Origin: Chloranthus sessilifolius
Lineage: Eukaryota; Streptophyta; Magnoliopsida; Chloranthales; Chloranthaceae
Assembly (NCBI GenBank): GCA_021018995.1
Contig: CM037586.1
Coordinates: 145,370,060-145,434,059, forward strand
DNA: 64,000 bases
Direction: 5' to 3'
The position numbers and the translations under genes are program-made. Each line of letters begins with the position of its first letter. The stretch's first letter is position 1. The notes beneath the pieces were generated by a model that was not told the origin of the DNA, made no database searches, and saw only the letters and a program-made list of their open reading frames with translations. Shown here piece by piece: positions 1 through 64,000 of the stretch.

Positions 1-1311
1 TCAAGGGTGTCATACCCACAGGAAAGCGCATAATTAAATTAATTTTAAAAGAGAAAAAGATGCCCAAGGAAGTACCAAGAGAGAAAACGTTGATTCGCTA
101 AACAATTACTACACGCTACTATAACAATAAACGTAAAGCAATCTAGGCAAGGACAAATGATGACAATTGGAAAGATGATTAAGGAGTTTGCTAACCCTAG
201 ATTTGTAACTTCTCTACAATTAATCTCACGATTTCATACCACATCAAAATACCATCATTTATCAAGAAGAAAAATGAATCGTAAAGAACGTGGCTATTGA
301 TCCGGCATACCCTATCCAAAAACTATGACTCAACCTACTGCGGTATGAATCATGTAAAATGCATAGCGTATATCAAAATTCTAAATCACGGTAGTAAGAA
401 GCAATCACTCTGCAGCCTAGATCGGCCTACAAGAACAGATCTAGATGGAATGACCCTTTTATGGTTGTCGATAACCAAGATCGACGGCTATAAATGAGCA
501 TTCGATGATATTTAATTAAACATACACTTTTAATAGAATGATTCCATAACAATGATAAGATATTGTAAAATTAATAGTAAAACAGTTACTTAACTAGGGG
601 TCGCTTCCTCCTTGAACGAGGGAGTTTAGCCGCTCATCCTCTATCTACAAGCCTGTTGTAAACCAGAAGCCATCATCTAATCATGCACATTTATTTATCA
701 AAATATCTCTCCTTACAGTGCTTTGTTCCTAATTATAAACTATCATTCACAAGAAACTGTAAAGGAAAAGCTATGAAAACCTAGGTACAATCTACCAAAA
801 GAGAAAACCTAAGAAAAATCTATTGAGAGAGAGCTAGGAGAACCCCCAATCCTAAGCCGTAGTATTCATTTTATAGGAAGTGGGCAAGACAACTTCCCAA
901 AATAGGCTCAATCGATTGAAAGTCCATTCTCAATCGATTGAGTTCAAATTTACTTTTTGGCAACCATATTCAAATTTGAATTCCAATTTAAAGTAGAGGG
1001 AAAAAGCTATCTTTCTGGTCAATCGATTGAGATTTGGTTTTCAATCGATTGACACATAAGGGTAAGATCTTCATTCTCCTTATGGATGTTGGGCCAATTA
1101 ATTATTTTCATGGATTTCGATGCTTTTGCTGACTTCTTGGTCCAATGTTCTTATGTAACCCTTAATTATCCTCTTTTACGCACTTTGAAGATTCAATGGT
1201 CAGAAACACCTGAAATCAGTAAAATTAGATAACAGCCGTTAGATATCTTTCATCGGATAGCTAAATGCTAGTATTAGAGTGTGAAATATAGTCATATTTT
1301 GGCACAGATCA
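1..1311 (-). repeat. E1 3' LTR (window start cuts about 56 bp)
   Basis: It matches 27331-28019 plus 40817-41436 throughout. The inner edge ends CAGATCA at 1311 and is followed by TACCCCCAAATCC, which on the minus strand is the purine-rich primer for plus-strand synthesis. Two palindrome pairs lie at 908-941 and 1019-1052. The comparison with the 5' LTR implies that about 56 bp are missing to the left. Confidence 0.85.
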
Positions 1312-3181
1312 TACCCCCAAATCCACACTTTGTTAGTCCTCGAGCAAAGAGAAGGAGAATTTATTAATAATTAACAAATAAAATGAATACCACTTTCGTA
1401 GGAAACACGATTGCATTTAGCCTATGCAATAAACCTTTAAACCCCTAGGTGATCTCTAGTGGAGGAGTTGTGTCTCCTGAAGGTTTTTAGTGAAGATACC
1501 TACAAACTTCATAAACTAATAAATTCAAGAATTATTGTCATGCCCTTAGGTAGTTAAATGTCTGTGAAATTTTTTTTTATAAGATGCCCCCGGCCATGCT
1601 GATTTTATCACTGCTCATTAATTCAATTCATTGTTTTTCCAATAACTCATGATTCCTGCCTAGAGTATCGTGCATTTACCACTGCTAAAATTCTTTCATC
1701 AGGGAATAAGTTTAAACTAGGAATCTTTAGATCCCATGTCTTGACTCAATCCTCACCGTAGGTATGCACTCAAAATGAAATTGCTCCGATGAATGATTTA
1801 CTATTTGCTCCCATGTGAGAGAGACACAAAAAGGTCTCACATGAAATAAGAAAGATGGTGCATCACAGAATTAAAAGAAATCTCATGGGGAAAGATATTT
1901 GTATCCTAAGCACATTATATCAAGCACCATAGACATTGCACTATCACTCTCCACAAGATATTTACCACTCATGATTGGATAAAAAATGTCTTTTTCAAGG
2001 TTGTAACGGGGCTCGAGTAAAGTTCAAGAAAGAAAGGAGAAATTAGATTTCAAATTTCTCTGAGAAACTAGAAAAAGAACTACAATTTGCTTTTCTAATT
2101 TTTCACTTTTTCTTTCTTGGATTTTTCAGAATTTCCTTTTTTCAAATCATCAATTTTTCTCCTTCTTTTCTTTTCTTTTTAACAACACCTTATGTTTTTC
2201 ACATATTTCTCATTTCTTTCCCTTTTTATTCATGTATTTTTCTGCCATATGCTCCTTACAAGTATTACTTTCATGACTCTCTTTTCTTACTCTCATCCCT
2301 CTTTTTTAATTTCTCAAAGATTGAGGGATAAGATTTTTCAAATTGGTGTGGGGTATGGTTAATATAGTTTAACAAAGAATATTTTAGGATAAAATTTTTC
2401 AATCAAGACTCAAAAGGGGGTGCAACAAGATAAATCAATATATGGTGAGATATTTTGGGCATAAATGAGCCAAAAATGGCCTTTGATCATTTCCTCATAT
2501 GATGGTAATGATGCCTATTTGCCTTGAGTTCACACACAATGAGTTCTAGCTTATTGATATAAAACATGCTAAATTAACAAATCAAGATAAGATATATGAG
2601 ATTTCAACAATTAAGCATGAAATTTAAAGATACTCTAAAAATTTTCAACACTCATCAAAAATGAGGAAGAAGTTCCAAAGCTTACTGGATTTTAGTCATT
2701 CTTTAGGATCTTAAGATTTCAAGCTCTAGACTTGATTCTCAGACTTTGGAATTAAAGCATGGTGATGGTGCAAGATTTTTCGGACATGGATCATGAAAAT
2801 CAGCATTTTAACTTGTACTAAAATTAATGAGCATTTGTAGAATAAACATGGTGCGATGACAATTTCTAAAAGAATTTCCAGTCATCTAACACTTCAAGGT
2901 CATGAGACCACAATTCAAAATTTATGAGTTCACTGGAGATCAGTCAATCGATTGACTCAATGACCTCAATCGATTGACTGATGCAAGCTTCCAATAGGTT
3001 ATAAGGCCCACAATTCTGTTGTCAATCGATTGATTCTTTCAAATCAATCGATTGACATCCTTTAACCTGCTGAACGCTTCTAGGATAATGTCTATTAGTC
3101 AATCGATTGACTCAATGGTTTCAATCGATTGAATGATACACTTTACGAACTCCAAAAATAGCCCTTGAAAAAAAAATATAA

Positions 3182-3217
<36 letters not shown>

Positions 3218-3562
3218 CATTTATTATTTTTTTTTAATTCTCTAAACATGAACTTCTCACCCCCAAACCTGTTATGTCCAATGTCCTCATTGGCTTGATT
3301 TTTGAAGGTGTATGGGACCCCCAAACCTGTTAAATGCAATCAAGAACCAAAGGGCAGACCAGGTGAAAAGTATTGTAACATGGGCATCAAAACATTTAAA
3401 CGAAGATTAAATTTTCGTTAATAATGTGTAATTTTCTACACTTATTGAAAGCAGAAAGAGACTATTCTAGTGCACTAATAAAAAGAACCTACTCTAAGGC
3501 ATTAAAAGGAAAATAAACTCTAAAATACTCTAAAATCTAGACCCTAAACTAACTCCTATCCC
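1312..3562 (-). other. E1 3' untranslated region with purine tract, T-rich block and palindromes
   Basis: No credible reading frame. The polypurine tract (minus strand GGATTTGGGGGTA) touches the LTR at 1312-1324. Bases 1330-3400 align with the E2 3' region (15075-17000), including the shared passage around the TAGGTGATC motif and a pyrimidine-rich run near 2090-2300. Three palindrome pairs occupy 2944-2977, 3022-3055 and 3099-3132. A TA microsatellite lies near 3190-3218. Confidence 0.6.
3188..3219. repeat. (TA)n microsatellite
   Basis: A run of alternating T and A within the E1 3' untranslated region, directly followed by an A/T-rich stretch. Confidence 0.9.
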
Positions 3563-5732
3563 TTAGTCATCATTGGCAGCCATCCCTTGCGTTGGCCTTG
3601 GAAACATCAATCGCCACATCTCTTCGGTGATGTCGACTCCACCTGATGAAGGAACTGGTGCATGAGGTGGTGATGGTGGCGTGAGAGATGTTGATTCTAA
3701 ATCAATGACCTCAAACTTTGAGAAATCGAGAGGTGGTCGAGGCGAGTGGTATCGCGTACGCTTTCGGGCCGGTTCCGCCAATCTCCTAACCGCCAATCGA
3801 GTACGATACTTGATTGATTCCATCTCAGCAAGTTAAGGGAGGTTGAATGATTTTCTTGACTAAAGGGATGATTTGAAAAAACTAACCTAAAGAATGGTTA
3901 AATAAAGAAGAAATTTCCTAAAACACGACACTCTAAAGATGAACTCGAATCTGGATTTTCGGGATGAATGACGTGTTCTTTCAGAAGTTTGCATTTGTTA
4001 ATCGATTGAGAATTATTTTGGGAAAGGTTCACTTGGTATGGGCCAAAACTAGTTTTTCACAAACTTTTCGATTCAGGCAATCGAAGTAGTTTTGGAAATT
4101 TTTTATTCCTGACAGAAAGAATTTTATGTCCATATAGGCTTCAATCGATTGAAATATTCAATTCAATCGATTGACTCTATCCATGTGCACTGCCAGAATC
4201 AGATAAATCCGTATGAGTTTTGCCATGGGTCTCAGTTGATCGATTGAGGAATGCTTCTCAATCGATTGACAATTTAAATTTCCTTGCGAGATTTCAGCAC
4301 TTAAAAATCTACTCAATCGATTGAAAAATTACTCTCAATTGATTGACTGATGAAATTGTGCACCAATCCAAAATTACACAGAAAAAATAACACACCAAAC
4401 ATACCAACTTTTCATTCAACCAATTTGATTTGATTACAAAAGGTCATCCCTAATATTGCAGAATCCAGATTAACCAAAAGAAAATACTACATCCTAACAC
4501 AAACTATGATTAATTAAACACACAAAGATAAAAAGAACACAAACTACTAAACTAAACATAAAAAAAACTAAACTAGCCATCATCATCATCATCATCGAGA
4601 TCTCCCTCTCCATCCATTACCGCTCGCGTTCCTGCGATGAAGTGGCCGGCTTGCCCCAGGAATGACTCTGGGACAATCCGCATGAGAAGGGAACTCTAAA
4701 ATCGGGACTGTCGATTGATACCTCCAACTATTGCACTCAACCCATTCAGCCATGTCTCAAGGCGAGCAACTGCTGCATCGGCGTTAAAATCAGGGACCTC
4801 TTCAGGACGAGGTCGTCGAATGCCGCCACGTTGGCATTGTGCGGGGTTTGGTCGGGGAAGAGGAGGTATCTCATCAACATCGAGAGGCGGTGGTGTAACT
4901 CTTAAAATGGCTTTGATGCTTTTGTTCCACACATTCATGTCATAATAGTAGAACTACATATCACCCATTTCTTCATCATCATAAATCGAGCACCCGACCT
5001 GGTCCAACAAATACATGACATAGTGCGGAAAGTGGAGAAGGATAGCTTCCCATTTGCGTGGTGTAGTGGTGGTAGTGATGTTGTTGTGACACCTCCACAT
5101 TTCCTCCAGCATCAAACCAGGTGCGTTGAACCAAGTGTTCATGTGGGCCGCATAGAGTGCTTCCACCCTGTTCTTTGTCCTCTCACTTTTAATACCGTGT
5201 GGAAGTAAGTTGTTGGACATCACTATGTCCCAAAACAGTATATCCATTGGTAGAACTGCGCGCTTTGTTGGCATTCCCGAGTCGTGCCTTCAACCACACA
5301 TATTGTTTATCATGAACTCTTGACTAAGATCTACAGCTGGATCGATATGATGATTCAGTGGCGAACAATGTAGAAGTTGAATGCATGGGCGAGATCAGCG
5401 GCATGCAGATTGTATGACCAGTTATCGATCCACAAGCGGATGAATGCAAAACCCGTAGGAGATTGTAATGTTGACACCCATTCCATATTTTGGCAAAAGA
5501 GGCGAATCAGACGCAAGGAAACATCGATGGGAGGAGGTGTGAGTAGCATTTCCAGTTGCAGGGCTTTGATGAACTCAATGGAAAACATTGCTTCGGCGAC
5601 ACGATGAAACTTTGTAAGATCGAAGAAATTTTCGGTTTGACATTGCTGGACCACGTACTCGTTGTTCAGGATACGCATGGGGTTGTTGTCAGGACGGGGT
5701 GGTTGGTAGTTCATAGGTCTAGGTGCTGCCAT
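3563..5732 (-). pseudogene. E1 additional 3' reading frame (plant transposon-protein-like), broken
   Basis: Four minus-strand pieces follow each other: 5732-5355 (125 aa, starts MAAPRPMNYQPPRPD), 5274-4954, 4938-4696 (same frame as the previous piece, one stop between them) and 3823-3563 (C-terminal, ends MAANDD). The protein has proline/arginine-rich ends and a helical middle with LIRLFCQNM, LPHGIKSER and RVEALYAAHMNTW. This layout recalls the additional ORFs often annotated in plants as 'putative plant transposon protein' and matches, in order and some motifs (LYAA after an ER..RV helix), the extra frame of E3 at 31380-32410. It lies downstream of integrase on the same strand. Function is unknown. 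At least one frameshift (near 5300) and one stop make it a pseudogene. Domain identity is a judgement from pattern, not from a search. Confidence 0.5.
3840..4690. other. E1 spacer with palindrome pairs
   Basis: Separates the C-terminal and upstream parts of the additional frame, without a convincing reading frame of its own. Palindrome pairs lie near 4142-4175, 4237-4270 and 4313-4346, each with a ten-base spacer. There is a short CAT repeat near 4578-4596. It could be an intron or an old insertion, because the flanking pieces read as one protein. Confidence 0.4.
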
Positions 5733-5799
5733 TTCGATCGTACGAGGAGAATTTTATAAGATATGAAAGCTCGGTTGAATTTGCAGGAAGCTTGTGAAG

Positions 5800-6413
5800 A
5801 AGGGGACCACAGGTGTTCCCTTTTTATATTTCTCTCGTCAATCGATTGAGTCATGGACTTCAATCGATTGAAGTGAACCACGTCGCGGGAATTGCAATAG
5901 GCATTTGGGATGTGGATGCGACGTGATACAACCATTCATGCAACCTTAATGTTGATCGATTGATACCTTGGTGTCAATCGATCGACATTAAGTTTTTCGC
6001 GAAAAGTCGCAATGTTTGACATCTTGGGAACTTGTGGCTTTAAGTAGCATGTCAGGTCAATCGATTGAGGGGTTAGTCTCAATCGATTGACATTATGATG
6101 ACTTTAGATTTTTCCATCACCGAAAAGATGCGTCGATTGACGCTTCAGTTTCGAAAATCGGCCATCAATTCAAGGCTATGTCAATCGATCGAAATTGAAT
6201 TTTCAATCGATTGACCTCAATATAGTGTCGATCGGTATGGCACACATTTAAAGAGGTGCAATGATGTTTGAACCGAAACATTAATCGATTGAGAAGGATA
6301 ATTCTCAATCAATTGAGAAAAACACAAGTTCAATCGATTGACTTTCTTTCAAAATCAATCGATTAAGGCAAACTCTTGACTTCTAACACAGAATTAAAAT
6401 ACACTGGGTTGCC
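5800..6413. other. E1 palindrome-rich spacer between additional frame and truncated LTR
   Basis: Carries six paired TCAATCGATTGA-type palindromes. Four pairs (starts near 5838, 5952, 6058, 6180) have exactly ten bases between members. The two pairs closest to the LTR (near 6281 and 6330) are longer by two and three bases and have degenerate members. No gene. Confidence 0.6.
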
Positions 6414-7725
6414 TGATCGATTTTAAATTGTACCCTTGCAAGTGCACAAGATCAGTTGTAGCACGGTAAAATCAAGGGTGTCGAACCCACAGGGAAACGC
6501 AAAATTTAATTAATCCTTAAAGAGATTTAAAACACCCAAGGAAGTACCAAGGGCGAAAGTTTAATTTGCTAAATAATTACCACACTATTCTAGATGTAAG
6601 AAAAATAACTAATCTAAGCAAGACAATTTCTGATAAATAAAATGACAATTCTATGAATGAACAAGAAATTTGTTATCCCATATTTATAACCTTTCTACCA
6701 TTAAACCCATAATTCCATAGCACATCAATCACACCATCATTTATCTAGAAAAATGAATCGTAAGAAAACATGATCATCATTCCGGCATACCCTATCTAAA
6801 AACGACGACTCAGCCTATCATTATGGTATGCATCATATAAAAATTATAGCGTATCTCAAGATTCTTAAATCACGACCATGAACATATAATCACTCTGCGG
6901 CCCAGATCAGCCTGCGGGTACAGATCTGGCGATTATGGTCATTGATAACGTAGATCAACGATCATAATAAAGTATTCAAAAGATATTCAATTTAAGCATA
7001 CTTTTTAAGAGAATGATTCCATAATGAAATTAAGAGACTGTGGAGTTAATCATAAAAATGTTACTTATCTAGGGATCACATCTCCTTGAACAAATGATTT
7101 AGCCGCTCATCCTTGGTGTGCGATCTCGTTGTAAACTCGAAGCCATTCTCTTAAATATATACTTTCTATTTATCACCAAAGATCTTTTTACAATGCTTTT
7201 CCTAAATACAATCTATAATTCCACAAACTGTAAAAGAAAAGAAATATAAAAGCTTAAGTACAATCTACCCCAGAGAAAACCCTAAAAAGAAAAAGAAAGA
7301 ATGTGAGCCCAAGAGTGAGAGAAGGGATGGAGAAGATATATCTAAAATAAAGCCATAACTTTTTTTATATAGGGGCAAGCAAAACATTTCCCTAATTACC
7401 TCAATCAATTGAAAATTCTTTCTCAATCGATTGAGCTCAAATTTGAAAAAGAGGGCAAAACTATCTCTCTTGTCAATGGATTGACACTTGGTTCTCAATC
7501 GATTGACATATATGGGTAAAGTCTCCATTCTCCTTGTGGATGTTGAGCTACTTTATGGATTTCGATGCTTCTTATGACCTTTTTGATCTACAGTTCTTGC
7601 GTAACCCTTAATTGTTCTCTTTTATGTTTAATAACGATCCAACGGTCAGAAACACCTGTAAACATTAAAACTCCATAACAACCATCAGATGCTTTCATCA
7701 GCTAGCTAAATGTAGAAATTAAGGT
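6414..7725 (-). repeat. Truncated Athila-type LTR, third subfamily
   Basis: Starts TGATCGATTTTAAATTG like the other Athila LTRs here and follows them base for base in order (insertion of GGCATACCCTATCTAAAAA, the CTCAGCCTAT box, palindromes near 7404-7437 and 7474-7507). It stops near 7725 about 30 bp short of the expected CAGATCA end. Beyond this point the sequence is integrase C-terminus, so the LTR end and whatever followed are deleted. It is more different from both E1 LTRs than they are from each other, so it is a separate insertion or recombination product. Confidence 0.75.
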
Positions 7726-8818
7726 GGGTTTATGTGTCGGTTGCTCGACCATTTGGCTATCATCTTTCTGGGTCACTAAGATACGTTGATTCAATCCTCA
7801 TTTGGGTCATTGGTTTAAACATTGATTTAAGTCGTTGCCCATTCACCTTGAAAATCCGATTATCCTTAAGATTTCTTACCTCAATTGTACCGTGTGCGGT
7901 AGTGGATACAACCTAAAAGGGTCCTTCCCACCTCGACTTCAATTTTGCTGGTTGGAGTTTGAGTTTGGAAGTGAACAACCAAACCTTTTGTCTTATGTGA
8001 AATTCTTTTTGAAAAATTGATTGATTGTGCAATCTCTTGTATCGCTCCTTGTACAACATCGAATTTTCATAAGCATCATAGTGTAGCTCTTCCAACTCGT
8101 TCAATTGTAACCTTCAATTGGACCCTACCTCTTGCATGTCAAAATTAAATCGCTTTATTTCCCAGAATGCCTTATGTTCCAATTCGACTGGGAGGTGACA
8201 AGCTTTCTCATACACAATCCTGAAAGGCGACATCCCAATCGGTGTCTTAAATGCAGTGCGATATGCCCAAAGAGCTTTAGATAAACAATTTGACTAATCT
8301 TTTCTATCCAATTGTACAATCTTTTCTAAAATTTACTTAATCTCCCGATTTGACACTTCTACTTGACCACTAGTTTGTGGGTGGTACGGCATTACCACCT
8401 TATGGTTGACAGCGTATTTTCTCATTAAAGTGGCAAAGTGGCTATTACAGAAGTACGAACAGCCATCACTGATGATTGCTCTTGGAATCCCAAATCTATT
8501 GGACACATTTTCCTTCAAGAATTTGACCACCACTTTATGATCGTTTGATCTAGTTGCCACAACTTTTACCCATTTTGAAACATAGCCGACGACCATCAGA
8601 ATGTATAGATAATCGAATGATGGGAGAAAAGGACCCATGAAGTCGATCCCCCACACATCAAAAATTTTAATAACCAAAATTGGGTTCAATGGCATCATAT
8701 TTCGTCTCGAAATATTTCCGAGCTGTTGACATCGTTGGCATTCTTTGTAAAATCTTACTGCATCTCGAAAAATGGAGGGCCAATAAAATCTACTTTGAAA
8801 AATTTTCTATGTTATCTT
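7726..8818 (-). pseudogene. E1 integrase (C-terminal, core), broken
   Basis: Minus-strand pieces 8698-8333 (121 aa) and 8104-7913 (63 aa) cover the integrase. The core has [16 protein letters not shown] (first catalytic Asp), [12 protein letters not shown] (second Asp) and [18 protein letters not shown] (Glu). The C-terminal module reads [20 protein letters not shown] then EGPF. Integrase joins the cDNA to host DNA. Frames are interrupted between the pieces. The HHCC zinc finger precedes it on the minus strand (8819-9163 region, HARACGGHF). Confidence 0.8.
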
Positions 8819-9693
8819 TTATCCTCCAAAATGGCCTCCACAGGCCCTAGCATGATAGAAATTCATGATACTCAGTTGCTCTTCTTCTGGTATGCATCTT
8901 CTGATGACTTGATCTGAACAAAATTTGAACAAATGTGGCTCATCCCAAAAGTAATATTTTATCTGGGAGAAAAAGAGATTCTTATCATTTCTATCCCATT
9001 GTGTAGGAATTCTCCTAGTGACCAAATAAATCATGATATTCGCAAACCAAGGAATTTTTATAGTCCTATCTATTGCCATTAATTGCTCATCCAGGAAAGT
9101 GTCACGGATTGTTTCCGACACAGATGATTCTTTAGGCAGAATTCGTGACAAATGATCAGCCATAACATTTTTAATTCTTTTTAAATCTTTTTGATTTCAA
9201 AGTTGAATTCTTGGAGGATCAGGATTCACCGAATCAACCTTGGTTTTGTATATTCTTTTGCCAAAAGATACTTCAACGCAGAGTGGTATGAAAAGACCAC
9301 TATTTTGGACCCGAGCAAATAAGAATAAAATTTATCCAATGCATATACCACAACTAATAATTCCTTCTCGATTGTGGTGTAATTCAGTTGTGCATCAATC
9401 AATGTCTTACTGGTGTAGTAAATCACATGAGGTAATTTACATACGCTTTGCCCTAAGACCGTTCTAATAGCATAGTCCGATGCGTTGCACATAAGTTCAA
9501 ACGGAAGCGAATAATTCGGTGGTTGGATTATCGGAGCAATTGACAACAACTCTCGCAATTTCAGAAAGGCCTTCATGCAGTCCTCATCAAATTTAAAAGG
9601 TACATCTTTTTCAAGAAAATTGCATAATGGTTTAGTGACCTTACTAAAATCTTTGATAAATCCTCTGTAAAATCCAGCATGACCCAAAAATGA
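8819..9693 (-). pseudogene. E1 RNase H and integrase N-terminus, broken
   Basis: Pieces 9687-9226 (153 aa) and 9163-8819 (114 aa) on the minus strand. The first holds the end of RT thumb and RNase H (GFYRGFIKDFSKVTKPLCN, LMCNASDYAIRTVLGQ, then EKELLVVVYALDKF). The second begins [10 protein letters not shown], the RNase H to integrase junction typical of the Athila branch. In the RNase H catalytic Asp motif (usually CDASD) this copy has CNASD, so the first Asp is lost. Confidence 0.8.
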
Positions 9694-10653
9694 TCAAATT
9701 TGACGAACACTTTTTAGTGGAGGCAAATTAGCAATGAAGTCAACTTTTGCTTTGTCGGCTTTAATTCCTTTTCTTGATATGATATGCCCTAAAACTATTC
9801 CCTGTCGAACCATAAAATGGATCTTCTCCCAGCTTAGAACCAGATTGGATTCTACACAATGTTGCGACACCTGTGAAAGGTGATGCAAGCATAATTCAAA
9901 GGTTCTCCCAAAAACAGAGAAGTCGTCTATTAATACCTCGATGAATTTATCAATCATATTGAAAAATATGGCTAATGTACATCGTTGAAAGGTGGTCAGA
10001 GCATTACAAAGGCTAAATGACATTCTATGATATGCAAAAGTACCATAAGGACACGTGAACGTTGTCTTCTCCTGATCGACTGAAAATACAGGCACTTGGT
10101 TGTACCCCGAATATCTATCGAGAAAATAGTACGACTCTTGCCCTGCAAATTTCTCAAGACTTTGATCAATGAATGAAAGGGGAAATTGATCCTTTCTGGT
10201 GGCTGTGTTCAATTTCTGATAATCGATACAGACGCGTCACCCAGTAGTCTCGTGAGTAGGCACTAATTCTCCTTCAGTAGTTTCTTTTACTGTAATTCCT
10301 GACTTTTTGGGAATAATTTGAACTGAACTTATCCATTCACTATCAAAGATTGCATAGATGATTCTAGCATCGAGCAACTTGATGATCTCTTTTAAAACGA
10401 CTTCTTTCATGTTTAGATTAAGTTGTCTCTGTGGCTCCCTCGATGGTGTGCTATCATCTTTCAGATGTATTTTGTGCATACAAACTAACGGATCAATCCC
10501 TTTTAGATCGGCTAAAGTCCATCCGATAGCTTCTTTGTGATCCTTAAGCACTTTCAGCAAATCATGCTCTTGCTTGTCTGATAATGTTGATGAAATTTTT
10601 ATCGGAAGCATTTCTTGGGATCCTAGAAAAGTATATTTAAGTGACTCAGGCAT
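9694..10653 (-). pseudogene. E1 reverse transcriptase, broken
   Basis: Pieces 10653-10237 and 10212-9694 on the minus strand. They contain the RT fingers (EIIKLLDARIIYAIFDSEW), palm motif FLDRYSGYNQV and the active-site box EVLIDDFSVFG (normally YxDD). A frame change lies at 10213-10236, where the usual WRVCIDYRKLN segment is disrupted. RT copies the element RNA into DNA. Confidence 0.8.
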
Positions 10654-11410
10654 GTTTTAATTCAATAGTTTTTGGTGACTCGATTGATGGTGTCAGTTCG
10701 GCGTTTTCTTCAATGGGTAATGATTCCACTTTTGTCTTATTCTCCAATGACTTATCGTCTTGACTTGATGAGACCATCCTCATTTTGTTTGGGTGTTTAT
10801 CTTCACTTTTTTTTTCCTCGTAGATAGCCAACAAAGCAATTTCAAATTCTTCCTTGGTTAGCATTGATGGTAAAACTTCATCTACTACTTCATCCACCTG
10901 ATTGATGTAGAAACAGTCAACCTCACCCTCATTGGGAAAATAGTTCACCGCATGAAATATATTCAGCCTGACTTTCAAGTTTCTAAAAAAAATATTCATG
11001 ACTCTCATTCGACAATTGATGCAGGCATTTGCAGTTGCGAGAAACAAGCGTCCAAGAATGATTAGGACTTGATTTGTTGATTTAACGGGTGGTTCCATAT
11101 CCAAGACAACGAAGTCCACCAGAAAGACAAATTTATATATTCCAACCAAAAGATCCTCAATGATACCCCTAGGTCTTCTTTCTGATCTATCAGCAAATTG
11201 GAGTGTGATCGCAGTGGGCTTCAATTCACCCAATCCTAATTTCTCATATACTGAGTATGAGATCAGGTCGACACTTGCTCTCAAATCCAGTAGTGCCTTA
11301 CTAATTGGTTGCCCTCCTATAACACAAGGAACAGTTGGGACTCCAAGGTCCTTGAGTTTCTGTGGTGCTTCCAATTGCAATATCGAACTGACTTGATTAG
11401 TCAAAAACAT
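10646..11410 (-). pseudogene. E1 aspartic protease and linker
   Basis: 254 aa open on the minus strand. GQPISKALLDLRASVDLISYSVYEKLGLG is split here only by description: the protease active site normally reads DLGAS and here is DLRAS, the same Gly-to-Arg change as in E2. VFLVDFVVLDMEP and LIILGRLFLATANA follow, as in Athila proteases. The acidic linker runs into RT. The upstream edge is the solo LTR insertion at 11411, which separates the protease from gag. Confidence 0.75.
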
Positions 11411-12611
11411 TGATCGGTGCTGAAATATGACTATATTTTACACCTTAATTCCTACATTTAGTTATTTGATGAGAGCATCTAACGGCTGTTATATACTTTT
11501 AGTGATTGCAGGTGTTTCTGACTATTAGATCTCCAAAGAGCATAAAAGATGATAATTAAAGGTTACACAAGAACAGTGGACTAAGATGCCAAAAGAAGCA
11601 TCGAAATCTATGAATTAGCCTAGCATCCACCAGAGAATGAAGATCTTGCCCCTATGTGTCAATCGATTGAAGACCAACTCTCAATCGATTGACCAGAAAG
11701 ATAACTTTTTCCTCTACTTCAAATTTGAATTCAAATTCGAATTTGGTCGCCAAATTAGTAGATTTGGACTCAATCGATTGAGCCTATTATGGAAAATGTC
11801 TTGCCTGCTCCCTATAAAAAAAGCTACAGCTTAAGGTTAAGGGCTCTCTCTTTTGCTCTTAGGTTCTTCTTCTCTTAGTAGATTGTACCTAGATTTTGAG
11901 TTCTTCTTTTACAACTTTTGAAGCATAGTTTGTACATAGGAACAAAGCATTGTAAAGAGAAATCTTGTGATAAATAAGAGTGCATGCTTAAGATGCTGGC
12001 TTCTGTTACAAGTGTGTGCTTAATTGAATATCATCGAGTGCTCATTTACAGCCATTGATCGTGGTTATCAACGACCGTAAAAGAGTCATTCTATCTAGAT
12101 CTGTTCATGTAGGCTGATCTAGGCTATAGAATGATTGTTTCATCATTGTTGTGATTTAAAATTTTGAGATACGCTATACTTTTTACATGATTCATACCGA
12201 AATGATAGGCTGAGTTATAGTTTTTAGATAGGGTATGCCTGATCAATAGTCACGTTCTTTTCGATTCATTTTCTTCTTGATAAATGATGGTATTTTGACG
12301 CATTATGAAATTGTGAGTTTAATTGTGGAGAAGTTACGAATCTAAGGTTAGCAAACTCCTTAATCATTTTTTAAATTGTCATTTTCTTTACCATAATTTA
12401 TTCTTTCTTAGATTAATTTACTATTATTGCTCTAGAATCGTATGGTAATTGTTTAGCAAATTGACTTTCTCTCCCTTGGTACTTCCTTAGGCATCTTTTT
12501 CTTTTTAAGAATTAATTTAATTTTGCGCTTCCCTGTGGGTATGACACTCTTGATTTTACCGTGCTACAACCGATCTTGTGTACTTATAAGGGTACAATTT
12601 AAAATCGATCA
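11411..12611 (+). repeat. Solo Athila-type LTR in opposite orientation
   Basis: Begins TGATCGGTGCTGAAATATG and ends TTTAAAATCGATCA, the reverse complement order of the other LTRs in the window. 1201 bp, full length. Palindromes at about 11660-11693 keep the ten-base spacer. Flanks are AACAT and TACTT, so there is no clean 5-bp duplication. The E2 homologue shows that the target was continuous protease/gag linker. It is closer to the E1 LTRs than to the E2 LTRs. Confidence 0.85.
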
Positions 12612-13504
12612 TACTTTCTTTGACACTTGAGTACGTGCTCTTCTCTTATAAGTACACAAATCCTTAAAGAATTTGGCATACTTAAGAACTTGTTTGATTG
12701 TTTCAAGCAATGGAAGATTTATTTTTACTTGCTTGAATGTTTCAAATATTTTCTCCATTTTTGATGAACCCTTCCCCATTCAAGATGGAGATGTCAAGCA
12801 CTCAGGGAATGGTGCCTTTGAGGTATGGGGAGTGGATTCAAGTTTTGGATTTTCTTCAGGTTCCAGTTGGATAGTTTCAGGAGACTCTCTTTTTTCTTTT
12901 CTCTAGCTCTTTGTCCTTTGCCGCTTCTTCCTTTTCAGATTCCACAGGAATTTTTACTTGATTATCGATCACTCGTCCACTTCTTAGCACAGTGGCAGCT
13001 TGCAACTGATGACTAGTCGATGGTCCTTCATTAGATTGTGCTTGACCACAAGGGTTGTTGATGGGTTGGCTTGGAAGCTTGCCTTCCTCCTTTTGACTCA
13101 TTTGATTAGTCTATTGACTCAAGTGGTCATTCATCATCTACTACATAGCTTGCATAGATTGTTATTGAAAAGCTTGCATGTTTCGCATAACTCTCTCTCC
13201 CAAATCAGAATCTTTCGAAGTGGTGGTATGAGATTGATTGAAATTCTGATTTTTTCGATACTCAGAATTTGGGTGATGATAATGAGAATTCTGTTGAAAG
13301 TTAGAATTATGTTGTGGACGAAAGCCCTATTGTCCACTTGATGTGTTAAATCTGTACTGCTGGTTCACTTGTCCAGTTTGGTTCGATCCTCCCCATCCTA
13401 AGTTAGGGTGATTTTTCATTCCGGATTGTAAGTGTTGGAGTGCACATTCTTGTCTTGTCGATGATATGACTGAGTCACATTCACCTGTTCTTGAGGAGTA
13501 AGTT
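12612..13504 (-). pseudogene. E1 gag C-terminal part, between solo LTR and E2
   Basis: Minus-strand remnants align with E2 20977-21950. They include the acidic, Glu/Lys-rich segment (13101-12877, ATVLRSGRVIDNQVKIPVE) and the Asn/Gln-rich tail (NLGWGGSNQTGQVNQQYRFN). The reading frame breaks several times. At 13500-13504 AAGTT is the left copy of the E2 target duplication, so gag is cut here and resumes at 25434. Confidence 0.75.
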
Positions 13505-15057
13505 TGATCGATTTTAAGTGTAACCCTTGCAAGTACACAAGATCTATTGTAGTATTGCAAGAACAAGGGTGTCGAACCCACAGGGAAACGTGAATTTTAA
13601 TTAATTCTTTCAGAGATTTAAAAACGTCCCCAAGGAAGTGCCAAGGGGCAGATTCAATTTACCAAAAATTTATCACACTTTTCCTAAATGCAAGAGAAAT
13701 AAATTAATCTAAACAATTAATTGCTGATGAATCTAAGAGCAGTATTTAAAGATGATCAAGGAATATGCTACCCCATATTTGTACCCCTTTTCTATCATTA
13801 AAACCCACAGTTTCATTAAAACCTCATTCACACCATTATTCATCTAGAAAAATGATTCGTAATAAAACGTGATCATCAATCCGGCATACCCTATCTAAAA
13901 ATAATAACTCAGCCTATCATTACGGTATGAGTCATATAAAAAGCATAGCATATCTCATGATGTTTAGATCACGACAGTAAATGCATAATCGCTCTACAGC
14001 CTAGATCAGCCTGCAGGTCCAGATCTAGCGATTACGGCCGTTGATACGCGCAATCAACGGTCATATCAAGCATTTAATATATTTTCAATAACACAAACTT
14101 TTAGCAAAATGATTCCATGATGACATAAATAGACTGTGGTATTAATCATAAAAAATTGCTACTTATCTGGGGATCGCATCTTCCCCGATCAACTGATTTA
14201 GCCGCTCATCTTTGGTGTATGATCTCCTTATTCATTCAAAGTCATTTCACTTTTCATTTCTTTCAAAAGATCTTTATTTATAATGCCTTTTCCTAAATAC
14301 AATCTATGCTTTCATGAATGTAAAAGAAAGACAATGCAAATCCTAAGTACAATCTACCCAGATGGAACCCTAGAAGAAGGAGAAGAGAAGACCCTTGAAA
14401 AGATACCCCAGAAGAGTCTAAAACCAAAAATAATAATAATGAATAATAAACCCCCCAAAAATTCTCCTCCCTCGAAGTGTTTGATTTGGCTTTAAATAAT
14501 AGCCAAGTCGCAGAAGTTCCCTGGCGCGAAAAGTCAGGGTCGATTAATCGACCCTATAGGGTCAATTAATCGACCCACCAAAAATCCCTAAAAATCTGCT
14601 TTAGAGAGTCAATTTCGTGTCAGACTACTGTTGCCCCTCGATTAATCGAGCAAAAGGGTCGATGCATCGACCTCCCAGATTTTCGTGAATTCTAGCCCAC
14701 TTTTTACATCAGACACTACTTCGATATTTCAGCCATATCTTTCTACTCCGAACTCGGATTGACATGCTTCTTGTGGCGTTGGAAAGCTGATGACGAGCTC
14801 TACAACGTTTATGTTTTAGAAATTTCCTGAATCTGGTGTCGTGAAGGTCCAAATTGAGCTGCAAGTCTCACTAAGTTCTCGATAACCTAAGGTTACAGTG
14901 TTTTGACATTATTTTCGGAATCTTGGGTTGTTTTCTGCACTTTGCTTGTATTTACCTGAAACACTTCAAATCTAGTAATTCTCATTAGATAGCTTTTATC
15001 GGATAGCCAAATATAGGTATTTAGGAGTGAAATATTATCATATTTCACTACTCATCA
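13505..15057 (-). repeat. E2 3' LTR
   Basis: 1553 bp, TGATCGATTTTAAGTG to CACTACTCATCA. It has GGTCGATTAATCGACC-type palindromes near 14539-14576, one 22-bp unit more than the 5' LTR, and a TCGATGCATCGA version near 14661. Confidence 0.93.
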
Positions 15058-17160
15058 CACCCCTAAACCTACACTTTGCTAATCCTCGAGTAAAGCAAAC
15101 TAAAGAAAATAAATACCACTTTCGTAGGGAACACGATTGCACTTAGCCTGTGCAATAAGCCTTTAAACCCCTAGGTGATCCCTAGTGGAGGAGTTGTGTC
15201 TCCTGAGGGTTTACAGTGAAGTTACCCACAAACTTCAAAAAATTTCAAACCATCTGCAAAATTGAGTTTTCAAAACATGATTTTTTATAACATATATATT
15301 ATTCAAAAACAAAAATATTAATTATTTCAATATGTGAATCATCAATCTTAAATATTAATGTCATGTCAATCATGCTAGTGTCCATTCAAATTAACCTAAT
15401 GCTCAAATTGTTAGATAACTCATTCATTCATGCCTAAACGTGAAGTGTGTGCATACCAAAACCAAGATTCATCCATCTCGGAACCAATTTAAACAGTAAA
15501 TCATCAGATCTCATGTGTCGACTCAATCCTCACTTTAGGTATACTCTCAAAATAAAATCACTTCGATGATGGGTAAGTTTTCGCACACATGTGAGAGATC
15601 AATTCAAAGCAGCAAAAAGGTCTCACATGATAAATGAAACATAATGTAATCAATGAACAAAATCAAATCTCATAAGAACAGATACTTATATATCCTAAGC
15701 ATGTCAAATCAAGTATCATAAGTATCACATATTTAATCTCCACAAGGCAGTTACCAATGCAAGATTGGATTATGAAGGTCTTTTGTAGGGTTGTAATGGG
15801 ACTCAGGAAAGGGTAAGAAAGAATTGGAAGTTGGGATTTAAAATTTCTGAAAAATTGGAAAAGAAACAAACTTCTGATTTTTCTCTTTTTTTTTTTTTTT
15901 TTTTTTTCTTTTCTAATTTCTCGCTATTTTTTTTTTCAATATTTTTCTTTCTTTTACTCTTTCTTCTTCTTTTGAATGTTATTTTCTTGAAGCACCTCAT
16001 ATTTTTCATTATTTTTCATAATTATCTTTTTCTTTTTCTCCCCCCTTTTTCTTTTATATTTTTGCCATACACTCTCTATAAACACCACAACTCAGTATCT
16101 CTCCACTTACTCTCTTTTCGTTCATTCTCATCCCTCGTTCCTAATTTCTCATAAATAAGAAGGCTAAAGCTGAATTTTTATAAATGGTGAAGGGGTAAAG
16201 GTTAACGTGGCTTATCAAAGAATGTATAAAGGTAAATTTTTTTCAATAGCCTCAAAGGGTTATTAGAAGGATAAATTTATATGAGGTGGGACATTTAAGC
16301 ACAAACGAGCTAAAGATGGCCTTCAATCATTTCCTCACAAGATGGTAACCTTGCCTATTTGTCTTGAGTAGATATACAGTATGTTCTAACACATTAATAT
16401 GAATTTGATTTCATGCAAAGTCACAAGTCAAAACAAAATGTATGAGATTATGTAAGAATAATTCGTATTCAAAGAAAACTCCGAGTTTATGTAAGCACTC
16501 ATCAAGGATGGGAAATTAGCTCTAAAGCTTACCGGGTTTAGTCTCCATTGAGAACCTAAGATTCAACGTTCAAAACAGTTCATCGATTTCTAAGTCTTAG
16601 CTTGGTATAAGTGCAAAAATTCTAAGCATGAATTTCAGAGTCATCCACAAATTATCACATTAAGCTTCATTATCCTAGATACAAGTAATCAAAATATGAC
16701 ATCAATATTCTCAAAATTAAATTCACATGCATCATCAACTAAAGTTTGAAAACTATTGCAAAGTAAATCATGTATGATTGTTCCAAATTAAAATTTTTTT
16801 TTTCTTTTTTATTTTATTTATTTATTTATTTATTTTTATTATATTTTTTTTTATATAAAAAAAAAATGACGCAAGATAGATAACCATACCTCCAAATCGG
16901 AAAATGACAATGTCCTCATTGTTTGAAATAAGTAGGCACTCCCAAACCTGTTGAAAAGTACCTCAATACAAAGATCAGGTGTAGAGAATATGCGCATCAA
17001 ATTATAACATGACTAAAAATAGATTGAAGGTAATGTGGCTACACTAATTTGAAAATTAAAAACAACCTAAACTAAACTAAAAACTAATATTCTAGAACTA
17101 AACATACGAAAAGAGAAATCCTAAATCCTCAATCCTAAACTAAACCTGAGTCCAACTCCT
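15058..17160 (-). other. E2 3' untranslated region with polypurine tract
   Basis: Minus-strand GGTTTAGGGGTG (15058-15069) next to the LTR is the plus-strand primer. The rest aligns with the E1 3' region. A long T run (15887-15908) and pyrimidine-rich stretch make spurious frames of Phe/Leu or Lys/Arg only. An A/T-rich TTTA repeat lies near 16797-16866. No gene. Confidence 0.7.
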
Positions 17161-17365
17161 TTAATCATTGGTAGGCGGGCCCATCCACCTTGGTTCACTT
17201 AAATTGATGTTCTTCGACACAGGGAGCAATTTCTCCCAGAGTTCGAGCAAAAATTGATGAGTCACCGCCGATGGTATGGATGGAGGCGTGGAGGCAGAAT
17301 CCCATCAATTATCTTGATATCAGTAGTGATGCTCGGTGTAGGAGATTTGGAACGATTCTAACAAA
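17161..17365 (-). pseudogene. E2 remnant of the additional 3' reading frame (C-terminus only)
   Basis: The minus-strand frame ending at the TAA of 17161-17163 closes with EPRWMGPPTND, at the same place and with a similar ending to the E1 additional frame (PTQGMAANDD). Immediately upstream the sequence is integrase C-terminus, so about 2 kb present in E1 is missing. This looks like a deletion that fused the frame's end to the pol end. Homology is weak and inferred mainly from position. Confidence 0.4.
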
Positions 17366-18901
17366 AACTGGGTCACTAAGGTGCGTCACTTCAATCTTAA
17401 ACTGGGTGGTTGGCTCAAACATTGGTTTAAGACGTTGCTCATTGACTTTGAAAACTTAATTGTCCTTGAGACTGCGGATCTCAATCGCATCATGCGCACT
17501 AATAGAAACAACCTGAAACGGGCCTTCCCATCTAGATTTCAGTTTTCCCGGGTGGAGCTTGAGTATGAAATTAAACAGCCAAACCTTTTCCCCAATGTGG
17601 AACTCTTTCCGAGAAATTGACTCATCATGCAGCTTCTTGTACCTTTCTTTGTACAACTTGGAGTTTTCATACGCATCATAGCGTAGCTCTTCCAATTCAC
17701 TCAGCTGTAGCCTTTGATCTGATCCTGCCGCTTGCATATCAAAGTTAAATCTTTTGATAGCCCAAAATGCTTTATGCTCCAATTCAACAGGAAGATGTCA
17801 TGCTTTCCCGTAGACAAGCCTGAACGGAGACATTCTAATTGGTGTCTTGAAGGCGGAACGAAAAGCCCAAAGAGCATCAGATAGCCGGTTAGACCAATCT
17901 CTTATATCCGGTCGCACCGTCTTTTTGAGAATTCATTTAACCTCTTGGTTCATCACTTCCACCTGACCACTAGTTTGCGGGTGATACGGTGTTGCCACCT
18001 TGTGGGTAACGTCGTATTTCTTCATTAAAGTAGCAAAATGGCGGTTACAGGAGTGCGAACCGCCATCACTAATGATCGCCCGTGGAAACCCGAATCTGTT
18101 AAAGACATTTTTCCTCAGAAATTTGACCATGACCTTGTGATCATTCGATCGGGTTGCCACAGCTTCTATCCATTTGGAGACATAATCAACAGCCACAAGA
18201 ATATATGAATACCCGAAAGATGGGGGAAAAGGACCCATGAAGTCAATCCCCCAAACATAAAAAATTTCAACAATTAAAATCGAATTAAGGGGCATCATAT
18301 TTCGTCGTGAAATATTTCCCAGCTGTTGACATTGTTGGCATTCTTTGCAAAATTGAGCGGCGTCACGAAAGATGGAGGGCCAATAGAATCCGCTTTGAAG
18401 GATTTTTTGTGCGGTCTTCTGTCCTCTGAAATGGCCTCCACAGGCTCTAGCATGACAAAAATTGATGATGCTTAGTTGCTCTACTTCAGGCACACATCTC
18501 CTAATGATTTGATCTAAGCAGAATTTGAACCAATATGGTTCATCCCATAAATAGTATTTTATCTGGGAGAAAAAGAGATGCTTGCCATTCTTACCCCATT
18601 CAGTAGGGATTCTGCCAGTGACCAGATAATTCACGACGTTGGCAAACCACGGAACTTTTGTTCCTATTACATCAATTGCCATTAATTGTTCATCCAGAAA
18701 AGTGTCACGGATAGTCTCAGGCATAGATGATTCTTCAGGCAAAATTCTTGACAAATGATCGGCGACAACATTTTCGACCCCTTTTTTATCCTTGATCTCA
18801 AAGTTGAACTCCTGGAGAAGCAAGATCCAACGGATCAACCTCGATTTCGTGTCCTTCTTTGCTAACAGATATTTCAATGCAGAGTGGTCTGAAAAGACCA
18901 C
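17366..18901 (-). pseudogene. E2 RNase H end and integrase
   Basis: Long open pieces 18901-17933 (322 aa) and 17782-17456 (108 aa) on the minus strand. In order: [19 protein letters not shown] (RNase H end), [19 protein letters not shown], the zinc finger ([12 protein letters not shown] ... CKECQQC), the catalytic core with [30 protein letters not shown] and [18 protein letters not shown] (Asp, Asp, Glu all present), then the C-terminal module KVWLFNFILKLHPGKLKSRW and EGPF. A stop at 17930-17932 region and a frame change near 17800 break it. The catalytic residues are intact. Confidence 0.88.
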
Positions 18902-20270
18902 TATTTTTTATCCAAGCAAATAGGAACGGAATTTATCCAGAGCATACACCACAGCTAATAATTCTTTCTCGGTGGTGGTGTAATTGAGTTGTGCATCAAT
19001 CAATGTCTTGCTAGCATAGTAAATTACGTGAGGTAATTTATTCACCCTTTGCCCTAAGACAGCTCTGATCGCGTAATCAGATGCATCACACATGAGTTCG
19101 AATGGCAAAGAATAATCCGGTGGTTGGATTATCGGTGCATTTGATAAGAGCTCACGTAATTTCATAAATGCTTTCATGCAATCCTCATCGAAGTCAAAAG
19201 GAATAGCTTTGCCAAGCAGGGTGCACAATGGTTTAGCCACCTTGCTAAAATCTTTGATGAATCTTCTATAAAATCCTACATGACCCAAAAATGATCGAAT
19301 TTGTTGAACACTCTTTGGTGGGGGCAAATTAGCAATTAGGTCGACTTTGGCCTTATCAACTTCTATTCCTTTCTTTGAAACTATATGCCCCAACACAATT
19401 CCTTGTTGAACCATAAAATGACTCTTCTCCCAGTTAAGAACAAGTTTGGAGTTCACACAACGTTGCAACACTTGTGCAAGATGATTCAAACACGAACCAA
19501 ATGTTTTCCCAAAAACTGAGAAGTCGTCCATAAAGACTTCGATGCATTTGCCGATCATATCCGAAAATATGGCTAACATACATCATTGAAATGTGGCCGG
19601 AGCATTACATAGGCCAAATGGCATTCTGCGATATGCAAGCGTACCATAGGGACACGTGAATGTTGTCTTCTCTTAATCAGGTGGAAAAATAGGCACTTGA
19701 TGTATCCCGAATAACCATCAAGAAAGCAATAAAACTCTTGCCCTGCTAACTTCTCAAGAATTTGATCAATGAACGGAAGAGGAAAATAGTCCTTTCTGGT
19801 AGCTGTGTTCAATTTTCTGTAATTAATGCACACACGCCACCCAGTGGTTTCACGAGTGGGCACCAATTCTCCTTCAGCAGTTTCTTTCACAGTGATTCCA
19901 GACTTTTTCGGAACGATTTGAACTGGACTGACCCATGGACTATCGGAGATTGGATAGATGATTCCAGCATCGAGTAATTTAATGATTTCCTTTAAAACGA
20001 CTTCTTGCATGTTCAGATTAAGTCGTCTTTGCGGTTCTCTCGACGGTTTACTATCATCTTCCAAATGTATTTTGTGCATACATACCGATGGGTCAATCCC
20101 TCTAAGATCAGCTAGGGTCCATCCAATGGCTTTTTTATTTTCCTTCAGCACTTTCAGCAAATCATTCTCTTGTTCTTTCGACAATGTAGATGAAATTATT
20201 ACCGGAAGCATTTCATGAGGTCCCAGAAAAGCATATTTGAGGGACTCAGGCAATTGTTTCAATTCCATAG
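18902..20270 (-). pseudogene. E2 reverse transcriptase and RNase H
   Basis: Pieces 19579-18908 and the C-terminal half of 20976-19573 on the minus strand. RT shows EIIKLLDAGIIYPISDSPW, WRVCINYRKLNTATRKDYF, CFLDGYSGY and the active-site box EVFMDDFSVFGKTF. RNase H follows with ELMCDASDYAIRAVLGQR (the Asp motif intact) and TTEKELLAVVYALDKFRSYL. One frameshift near 19690-19710, just after FLDGYSGY, and a stop at 18908-18910 are the main lesions. Confidence 0.88.
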
Positions 20271-21480
20271 TTGATGGCTGCTCAATTGATGGAGTCAGCA
20301 TATCTTTTACCTCAATAGGCAATGGTTCGACCTTAGTCACAACTTCACATAAGTTATCATCTTGACATAATGAACTCGACTTCGTCTCTTCGGACTGCTT
20401 CCTTTCAGAGCCTTTTTCTTCATAGATGGCTAACAAAGTAATTTCAAATTCTTCTTTGGTGAGCATTGATGGTAATGCTTCATCCATCACTTCGTCCATC
20501 TGATCGATATAAAAACATTCGACCTCATCCTCATTAGGGAAATGGTTCATCGCATGGAATATGTTCAATCTAACCTTCATGTTCCCAAAAGAAACGTCCA
20601 TGACTCCCGTGCGACAATTAATACAAGCATTTACAGTGGCGAGAAACGGACGTCCAAGGATGATGGGGACTTGATTAATTGATTTAACAGGTGGTTCCAT
20701 GTCTAAAACAATGAAGTCCACTAGAAAGACAAACTTGTCTATTCCAACCAAAACATCCTCGATAATACCCCTAGGTCTTCTTTCTGACCTATCAGCCAGT
20801 TGGAGTGTGACCATCGTGGGTTTCAATCCACCCAATCCGAGTTTCTCGTATATTGAGTATGGGATTAGATTAACACTTGCTCTCAAATCCAGTAACGCTT
20901 TTCCAATCTGTTGTCCACCAATGACACATGGAATAGTTGGGACTCCAGGATCCTTGAGTTTCTGTGGGGCTTCCAATTACAATATCGAACTAACTTGATT
21001 TGTCAGGAACACTTTCTTTGAAACATGAGTACGCGCCTTTCTCTTACGAGTGCACAAATCTTTAAAAAACTTTGCATACTCAGGAACTTGTTTGATTGTC
21101 TCAAGTAATGGAAGATTTATCTTTACTTGTTTGAATGTTTCAAAGATTTCTTCCATTTTTGCAGGTCCCTTTCCCATTCTGGATGGAGGAGTTAGGCATT
21201 CAGGGAATGGTGCCTTTGGGACATAAGGTGCAGATTCAAGTTCCGGTTCATTTTCACATCCTTGTTGGACATTTGAGGGAGACACTTCCTCTACTTTTAT
21301 TTCTTTTCCCTTCTCTCTTCCTTGCTCTTTCTCTTTCTCTTTTCCTTTTTCTTTTCTTTTCTCTGACTCTTTCTCTTTTGCTGTTTCTCTTTCTTCATCA
21401 GCTTCCACAGGCATTTCCACTTGATTATCAACCACTCTTCCGCTTCTCAGCACCGTAACAGCTTTCAACTATTGACTATT
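20271..21480 (-). pseudogene. E2 protease and acidic/basic linker
   Basis: Reading 21468-20977 and 20976-20271 on the minus strand. The linker is a Lys/Glu-rich coiled stretch (EADEERETAKEKESEKRKEK). The protease has CVIGGQQIGKALLDLRASVN (active site DLRAS rather than DLGAS), IIEDVLVGIDKFVFLVDFIV and IILGRPFLATVNACINC. The two frames meet at 20976/20977, where a stop separates them. Confidence 0.82.
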
Positions 21481-22947
21481 CAATGGTCCTTCATCATGTG
21501 GTGCTTGGCCTCGAGGATTGTTGATGGGTTGGCTGGGAAGCCTACCTTCCTCTCGTTGACTCAGTTGATTGGTCAATTGACTGACTTGATCCATTATCAT
21601 TTGTTAAAAAGATTGCATGCTTCTCATTACCTTTTCTTCTAAATCAGAATCTTTCGAAGTACTAGGATGCGATTGATTAAGATTTTGATTAAAATTCTAA
21701 TTTTTTTTGTACTCAGAATTTGGATGATAATACGGAGCATTCTACTGGAGATTGAAATTCTGATGGAAATTAGAATTCTGTTGTGGACAAAAATTCTGCT
21801 GTCCATTCATTATGTTGGATCTGAACTGCTGATTCACCTGACCAGTTTAGTTCGATCCACCCCATCCTAAGTTGGGGTGATTTTTCCATTCCGGATTGTA
21901 GGTATTGGAGTACATGTTTCTACCCTGCCGCTGATAAGATTGAGGCACATTGACCTACTCTTGAGGAGTAGGCTCATCAGGGAAGAATGATAATGTAGTA
22001 GGACACTCGTTAGCCATGTGACCTGGGTGGTCACAAATTGAACACACAGTGGGGGTGACAGGAGTTTTAGCTTGCTTGGTCGCAGCTAACAACATGTTCA
22101 TTTGCTTGGACAACATATCAACTTTTGTTGATAGCTCAGAGGTATTATTATTGACATCATACAATCTGTCTTTTGTTAACAGATGAGATTTAGGTGCCAA
22201 ATCCAAGTTGGTTCGCCCCAATGTCTCACTTTGTATCGAAGTTTGGTATAACTTCTCAAACAATGCCCACAATTCGTCAGCTTCTTTTGTGGCACATGAT
22301 CCACCACACGATGCATCAACCATGCGTCTCTCTTCAGGAATCAGTCCATTGTAAAAACTCTGGACCTGTTGCCACCTTGGAACTTGATGATTGGGGCAAC
22401 TTTTGATCAATTCCTTAAAACGTTCCCAACATTCATGGAATGTTTCTGTAGGTTGTTGGGAAAAGAATTGAATCTTCTGACGCAACTCAATGGCTTTAGT
22501 CATTAGAAAATATTTTTTAAGGAACTGACGATGTAGCTCTGCCCAACTCTGGATAGATTGTGGTTCTAAGGAATAGAACCACGTTTTTGCCTTATCTCTT
22601 AAAGATAAAGGAAAGAGTCAGAGCTTAGCTATCTCATCAGTGACATTGTGGACTCTGAACATTTTGCAGACCCCAGTGAATTCATTTAGATGAACGTGCG
22701 GATTTTCATTGGCCAAACCATGGAAAATCGGTAACATTTAAATCATTGCTGATTTGAATTCATAGTGGTTCCCTGGAATAGGGGCATGCATGATACATTC
22801 CTGATCCTCATAAAAACTAGGATCATTATAATACTCCAATGTTCTAGGGCTCTCATCAAAATTATTATTCCTATTATTTCCATTATTTCCATTATTGACG
22901 TTCCCATTCTTGTTATTCTCATTTCTCTCTTGCCTTTGATCTGTCAT
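21481..22947 (-). pseudogene. E2 gag
   Basis: Start ATG at 22947 (MTDQRQERNENNKNG) fits the usual Athila gag start, in an Asn-rich N-terminus. Then come APIPGNHYEFKSAMI, a stop where E1 reads SAMIQILSIFNGL, a second stop near 22620, and the gag core (22503-21955) with FFSQQPTETFHECWERFKEL, FYNGLIPEERRMVDASCG, ending in the zinc knuckle CSICDHPGHMANEC (CX2CX4HX4C). Gag packages the RNA and forms the particle. Two or three point stops are the only clear damage. Confidence 0.85.
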
Positions 22948-23906
22948 GGCTTCAGTATGATGATACTGATTCCTCTGGATTCTACGATTCTCTTTACAAG
23001 ATCTTTCGATCTCAAGATTAAACGGTTGCAGATGTGGGTGATGAGATCGAGTAAAACTCATGCACCAACACTCACAACAAGGATTGATGAATCCACAACA
23101 AACCCACAAAATTTAGTTTCAATCGATTGAAGCAAGCACACACAAATTTTTAAACAAATGACTTTATCAGTCAATCTATTGAAAAATTATTCTCAATCGA
23201 TTGAGGTTCAAAGAGTCAAAGCAAGTCAACACAGATTTTGCAGCTAAGATGGCAAACAACAGAGCTCTTGTCAATCGATTGACAGAGGAATGTCAATCGA
23301 TTGAAAGAAACCTGGGAATTCACAGAGAATGATATCCCAGTCTCAATCGAAAAGAAGAGAAATTATTTTTTTTAATTTTTTTAAAATTTTATATTGTAAA
23401 ATTAAATTAAAATTCGAATTAAATTTTTATTTTTTTTTTTAAAATTTGAATTTCAAAAATAAAAATTAAATTCAAAAATTAAAATTTAAAATTTAAATTT
23501 CAAAATTAAAATTAAAAAAAAAATTCAAATTTTAAAACCTAAAGGCAATCCTACAAAATCCTATACAATCTTACCTAAAAGAAAAAAAGAAGGGAGAGAA
23601 TAAAAAGATTCCTACAAATCCTAAAACAAGTAGTCCTATAAAAATTAATAACTAGATTTTAGGAAATCCTACAAGATATTTTCTAAAAGAGGAAGATAAG
23701 GAAAAAGAAACTCCTACAAAATCTAAATTAAGAAGTCCTAAAAACCTCTACTTCCTAAAAGAACTCCACAAAATCTTACTAAAGAGAAGAAAAATAAGAG
23801 AAAGAAGATTTTGCAAATCAAAAATCTAAAAAAAATTATTAAATTTTTTTTTTTTTTTTACTACTCACAACTGATATCTTCCCAAATTAATCAAAATTTC
23901 GCCGAT
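22948..23906 (-). other. E2 5' leader
   Basis: Between primer site and gag. Palindromes TCAATCGATTGA at about 23118, 23170-23203 and 23270-23303, then a strongly A/T-rich stretch (23350-23540) of AAATTT and AATTTA words, then a purine-rich block. No gene. Confidence 0.6.
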
Positions 23907-23925
23907 TTCCCTGGCAACGGCGTAA
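23907..23925 (-). promoter_or_regulatory. E2 primer-binding site (tRNA-Asp type)
   Basis: Minus strand TTACGCCGTTGCCAGGGAA, six bases from the LTR. The Athila primer site is complementary to the 3' end of tRNA-Asp and normally reads close to TGGCGCCGTTGCCGGGGA, with a few mismatches here. Confidence 0.75.
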
Positions 23926-23931
23926 AAAACT

Positions 23932-25433
23932 TGATCGATTTTAAGTGTAACCCTTGCAAGTGCACAAGATCTATTGTAGTATGGCAAGAACAAGGGTGTC
24001 GAACCCACAGGAAAATGTAAATTTTAATTAATTCTTTCAGAGATTTAAAAACGTCTCCAAGGAAGTACCAAGGGGCAGATTCAATTTACTAAAAATTTAT
24101 CACACTTTTCCTAAATGCAAGAGAAATAAATTAATCTAAACAACTAATTGCTGATGAATCTAAGAACAGTATTTAAAGATGATCAAGGAATATGCTACTC
24201 CAGATTTGTACCCCTTTTCTATCATTAAAACCCACAGTTTTATTAAAACCTCATTCACACTATCATTCCTCTAGAAAAATGATTCGTAATAAAACATGAT
24301 CATCAATCCGGCATACCCTATCTAAAAATAATGACTCAGCCTATTATTACGGTATGAGTCATATAAAAAGCATAGCATATCTCATGATGTTTAGATCACG
24401 ACAGTAAATGCATAATCGCTTTACAGCCTAGATCAGCCTGCAGGTCCAGATCTAGCGATTACGGCCGTTGATACACGCAATCAACGGTCATAACAAGGAT
24501 TCAATATATTTTCAATAACACAAACTTTTACCAAAACGATTCCATGATGACATAAATAGGCTGTGGTATTAATCATAAAAAATTGCTACTTATCTGGGAA
24601 TCGCATCTTCCCCGATTAACTGATTTAGCCGCTCGTCTTTGGTGTATGATCTCCTTGTTCATTCAAAGCCATTCCACTTTTTATTTCTTCCAAAAGATCT
24701 TTATTTATAATGCCTTTTCCTAAATACAATCTATGCTTTCATGAATGTAAAAGAAAGACAATGCAAATCCTAAGTACAATCTACCCAGATGGAACCCTAG
24801 AAGAAGGAGAAGAGAAGACCCTTGAAAAGATACCCCAGAAGAGTCTAAAACCAAAAATAATAATAATGAATAATAGATCCCCCAAAAATTCTCCTCCCTC
24901 AAAGTGTTTGATTTGGCGTTAAATAATAGCCAAGTCGCAGAAGTTCCCTGGCGCGAAAAGTCAGGGTCGATTCATCGACCCACCAAAAATACCTAAAAAT
25001 ATGCTTTAGAGAGTCAATTCTGTGTCAGACTACTGTTGCCCCCCAATTAATTGAGCAAAAGGGTCGATGCATCGACCTCCCAAATTTTCGTGAATTCCAG
25101 CCCACTTTTTGCATCAGATACTTCGAACTCGGATTGATTTGATGCTTGCGGCGTTGGAAAGCTGACGACGAACTCTACAACATTTATGTTTTAGCAATTT
25201 CCTGAATCTAACGTCTTGAAGGTCCAAATTGAGCTGCAAGTCCCACTAAGTTCTCGATGACCCAAGGTTGCAGTGTTTTGACATTATTTTCAGAATTCTT
25301 GGACTGTTTTCTGTACTTGGCTTGTATTTACCTGAAACACTTCAAATCTAGTAATTCTCATTAGATAGCCTTCATCGGATAGCCAAATGTAGGTATTTAA
25401 GGGTAAAATATTATCATATTTCACTACTCATCA
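23932..25433 (-). repeat. E2 5' LTR
   Basis: 1502 bp, near-identical to 13505-15057. It differs by the loss of one 22-bp palindrome unit near 24965 and a shorter stretch near 25110. On the minus strand a TATA-like GCTTTTTATATGAC lies near 24357-24370. Right end CTCATCA is followed by the duplication AAGTT. Confidence 0.93.
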
Positions 25434-26392
25434 AAGTTCTTTAGGAAAGATCATCAGAGTGGTTGGACACTTATTAGCCATGTGACCTGGGTGTTCACAA
25501 ATTGAGCAAACAGTGGGGGTGGTGGGAGTTTGAGCTTGTTTTATTACAGCTAACAACATGTTTATCTATTTGGATAACATATCAACTTTTATTGATAAAT
25601 CAGAGGTATTATTGTTGACATCATACAACCCACCTTTTGTCAACACATGGGATTTAGTTGCCATATTTAGGTTAGCTCTCCCCAAGGTCTCATTTTGTAA
25701 TGAAGTTTGGCATAATCTCTCAAACAATGCCCAAATTTCATCAACTTCTTTCATAGTATATGATCCTCCACTTGATGTATCCACCATATGCCTTTCTTCT
25801 GGGATCAGTCCGTTGTAAAAACTCTAGACTTGTTGCCACTTTTGAATATGATGATTCGGGCAACTTTTGACCTATTCTTTAAAACGTTCCCAACATTCAT
25901 GAAATGTTTTATTAGGTTGTTGGGCGTAGATAAAAATTTTCTGATGTAACTCATTGGTTTTGCTCATGAAATAATATTTTCTCAATAATTCACGTTAGAA
26001 CTCCGTCTAACTCCGGATAGATTGTGATTCTAAGGAATAGAACCAAGTTTTTGCCTTATCTCTTAGAGAGAAGGGAAAATGTCGTAACTTTGCTATCTCA
26101 TCGGTAACATTATGAACTCTAAACATTTTACATACCGCAAGAAATTCATTCAGATGAGTATGTGGGTTTTCATTGCTCAACCCGTTGAAAATTGATAATA
26201 TTTGAATCATTGCCGATTTAAGTTCATAATGATTTCCTGGGATGGGAGCATGCATGATGCTATCCCAATCTTCGTAAAAATCGGGATCATTGTATTCTTC
26301 CAATGTTTCTGGGCTCTCATCATGTTCTCATTTTCATTTCTATTATTGTTATCATGATTATTCCTATTCCGTTATTGTCTTTGATTTGCCAT
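25434..26392 (-). pseudogene. E1 gag N-terminal part and zinc knuckle, right of E2
   Basis: Resumes exactly where 13504 stopped, after the second AAGTT. Minus-strand pieces 26303-26007 (MHAPIPGNHYELKSAM, FSLRDKAKTWFYSLE) and 25787-25566 match E2 gag. ATG at 26392 is the likely start but a stop follows six codons later. The knuckle region near 25485-25530 still resembles CSIC.HPGHMAN. Confidence 0.78.
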
Positions 26393-27248
26393 GGTTTCAG
26401 TGTGATGACGCTGAAGCCTATGGTTTCTACGATTCACCCTACAAGACCTTTCAATCTCACAATTCAACAGTTGTAGATGTGGGTTATGAGATCGGGTAAA
26501 GCATATACACCAACACACCCAAGACAAGAATTATCAAGTCCACAATAAATTCACAAATAAAGCACTTCAAATTAAATCGATTGAATTAATAGACTCAATC
26601 AATTGAAGAATACACAATAGTGATCCAGCTAAAAATTTATCAGTCAATCGATTGATGCATTAAAATTGATCGATTGAGGTTCAAGATTCTGGCTGGACAG
26701 AATCAGAAATTCAGCTAAATTTGTACACAGCAAAAGTCTAGTCAATCGATTGAAACGGAAAGGCCAATCGATTTATAGAATCCCAAAAGTTTCTACAATG
26801 ACAAACTGACACTAAAACCCCATAACCCAATCGATTAGTGGACAATAGTCAAAATCCGAACAGATTAATAATTTTTTATTTTTTTTTCGGTATTCAAAAT
26901 TCAAAAATTTTTAAATTTTAAAAATTTTAAATTCAAATTTTGAATTTTAAATTTAAAATTTAAAATTCAAATTTGAAAATTCAGAATTAAAAAAAAATTA
27001 AAATTCAAAATTTTAAAATTTCGAATTCAAAAATTCAAAAATTCAAATTTTAAGAAATTAAGTTATTGAAATTTCAAAATTAAACAAACCAAAACAACCG
27101 ATCGATTGATTCTTTCAAATCAATCGATTGATAAGACAATGAGCAGCTAGCACAGAACCCAGTTGATCGATTGAAGAAGATATCTCAATTGATTGACTGT
27201 CAAATAAAGAACACAGATCTCTTTACAAATCAATAAAATTACGTCGCT
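26393..27248 (-). other. E1 5' leader
   Basis: Holds palindrome pairs near 26576, 26643, 26740, 27104 and 27164 with ten-base spacers, and an A/T-rich low-complexity block (26870-27080). No gene. Confidence 0.6.
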
Positions 27249-27267
27249 TCCCCGACAGTGGCGCTAA
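27249..27267 (-). promoter_or_regulatory. E1 primer-binding site (tRNA-Asp type)
   Basis: Minus strand TAGCGCCACTGTCGGGGAA, five bases from the LTR at 27273, with the same layout as in E2. Fits tRNA-Asp priming with a few mismatches. Confidence 0.75.
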
Positions 27268-27272
27268 AAACT

Positions 27273-28019
27273 TTATCGATTTTAAATATATCCCTTGCAA
27301 GTGCACAAGATCTGTTGTAACACGATAAAATCAAGGGTGTCGTACCCACAAGGAAGCGTGTAATTAAATTAATTTTAAAAGAGAAGAAGATGCCCAAGGA
27401 AGTACCAAGGGAGAAAACGTTGATTTGCTAAATAATTACCACACGATACTAGAGCAATAAACGTAAAGCAATCTTGGCAAGGACAAATGATGACAAAGAA
27501 AATGACAATTTGAAATATGATCAAGGAGTTTGCTAACCCTAGATTTGTAACTTCTCTATAATTAATTTTACGATTTCATAGAACATCAAAATACCATCAT
27601 TTATCAAGAAGAAAAATGAATCGTAAAGAACGTGACTATTGATCCGACATACCCTATCATATAAAAGGCATAGCGTATCTCAAAATTCTAAATCACGGCA
27701 GTAAGAAATAATCACTCTGCAGTCTAGATCAGCCTGCAGGAACAGATCTAGATGGAATGACCCTTTTATGATCGTTGATAACCAAGATCGACGACTATAA
27801 ATGAGCATTCGATGATATTCAATTAAGCACACTCTTTTAACAGAATGATTCCATGACAATGATTAGAGATTGTAAAATTAATAGTAAAGCAGTTACTTAT
27901 CTCGGGATCGCTTCCTCCTTGAACGAGGGGGTTTAGTCGCTCATCCTCAATCTACAAGCCTATTGTAAACCAGAAGCCATCATCTAATCATACACTTTTA
28001 TTTATCAAAAGATCTCTCC
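27273..28019 (-). repeat. E1 5' LTR, left part (before E3)
   Basis: Starts TTATCGATTTTAAATA, where the expected second base G has become T. Matches 1-685 of the 3' LTR. Interrupted after TCTCC (28015-28019), the left target duplication of E3. Continues at 40817. Confidence 0.88.
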
Positions 28020-30679
28020 TGTGACAGCCCGGATTTCGGCACCCCGAAACCCGTGCCATCAACACGATCATCTTGACCGTGCCCCTTAACTATGCACGGA
28101 ACACTGGTATATCAAACATAGAAAGAAGTAAGAACAACTTGCGGAATTTAAATCTAATTAGAAATACTTTTCAAAAGACAGTTCTACCCTCATGCCCCTA
28201 CATGAAGGGAGAACCGATCCGAACCATCGATGATATAAATCATCACAGATGGTTCGCCCCAAAGGAATAATCCAAACTCTATACATATACATGTTTTCAC
28301 AAAATAAAGGCTTGACATACCAAGCCGTACAATCTCTACTCAAAACTCCTCAAAGTAGCACAACGGAGTCCTCTAGAAGAAGTCCTCTGGAGGTGGCTCC
28401 TCAAAGAAAGTCCGACTCACGGATCAACTCCCCCAAACCTCAAAATGCTACTAATGGACCTGCGACGTATAGTCTATAGGGTGAGCTACATCCTAGCCCA
28501 ATAGGGAACAAACACTGCTGAACATATAAGTTATAACTCACATATATTCTATGATATACCATGCATGATGTAACTATGCAGTTGTTGATAAAACAATTAA
28601 AAGCATTCGTTCGTTGATTTCTTATGTTTTCATTTACTCATGAAAAATGCTTTGAAAAGGCCTAAAGCAAAACTTAAACTTTCAACTTAAGTAATCCCAG
28701 CAATATAGCATCGAGCCCCGATGAGCTACCCTTCATCGTCATCTATATAGATAGCTTTTAATGTATTCCCCGAATACCATATAGTACCCAAGCCCTTTCA
28801 CGGGATTGGTGGCGGGTTTCACTTATCTCAACGGATAAGCCTGACCGGCCTACGGTTTCGGCCACAACAGACGGCCACGGATATCCTGCCGTGTCGGGTC
28901 GTGGATATCCCGCCACGTCGGTGGGGTAACCTAAGGAACCTCAAATAACAAAAATATCGTGCCTTACATATAGTTATTCACCGTAGGTGTGCTATCTTAT
29001 ATCAGTTAGGCCCTATCAAACATGATTCAATCTGTGGATACATCCCTGGGATGTATCCATTAACTTGCATCACACCTGATGCTCTTATCTCTTTACTTCT
29101 TCATCCCCTGGGGATGGCTCATTCGTTTACTCTTATGAATGTCACACACACACACTTTTCACAATTCTTTGAGCAGTAAAAATAATTGAATTGAAATTTA
29201 TATCACTACATACATGCTCTTGTAAAATAAAGTACATGTTCAAGGTGTTCCCTACCTCAAGTCTTTACTTGTTCAATGCATCAAGGTCCCACGTGGCTCC
29301 TTGTGCACTAGCTTACACGTACCACCTATGTTACCACATAACAGGTGAAACACATCACAAAGGATGTAATAAAGAAGGTATAAGACCCTCCAAGAATCTT
29401 GAAGTCAAACTTAAAAGTCAACAAAATTCATCCCAGTCGATTAATCGAAATCCCAAATCGATTAATCGAACCTGGTTCGATTAATCGATTTCCAAAATCG
29501 ATTAATCGAAGGTCAATATCGATTAATCGAAGTAATTTCGATTAATCGAAATTCTCCTTTTCGCAAAGTAAACTCACAGTCAATCGAAGTTTCCGTTCGA
29601 TTAATCGAATCCAGTTTCGATTAATCGAAATCTTCTTTTCGCAAAGACACTTACTATTCGAACAGTTCGAGTTTCCATTCGATTAATCGAATTCTGTTTC
29701 GATTAATCGAATTCTTCTGTTCGCAAAGTTCTCTTACAATTCGAACAGTTCGAGTTTCTATTCGATTAATCGAATTCAGTTTCGATTAATCGAATCTCTC
29801 CTTTTCGCAAAGTACACTTACTGTTCGAACAGTTGACTTTCACAAGTCGATTAATCGATCCCAATTCGATTAATCGAAAACTAAATCGATTAATCGAAAT
29901 CCCATTTCGATTAGTCGATTTTTCCTTAAATCATTTCCTCCAACCCTTGGGGTCCACTGGAGGTTCCCAGTCGATTAATCGATTTTCAAATCGATTAATC
30001 GAAATCCAAATTCGATTAATCGAAATCCAATTCGATTAATCGAAATCGTGTCTTCTGACCTTTCAACTTCCTGGCCAATTTCGACATCAAACCCAATTTC
30101 GATTAATCGAAATTGTCGTTCAACCTTTCGAGTGTTCTTCCCAATCTTTCCCATACTTTTCCTCTATTTTCTAAACCATTATCCTATGATTTAACCCACA
30201 TTTAACCACAACTTAACCCCTATGATCTATGCATCTTATTTACAAGAATTTACCTTGGATAGATCTCAAGTTGATTTCTATCGATAGTTGGAAGGCTAGG
30301 GTTTCTAGCTTTGGCTCTAACGGATCCCTTGCGTCGAATCCGGCCTCCTTAATGCTTGACTCCTTCTTCCAAACAGTTGCAATAACTCTTCTCTCACTCC
30401 TCTCTTTCTCTCTCTTCTTTACTTCTCTCAACCACAAAAACATGAAAGTTAGGGTTTTCACCCTTTTATCTTATTTCTTTTCTCGGTGTGGAACACATAC
30501 ACACCTCGGTATGTTACTCTACACACTCTCTATCTCTCCATTCTTCTACACCGGGTTCACACATCACATCCGCTCATCTCACATTAAGTTCATCTTTGAA
30601 CTATCTTATGGTCAAACCTAAGACCAATCGGGCACGGATCCCGAGGTCATAGTTTAACGTGATTTTTAGGGCTATTACA
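28020..30679 (-). repeat. E3 3' LTR
   Basis: 2660 bp. It holds the AGGGTGAGCTACATCCTAG box (28478-28496), hairpins with a CCCTGGG core (29036-29058, 29102-29116), a cluster of TTCGATTAATCGAA palindromes (29432-30110) and paired GGATATCC boxes (28876-28905). Confidence 0.92.
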
Positions 30680-30690
30680 TCCTCCCCACC
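30680..30690 (-). promoter_or_regulatory. E3 polypurine tract
   Basis: Minus strand GGTGGGGAGGA directly before the LTR TGTAATAGCCC, preceded by TTTTCGAGGCGAAAATTCCC, the usual end of a Tekay internal region. Confidence 0.85.
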
Positions 30691-31379
30691 TTGGGAATTT
30701 TCGCCTCGAAAATAACGCAAGGTCTATCTCGCTCTAGGTCTCTCTCCCCCCACTCGCTCAGGTGAGGTACTCCAATTTAGTCAGACGCACTCAAGTAGTC
30801 CCACATTCACACTTATAAACATGGAAGTAAAGTTGTAACAACAAAAGAGAAACAATTACACAAAAGTTGAATTTCTATTAATATAGTAAAATTTTACAAG
30901 GCGCCATATGAGTTGGTACAAGATATACGTCTATACAAAACATGTGATACAAAAATACAAATAAAACTCATGGGGCCCCTCGCTAGGCTGGGTCGGCAGG
31001 AGCTGGCTGCGGTGGAAGGGTCTCTGCATGGAGTAGATGTGGATGTGGAGGAACCGCGTCCGGTGGTGGGATGGAAGACGGTCCTCTATGGAAGGTGCGT
31101 CCGGCCGTCCACTCTTCTTCGGGCCAACATATCCATGTAGGTGTGGGGTAGATGAACTGGAGGGTGTGAAACATGAGGAAATCAATCCTCCTGCTCATCC
31201 TCTCATTATTTAAGGCCCATTCTCTGAGCACGCCTCTATGGTAGGACCGGATGGAGGGCGTGCCAGGTAGGGATGAGGTGGAGTCGCGGGCGTGGAGTGT
31301 GCAGTGTGGTGCTCGGTGACTGGTGTGGGAGGGAACCCTCTCCGCAGATGGCTCTGCTGCGGCGGGGTGTGCCCCACCC
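30691..31379 (-). other. E3 region between polypurine tract and additional frame
   Basis: No convincing gene. GC-rich from 30980. The 3' end of the additional frame may extend here, since the minus-strand reading stays Pro/Ala-rich (HHRTRFLHIHIYSMQRPF), but the frame is broken. Confidence 0.4.
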
Positions 31380-32410
31380 TCAAGTGGGACCTGCGGGGGT
31401 GGTGGGGGTGGTGGCGGGGCTACACGCTGGCCGCTGGGCTGTTGGGCGGAGCGGGACCCGAGCTGGTAGGGTCCGCTTCAACAGGTTGTAGCTACGGGTC
31501 CATGAAGACTTTGTGAATGTCTTCACGCGATCCGTAGCCCTCACCTCGTGAGGTGAGATAGTGTAGGAGGGATCGTTGGAGTAGCACTCCAACATGCTTG
31601 AGATGAGCCGAGCATACGGCATCTTCTCCTTGGGCCGCATGTTGCCCTTCATCAGTTTAGTCTTGATGTACCGCATCCCCTCAAGGATGACCTTGGTAGC
31701 ATAGAAGGCCGCGTAAAGTGCATGTTGCACTTTGTCGACACGCTCAGTGTCGTGGCGCATCGGGTAAAGGTTGCATTTGATTATGGAGTCGAGCATCCAC
31801 ATGTAGGGTGGAAGATCAACCCTCTTGATGGAAATGCCCGACCCCTTCTTGCCATTTGTCATGAGGGTCATGACTTCCTCAAATCGGGGGTCTTCCACAA
31901 AGGGTGGAAATAGGGTAGTCTCGGGGGTGAACTCGAGGTAGCACTCGAGCACCTCGTGAATGTGACGCCGAGTGATCGTGTAGAGACGACCCTCGATCTT
32001 GGTGATGATGCAGTCGTCGGTAGGGCCATTGGTTAGCCCTTGGTAGAATAATCTCACCAATCTAGGGTAGTAGGAACCCCGGATTGGTTTGAGAAGATTG
32101 CCGAGACCGCATTGTTTATGTAGTTTTGAGCCCATCGGGTCGGTGAAAAGGGTTGGGTCGATGGTATATTCGACCTCAAGAGGGCTGCCCACCACTGCTT
32201 GGTTGCTCCACGTTGGTGGGTGGTGGTGGCATGGGGTGGATTGGAAGACTCACAGAGATGCGCCGAACCGGAGGTGGTCCCCGATCCCGACGGTGACGGA
32301 GTCCTCACCGGCGATGGGGTAGGTGGTGGTGGTGCGGCGTTCTTACGCCTAACCGGCAACTTGGAGGTTGCCTTCTTCGAAGACAAACGGGTTTTGGGCG
32401 GCATTTTCAC
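31380..32410 (-). pseudogene. E3 additional 3' reading frame (plant transposon-protein-like)
   Basis: Two overlapping minus-strand frames: 32410-32054 (118 aa, starts MKMPPKTRLSSKKATSKLPV, a basic Pro/Ser-rich N-terminus) and 32195-31380 (271 aa). The overlap points to one frameshift in a protein of roughly 350 aa. The second part has SYYPRLVRLFYQGL, IEGRLYTITRRHIHEVLEC, LPPYMWMLDSIIK and KVQHALYAAFYATKVILEGM. This is the pattern of the 'putative plant transposon protein' family found beside plant retroelements, and it parallels the E1 frame at 3563-5732. It sits between chromodomain and 3' LTR on the element's sense strand. Function is unknown. Base composition is GC-richer than the rest of E3, which would fit capture from elsewhere. 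Confidence 0.6.
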
Positions 32411-33280
32411 TAAACTAGGGTTTATCTACTTCTAATGAAAGAAAAAGTTCGATTCTAGGGTTTACCGTGGTTTTCGAAGGCGAATACGGTAGATTGTGGG
32501 CGCGAATCGGCGGAAAACCCAAACCCTAGGGCACTTTCGGTTGGTTGGAGAAGAAGGAGAAGATGAAACGCCCAAAAAATCCCAAGCCAAATGATTTGAA
32601 TGGGAAATGAAATCCCAAATTTATTTATATAGCCATGCGGCTTAATCGAAATTCCATTTCGATTAATCAAATTCAAAACTAGGTTAAGTCGCGTAAGAAA
32701 TCGATTAATCGATTTCTCAAATCGATTAATCGAAAATAAAATTCGATTAATCAAAAATATTTCGATTAATCGAAATCGTGTTTGTTTAAAAATTTAAAAT
32801 TTTGAGCTCACTGGCGCGTGCCAGTCGATTAATCGAAATTCATTTCGATTAATCGAAATCTCAAAATCGATTAATCGAACTTAGTTTGGATTAACCGAAA
32901 TCGTGCAAATACTCCAAAAATTTTCCAAAATTTCTTAAGTATTCGATTAATCGAAATCCCATTTCGATTAATCGAAATTTCTTTCTATGCATTTTCTAAC
33001 TCAACTTTTCATTTCCAGTCACTGGCACATGCCAGTCGACTAATCGAACAAGATCGATTAATCGAAATTCCAAATCGATTAATCGATTTGAAATTCGATT
33101 AATCGATTTTGCCCAAATTTCTGAAATTTCAATCTCTTATTTCTTTTTACTATTTTGACAATTCATGATGATTGGATCAAAATTTCCATTGAAATACAAG
33201 TATAGTGGAGATTTCACAACACGCTTTGTGGTTTACATTGCATTCTCACGTCGTTGGAAACAAGGTTTGGTATTGTTCTT
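32411..33280. other. E3 3' region with TTCGATTAATCGAA palindromes
   Basis: No gene. A second palindrome cluster outside the LTR, roughly 32640-33110, with 12 or more TCGATTAATCGA copies, some with one mismatch. Confidence 0.6.
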
Positions 33281-33583
33281 TCATCCTCTCGCTTCCCAAG
33301 TAGCCTCTTCTTTAGGATGATTGTTCCATCGAACAAGCACTAAGGGAATTACTTTAGTGCGCAGTACTTGTTCTTTCCGATCCAAGATCTCCACTGGTTC
33401 CTCTATCATGCTCATGTCCTCACACATCTCTATAGGTTGCTTCCCTAACACATGAGACGGATCATTCACGTACTTTCTGAGCATCGATATGTGGAAGACA
33501 TTATGTACTCGATCGAATAGCGGTGGTAAACTAATGCGATATGCAACTTCACCTATTCGTCCCAAAATTTCAAATGGTCCCAC
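33281..33583 (-). pseudogene. E3 integrase C-terminus with chromodomain
   Basis: 100 aa on the minus strand: GPFEILGRIGEVAYRISLPP, VHNVFHISMLRKYVNDPSHV, then the chromodomain-type end EEPVEILDRKEQVLRTKVIP and LVLVRWNNHPKEEATWE. Chromodomains of this group direct integration to heterochromatin. The two aromatic positions near RW and TWE are kept, but the first chromodomain aromatic of classic HP1 is not obvious, as usual in Tekay elements. Confidence 0.85.
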
Positions 33584-34604
33584 ATAACGTGGACTTAACT
33601 TCCCCTCTTGCCAAATCGCATTACACCTTTCATAGGTGACACCTTCACAAACACATGCTCCACTTTGTAGTCAACACTAGTCCGCTTCACATCGGTAGTA
33701 ACTTTTACATCTTTACTCATGTTTGTCTTCAACCTTTCTCGATAATTAGGACTGACGTGGCGTTGTCTTCAAGCTTTGGTCCTAATACAAATTTCTCACT
33801 GCTTTCCTCCCAATTAGGTGACTTGCATCGTCGTCCATACTGAGCTTCATACGGTGCCATGCCAATGCTCGTTTGAAACCTGTTGTTATATGCGAACTCG
33901 AGCATCGGTAGATACTCATCCGATCCTTGCATATCAAGCATGCAAGCTCGAGCATGTCTTCTATCACTTGATTCACCCGCTCTGTCGCCCATCGGTTTGA
34001 GGATGGAAAGTGAACTAAAGTCTAGTCGAGTTCCCATTCCTTCTTGAAATTTCTTCCAAAACTTGGACGATATAGTGGATCACGATCCAAATGATGCGCT
34101 TGGAATCCCGTAATCTTACAATCTCTTTCATATATAGGTTCCGCCAATCTTCCCGCCAGATAATGTAGTATTGTATGGCAAAAAGTGCGCTGATTTGGTC
34201 AATCGGTCTATGACGACCCAAATAGCATTATGTCTCTTGGCAGTACGAGGTAATCCAACAATGAAATCCATTGAGATCGATTCCCACTTCCATTCTGGTA
34301 TTGGTAAAGGTTGCAATAGTCCCGCAGGATGTCTATGATCAACCTTCACTTGTTGACAAGTCAAGCATCGTGACACACACTCGGCCACGTCTTGTTTCAG
34401 TCCTCTCCACCAATAATTCTTTTTCAAATCTTGGTACATTTTGGTGCTACCAGGGTGGATAGCATAATTTGACTTATGAGCCTCATCCAGAATTGTTCGT
34501 CTTAGATCGGCATTATCCGGGATGCATAGACGGCCTTTAAACAACAAAGAACCATCTTTATTGAGAAGTCCTAATCGATGCTCTTCACGCCTTGACGAAT
34601 TCAT
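33584..34604 (-). pseudogene. E3 integrase, broken
   Basis: Piece 34604-34128 (158 aa) holds the zinc finger (HKSNYAIHPGSTKMYQDL ... CVSRCLTCQQVK) and the first catalytic segment (MDFIVGLPRTAKRHNAIWVV). Later pieces on the minus strand around 34037-33729 give EYLPMLEFAYNNRFQTSIGM and YEAQYGRRCKSP. Frameshifts between the pieces remove continuity around the second catalytic Asp. Confidence 0.82.
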
Positions 34605-36000
34605 ATCGCCGGATCTTTTTCATCGTAGATCGTGGATATGTTCAAATATCACCGGCTTTACGAGATGTTAGCCAAAAGGATCCGTGTCCTTTGACTCAAT
34701 GTTCGCATCATAGCATGCCGTGTCTTCCAATAGTTTCCATCGGTGCATACCCAAAATCAATGAAGCTAATCGAAATAACCCTTTCGACTCAATGCATCTA
34801 CTACTACATTCGCTTGCCGGATGGTATTGTATGAGCAATCGTAGTCCTTGAGGAATTCCATCCATTGTCTCATATTGAGCTCCTTCATACGTGAACAGAT
34901 ATCGGAGGCTCTTATGATCGGGTGAAAATTTCAAAAGTCTCACCATACAAGTAATGTCTCCAAATCTTTAGCAAAAATGATCGCCGCCAGTTCCAAGTCA
35001 TGAGTCGGTAATTTTTCTCGTGTTCTTTCAAATTGTCTTGATCCGTAAGCTATCACCTTCTTGTGTTGGTTGAGCACATCCAACCAAGGCCATCAAGATT
35101 GAATCCTACTGAAGGAATCGAAGTGAGTCTCGCTTTGAGTTCTTGAAAACTCTTCTCGATGCCTCACTCCACTCAAACCTTGAATCTTTTCGTGTCACTT
35201 TGTGAGAGGTCCCGATATCTTTGAAAACCCCTCAACGAAACGCCGATAATAGCCTCGCTAAGCCCGTAAAACTTGGACATCCGTCACCGCCTTTTGGTTG
35301 CTCCCATTTAACTATCGCTTCTATCTTTGCCGGATCACTGTGACGCCATGCTTTGAGACAACATGTCCCAAAAAGCTAACTTCTTCCAACCAAAATTCAC
35401 ACTTCATCGAGTTTGGCGACAATTGGTGTTCACGAAGCGTCAGAGAAATCCTCAAATGTTCTTCGTTCTGGCCTTGGATTTGGAGTATATCAAGATATCA
35501 TCAACAAATACTACAACGCAGAGTCCAAGTGTGGTTTAAACACTGTTCATCGGATCCATAAACGACTGGAGCATTCGTTAACCCAAACGCATCACAAGGA
35601 ATTCATAGTGTCCATACCAGGTCCTAAAGTCGTTCTTCCTAATGTCCTCGCTTTTGACTCAAGAATCGATGATACCCAGATCTCGTGTCTATCTTGAAAA
35701 ATACTTTGCACCTTGCGGTTTGGTCGAATAGATCGTCAATTCTAGGCAAAGGGTATCGGTTCTTCACGGTGAGTTTGTTCAATTGTCGATAGTCAATGCA
35801 TAGTCTCATTGACCCATCTTTCTTCTTGACAAACAAGACCGGTGCTCCCCATGGAGATACACTTGGTCTAACAAACCCCTTGTCCATCAGCTCTTGTAGT
35901 TGTTCCTTCAACTCCTTTAGCTCAGCGGGAGCCATTCTATAAGGTGCTTTTGAAATAGGCTCCGTTCGATGCTAAGTCAATGGCGAATTCTACTTCTCTT
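34605..36000 (-). pseudogene. E3 reverse transcriptase and RNase H, broken
   Basis: Piece 35935-35639: [60 protein letters not shown], then [11 protein letters not shown] (usually KIDLRSGYHQ). RNase H end at 34946-34700 (PDHKSLRYLFT). Between them (34950-35640) the homology continues in short frames with many frameshifts, and no intact YxDD box can be read. Confidence 0.75.
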
Positions 36001-36640
36001 TCTGGAGGTAATCCAGGCAATTCTTCTGGAAACACGTCAGCGAAGTCTCGCACAATTGCTATCTCAGAAATGACGTTCTTTTCCTCCTTGTCCTCCTTTA
36101 AGAAAGCTAAGTATCCACTGCATCCCTTTCTGATCATTTTCGGCCCTTCATCACGAGATCAAGGTACGATGACGACCTCACTCCTTGAAACCGAAATGAT
36201 CTTCTTGTGTTGGGTCCGAAAATGACTACCTTGTTCTTGCAATCAATGGTCGCAAGAATGTCGCTTGCGCCAACCACCCATGCCAAGGATCACATCAAAC
36301 CCTTGCATGTCTAATAAGATCAACTTTGCTTCCAATTCATGCACTTCTAAGTCTTGAATGCCACGATGATGGATTTGAAGCTAACTCCGTGTCTACTAAC
36401 TCTCCAAATGGAATAGACACGATAGGACGAAATCCAACGCCTCTCGAACGAATCTTCATCTTCTTAGCAAAACGTGGAGTGACGAATGAGTGGGTAGACC
36501 CGGTCTATCAACACTCGGCCATGTCTAAATACACTTCCCTTTCATACATAGTTAAAGTACCTATAATATATATACACATACATACCGAAATTTACACATC
36601 AAAATGCACTCTCTTATATTAAAAGAACCTACACTATTCC
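36001..36640 (-). pseudogene. E3 protease and linker to RT
   Basis: Piece 36137-35937 contains VRDFADVFPEELPGLPPERE and VEFAIDL, the linker before RT in Tekay elements. Farther right on the minus strand the region near 36230-36300 reads as the protease end (DVILGMGW-like, DCKNKVVIFG-like) in broken frames. Confidence 0.65.
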
Positions 36641-36672
36641 TAATGCATGCACCTTTTTCCATCTAAAATTTT

Positions 36673-38030
36673 TTATGAAACGGAATTTCTTAATAAAATA
36701 AAATTTCTCACCTTGGATGACGTCATTCCACCTTCTCGATGCGTGGATAGGCTCTCCCCTAACAATCGGCTTCCTTGCTTGAATGGGTCTGTCAGAATCG
36801 AAGCCGTCTTGCCCTTATCATCTCGGGGCAATCCTTGATCATGGCCCACCTTGCCACATCGGAAACAACCTCTAGTTCCGATTCTGCGATCTATAGTCCT
36901 ATGCGCTTGCCACATCCGCACACGTCTCGAGGTGCGGAAGATACGACGAGAACCCCTGTGATAGTGGCACCGAGACATGGCAGGCTCTCATAGCGAATAG
37001 GTCTCCCCGACGCAAGTAATGGAAACCTCTGTGTTGTTGTTGTTCTTGTTGCTGGTCTTCCAAAACCTCCCGCGGTCTACCAACCTCGGCTTTTTATTCA
37101 CCGGTTCAGTGGTTCCCCATCCTTCCGTGGTCAAGTCCTCTCGCTCTCTGATATTGTTCTCCTCTTCTACAACCAATGCTTTGCTCATGACCTCTTCATA
37201 GGTCCTCAGTTGAAATGGAGCTACGCCTCCCCTAACCTCAGGCTTCAAACCTTGCTGAAACCTCTTGGACTTCATCACTTCAGAAGCGACGTAATCCGGA
37301 GCAAAACGGGCAAGTCGTAGAAACTCTACCCCATACTCTCTCACGGTCATACTCCCTTGTACTAACTGCAAAAATTGTATCTCTAATTGGTTCCTCACCA
37401 CTTGAAATATTGTTTGTTGAACTCCTCAACAAATTCCTCCCAAGTCCAAGGCAACTCTGGGTCTCCACAGGCGAGTCCTTATCACGGACTTCCACCAAGG
37501 CCCTGACCTCCCCATCCAACATGTAAGCTGCCCATCTTACACTCTCGTCTTCCGTGCAAGTTAGCACGCTAAAGACTTTCTCCATCTCCATCAGCCAATT
37601 CTCAGCGGCCATTGTGTCTGCCTGCCCAGAAAATGAAGGAGGTCTCATCCTTCTAAACTCAGAAAAGATGAGGGCACAGCAACAGTCCCTACAGTGTGTA
37701 GGTAGGTGGCTCTTCTCTTGACGCATGAGCTGCAAAGGATGCTGCTTGTTGTGCCATGGCAGCTGCCATAGTCTCCATAGTGTGCATCATCCTTTGTCGT
37801 TCCTCTCTATCTTCTTGCCTTTCTCTCAATCTTTCTTGCTCTCTTAGATCTTGATCCTGATGATCTCGATCCTCTTCCTCATGATGTCTGCTACTACTGC
37901 CCCCTGGGGCCTCGTTACCTCCTAAAGGCACTCTATTGGTAGGAGAGATGAAATCATCTCCACTACGCAAACTCCTTTGATGGCCTCCCCTTGGTCGGCC
38001 TCTCCCTCTAGCTGACATTTGCGGCTGCAT
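36673..38030 (-). pseudogene. E3 gag, broken
   Basis: Minus-strand pieces. 38030-37689: basic N-terminus and a charged coiled stretch (EQERLRERQEDREERQRMMH). 37735-37280: gag core RMRPPSFSGQADTMAAENWL, KVFSVLTCTEDESVRWAAYM. 37401-36988: QFLQLVQGSMTVREYGVEFL and RFQQGLKPEVR. 36978-36673: knuckle CFRCGKVGHDQGLP, in which the last Cys of CX2CX4HX4C is lost. The pieces are in different frames. Confidence 0.8.
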
Positions 38031-38099
38031 TTGAAACTAAGGTTTAGATTGAAGCCCCTATGATCTGACGAAAGAATCCTTGTCAGAATTGCTAAAAGA

Positions 38100-38117
38100 A
38101 AATAGCTTTGATACCAA
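38100..38117 (-). promoter_or_regulatory. E3 primer-binding site (initiator tRNA-Met type)
   Basis: Minus strand TTGGTATCAAAGCTATTT right after the 5' LTR. It fits the tRNA-iMet site TGGTATCAGAGC with one mismatch. Confidence 0.85.
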
Positions 38118-38118
38118 C

Positions 38119-40811
38119 TGTGACAGCCCGGATTTCGGCACCCCGAAACCCGTGCCATCAGCACGATCATCTTGACCGTGCCCCTTAACTATGCACGGAA
38201 CACTGGTATATCAAACATAAAAAGAAGTAAGAACAACTTGCGGAATTTAAATCTAATTAGAAATACTTTTCAAAAGACAGTTCTACCCTCATGCCCCTAC
38301 ATGAAGGGAGAACCGATCCGAACCATCGATGATATAAATCATTACAGATGGTTCGCCCCAAAGGAATAATCCAAACTCTATACATATACATGTTTTCACA
38401 AAATAAAGGCTTGACATACCAAGCCGTACAATCTCTACTCAAAACTCCTCAAAGTAGCACAACGGAGTCCTCTAGAAGAAGTCCTCTGGAGGTGGCTCCA
38501 ACTCCTCATGGCAGTGAAAGTCCGACTCACGGATCGGCGTCCCCAAACCTCGGTGCTACTAATGGACTGCGACGATAGGGTGAGCTACATCCTAGCCCAA
38601 TAGGGAACAAACATCTTGAACATATAAGTTATAACTCACATATATTCTATGATATACCATGCATGATGTAACTATGCATTGTTGATAAAAAGTTAAAAGC
38701 ATTCGTTTCGTTGATTTCTTATGTTTTCATTTACTCATGAAAAATCTTTGAAAAGGCCTAAAGCAAAACTTAAACTTTCAACTTAAGTAATCCCGAGCAA
38801 TATAGCATCGAGCCCCGATGAGCTACCCTTCATCGTCATCTATATAGAGCGGTTTAATGTATTCCCTGGGAATACCATATAGTACCCAAGCCCCTTTCCC
38901 CTGGGGATTGGTGGCGGGGTTTCACTTATCTCAATCAACACCCCTGGGGTGTGCTTGCTATGTACGGATAAGCCTCCGCACTGGCCTACGGTTTCGCCGC
39001 CGTATCGGTCACGGATATCCTGCCGTGTCAGTCGTGGATATCCCGCCACGTCGGTGGGGTAACCTAAGGAACCTCAAATAACAAAAATATCGGTGCCTTA
39101 CATATAGTTATTCACCGTGTAAGTGTGCTATCTTATATCAGTTAGGCCCTATCAAACATGATTCAATCTGTGGATACATCCCTGGGATGTATCCATTAAC
39201 TTGCATCACACCTGATGCTCTTATCTCTTTACTTCTTCATCCCCTGGGGATGGCTCATTCGTTTACTCTTATGAATGTCACACACACACACTTTTCACAA
39301 TTCTTTGAGCAGTAAAAATAATTGAATTGAAATTTATATCACTACATACATGCTCTTGTAAAATAAAGTACATGTTCAAGGTGTTCCCTACCTCAAGTCT
39401 TTACTTGTTCAATGCATCAAGGTCCCACGTGGCTCCTTGTGCACTAGCTTACACGTACCACCTATGTTACCACATAACAGGTGAAACACATCACAAAGGA
39501 TGTAATAAAGAAGGTATAAGACCCTCCAAGAATCTTGAAGTCAAACTTAAAAGTCAACAAAATTCATCCCAGTCGATTAATCGAAATCCCAAATCGATTA
39601 ATCGAACCTGGTTCGATTAATCGATTTCCAAAATCGATTAATCGAAGGTCAATATCGATTAATCCAAGTAATTTCCATTAATCGAAATTCTCCTTTAAAA
39701 GTAAACTCCTTTGTTGAGCGATTGAGTTTCCGTTCGATTAATCGAATCCGATTTCGATTAATCGAAATCTTCTTCAAAAGACACTTACTATTGAGCGATT
39801 CGAGTTTCCATTCGATTAATCGAATTACATTTCGATTAATCAATTCTTCGTAAAGTTCTCTTACAATTGAGCATTCGAGTTTCTATTCGATTAATCGAAT
39901 TGATTAATCGAATCTCTCCTTCGCAAAGTACACTTATTGTTGAGCGTTGACTTTCACAAGTCGATTAATCGATCCCAATTGATTAATCGAAAACTAAAAT
40001 CGATTAATCGAAATCCCATTTCGATTAGTCGATTTTTCCTTAAATCATTTCCTCCAACCCTTGGGGTCCACTGGAGGTTCCCAGTCGATTAATCGATTCT
40101 CAAATCGATTAATCGAAATCCAAATTCGATTAATCGAAATCCAACTCGATTAATCGAAATCGTGTCTTCTGACCTTTCAACTTCCTGGCCAATTTCGATT
40201 AATCGAAACCCAATTTCGATTAATCGAAATTGTCAGGTTCAAACTTTCGAAATTTGTTCTTCCCAATCTTTTCCCATACTTTTTCCTCTATTTTTTCTAA
40301 GCCATTATCCTATGATCTAACCCACATTTAACCACATCTTAACCCCTATGATCTATGCATCTTATTTACAAGAATTTACCTTGGATAGATCTCAAGTTGA
40401 TTTCTATCGATAGTTGGAAGGCTAGGGTTTCTAGCTTTGGCTCTAACGGATCCTCATTCGAATCCGGCCTCCTTAATGCTTGACTCCTTCTTCCAAACAG
40501 TTGCAATAACTCTTCTCTCACTCCTCTCTCTTTCTCTCTCTTCTTTACTTCTCTCAACCACAAAAAACATGAAAGTTAGGGTTTTCACCCTTTTTATCTT
40601 ATTTCTTTTCTCGGTGTGGAACACATACACACCCCTCGGTGTATGTTACTCTACACACTCCTCTATCTCTCCATTCTTCTACACTGGTTCACACATCACA
40701 TCCGCTCATCTCACATTAAGTTCATCTTTGAACTATCTTATGGTCAAACCTAAGACCAATCGGGCACGGATCCCGAGGTCATAGTTTAACGTGATTTTTA
40801 GGGCTATTACA
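38119..40811 (-). repeat. E3 5' LTR
   Basis: 2693 bp, close to 28020-30679 but with many small differences, clustered in the palindrome area (39570-40230) and in GC-rich hairpins near 38860-38960. Confidence 0.92.
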
Positions 40812-40816
40812 TCTCC

Positions 40817-41436
40817 TTACAATACTTTGTTCCTAATTACAAACTATCATTCACAAGAAATGTAAAGGAAAAGCTATGAAAACTTAGGTACAATCCACCA
40901 AGAGAGAAAACCTAAGAAAAATCTATTGAGAGAGAGCTAGGAGAACCCCTAACCCTAAGCCGTAGTATTGATTTTATAGGGAGCGGGCAAGACAACTTTT
41001 CAAAATAGGCTCAATCGATTGAAAGTCCATTCTCAATCGATTGAGTTCAAATTTACTTTTTGGCGATCATATTCAAATTTGAACTCAAATTTGAAGTAGA
41101 AGGAAAAAGCTGTCTTTCTGGTCAATCGATTGAGATTTGGTTTTCAATCGATTGAGATTTGGTTTTCAATCGATTGACACATAAGGGTAAGATCTTCATT
41201 CTCCTTGTGGATGCTGAGCTAATCAATTATTTTCACGGATTTCGATGCTTCTGCTGACTTCTTGGTCCAATGTTCTTGTGTAACCCTTAATTATCCTCTT
41301 TTACGCTCTTTGAAGATCCAATGGTCAGAAACACCTGAAATCAGTAAAACTAGACAACAGCCATCAGATAGCTTTCATCGGATAGCTAAATATTAGTATT
41401 AGGGTGCGAAATATAGTCATATTTCGACACAGATCA
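40817..41436 (-). repeat. E1 5' LTR, right part (after E3)
   Basis: Continues the LTR from 28019 (TACAATACTTTGTTCC). Palindrome arrays near 41010-41043 and 41122-41177. The second array has three members where the 3' LTR has two. Ends CAGATCA at 41436. Confidence 0.88.
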
Positions 41437-41723
41437 ATTACCTTCCGAAAAAATCAATCTATAATAGGATTGTCCCTTCCTCTATTGGACCATGGCTTAT
41501 TCACTCTTTCTTTCCATATTGATTTCCAATTATTCTTTGCCTTCAAAATCTAGAAAAACGCATCCATTAATTTAACTATATGGATATATATACATATATA
41601 TAAAGTAATATAAATGAGTGTGCCCAAAACATCATATACTTACCGGAGATTTCTCAGTTGGCAAATCAAATCATTGATCTCCAGGCCCAAAAGTTTTAGC
41701 ACTACAAAAAATAAGACTATTAG

Positions 41724-44333
41724 TGTAACGATCCAAAAATTCTGAACAAGAACCTGACTACTTTGATATGCGTGCTCAGCACGAAAATCGAGACAAATTT
41801 AAAAATTTATAATCAATATTATTAGAAATAAGATTAGCCCATAGTTAAATAAAATCATGTACGACTTCATGTGTAAGTCTGAGGCTAGGAAGATGTCGAT
41901 GCAGCATGTTACGCCGTAGCGACTATGTTCGTGCTCCACACTGAAGTTTAAATTTGGAGGAGACTGAAATATCAGAGATATTTCAGGTCATTAGCTTATA
42001 AGAGAAGGAATGGGATCTGGGATGTTCATCTTCCACCTCCTTCTTCTTGTTTCTGTATCTAATAAACCCTAAGCTAGGAGAAGAAGGTTTAGTTGGTTTT
42101 TCAAAGAAACGTGTGTGAGAGAACTTAGGTTAGTGATCACTTGATTTGAGAGTGGGCAATTGACGTTGATACGTCGAATCTTCTTGGCAGAAGTGTGCTA
42201 TCACTACGTGAAGAAGCGGTGCCACTGATTTCCATTTTCGAGTCAAGGGGGGGTGACAAACCCCAGACCCCGGATCCGAATCCTTCCCGGATCGCGTTTG
42301 CCGAAACCCTGAAAGAGCCCAATTTGAGGTGATCTTTTATGTTTAATAAGGACAAGGTTAAAGCCTCATGTGTGTGTGTGTGTATAGGTGTGTGTGAGTG
42401 GTTGTTAGAAACCATGAATGATAAGGGGTTAAAATGGGTTAAAGGAGGTGACCGCCATTAATGACAGAGAACTGTCATTATTGATCGATCAATACTGGAT
42501 TGATCGATCAATGAGAGGCATTGATCGATCAATATGTATAAGCGTTAAGTGGGAACAGTAGGGGCATCTTTCTAAAAGTTCAGTGCCCGAGAGTATTGAT
42601 CGATCAATTTGTTAATTGATCGATCAATTCTGAGCATTGATCGATCATAGAAAGAGTGATCGATCAATGAAAAAGATTGATTGATCAATAAGGGTATTGA
42701 TCGATCAATGAAAAGATTTATCGATCAATAAGGGCATTGATTGATCAATCTATATAAAGTTAGTGTGAATTGATCGATCAACTAGGCTAGTGATCGATCA
42801 ATTTTCCTCTGTCAAATGTGAAGAATAAGAGGCTATTGATCGATCAATTGAAGCATTGATCGATCAATGAGATGGATTGATCGATCAATCAAGGCTATTG
42901 ATCGATCAATTAACCTTGATCACCTGTGAGTTTTGTGAAGGGTTGAACGATCAATGAGATCATTGATCGATCAATGAGGTGGATTGATCGATCAATCAAG
43001 GCTGTTGATCGATCAATCACCCCTGTTTTTGACCTGTTTTAATTTTGTAAATTAAGTGCTACTAAACACCGCGATAGTTAATGTTCTGACATCCCTGACA
43101 CCTAGTGTACTATATTTATAGTCCAGGATCAGACCTTGACGCTCTGAAAAGCTTTGAATTTACTTAGAAAGAGGTCTGATCTAAGGTAGGGGAAATCCAA
43201 TCTAAAATATTTTTTACTATGATTTCATTATTCCTTCATATCTACACCCTGATATCTGTCTTAACAAGCATGTTTACATATCATAAATCTCTGGTTTATT
43301 TCCTATTTTGATATTCTGAAACCTGCTTCTGATTTCTGTTATCTGATTTGTGAGGTCTATGTGTGTATGTGATTTAATGATTTAACCAGATGATCCCCAC
43401 CGACTCGGCGGTATATCCGTGCCTGGCACACTTCTGCATCTACTTTGTTAATCCCTCGACATAATTGCACTCTATAGATGAGGTATTATTGCATCATGAA
43501 ATTATTCATGTGAACGACGATTGGTTGGGGTTTCCTATCGGTAAATTCCTTATTACTCCGTGTTATATATTTACGGGAGTTTCTTAAGTTAGAAAAATAT
43601 ATACAATTTAAGTCACCGATTTTACACATGTATAGCATTTGTTTCTTATTTAAAAGCTCAGTATTTGATCTGATTTTGCTTTGTCTGTACGTTCTGATTT
43701 GATTTCCTGCTTGAGATATCATATCTTGCATATTCAATATATTTTTTGTTGGGATTCTTCTATTGAGCTTAGATGTAGCTCACTCTGTTTCTATAAAAAA
43801 TTATAGGTTCTGAGGCTAGAGCTCTCGGCACCGAGAGCAATCCAAATTACCAGCCTGATCCAGAGGCTGAGGCTGAGGACGAGGAGACTGACATCCAGGC
43901 GGACGATTTTTATCCATAGTCTGGGTACTTGAGTATTTCATTTTGGGATTTTTGTATGATACTCTGGATTATTGTGTGCCTGGTGGCCACCATCTGTATT
44001 TAGTATTATTGTAGACGTTGTATTTCTTTGTATTATTATACATTCTATCGGAATCATTATTAGGAACCATTGTTTTGGGTGATGGATGTCCATTACCAGT
44101 GGTTCTTCTTGGTTCTTTTTTGGGACTGTATATTCTTTTGTCTTTATATAGATGCTTTGTTATTGTTTTATTTTATTTTACGAGCCTTGTATGATGGCTC
44201 GATCTGTCACTACTGGACAGTGTCTGCTTTGATTTTCGCTAGGCGAGCAGACACTCTGTGATTGTCCTGGGGATCATCCAGAGCATGTTCCTGATGGCAC
44301 GGATTTTCGAACATGAAAATTCGGGCTGTCACA
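41724..44333 (+). repeat. E4: solo LTR of a Tekay-type chromovirus
   Basis: 2610 bp, TGTAACGATCC to GGGCTGTCACA, duplication ATTAG (41719-41723, 44334-44338). No gag-pol. Contains about 20 TTGATCGATCAA-type palindromes (42482-43020), the block GACGATTGGTTGGGGTTTCC (43517-43536) shared with E5, and the conserved acidic reading frame at 43806-43919. Confidence 0.92.
43806..43919 (+). CDS. Conserved 37-codon acidic reading frame in the E4 LTR
   Basis: Begins GSEARALGTESNPNYQPDP, then EAEAEDEETDIQADDFYP and stop. The E5 frame at 51621-51734 has the same length with no indel. From codon 8 on I count nine synonymous differences against four conservative amino-acid changes (D/N twice, V/I, E/D). 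No ATG starts it: it is probably the last exon of a spliced LTR transcript, since TTATAG precedes it. No known domain. It could be the C-terminus of a small acidic protein, or the similarity could be due to recent common descent under little selection. Confidence 0.4.
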   Translation, partial: GSEARALGTESNPNYQPDPEAEAEDEETDIQADDFYP

Positions 44334-44556
44334 ATTAGCGGCAATCAAAACTGCCGCTATTAACAAAAAAGATGCCGCTAATATCCTCGTCGCTAATAGT
44401 CTTAATAGCCTTTAATAGTTTTTTTGTTAATAGTAACAGTTTTTTTTGCCGCTAATAGTTTCATTTTTTGTAGTGTAGTGAAGACAAGGTTCCAGGTACT
44501 TCTTCTAAAACTACTTTGGACAAATTATCCACTAAAATTGCTAATCTTCTAAAAGC

Positions 44557-44649
44557 CTGGCCATGGAGAAAAGGGGTATTAATTCAATAAAAACCTCTGT
44601 ATTAAATGAAATGAACAGAAGGAGGTGAAAAAGTGCCCAATCGTCTTAC
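44557..44649 (-). other. Intron of the host gene
   Basis: 93 bp between donor GTAAGACG and acceptor CCATGGCCAG on the minus strand, an ordinary plant intron length. Phase 0 on both sides. Confidence 0.5.
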
Positions 44650-44768
44650 AATTAAAGCTGGAAGAGAAATGATGACCAATGAGATAATAGCTCCAATCCC
44701 ACTGCTTGCATAACAGTCAAAGTAAGAAAATTTGACACTTCTCGGGAATTCAAGACACTTGAGATGAA
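44650..44768 (-). pseudogene. Upstream exon of the host gene (membrane segment)
   Basis: Minus strand after a TTTCATCTCAAG acceptor: CLEFPRSVKFSYFDCYASSG, then IGAIISLVIISLPALI, then donor. 16 uninterrupted hydrophobic residues suggest one membrane helix. No start codon is seen; further exons should lie to the right. Confidence 0.45.
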
Positions 44769-44769
44769 A

Positions 44770-45077
44770 TCAATCATAATAATGGGCTGTTTCTCTTAAA
44801 TAAATCCATTAGCTGAATTGTGTGTGAAAATGGAGACTAGAAAAAGTGCAAGAGTGATGCATAGAAAGCAGTTATATTAATGATGCAAAAATATAATTGG
44901 AAACATGACTTGAGATGGTATTAGGTATCAGACCCGAGTGTCAGCCTTGGGAGGTGCACTGATATTTATGAGCACGCAAATCAGTGAGAAAAGGCATATA
45001 CTTATGCTTAGGCAATGGTCACGAGTATGGGCGCTTAGCATGGAGTAGCGGTGGAAGAGATTCTCAAGAAGTGACTA

Positions 45078-45110
<33 letters not shown>
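44770..45110. other. No recognised gene
   Basis: AT-rich, with no frame of interest. It may be intron of the minus-strand host gene. The passage GGTATCAGACCCGAGTGTC near 44926 looks like a dispersed repeat but I could not assign it. Confidence 0.3.
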
Positions 45111-45113
<3 letters not shown>

Positions 45114-45114
45114 T

Positions 45115-45199
45115 GAAAGCACCATTTTTTTAATTTTTTTAAAAAATGGTGCTTTTACAGTTTTCTGAAGTTCCAAAAACCGTGAAAGCACGGTTTTTC
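45115..45199. other. Two adjacent hairpins next to an (AT)n run
   Basis: Arms GCACCATTTTTT and AAAAAATGGTGC form a stem around 45119-45152. At 45175-45198 AAAAACCGTG, AAAG, CACGGTTTTT is a perfect 10-bp stem with a four-base loop. An (AT)n tract lies at 45081-45110. Confidence 0.8.
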
Positions 45200-45239
45200 A
45201 AAAGCCTTTGAGGTCGGATCTTTTTTGCTAAAAAAATTT

Positions 45240-45650
45240 GTTTTTGAAGCATTGTCTTTATTTAGTGACCAAAAATCTTTCTTTAAAAATTGACATGTCT
45301 AAAGTATATGATCGAATTGAGTATTTATTTGAGGTACTCTCAATTTAGTTTTTCGAATCAGTGCATTAAGCTCTTTTTTTTATGGATTACGCTAATTACT
45401 GGATATCTAAGTTCTTGTACGTATTCAGCGTTGATTAATGGCTCTCCTAGTGGTTATTTTCATAGATTATGCAGGCCTCGGCAAGGAGTCCCGCTTTCTC
45501 CTACTCACTTTATCATTTTTGAGGAGTGCTTAGGATCCTTTTCTATCTTTTGAAGCAAGGGAAATCTCTCTTTACCAGATTCTTAGAGGTTAATTGCCAA
45601 CTGATTAGTCAGTTGCTTTTTACCAATGACGAGCTCCCAGTGTGTACGCA
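45240..45650 (+). pseudogene. LINE reverse-transcriptase fragment
   Basis: Plus-strand ORF 45290-45553 with frame changes. DMSKAYDRIEW-like start (read as MTCLKYMIELSIYL in a shifted frame), SNQCIKL, then ALINGSPSGYFHRLCRPRQG and VPLSPTHF. Plant L1 RT has SVLVNG.P.GYF...RGLRQGDPLSPYLF at this place. No active-site FADD box is intact. A short, old relic. Confidence 0.7.
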
Positions 45651-47200
45651 ATGCACAAAAAATACTAAACGCGCTAGTGTTTCCTTTCAACTTACAAAGT
45701 CATAATTGAACAACAAATCAACTAGCAAAAGAGCATTTTCTTTACATTACAAAATGCTACAATGAAATTTCAGTAACCATCAAGGTGAACATGTGGCCAG
45801 CTTTCATGGCCCTATTGTTGCTGTTGATATGAACATCAACGACTGAGAAACTGAATCTCACTCCCAGGTCGCGATCAATTCCTTGCTGCAAATTTTTACT
45901 TCTCTTCCTTCACTTTATGTTGGAGAGAAATGAATTATTGTATGGGTTCAGTACTAAGATCGGATTGGATTCATTGATAGTGATTCGTTGGACAGACTCA
46001 CCTTATTTACCGGCCTCTCTTCACTCTCCCATTAGAGAAGATATAATTTGCAACTCTTATAGATTGTAATCTTCTCCTCTTCTTAATAAATGGGCGGGGA
46101 CCCTCCAACCCCAATTAACTACCAGAAAGAAAAAAAGGCTACAATGAAAAAGTTCTGATGATTAAACTGTTGGAAACTTGATATGGATTCATCGATCGAT
46201 CCATCTATCCAAATTAAGCCGTAGGATCTAGGCGCATAATCAATTAAAAACAATAAACTCATAATTCATAAACTAAGTAAATATGCGCACCTTGAGTGTG
46301 AGCCATTAATGGTAAGTTTCCGATCTTCAACGATCTTTTCGCCTTCAAAATCTCCTAGCACAATAGGGATGCTTTCGCTAATAGGGAGGATTGAATTGTG
46401 TCGAGCAATCGTTTGGACTAAACACCCCTTATATTTATAGCCAAAGAGTCCTTTCCCATTAAGGACTGAAAATACTAATTATTTTGTGATTAGAAATTAC
46501 AATCATACCACAACTAAAAGACCTACTTATTAGTTGCATATTCTTTTCAAATTCACCGGAATAGCAACTACACATCTCAAGGTTGATCTTATGCCATTCA
46601 ACGGTCAACGATTTGACCATAATGATGGCCACCAAAATAGAAACTTCTAACAAAAATTCCATTTTGAGATTTATTCATGGAACTCTTTTGACCAACTATT
46701 GGTCACTCGCTTCTTTTCTTTCTTCTTTTTTACATAATATTTTTTCACCTAAACAAGTGATTATGGCAACGTTTGCAGACTTGACTATGCTTCCCATGGT
46801 CGTGAATTTGAAACTCCCCTTCTGCGATAAATGAGTACCATGTAAAGAGCATAAATCATGAAATACTCGTGATATGGTGGGGGCGATGGCAACCGTAGGG
46901 ATTAGTGGGACAGTCCATCTTCTCAGAAAAAGAGAAATACAAAGTTCCATTTATTGCACAAAATTATTAGATGTTGTGGCAGCCTACCCTCGTACAAATA
47001 TGACAGACGTCACTCATATAAAGATCTATTTCTTAAGAAACGAGAAATTATGTAAGGCATAGATCGAAAGTCTCCCGTATAACATTGTTTGATAAGACTT
47101 GGAAGGCTTGAGCTGGCGGCTGGCCTCAATGAAGATGCTACTTGTCCATTGTGTGCAATGAAGTGATTGATCATTCCAGCTTGTCACCTTAACTTACCTA
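45651..47200. other. Unassigned region, possible degraded LTR
   Basis: No supported gene. TGTTGGAAAC at 46171 and a minus-strand TATA-like CTATAAATATAAGGGG (46428-46443) would fit a Copia LTR on the minus strand, but I found no matching end or duplication. A minus-strand open stretch of 84 codons (46950-46696) shows no recognisable family. Confidence 0.25.
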
Positions 47201-47204
47201 ATTT

Positions 47205-47450
47205 TTAGGTCACCGTATTATATCCATCATTGTGTTGGAGCTCAAAGGACTGAAATGACGGAGAATCGCCATTATTTTCAGACCTGTAGGTCATGAAAGC
47301 ATAGTTCCTGTGCAGCCTCCATTGTTGCTGCGGTGGTTGCACAAGTAAAACGAGGGATGCATCAGCAATGAGTGAATGGACACGAGGGTGTGTAGGGTTG
47401 TCAATTTCCAAGCCTGACCCTAGAGACACTAGCGAAGGAACCTGTGAACA
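47205..47450 (-). other. Possible upstream exon, minus strand
   Basis: Minus-strand open stretch with balanced amino acids (SLIADASLVLLVQPPQQQWR, LHRNYAFMTYRSENNGDSPS) that ends at a possible GT donor (ATACG then GTGACC). It is on the strand of the host gene fragments at 41.6-44.8 kb and could be its first coding exon. No family recognised. Confidence 0.22.
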
Positions 47451-47776
47451 TTAACCTAGCTACCGTAGAGTAGAATTCTCTCATCAGAGTTTATCTCCAA
47501 GATATCAGAGTTTATCTCCAATATACGTTGCTGAATCAATAATTGAATGGATGCTGGGATCAAACTCTCAATTCAATGTGTCCAATTTGGATGATTCCAC
47601 ACTGCTGTATGTGAAGTCAAACAATTAAATTAGACGTTGCAATTCATAAATATTTTGGACGACAATCCCTAAATATTTGTGCATGCCCCCCCTTTTTCAT
47701 CTATGTTTCTTTTACCCTCGTAACTCTTTTTTGATTGGTAAGATTAGTATTTCATTAAATACAATAAAGATATAAC

Positions 47777-48446
47777 TGTTGCACGAAAGCTCACAAACTA
47801 ATCAACGATCTCACAATGAACGATCAAATAAGAATACAAAAACAGAAAAAAAATCAACTACAAACAAACCAAAGACAATATTTACGTGATTCGGCAATAT
47901 GCCTACATCCACGGACAATGATGATTCACTATATTGATAATCGCACAAGAATATAAGAACACTCAAGTCTCACCAAAGCTCTCTTCAAAACCCTAGATAA
48001 GCTTTTCAAAATTTTCCAATGATATCTCAACTCTATAATTTGATCAAGAGATGACTCACCTAACCTCAAGGGGTTAGGCGAGCCGGCCCGGTACCTGCTT
48101 CCAAAAACAGGAGACCTGAGTTCGAATCCCCTCCCCCCTTGAGGCCACCCTAGGGATTTATATCCTATGCTAACCCGGCATGTGCTGAATTTGGGGTGCG
48201 CATGTGCCCCTGGGATTAAGCGGGTGCTCTAAGAGGCTCAGATACCCAGGTTATAAAAAAGAATAAATATAATTTGATCAAGAGTTTTCCCTTTATATGG
48301 AAGATACAAATCTAATCTAAGAGAAACTAGCCTTATATGGAGTCTAAACATTACTGGTCATCGCCAGTTAGAGTCAAACTACAATTCAACCTCCAAGTTA
48401 GAGTCAAACTATAATTCAACGTCAAAGTTAGAGTCAAATAACAACA
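47777..48446 (-). repeat. Copia-type solo LTR carrying a SINE
   Basis: On the minus strand TGTTGTTATTTGACTC to GCTTTCGTGCAACA, the TGTTG...CAACA ends of Copia elements. Flanks ATAAC and ATCAC differ by one base. It holds the common plant LTR passage ACGTGATTCGGCAATATGCC (47884-47903). Three 30-bp repeats of AGTTAGAGTCAAA lie near 48366-48440. An inverted relative is at 53034-53645. Confidence 0.7.
48051..48267 (+). mobile_element. tRNA-derived SINE
   Basis: 217 bp flanked by a perfect 17-bp duplication TATAATTTGATCAAGAG (48034-48050, 48268-48284). A-box-like TAGGCGAGCCGG near 48077 and B-box GAGTTCGAATCC near 48118 in pol III promoter order and spacing. Ends in an A-rich tail (GGTTATAAAAAAGAATAAA). 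A non-coding element mobilised by LINE enzymes. Confidence 0.9.
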
Positions 48447-48876
48447 ATCACTAATCAGCGACGAACCAGGAGCTCGAGAAGATGAAAAAAAAAAAAAAAA
48501 AAGAGACCAAATCAAATGGAAACAACCAAAGCAACAGCTACAGTTCAACAAAAACAGCTACAGCTCTTAACCAAAGAAACAACCAAAGCAACAGCTACAG
48601 CTCAACAAAAACAGCTACAGCTCCTGACCAAAGAAAGGACAGCCCGAGGACAGCCGTGCTCAATCTCCTTCAAAGAGCCAACACCCTCGTAATTCTTAAG
48701 TATCACCTACCAAGTATCACCTACCTCAACCCTCTCTTCTCTATCTTCTCTTCCTGTTTCCATGAGATGTACATCCTTCATTAATTTCCACGGTATCCTA
48801 GTAAAGCTGGCTATTAATTAGCTCTTTTAATTCTTCTTTTCATAATATCTTCGTATTTCCTCCTCTACTTTCCTCA
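48447..48876. other. Short repeats, poly-A and unassigned sequence
   Basis: A run of A at 48485-48502, then a repeat of AACCAAAGCAACAGCTACAG (copies from about 48524 and 48582) and AAAACAGCTACAGCTC. The 100-codon plus-strand frame over it is Ser/Thr/Asn/Gln-rich and an artefact of the repeat. Confidence 0.5.
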
Positions 48877-49230
48877 GTTAATGTAATGACCCTAAAATTC
48901 TAAACAGAACTCGATTGCTTTGATATACGTGCCTGGCACGAAAATCAAAATAAATTAAAATTTATGAAAATATTATTGGCAAAAATAATTTAGAACTTAG
49001 TTATTCTATCTTAATCTATTACTATAATATAATGAAATTTTGTGACATAATTATCACTGCCTTGGTTAAACTTGTGGGGATAGTAGATCTGTTTAGGTAT
49101 GTTTTGCAGTTTCGAGGGCGAAAATTCCTTGAGGAAGGGTAAATATCATGACCCTAATTTTTGGGCATATTGAATTATACACATACCTTTTTGAAACTGG
49201 CATGTCGATTTTCGAGGACGAAAATTCTTT

Positions 49231-49243
49231 AAGGTGGGAAGAA
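49231..49243 (+). promoter_or_regulatory. E5 polypurine tract
   Basis: AAGGTGGGAAGAA immediately before the LTR start TGTAATGACCC, in the same setting as in E3. Confidence 0.8.
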
Positions 49244-52132
49244 TGTAATGACCCGAAAAATCAACCCAACCCGATCAAATAGTGTGCGATCCCAAGACGG
49301 AAAACAAGGTCACCTTAAAAATATTAAATAAATAATGTAAGCATGTCTGAGATACTGTGTGTGTAAAGGAATCAAGTTAAAAGATTTAATTTAGGCCTTT
49401 AGTAGATGAGTCGTGCACCGACGCATCGTGTGCCGCTCAACACCGAAATCAAACTCTATTTCAAGTGGATAAGCCTAACACACTTTTGCAGTGTTATCGC
49501 TTCGCACCGAAACCAAACTCTTTAGCTAATTAAAAGGCAAAGCTTCTCAAAGAAGCTTCACCCTGCTGTTACAAGCCTTGCAAATTTGAAAGCTAGAGAG
49601 AGAGAGAGCTCATCAACCTTGGACCCCTTCTCGTGAGATTTCGATCGCGAGATCGCCATCATGTGAAGGACTCACTTTTCGTCATGAAGGCTCGTGACGT
49701 CGGTATCGATGGTGTTCCGCCGTTTATAAATCTGGACCGTTCAAGCCCCTTTCGTTAGAAACCCCTATTTCTTTTAAGGAAAAAGAACCCCATTTTCAAA
49801 GAGCCGATCACTTTGGAATCGTCTCCCGTGCTTGGAAGAGGTTAAGATCGACGCGTAAGGATGAACGGCATCATCTTCAAGTCCTTGTGATCGATCTCTG
49901 TGGATTCATCGTGGAAATCCGAAAGTTTCGTTTCGAAACCCCTTTTGGACAACGATCCTTAAAGGCGCGAAATCGATCGAAGAAAGGTTAGTTTTCTTTG
50001 ATTTTAATGGTTTAGATTATAGAACAAACCCTTGTTTTAGTTTAGTGTGTATTTATGAAGTATTAATGGTGATTGAACAACCATTAGTGGAAGGAGATCA
50101 AAAAAATGGAAGGGAGGTGAACTCCATTAATGACAGCTTTTCTGTCATTGGTGATCGATCACCAAGGTGGTGATCGATCTACAGGAGGGTTGGTGATCGA
50201 TCACCAAGGTGGTGATCGATCAATCAGTATAAGCCTTATGAAAGCGGTGACCCCAGAAGCTAGAAGTTCATGCCCGAGGTGGTGATCGATCACCAAGGTG
50301 GTGATCGATCTACAAGGGAGTTGGTGATCTATCACCAAGGTGGTGATCGATCTACAAGGGAGTTGGTGATCTATCACCAAGGTGGTGATCGATCAACCTA
50401 GACTGTATCTTAAACCTTTGCATAACTTTTACTCCGAACTCCGATTGATGCGATTCTTGCGGCATTGGAAAAAGGACAACTAAATCTACAACTTTCATGA
50501 ATTAAATAACTAATGAATAAATTGTTTTGATGATCAAAATTGAGCTTGAAGTTTGGCCAAGTTCTAAGTTAGCACGTGTTAACTGAAGTATCGGTATTTT
50601 GGCCATAACTCCTTGTCCCGAACTCTGATTGACGCGATTCTTGATGCGTTGGAAAGAGTACGACGAGATCTAACTCTTTCATGAATTAGCCAAATCTTAA
50701 ATCAAATGTTTTAATAGTCAAAACGAAGTGGGAAGTTGGGTTAAGTTTTGAATCAACATGAAATTACCCATTTCCGTCTCTGTTTTGAGAAAATACTTAA
50801 ATACGTCAATATTATTAATATTTAGGATCAATTTTATACATCATCATGTGTGATGTAGACAAAAGAGTGGAGGCCGTAGATAATAACTTTTGGACTGCTT
50901 TAGAACGGCGTTGGATTTGCTTAGAAAGAGGTCTGACCTGAGGTAGGGGAAAATTTAACTTAAAGTGCATCTAAATTTAATTGCATGATATCTTAACATT
51001 GTATGCTATCTCTGATTTTCGAAAACATGCCTGCATATACATGAAACTCTGATTCCCGTATTCTGATATCTGTTTCTGTTCCATGCATATGCTCTGATAA
51101 TCTGCTCCGATAATCTAATTCATGAGGTAATAAGTATGTATTTGATTTGAGGTTTAATATTCAGACGATCCCCACCGACACGGCGGTATATCCGTTTCTT
51201 GCACAATGTGCAGTTGCTTGAAAATCCTCGGCAAAATTGCACTCCATGTGTGGGGCATTGTTGCATTCCTGCAAAATTGTTCATTGAACGACGATTGGTT
51301 GGGGTTTCCTATCGGCACAAAATCTGGCTACCACGTGATATATATATACACGGGAGTTACTTAAGTTAGAGATATGCATGATTTAAGTCATTTAAATATA
51401 ATAAGCATAGCATTTTGCAAATTCTGAAGTTCTGTTTGCTATTACCAGTTATGCATTGATCTCCTGCATGTTTGAGCATCAATCCATACTCTGTTCAGTT
51501 TTGTTTCACTTATCGATTTAAGATATGTTCTGCAATCATGTTTAATAAATTAGATGCAAATTAATCGAACTTCTTCTACTGAGCTAGGATGTAGCTCACC
51601 CTGCTTTCTGAAATCTTTTAGGTTCTGAGGCTGCAGTGCCCGGCACCGAGAGTGACCCGGATTATCAGCCGGATCCCGAGGCCGAGGCAGAGGACGAGGA
51701 GACGGACGTCCAGGCGGACGAGTTTTATCCGTAGCCTGGGTATTGATGCCCGACATTTTGTGCCTTTGATCTTTTGGATTACTGTGTGCCTGGTGGCCAC
51801 CTTTGTATAAACATATGTAGTTCTACATTTACTTATTTTATGTTAGTCCACATTCCATTTCGGAACCACTATCGGGAACCATTGTTTGGGTGATGTACGT
51901 CCATCACCGATGGTTCTTCCTGGTTCCTTTTTGGGAATGTGTATGTTTTTCTTTACATTAAATATAGGTTGACGTGTATTTAGTGTAGAAATTGTTTGAC
52001 TCAGACTACCGCTGCTCGGATGTGTCCACCTAGCTTCCGCTATATGCGCGGACACGTGTGATCGATCCGGGATCATCCAGAGTATGATCCTAACGGTACG
52101 GGTTTCTGGAAACGGAAATCCGGGCTGTTACA
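49244..52132 (+). repeat. E5 3' LTR
   Basis: 2889 bp. GTGATCGATCAC palindromes at 50151-50395, the block GACGATTGGTTGGGGTTTCC (51291-51310), the ATGTAG box (51584-51602) and the acidic reading frame (51621-51734). Confidence 0.9.
51621..51734 (+). CDS. Conserved 37-codon acidic reading frame in the E5 LTR
   Basis: GSEAAVPGTESDPDYQPDP, then EAEAEDEETDVQADEFYP and stop. Counterpart of 43806-43919 in E4. Preceded by TCTTTTAG, a good splice acceptor, while GAG/GTAGGG at 50940-50943 is a possible donor. With that donor the upstream frame meets a stop, so the exon model is incomplete. Very acidic C-terminus, no known domain. Confidence 0.4.
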   Translation, partial: GSEAAVPGTESDPDYQPDPEAEAEDEETDVQADEFYP

Positions 52133-52213
52133 GTTAATACTCTTGTGAGTACTGCCATATTCCACGTAATTCAGCAACATGAGCCTACGGGTAAATGGTC
52201 CCTCTCGACTTTC

Positions 52214-52344
52214 GACTATAAAAAATAAGATTATTAGCGGCAGTTTTCTTAACAAAAAACTGCCGCTATTAATCATGTCGCTGTCAAAAACTGCCGCTAG
52301 CTATTAGTCTTGTCGCTACTAAAAAGATGTCTTAATAGCAAGTG
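52214..52344. mobile_element. CACTA-like MITE (copy 2), 3' end missing
   Basis: GACTATAAAAAATAAGATTA start, then the body CGGCAGTTTTCTTAAC shared with copy 4. Stops after AGCAAGTGC. Confidence 0.75.
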
Positions 52345-52840
52345 CTAGTTTCTACATAAGACTAGTTTCTACATAAATGCACATACCGTAGGTTGGCTTG
52401 CTTGCAAAATGCATATATCTAAAAGGAGATGTGTGGATACTGATTAGGGCTGAAAATGGGCTGGGTTTAGATCCATTTTAAGTGGCTTTTGGTGGAGAAC
52501 TCCTTGGGGGTTGGAAACGGTCACTGTCGTGTGCCCGCCAGGGAATCCAACACTCCCGGGTGACAGCTTAGCTTGAGGTCAGCCCAAGCCCTTACTGGAA
52601 GCCTATCATAATAACAATAAAACAAATCCTTGTGTGTGAAAATAGTTGGTAATCCTTAGCGCATCGTCTTTTATGGCATGAGTATGAAATGGGTGCCCAA
52701 CCCCTGCACTATGGGACATGAATGGGCCAATTTTCCTCCGCCAGAGGATTTCACTGATATATCATATTTGAATGCCAAATTAATGAGGAAACTTATTTTC
52801 ACTAATTTATGCATTCTTGTACACCTGTTTAGTTTGACCA
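52345..52840. other. No recognised gene
   Basis: Unique-looking sequence with a short repeat ACTAGTTTCTACATA near 52343-52373. The minus- and plus-strand frames overlapping 52671-52902 show no family. Confidence 0.3.
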
Positions 52841-52992
52841 CACTACAAAAAATAAGACTATTAGTGGCAGCCAAAAACTATCACCAATATCCTTACCGTT
52901 AATAGTTTTAATAGCATTTAATAATTTTTTTATTAATAGCAACAGTTTTTTATTGTAAAAAACTGCGGTTCATAGTCTTATTTTTTGTAGTG
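52841..52992. mobile_element. CACTA-like MITE (copy 3)
   Basis: 152 bp, CACTACAAAAAATAAG to TTTTTTGTAGTG. Same subtype as copy 1. Flanking CCA and CTA are not a clean 3-bp duplication. Confidence 0.85.
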
Positions 52993-53033
52993 CTAATTGG
53001 ATAGTAAGAGATTGAATTGTGCACCACCCATAG

Positions 53034-53645
53034 TGTTGTTTGGCTCTAATTTTGAGAGTTTGAATTGTAGTTGGCTCTAACTTAGAGAATTTGAATTGTA
53101 GTTGAACTCTAACTTAGAGGTTGGCGCTAATCAGGAGGTTGAATAGTAGTTTAACTCTAATTGGCAATGACCCAGTTACGTTCACACTACAAAAAATAAG
53201 ACTATTAGCGGCAGTTTTCTTAACAAAAAACTGCCACCATTAATCCTGTCGCTACCAAAAACTGCCGCTAGCTATTAGTCTTGTCGCTACAAAAAAATGC
53301 CTTAATAGCAAGTGCCGCTGAAACTCCTTATTTTTGTAGTGATCAGATTTTATATAAGACTAGTTTCTACATAGAGGGAAAGCTCTTGGCCAAATTAGAG
53401 AGTTGAGATATCATTATAAGGCTTTAAAAAATTAGTGTAGAATTTTAGTGAGGCTTGAGTATTCTTGTATTCTTGTGTGATCATCAATATAGTGGATTAT
53501 CACTGTCCGTGAAAGTAGACATATTGCCAAACCATGCATATATTATCTCTTATGTGTTTGAGATTGATTGTCCTCTATTTTTACGTTCTTATTTGATTGT
53601 TTATCGTGAGATCGTTGATTAGTTTGTGTGCTTCTGCGCAATACA
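53034..53645 (+). repeat. Copia-type LTR, inverted relative of 47777-48446
   Basis: TGTTGTTTGGCTCTAA to GCGCAATACA on the plus strand. Same internal passages as the left copy, including repeats of TAACTTAGAG and the segment around GATCGTTGATTAGTTTGTG. It contains MITE copy 4 rather than the SINE. No duplication found. Confidence 0.65.
53185..53341. mobile_element. CACTA-like MITE (copy 4) inside the Copia-type LTR
   Basis: 157 bp, CACTACAAAAAATAAG to ATTTTTGTAGTG, second subtype (AACTGCC...CTAGCTATTAGTC). The LTR continues on both sides. Confidence 0.88.
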
Positions 53646-53863
53646 TGGTGCAAAGGTGGGTAGCTAATAGTTTAGCACCAACTCATCAAATGTATTTTAC
53701 TTTAGGCAAAAATCCCAAATTAGGATATTAGAACCACTTGATCATAGTACTTTACTTTGGGCAACACATGGTGCAAGGGTGGGTAGCTAGTAGTTTAGTA
53801 CCAACTCATCAGGTGTACTTTACTTTGGGCAAAAACCCAAAATTAGGATATTGGAGCCAAGGA
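53638..53863. repeat. Tandem duplication, period about 123 bp
   Basis: GCAATACATGGTGCAAAGG (53638) and GCAACACATGGTGCAAGGG (53761) start two similar copies. The second is shorter, ending around TTAGGATATTGG. Confidence 0.85.
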
Positions 53864-55562
53864 TAAAAATTTTGATCGAAATGAATTTCAGTTGAAATTA
53901 TCGATTTTAGTCCCTACCAAAGCGATAATTTGGACCAAAATTTTGGTCCAAATTTGTATGGGATACAAAATTTCGGCCGAAATTTCTATCAAATTTTCGA
54001 TTTTCGATCAAAATTTCGATTCAAATTTTTGGTTTAGGTCAAAACCAAAACCAAAATTTTACCAAAAATTTTGATTGGAACCACTTGATCATGGTGCTTT
54101 AGTATCGATTAAAAAATATATATATACCTAATAGTCCATATCAGAGTGCATGGATCAGTCAATTCAAATCCCTCTAAGAATATAATTATATTTGGCCCTA
54201 CAGTAGTTCCAGTAATGGTACGACTTTGATGACTTGTTATGTCTAGAGTTGATGCTTTTCATGGTCTTCTTTATCTATAAATAGTTATCAGAAGACATCA
54301 TTTGAAGATCGCTTAGACAAAAGCAATATACCCATTAACAAATCACGGCTATTCATTTAAAAACACTTCAATAAAAGAGCCGAGATCGAATGATTCATAT
54401 TTTTTTGATAGGGACCAATTTTAAGCTGACATCAGCTACAATGATGATTTTGTACTTGGAGACATTAGATTTGCCAAAAGATCACTGGCGAGTCCCCACT
54501 AATAAATGGATAGAAATATGAAAATCTTCTGCCACTTGTTTTGTACTAAATTATAGTCACAAATATAATATAACATTGTTGATCGTGGGATGAAAATTGC
54601 ACATCATTTTTATTTTTGGATGCCCTATATTATGGTAGATTTGGGCTGCATCCCTCCAAATTAATTGCAAACGTGTGATGTCTACTTTTTGAACAGGCCT
54701 CCGTATGTTAGTTTGCTGGATGGACGCTAGCGGCAGGGTGTAATATTCCTACAAAAGGTATGAGTAAAGTAATTATTAAAGAAATGAAACAAAGAAAAAG
54801 GGTAAGAGGGCCTTCAACGTCCCCGCCACAATCGAATTAGATTCGATTCCCTTGGTGTTTCGTCAATTGAATTTACACGCTTCTTGAAGGCGTAACGTCT
54901 GTTATTGATTTGACGAATGAAAAAACGTGCTAAAATTCAAAAGCGGAGAGATTCCACATTTTGTTGAGATTAAATTTTTGCCGGGCCCTAACTACCTAAC
55001 GCCTTTCATCCTGTTATCAAGCCCTTTTGGGTTGATGTGAAGACCCTTTTACGGCATCAATTGTGCAATAGAGCCTTTTAGTTGCTTTTTAAATAAATTA
55101 AATTACCTACGAAACAAAATAAAAGATTTTGAGACTAATAGGGTGTTAAAAATTTTGTTTAGTTCAATTAGACAACGATACTTATTTGTGTCAAAGGGAT
55201 TATTTACACCTGTTGTTCTTAAGTGCGGTGGGCTCAATTAATGCACGTTAGTATAATATAATCACATCATGCCGCGTCAGCTGTCAGCATTTTGTCCTCA
55301 ACAAATTTGTACGACATTTATAATTTTTCTTAGGATTAAAATTTTAATATAAATTTATTAAGATTAGGATTCTAGGGGACTTATATTAAGATTAGGATTC
55401 TAGGGGCTTATATTTGTCTTCATTATATGTGTAAAATAATGTCTATTTAAATATACAGAAAGATTAATGAGATTTTTTCTTATTTATTTTTTCTTTTAAT
55501 AAAAACTATTCTATAATAAGAGTATTTAAATTTTCTTCACTTTTTTCTAGTGAAGAGCACAC
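53864..55562. other. AT-rich region without genes
   Basis: 53880-54080 is packed with AAATTTCG and CAAAATTTT words and two 18-bp perfect palindromes (53932-53949, 53968-53985). A 28-bp tandem repeat of AAGATTAGGATTCTAGGGG lies near 55358-55412. No supported coding sequence. Confidence 0.4.
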
Positions 55563-55764
55563 TGTCACGGGGGCGCAACCCGACCCGGCTATCAACACAC
55601 GTGCGGGGTCTCGATGTCGCAGGCAACGAGGCCAGCCTATCCAACCATCAGACTTTGATACCATCTGCCTAGAGGACAAGAACTCTCAGTCATAGTTACT
55701 TTCTTCCGAAGCCTATCATTCATCGCATTGTACCCCTTACGACACCCATGCCAGCACCTCTGTG

Positions 55765-55908
55765 GCTCACTTGGCCTACTCAAGCTTCACCCTCGCATTC
55801 CCTATACTAGTACCTCACTTGGCCTGCTCAAGTTTCACCCTCGCGTACTCTGCACTAGTACCTCGCCTGACATGCTCAAGTTTCACCCTCGCGTGCCCTG
55901 CACTAGTA
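55765..55908. repeat. 48-bp minisatellite, three copies, in the E6 3' LTR
   Basis: Units start CCTCACTTGGCCTGCTC or similar and end GCACTAGTA, starting at 55765, 55813 and 55861. The 5' LTR has only one unit near 57450-57498. Confidence 0.85.
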
Positions 55909-56615
55909 CCTGTAGCTTCCCATGTCGTCTCATTCCAACATAGCTCGCCAAAATACCGAACCAAGCTCACTATCGTGTGCGTTTCCCGTTATTAACACGT
56001 CTGTATCTGACCCTCAACTATTGTGCACTATCGTGTCCCACGTAGCCTTCGAGTGCCTCCCTCATTATTGACCCATATGCACCGCAACGCCACTCAGGGG
56101 CCACATGGCAACCTCACATTGGGTAACACATGACATTATCGAAGCAATGTCCTAGGCCCACCCTTTCAAGCCTAGGAAACCACTACGCACCCTTTAGTGT
56201 CGCATGACACCCGTGTGAAGGGGAATAGCTCCACAGCTCTCTTCCCCCATGTATGGTCTAAACATCACCTCAAATCATCCAGCAGGAGAACCTCAAAGGT
56301 ATTGGTTTGGCATACCATCATGATACACGAACTCTTTCTGTGGCACACAGTGCCATTCTCTATACCAGCACTCTCCTAAGACCAGCTTCCACGCCCCATG
56401 TGCATCTAGTCGCCACACTAGATCCTTATCTAGCTCGAGTCACCATCGCACCATACATTCGGGAATGCGCACGTGCCGCAAGACATCGTGCCTCCGCACT
56501 CGTGTGCCACACTCCTAGCACCAAGGCCTGACGCCTTATCTGCTAGCCAACCAACCAACCAGCCCCAAGGCCCCAACGCCTTCCTGCTGCTACCCCTATT
56601 AATGACTTTGTCACA

Positions 56616-57244
56616 TCCTCCACCTCTCCATAATGTCAACATCCTCGTTGATGCCATTATCACAGTGAAACGACCACGCCAACTCCTCCCAACCTGCTAA
56701 CATCAACACACCACCATGCTGACACCCAATATCTAGCCCTAAGGTCTGGCACCTCTCTGCTATCTCAAAATTGGCCCCATCCGTATTTCACTCGGCATGA
56801 AGCCAGTTTCACCTACGAACAAGCAACACACTGATTTTTCACATTTTCCCCATGCCAGCGCTATCACTCACCATGTCACGCACCAAGCATTCGGCTTCAC
56901 CAAATTTAGCTTATACAACACCTCGGTACCTTGGCCTAGCCTTCACCACTTTTTTCCTCAAGCTCTCCTTTGGTCCACCCTAGTTCTTAAGTATTCACCT
57001 TCCCACTAGCTCCCCAACATCACCCATCTCGGATTCACCTGGTTCTCCAGTCTCAATACCCTCACCTCTAAACTAGCTCTGGGTTGTCACATGCCCTCTT
57101 AGCACCACATCACGTGCCTCGCTGGCACTAAGATGTCGTGTGTCCTCTTGATACTAAGATGTCGTGTGCTCTTTTGGCACCATATCGCGTGCCCTCTTGA
57201 TACTAAGTTGTCTCATTTGGATCAAACTTGGCTTTGATATCATC
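56616..57244 (-). other. E6 internal region
   Basis: Polypurine tract at 56616-56629 and primer site at 57232-57244. Between them no reading frame of note. Near 57100-57215 a short repeat of ACTAAGATGTCGTGTG and ATCGCGTGCCCTCTTG. Confidence 0.6.
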
Positions 57245-58217
57245 TGTCACCGGGGCGCAGCCCGATATCGACTATCACACCCATGCGACACCTCAATGTC
57301 ACGTGCAACGAGGCTAATTTACAAAACCATTAGACTCTAATATCACTCGCATAGAGGATGGGAACTCCCGTTCATGGTTATTTTCTTCTGAGGCCTACCA
57401 TTTATCACTTTGTGCCTCTTATGACACCCATGCCAGCACCTTTGTGCCTCACTTGGCCTGCTCAAGTTTCACCCTCGCGTGCCCTGCATTAGTACCTCGT
57501 TTCGCAACAGTAGCATGCAACTCCCCATGTCGTTCCATTTCAACATAGCTCGCCAAGATACCGAACCAAGCTCATTATCGTGTGCGATCCCCGTTACTAA
57601 CACACATCTGCATCTGGCCCTCAGCTATCGTACATTACTGTGTCTCATGTAGCCCTTGAATGCCTCCCTCATTGTTGACCCATGTATACCGCGACACGGG
57701 CCCAGGACCATATGATAACCTCACCTAGGGTGACACACGTCATTGTCGAAGCAATGTCCTAGGCCCACCCTTTTAGGTCTAGGAAACCACTGTGCACCGT
57801 TTAGTGCCGCATGGCCCCCATGTACAGGGAAACCACAGCTCCCTTCCCCCAAGTATTGTCTAAACACAACCTCAAATCATTTAGCAGAAGAACTTCAAAG
57901 GTATTGGTTTGACATACCACTATGACACACAGACTCCTTCTGTGGCAGACAGTATCATCCTCCACACCAACACACCCCTGCTACTAGCTTTCACGCCCCA
58001 CACACGTCTAGTCGTCACACTAGATCCTCACCTACCTCGAGTCACAATCACATCATACATTGGGGAACACGCATGCGCCACAAAGCCTCGTGCCTCCGCG
58101 CTCACGCGCCACACTCCTAACACCAAGGCCTAACGCCCTACTTGCTATCCAACCAACCAACTCCAAGGCCCCTACGCCTTCCTACTGCTACCCCGAGTAT
58201 TGACCTCGTCACAACAC

Positions 58218-58580
58218 GCTCTTTCACAGAAAAAAAAATTTGTTGAATGCAGACGATGTAGATCGTTTTCCCACCCAATCTCCCAATTAATAGATCTTGA
58301 GATCATAGCGGACCTATTTGACCGTCATATCTTAATTCCAGTTGGAACATATCCTCTAAAGTGACTGTGATCATAGGCGTACCGATCAAATGACCAATTT
58401 GGAGATGTATGCCACGTGGAATCAACATGTGACCATCTGATAGGTGCGTCATGATCTCAAGATCTATTATGTGAAAGGTTGGGATGAAAAAGAACTCCAT
58501 CGTCTGATTAAAGACAATCAATGATTTGTTATGGTGGAAAATCGTGTATTCTTTGTAGGCCTAACGGGTGAAAGGAGCGC
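58218..58580. mobile_element. Foldback/MITE-like element (copy A)
   Basis: Inverted arms of about 52 bp, 58274-58325 and 58432-58483, centred on AGATCTTGAGATCAT. Outer CGCTCTTTCAC (58218-58228) and GTGAAAGGAGCG (58570-58581) are also inverted. No coding capacity. Diverged relative at 63634-63865. Confidence 0.6.
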
Positions 58581-58624
58581 TACCCTTTTTGATAATTACG
58601 GACTCTTTTAAAAAAGATGAGTAG

Positions 58625-58627
<3 letters not shown>

Positions 58628-58668
<41 letters not shown>
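58628..58668. repeat. (GA)n microsatellite
   Basis: Uninterrupted alternating G and A, about 20 units. Confidence 0.95.
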
Positions 58669-58669
<1 letters not shown>

Positions 58670-58670
<1 letters not shown>

Positions 58671-60343
58671 TAGTGGTTATATTTTTAGCCCAATTAATGT
58701 ATGGTTTACTATTATACCACTTGGCACACATCTATGATCTAAATCATCCAAGTGGCAATTCATCATTGACCTACGGCCTTAACCGAAAAAATCATATCTA
58801 TAAGTGAATATCAATCATATGATTGGTGAACTTTAAAATCAATTATTAAAAACTAAGAACAACAGTTGCTATAATTAGAAAGCCCAGATTAAATAATGAT
58901 TCAAATCTCTCAAAAAAGTATAGTTTTTAGCTCATCGTTCTTCAATGTATAATCTATCACTGTGACCATATAAATTACTGACTACGGACATCTTAAACCC
59001 TTAACGATGCAAGATCTCTTAAACACCATTTTGGTGTTTTAATGAGGATCAGGGGTGGGTTCCAAATAAAACAAATAGCTACGCTTTCGTAACTCAAACT
59101 GAGAAGTGCCCGGTAATAATCCGAAAGGCGCAGAATATTGAGAAGTGCTTCCGGTTATCATCTAAAAGGGACAAAAACTCTCTTACAGATTGGACTTATG
59201 CATAAATCAATCTTAATCGAGATTATACAAGGGGTAAAAAATATATTTAGTTACTTATTTGCTTTAAATTAGAATTAATAGTAACACCTAAAATTAAAAT
59301 ATAAACGGGCATTTAAATTATTATTATTTTTTTAATTTAGTCTCTTTGACAGTAGGCTTTATCGCATGTTAATACTAGTGAAGATTAATGAAGTATGTGT
59401 AATATGTTAGAATTTTTATTAAAACTCAAAAATCTATATTCTTATATGTAGCTCACATATACTATGTGGGTATTGCTCGTAGTTTCACGGAGAAAGTAAA
59501 GAGGTCTTGACCTGTGTTGATTGCTTATACCCTATGTGGGTATTGCTCATACATACGTGGGCTCTATGTAGATAATAATATTTTGTACAAGGTAGATGTA
59601 GGGGAATTTAATTTCTTGACATAATTTTTATCGTGTATGGTAGTTAACATGTCTATGAATCCATGTCTGCAATGTCCAATTTTACATGTCCGTAGATATA
59701 ACTTGGATTGTCTTTAGACCCTTGAAAATCTAGACACTCATTTCCTTCCACATGCAAATCTCGATGATATTATTTGTCATTAACATGTCAATCCCTCTCT
59801 TTGACACTTCAACAACAATAAGGCGTCAATCCCTCTCTTGACACTTCAACAGCAATAAGACTTCTTGGTGTGTCTTCACATGGTGGATATCTTTTTAAAA
59901 AAAAATTTTATTTTTAAATTTTGATTTTTGATTTTATTTATTTATTTTTATTTATAAGACACATGGTGGTTATCTTAATTTATGTCAAAGTACAGGTTTT
60001 GATCTCCTATATCCTCTGGACATATCGGGTCTGCTCTTTTTTAGAAGAGTTTAGAAAGACTACGAACTTGATTGATCCAAGAACTACAATTAAAGTAGGA
60101 TTGGATCTTTCCAAAGGTTATCATTCTATTGAGGTTCATTTTTACTGAATTTTGAAGTTTTTTATCTCATTAAGATCACTCTGTGCACTAGTCAGCATAG
60201 GATTAATGATTCTACCTGAAGGTGATTCAATATTTTTATACAGATAACATGAGTAAAATAGTCGTAAGTATGAAGGAAAGAGAAAAATGATTCTCTTATC
60301 CAAAGGTAGTAAGTCATATAAATCGAACCAGAAACATGAGCAA
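58670..60343. other. AT-rich region, no gene
   Basis: No supported frame. Two short near-duplications: CTATGTGGGTATTGCTC (near 59466 and 59532), and GTCAATCCCTCTC...TTGACACTTCAAC (near 59788 and 59825). Confidence 0.35.
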
Positions 60344-60350
60344 CTAGGTC

Positions 60351-60946
60351 TATGGCTGTGCAAAAAATCAATCGAACCGATCGAAGCTGACTGAAATTTT
60401 GGTTTGGTTTTTGTTTGAGGACATATCAGTTTGATTTCGGTTTCAAAAAATAGAAACAGATAGTTATCGGTTCGATTTTCGTTTTAACGTTAAAAAATCG
60501 AAACCAAACCGATAAGAAACCGATAGTGGTGTATATATGAATTGTAGTATGTCTATATTTGAGTTTGATAGTGTGTGAGGCTTATTGTAGAAAGCCAACT
60601 GTTGCTGCATTAGTTTGTTAATCACCAAAAGTCTTAAAATCAGTTGAATCATAGGAGTTTGCAAAAACAGTTTGTATAAATCGGTTCGATTTGTATAAAT
60701 TTTGAAAACTTTAAACCGAAATCGAAAAAATCAATTTGATTCGGTTAAATGCTACAAATAAAAATAAGTTAAGAAAATGACGTTTAGAAACTGAAAACCG
60801 ACCAAACCAACAGAACCAATATCTATTGCTTCAATTTCGATTTTGAACCTTACCGGTTCGGTTTTATAAAATAGAAACCAATAGTTATCGGTTTGGTTTC
60901 GATTTTATATGAAAACCGACCCGAACTGACCCAATAACACCCCTAG
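60351..60946. mobile_element. hAT-like non-autonomous element
   Basis: 596 bp rich in TCGGTT, TTGGTTT and AACCGA words in both orientations. Ends TATGGCTGTGCAA and AATAACACCCCTAG are poorly matched inverted termini. CTAGGTC on both sides (60344-60350, 60947-60953) extended by T or A gives a 7-8 bp duplication, as for hAT elements. No transposase. Confidence 0.7.
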
Positions 60947-61222
60947 CTAGGTCAACACACACAAAGCGGGACCTGGGTGACAAAATGCACATCCAATTTT
61001 TGTCTAAGGGTGATGCCGAATGTTGAATCTTGTTAATTTATACATGCAGAGTGGTTTATTTGCACATGACGTACACTCGGTACAATTCAACTAAAACCCT
61101 TAGTTTGAATTAACTTATTCCTTAGTGGACTGTGGTGACATACGATCATTTTAGAGTCCTTTGTAGTCATTGACTTAATTGGCATTTTGTGATATGTGAT
61201 CATAATTGTGAATCTTTAGTAG

Positions 61223-61385
61223 CACTAAAAAATATAAGACTATTAGCGGCAACTTTTTAATTGTCGCTATTAATAAAAAATTGCCTCTAATACCCTTGCC
61301 GCTAATAATTTTGATAGCTATTTTATTAATAGTGGCAGTTTTTTATAGTAAAAAATTACCGCTAATAATCTTATTTTTTGTAGTG
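61223..61385. mobile_element. CACTA-like MITE (copy 5)
   Basis: 163 bp, CACTAAAAAATATAAGAC to ATTTTTTGTAGTG, duplication TAG on both sides (61220-61222, 61386-61388). Subtype of copies 1 and 3. Confidence 0.88.
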
Positions 61386-61814
61386 TAGATTCTATATAAT
61401 TAGTAACATAATTTAGTGATATTACTTTTATTATTGACTTACATAAATATAGATGACACTATAGTTCAAAGAAATAGATATGTTAGTCATTGTGGAGTGA
61501 AGATCTATGTTTTACCTTTAATCTCTGGTTATTATAAAAAATATTACTTTAAATTGACTATTATATTTTTGGATATAATTTAATGTTTAATGATTTTATA
61601 ATTCTATTGTTACATCATAGTTGTCACCATAAGAGATTGGTAAAATCTAAAATTTTACAATTTGAGTGGGAGTTATCCTACTTGTATAAGTGCAGTTATG
61701 ATTTATGATTTATAGATATTATGATGCGTCTCTAATATTTGTTAAGCACGTGTAATGATGGAGTTTTTAACAACTTTTGGTAGCATATTTTGGTGCGTGA
61801 GTCAATTCGCTTAT

Positions 61815-61928
61815 GATTATTTACACTCTTTTAGAATATATCTGGGGTTAGATGTGATTTGACATCACGTTGATTATTTATACTCTTTTAGAATATATCT
61901 GGAGTTAGATGTGATTTGACATCACGTC
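61815..61928. repeat. Tandem duplication, 57-bp unit
   Basis: GATTATTTACACTCTTTTAG (61815) and GATTATTTATACTCTTTTAG (61872) start two copies that differ at a few positions. Confidence 0.9.
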
Positions 61929-63091
61929 GATAAACCTTTATTTTGATGGATAAGTATAGTGTTTCACATGAGGGAGTTTTCTGCATATCCGAAAAATATA
62001 CTATATTGATGAAGCGAGACAATGTTGTGCTGTATGCGTATGGTTGTAACTTTGAGTTGTGCATTATTTCCCATGTGAAATTGGTTTATTGTCTCTCAAA
62101 TTTATTGATAATATTAATTTTGTGATAATAGAACTATCTAAAGTATTGATTTTAGAAAATGACATTATGTATATATATGATCCAAATCGTGTTTTCATTG
62201 AAATCGAGTGACTTTTGGGAATGTCTAAATTATTTCAAACAACAATTTTCTATATAGAGTACACTCATCTTAATTGTCTCAATTTAGTGGAAGTTATTTT
62301 TTAAACTAGTCTTTGTATGGACAAAATGAGAGATTGTTGAAATTTTTTATTTGAAACTCAAAAAACTGTGTTTTTATATGCGAACAAACATTTGGGTTTT
62401 ATGAAATTCTAGATTGGAATTGCATGATTAATAAAGGGCATTATTGGAAATTGAATGAAATAATTAAATTTTTTGATTTACATGTGATTTTAATTCATTC
62501 TATAACTTTTTAATGGGTGGTATTCTAGGCAGAGTATGATTCTTCATCTTATATATATTATATAGGTGATCTTCCTCCGCTCTCAAGAAAGTATAGAAAG
62601 ATAGGCACATAAAATCACCTTCAACTTCTCCGGGAAAATCTTCATATTGCATGTCAGCTAAAACCAACAGTCACAAATAGCTAGGCACATTGGATTTTAT
62701 AAATTATTATTTTGATATTTTAATTGACATATGCCTAGATCTTAGGAAAAATTTTGGGTGGTGGGATCACAGATCCAACGGTACATGCCTATTTTCCGTT
62801 AGAATAATTTGTAATTTTGTACTATATATAATTAAACCATATAGCGAGCAATTGATTTATTTAGTTAGTTTTTAAGGAGCTCATCCGGCTTTATGGAAGC
62901 GAGAATGTAAATAGAGAGCGGCGAAAAACTTCTTTACTAAATTTTCAAAATCCAAATTCAATGGATTCAACATCTAAAAGGTGTGCAAGCACTCTGTTTT
63001 AAAAAGAGAGTATGGCTCTTAAGCCTCGTTTGATAAAACCCATGGAATTTTTTTTTTTTTATAAAATGAGAAGTTTTATTTTTATAATTTA
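61929..63091. other. AT-rich region, no gene
   Basis: Short random-looking frames only. No repeat with identifiable ends. Bases 60954-61222 and 61386-61814 are similar in character. Confidence 0.35.
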
Positions 63092-63255
63092 TATTATAAA
63101 AAAAAAGACTATTAGCTACAACAAAAAAATTGTCCGCATTAACAAAAAAACTGCCACTAATACTCTTGACGCTAATAGTCATAATAACATTTAATACTTT
63201 TTTTTTAAAGCAAAAGTTTTTTACTATAAAAAATTGTTGCTAATAGTCTTAATTT
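63092..63255. mobile_element. Degenerate CACTA-like MITE (copy 6)
   Basis: AAAAAAAGACTATTAGCTAC start, ACTGCCACTAATAC body and CTAATAGTCTTAATTTT end match copies 1, 3 and 5. Both terminal CACTA motifs are lost. Confidence 0.65.
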
Positions 63256-63360
63256 TAAATTATTTTCCTAAGGTACCATTATCCACATTATGTGAACCTG
63301 CAACCTCACCTCATCTTCTCGAGCCAAAAGGTAGTAAACACATTACAAATATAAGGTATT

Positions 63361-63497
63361 TCAACAGCACTTGCTGTTAAGACAGTTTTTGATAGCGGCA
63401 AGACTAATAATGACAGTTTTTGACAGCGATAGGGCTAATTAATAGCAGCAATTTTTTGTTAAAAAAACTGCCACTATTAATTTTATTTTTTATAGTG
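63361..63497. mobile_element. CACTA-like MITE (copy 7), reverse orientation
   Basis: Reverse complement matches subtype of copies 2 and 4 (ends TATAGTG; body AGTTTTTGATAGCGGCAAG). The GCACTTGCTGTTAAGACAG end is the missing part of copy 2's neighbour. Confidence 0.7.
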
Positions 63498-63633
63498 TCG
63501 CTTTGAATTAGACAATGGAAATTGTTTTTGGTGGCTCTGTTCACGCTCACGTGTCCTCTAAAAGCACTCACGTGTGCAACCCGTTAAAAATCATTGATTG
63601 CGTCAGATAAGATGATTGGGATCGTATTTCAAC

Positions 63634-63865
63634 CTAATCTTCTACAAATGGATCTTGAGATCATGTCTCACCTATCAAACAGTCATTTTTTTATTCAACA
63701 TGTCGCAGATCCCTAAAAAAATGCCCTTTGAGTGCAATGACACACATCACACTCAAACGTGATCTTAGGGTCATATTTTTGGAATCTGTAACATGTGGAA
63801 TAAAAAACATGTTGTTTGATAGGTGTGACGTGATCTCAAGATCCTTTGTGTGAAAGATCTGGGTG
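63634..63865. mobile_element. Foldback/MITE-like element (copy B)
   Basis: Inverted arms 63634-63685 and 63810-63865 centred on GGATCTTGAGATCA and CACCTATCAAAC. Related to 58274-58483. Outer limits are not clear. Confidence 0.55.
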
Positions 63866-64000
63866 AAGCATGATCTCTATCATTTGATTGGACGAAAGCA
63901 ATTGTTTTAAAGAGGTTCGACGTAGGCACTTTCAGAGAAGGCGTGGGTGCGTTACAGCTACCCAATTGTTTTTTGTCCCAATTTTTTACAAGATGGGTCT

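What the first reader, a model, noticed from the sequence alone, without database searches (positions are those of the whole stretch)
908..6361. Paired perfect palindromes held at exactly 22 bp in the Athila element
The 12-bp perfect palindrome TCAATCGATTGA recurs through E1 non-coding DNA, almost always as a pair: palindrome, ten variable bases, palindrome. I checked pairs starting at 908, 1019, 2944, 3022, 3099, about 4142, 4237, 4313, 5838, 5952, 6058 and 6180. All have a ten-base spacer (22 bp centre to centre) while the spacer sequences are all different. Only the two pairs near 6281 and 6330 deviate (by 2 and 3 bp). The same rule holds in the E1 and E2 leaders (23170, 23270, 26576, 26643, 26740, 27104, 27164), in the truncated LTR (7404, 7474) and in the solo LTR (11660). 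A fixed distance with a free spacer, on neutral-looking DNA with broken genes, suggests a two-site protein contact on one helix face, or a 12-bp stem with ten-base loop in the RNA.
Basis: partly seen in the sequence, partly recalled or inferred. Interest (0 to 1): 0.88.

Follow-up and report, generated by a model that had tools for sequence, protein, structure and literature searches.

The report
Paired palindromes in plant retrotransposons
Several different families of jumping genes in a plant genome carry short mirror-symmetric DNA words held about two turns of the double helix apart, which looks like a shared way of seating a pair of DNA-binding proteins on their control regions.

Summary
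Confirmed and extended. The window holds 25 TCAATCGATTGA pairs at exactly 22 bp; three neighbour distances differ (24, 25, 25). The host genome (2.17 Gb) holds 18,872 exact pairs with a 10-base spacer, against 921 for spacers 0-9 and 3,210 for 11-31. Among 40 Athila copies palindromes are 92% alike, spacers 78%, other DNA 80%; units change length in 4 of 160 cases, background windows in 32% on average. Two further palindromes form runs in other repeats of this window, mostly 19-21 bp apart: TCGATTAATCGA (a chromovirus; 104,328 exact pairs genome-wide) and TTGATCGATCAA (25,142). TCAATCGATTGA also sits in a Copia-like LTR. Athila sites lie in LTRs, the leader, and beside an extra reading frame under purifying selection. 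Best reading: symmetric duplex-DNA sites for a dimeric nuclear factor bound in pairs. The binder is unknown. Palindromic arrays are known from Sireviruses, so this is a new variant of a known kind. Complementary spacer ends remain unexplained.

The parts
908..1052 (.). Two TCAATCGATTGA pairs (908/930, 1019/1041) in the first part of an Athila LTR on the - strand, about 256-400 bp inside it (LTR end near 1308 read by eye)
2944..3132 (.). Three pairs at 22 bp between the extra reading frame and the 3' LTR of the Athila copy E1
4141..4346 (.). Three pairs at 22 bp (two with mismatches), downstream of the extra reading frame
4954..5753 (-). Remains of the extra 3' reading frame of Athila E1 (frames 5355-5753 and 4954-5289, broken here); Transposase_32 (PF20167) match of 20.3 bits, below the cut-off of 45; relatives in fetched loci have dN/dS 0.05-0.22 where it could be estimated
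5838..6214 (.). Four pairs at 22 bp (5838, 5952, 6057, 6181) just upstream of the extra reading frame; sequence and spacing conserved in 40 copies
6281..6366 (.). Chain of four palindromes at 24, 25, 25 bp here (spacers mostly 12, 13, 12 in the 40 copies): the conserved exception to the 22-bp rule
7401..7506 (.). Two pairs (one mismatch each) in an LTR that interrupts the element
11659..11781 (.). One pair plus a single palindrome in an inverted solo LTR
14540..14670 (.). TCGATTAATCGA at 14540 and 14638, a one-mismatch form at 14562 (22 bp on) and TCGATGCATCGA at 14659 (21 bp on) in the LTR of Athila E2: a related LTR with different palindromes
23119..23304 (.). [quoted passage not shown]
26573..27196 (.). 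Five pairs (26573, 26644, 26742, 27098, 27163) in the leader of a further Athila copy
41011..41177 (.). Pair plus triplet (22, 22) in the far part of an LTR that the nested element interrupts
29437..30110 (.). 21 TCGATTAATCGA (one with a mismatch), 19-21 bp between neighbours within a run, in one LTR of a nested chromovirus; the other LTR has its own set at 39573-40227
32659..33106 (.). Internal TCGATTAATCGA set between integrase/chromodomain and the extra reading frame of the chromovirus, 410 bp upstream of that frame
31380..32249 (-). Extra reading frame of the chromovirus, 289 aa, Transposase_32-like (38 bits, cut-off 45)
42481..43016 (.). 21 TTGATCGATCAA (up to 1 mismatch; 19-21 bp between neighbours within a run), probably an LTR; a related repeat at 50151-50396 has three GTGATCGATCAC and mixed, non-symmetric forms

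Best explanation
The units are cis-regulatory binding sites read as duplex DNA. Each 12-bp palindrome seats one symmetric (dimeric) nuclear DNA-binding protein, and two dimers sit cooperatively about two helical turns apart (22 bp for TCAATCGATTGA; 19-21 bp for TCGATTAATCGA and TTGATCGATCAA). The sites lie in the first part of the LTR, in the leader, and upstream of an extra reading frame, so the bound factor most likely drives or protects transcription from both promoters. Shown: the sites, their spacing, the constraint on sequence and length (Athila), the positions, and occurrence in several lineages. Inferred: that a protein binds, that it binds as a dimer, that pairs are cooperative, and that the effect is transcriptional. 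I think a host transcription factor is the likelier binder (about 0.5, against about 0.3 for an element-encoded one), because the identical site occurs in a Copia-like LTR and the same 10-bp core is printed for the Sirevirus Tnd-1.
For: Sequence constraint: 40 copies, mean pairwise identity 0.916 (144 palindrome positions), 0.782 (78 spacer), 0.812 (60 positions within 6 bases of a palindrome), 0.797 (359 other). Spacing constraint: 4 of 160 unit-copies changed length, against a mean of 0.322 and median of 0.400 over 179 overlapping background windows of 34 bp. Position-wise divergence is nearly mirror-symmetric within the 12-mer (0.030/0.028, 0.057/0.066, 0.085/0.062, 0.013/0.013, 0.032/0.004, 0.123/0.106). 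Genome-wide spacing peaks: 18,872 against 921 and 3,210; 104,328 at spacers 7-9 against 8,148 at 10-26 for TCGATTAATCGA. Other palindromes are symmetric too (TCGATTAATCGA, TTGATCGATCAA, GTGATCGATCAC, TCGATGCATCGA). In six of six Athila copies examined that hold the extra frame (window and five fetched loci) the nearest palindrome lies 9-170 bp upstream of the matched frame. Same 12-mer in a Copia-like LTR, 20 sequences: palindromes 0.923, spacers 0.874, other 0.877. Core CAATCGATTG shared with Tnd-1 (ACAATCGATTGT, 8 copies; PMC2829016 Table 3).
Against: No binding, chromatin or expression data. The conserved chain at 6281-6366 has spacings of about 24-25 bp, not two exact turns, and 34 of 256 neighbour distances are 23 (181 are 22, which includes the 20 Copia-like pieces). 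Some background windows are as length-stable as the units (minimum 0 of 40). Spacer ends pair more than expected, which two separate protein sites do not predict (genome counts G..C 5,933, C..G 2,495, G..G 1,342, C..C 1,354). Parts of the chromovirus arrays are tandem duplications, so their spacings are not all independent. At 50.2 kb three sites are GTGATCGATCAC but three are the non-symmetric GTGATCGATCTA and two GTGATCGATCAA. In one LTR pair, which should drift neutrally, palindromes differ at 7 of 261 and other sites at 91 of 2,360 (P 0.49), but inside the array region 7 of 261 against 30 of 413 (P 0.014), so a local mutation effect is not fully excluded. One Transposase_32-like frame (L023) has none of the three palindromes in its 10-kb stretch.
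Confidence: 0.66

Rival explanations
1. RNA or single-stranded DNA hairpins: the unit folds as a 12-15 bp stem with a 4-10 base loop, and the folded transcript is what is selected (packaging, dimerisation) or what the host cuts into small RNAs.
For: Spacer first/last bases are complementary in 28 of 57 de-duplicated units (expected 16.2, P 0.0002, best of 28 tests) and in a mean of 20.1 of 33 strict families against 8.8. Real spacers fold 1.4 kcal/mol better than shuffled ones (57 units, P 0.0002). One unit (L008:6298) has a paired transversion across the arms. In maize Sireviruses palindrome clusters are small-RNA hotspots (PMC5311732 and PMC10760457, passages).
Against: Arms need not be palindromes themselves in a hairpin, yet here they are. 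Double changes across the arms pair in 16 of 16 cases, but 10 come from one unit in which the two columns do not covary (G/T 21, G/C 14, A/T 3, A/C 2) and 5 of the other 6 are C>T with G>A, the commonest changes anyway. No clear excess of G.U over A.C in the RNA sense (7 against 5 of 54). Runs of up to six palindromes at 19-21 bp are not hairpin units. With all spacer lengths collapsed the signal is weak (30 of 85 against 22.1).
Confidence: 0.18
2. Copying artefact: units spread and are kept alike by inverted duplication, template switching during reverse transcription, and tandem duplication, with no function.
For: Complementary spacer ends are what a snap-back template switch would leave. 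Tandem duplication is visible at 41122-41166, in L006 and in the chromovirus arrays.
Against: Outer flanks are not significantly complementary (22 of 57 against 18.2 at -1/+1). Length is kept while spacer sequence drifts, in copies 79-87% identical to the window. 51 of 86 collapsed spacers have exactly 10 nt, and other lineages use other palindromes at a similar distance.
Confidence: 0.1
3. A special case of the main reading: the element-encoded extra protein (Transposase_32-like) is itself the binder, as VANC is for VANDAL elements: an auto-activating or anti-silencing loop whose site and protein evolve together.
For: Arrays upstream of that frame in Athila (9-170 bp) and in the chromovirus (410 bp), with different palindromes. 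The Athila frame is under purifying selection (dN/dS 0.05-0.22 in the 10 of 13 pairs where dS could be estimated) and open over 419 aa in L010. A sunflower Athila extra protein with Transposase_32 similarity has a nuclear localisation signal and a predicted nuclear probability of 0.80 (PMC11728184, passages).
Against: No DNA-binding domain was found; Pfam matches are below the cut-off (38, 20.3, 17.9 and 17.6 bits against 45). The sunflower paper likens the extra proteins to double-stranded-RNA-binding proteins and suggests RNA-silencing control (abstract). The Copia-like element has the same site, and no such frame was seen in the fetched pieces, which cover only part of it. L023 holds a Transposase_32-like frame without these palindromes nearby. 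Selection on a protein says nothing about DNA binding.
Confidence: 0.24

Closest known systems
Sirevirus repeated motifs (RM boxes), Bousios et al. 2010 (PMC2829016; passages and sections 9 and 19 seen)
   Same: Palindromic motif in many copies in the LTR upstream of the promoter and again upstream of the ENV-like gene; flanking sequence free; one of them, Tnd-1, shares the core CAATCGATTG.
   Different: Those are Ty1/Copia Sireviruses with a CGG-CCG core (except Tnd-1), and that paper calls the motif Sirevirus-specific. Here the carriers are Athila, a chromovirus and a Copia-like LTR, and sites are held at a preferred two-turn distance; the parts I saw report no fixed spacing.
Shared palindrome of maize Copia and Helitron elements (PMC10760457, passages seen)
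   Same: One palindromic motif occurring in two unrelated superfamilies (CACCGGACNNNGTCCGGTG).
   Different: Studied as RNA secondary structure and small-RNA source; another sequence; no spacing rule in the passages.
VANC target motifs of VANDAL transposons (PMC5735166, passages seen)
   Same: Short motifs dense in non-coding parts of an element family, differing between families.
   Different: VANDALs are DNA transposons; their motif YAGTATTAY is arrayed in one orientation, and its binder is shown by ChIP-seq and gel shift.
Athila / Tekay additional reading frames (PMC11728184, passages seen)
   Same: Athila 3' extra frame with Transposase_32 similarity.
   Different: The passages mention no palindromic sites next to the frame, and they suggest a role in RNA silencing.

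Membership tests
Athila (Ty3) retrotransposons | Ty3 domain order gag, protease, RT, RNase H, integrase | tested here: met
   PF03732, PF00078, PF17919, PF17917, PF17921 and PF00665 above cut-off in E2 on the - strand; the protease match is below it (19.5 against 24.3 bits)
Athila (Ty3) retrotransposons | Athila place in an RT tree | not tested
Athila (Ty3) retrotransposons | Primer-binding site for tRNA-Asp (recalled feature) | tested here: inconclusive
   Near 23905-23930 the - strand reads close to the recalled site; judged by eye only
Athila (Ty3) retrotransposons | Extra 3' reading frame of the Transposase_32 / ATHILA kind | tested here: inconclusive
   Match present but below the Pfam cut-off
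Chromovirus (element 28019-40816) | Chromodomain after integrase | tested here: inconclusive
   Tf2-1 SH3 76.8 bits (cut-off 30); Chromo 19.2 bits (cut-off 25.1)
Sirevirus RM boxes | Many palindromic copies in the LTR | tested here: met
Sirevirus RM boxes | Additional copies upstream of the ENV-like frame | tested here: met
   Six of six Athila copies examined with the frame, and the chromovirus; that the frame is ENV-like was not shown
Sirevirus RM boxes | CGG-CCG core | tested here: not met
   Centres are ATCGAT or ATTAAT
Sirevirus RM boxes | Carrier is a Ty1/Copia Sirevirus | tested here: not met
   Ty3 elements; the Copia-like LTR was not placed in a lineage
VANC-type anti-silencing system | Element-encoded protein binds the motif | not testable with these tools
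   Needs a binding experiment; structure prediction did not complete
VANC-type anti-silencing system | Motif enriched in non-coding regions of the element | tested here: met
   All 25 window pairs lie outside the frames that gave gag-pol matches
Ty1/Copia (L001) | Copia reverse transcriptase / RNase H | tested here: inconclusive
   No Pfam, PDB or named-protein support for the 92-aa RNase-H-like piece; judged by recalled hallmarks (RNase H end, LTR, PBS TGGTATCAAAGC)

The most novel reading that the evidence does not exclude
A family-specific palindrome code: several Ty3 lineages each encode a nuclear extra protein that reads its own version of N-YR-AT-NN-AT-YR-N at two-turn spacing on the LTR and on the protein's own promoter, making a self-activating or anti-silencing loop; site and protein diverge together, and Copia elements free-ride by carrying the same site. 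The site pattern was noticed after the fact (64 of 4,096 possible 12-bp palindromes fit it).
Probability: 0.19. Interest if true: 0.87.

Novelty: new variant of a known kind. Interest (0 to 1): 0.63.

Why it matters
More than 148,000 exact palindrome pairs at preferred spacing in one plant genome (18,872 + 104,328 + 25,142; many are copies of one another or overlap in runs) hint at one shared rule of retrotransposon control across lineages. The sites are short and defined, so the binder can be fished out directly, and it would show either a host factor that many elements use or a role for the extra Athila-type protein, whose function is unknown. Such tracts may also affect where host factors and small RNAs go in the genome.

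Tried and rejected
RNA-stem covariation looked strong at first (16 of 16 double changes pair, P 0.003; profile correlation 0.98) but was not kept: the loci were mixed in orientation, which forces that correlation, and 10 of the 16 come from one unit without real covariation. Own-palindrome compensation test: 1 of 1 double change in P1 and 0 of 1 in P2, below shuffled means. G.U strand bias: none clear. Extended outer complementarity (ATCAG...CTGAT) seen in some units was not significant after de-duplication. CpG: 0.74 kept at 14 palindrome CpGs against 0.58 at 23 others; both sets were chosen at 0.3 or more, so the contrast is rough. Ten arbitrary 10-kb stretches at five places on C2, C4, C5, C6 hold no TCAATCGATTGA at up to 1 mismatch, though one holds TCGATTAATCGA runs (L020). 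Protein search with the chromovirus extra frame found nothing at E 0.001. The third carrier group (L002, L003, L026) could not be classified. Ten frames of 42-50 kb gave no Pfam match up to E 0.1. The 12-mer is in two papers of the library, both unrelated by the listing; the core CAATCGATTG is in 20 (18 listed), of which by the listing only PMC2829016 bears on retrotransposons. PMC6911290 (retroelements inserting into palindromes) was seen in a listing only and not pursued. Rows dropped: L004 (inside L005) was left out; the 39 same-family copies out. In one search codons with a stop were skipped; for the Transposase_32 part 5 of 7 close copies were used (L006 and one L011 copy left out; 3 of 10 pairs had saturated dS), for the upstream part 3 copies (L006, L008 and L011 left out). 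One search collapsed 337 units to 57; the number of unit families depends on the cut (76, 33). One of the 20 Copia-like sequences (L106) is rearranged at the second palindrome. Homeodomain-like half-sites (CAAT/ATTG) were considered as the binder from memory only and are not claimed.
Full report
WHAT IS THERE. The 12-bp palindrome TCAATCGATTGA occurs 63 times (up to two mismatches) in 64 kb, against 6 expected. Of 28 neighbour distances between 12 and 40 bp, 25 are exactly 22. The own genome (2.17 Gb, 32 contigs) contains 18,872 exact palindrome-N10-palindrome units; all spacers 0-9 together give 921 and 11-31 together 3,210; the reversed pattern gives 0. Per spacer length, that is about 120 times the mean of 11-31. 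These counts include many copies of the same element. In the fetched loci, after collapsing similar spacers, 51 of 86 still have exactly 10 bases; 11 have 11.

WHERE IT SITS. The window is a nest of retroelements. The Athila copies lie on the - strand: gag, RT, RNase H and integrase domains (and a sub-threshold protease) are found in E2 from 22.6 kb down to 17.9 kb, and LTR relatives at 1-1311, 6414-7726, 11411-12619 (inverted), 13504-15057, 23931-25433 and 27275-28020 continued at 40812-41436. Pairs lie in the LTR, about 256-400 bp inside it at 908-1052 (LTR end read by eye); in the leader between 5' LTR and gag (23119-23304; 26573-27196); and in the long region between pol and the 3' LTR, on both sides of an extra reading frame (4954-5753). 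In six of six copies examined that hold this frame (window and five fetched loci) the nearest palindrome is 9-170 bp upstream of its matched start. The frame is broken in the window but open over 419 aa in L010. Between copies dN/dS is 0.05-0.17 for the Transposase_32 part (7 of 10 pairs estimable, five copies) and 0.15-0.22 for the part before it (3 pairs, three copies). Its match to Transposase_32 is below the curated cut-off.

CONSTRAINT. A search with window 5780-6420 scored 40 of 932 candidates; all 40 are near full length, the window itself and 39 others 79-87% identical to it. Aligned, the twelve palindromes have a mean pairwise identity of 0.916 (144 positions), the spacers 0.782 (78), positions within six bases of a palindrome 0.812 (60), the rest 0.797 (359). 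The four 22-bp units changed length in 2, 0, 0 and 2 of 40 copies; 34-bp windows without unit bases did so in 32% on average (median 40%), though some were as stable as the units. So length is kept while the spacer sequence drifts as fast as its surroundings. Divergence is almost mirror-symmetric within the 12-mer and lowest at the AT steps; the commonest changes are C>T and G>A at the central CpG. The chain at 6281-6366 keeps other spacings in most copies, a standing exception.

BEYOND ATHILA. A count of all palindromes in 314 kb of loci (chosen mostly for holding units) shows TCAATCGATTGA as the commonest 12-bp palindrome (312), with TCGATTAATCGA (77) and TTGATCGATCAA (14) next after AT repeats. 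TCGATTAATCGA forms runs at 19-21 bp (63 of 70 neighbour distances, mean 20.3) in the LTRs and in an internal set of a nested Ty3 element, 28019-40816, with an integrase followed by a Tf2-1-type SH3 and a weak chromodomain match. The internal set lies 410 bp upstream of a 289-aa frame that is again Transposase_32-like, below cut-off. Genome-wide there are 104,328 exact pairs with spacers 7-9 and 8,148 with 10-26. TTGATCGATCAA forms runs at 19-21 bp at 42481-43016 (16 of 17 distances), with 25,142 exact pairs genome-wide at spacers 7-9 (its control did not complete). A related repeat at 50.2 kb carries three GTGATCGATCAC, a symmetric variant, but also three GTGATCGATCTA and two GTGATCGATCAA, which are not symmetric; Athila E2 LTRs carry TCGATTAATCGA and TCGATGCATCGA. 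TCAATCGATTGA itself occurs as a triplet (23 and 22 bp) at the start of a Copia-like LTR without a match of 150 bp or more to the window (L001; its relative L014 has 164 bases covered). There 40 of 1,410 candidates were scored, the query's own place included; I aligned 20 sequences, 19 of those plus the query: palindromes 0.923, spacers 0.874, other 0.877. A third, unclassified repeat carries it too (L002, L003, L026).

MECHANISM. Symmetric sites, free spacers of preferred length near two helical turns, and several different symmetric words at a similar distance fit a dimeric protein on duplex DNA, bound in pairs. Position in LTRs and before the extra frame suggests transcriptional control. A hairpin in RNA is not excluded: spacer ends are complementary in 28 of 57 de-duplicated units (expected 16.2), in a mean of 20.1 of 33 strict families (expected 8.8), and genome-wide counts are G..C 5,933, C..G 2,495, G..G 1,342, C..C 1,354 (not independent copies). 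But the arms show almost no independent compensatory change (one paired transversion, L008), there is no clear strand bias, and with all spacer lengths pooled the excess is small (30 of 85 against 22.1). A copying process that leaves inverted ends could explain this residue. I leave it open. Whether the binder is a host factor or the extra protein is not settled: L023 holds a Transposase_32-like frame with none of the three palindromes in 10 kb, and the Copia-like LTR has the site without such a frame in the pieces seen.

KNOWN BACKGROUND. Sirevirus LTRs carry palindromic repeated motifs, also upstream of ENV, said there to be absent from other retrotransposons; Table 3 of PMC2829016 (section read) lists ACAATCGATTGT, 8 copies, for Tnd-1, sharing the 10-bp core found here. 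Later papers describe such clusters in maize as small-RNA hotspots and report one palindrome in both Copia and Helitron elements (PMC5311732, PMC10760457, passages), so sharing across superfamilies has a precedent. In sunflower, an Athila extra protein with Transposase_32 similarity has a nuclear localisation signal, while the authors suggest RNA-silencing control for extra proteins (PMC11728184, passages). VANC proteins show that an element can encode a binder of its own short motifs (PMC5735166, passages). I found no report of this 12-mer in retroelements or of a two-turn spacing rule in plant LTR elements in searches of an open-licence library; Bousios et al. 2016, perhaps the most relevant paper, is not held, so it may contain spacing data I could not see.

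VERDICT. The kind (palindromic cis-arrays in plant retroelements) is known; the preferred two-turn spacing shared by several lineages with different palindromes is the new part.

Noticed in passing
window 29437-40227 and genome-wide: TCGATTAATCGA pairs with spacers 7-9 number 104,328 in this genome, over five times the pairs of the finding's palindrome.
   Followed up: partly
window 42481-43016 and 50151-50396: Related repeats carry TTGATCGATCAA in one place and GTGATCGATCAC, mixed with non-symmetric forms, in the other. Ten frames around and between them gave no Pfam match.
   Followed up: partly
L010:2875-4134 (-): Open 419-aa extra Athila frame; parts of it evolve under purifying selection between copies; the end looks like a coiled coil (by eye).
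   Followed up: partly
L023:6329-6946: A Transposase_32-like frame (31% identical to the chromovirus one) in a stretch without any of the three palindromes.
   Followed up: no
L002, L003, L026: Unclassified repeat with TCAATCGATTGA, TCAATAGATTGA and TCAATGGATTGA; spacers of 4, 7, 10, 13, 14 and 19 seen in L002 and L003: a looser version of the same motif.
   Followed up: no
L006:9450-9549: Five palindromes in a row at 22 bp with alternating spacers, a small tandem array of a two-unit repeat.
   Followed up: no
L084:3640-3950: A tract rich in TCGATCGA-like steps seen through its translation (repeated DRSI), not analysed.
   Followed up: no
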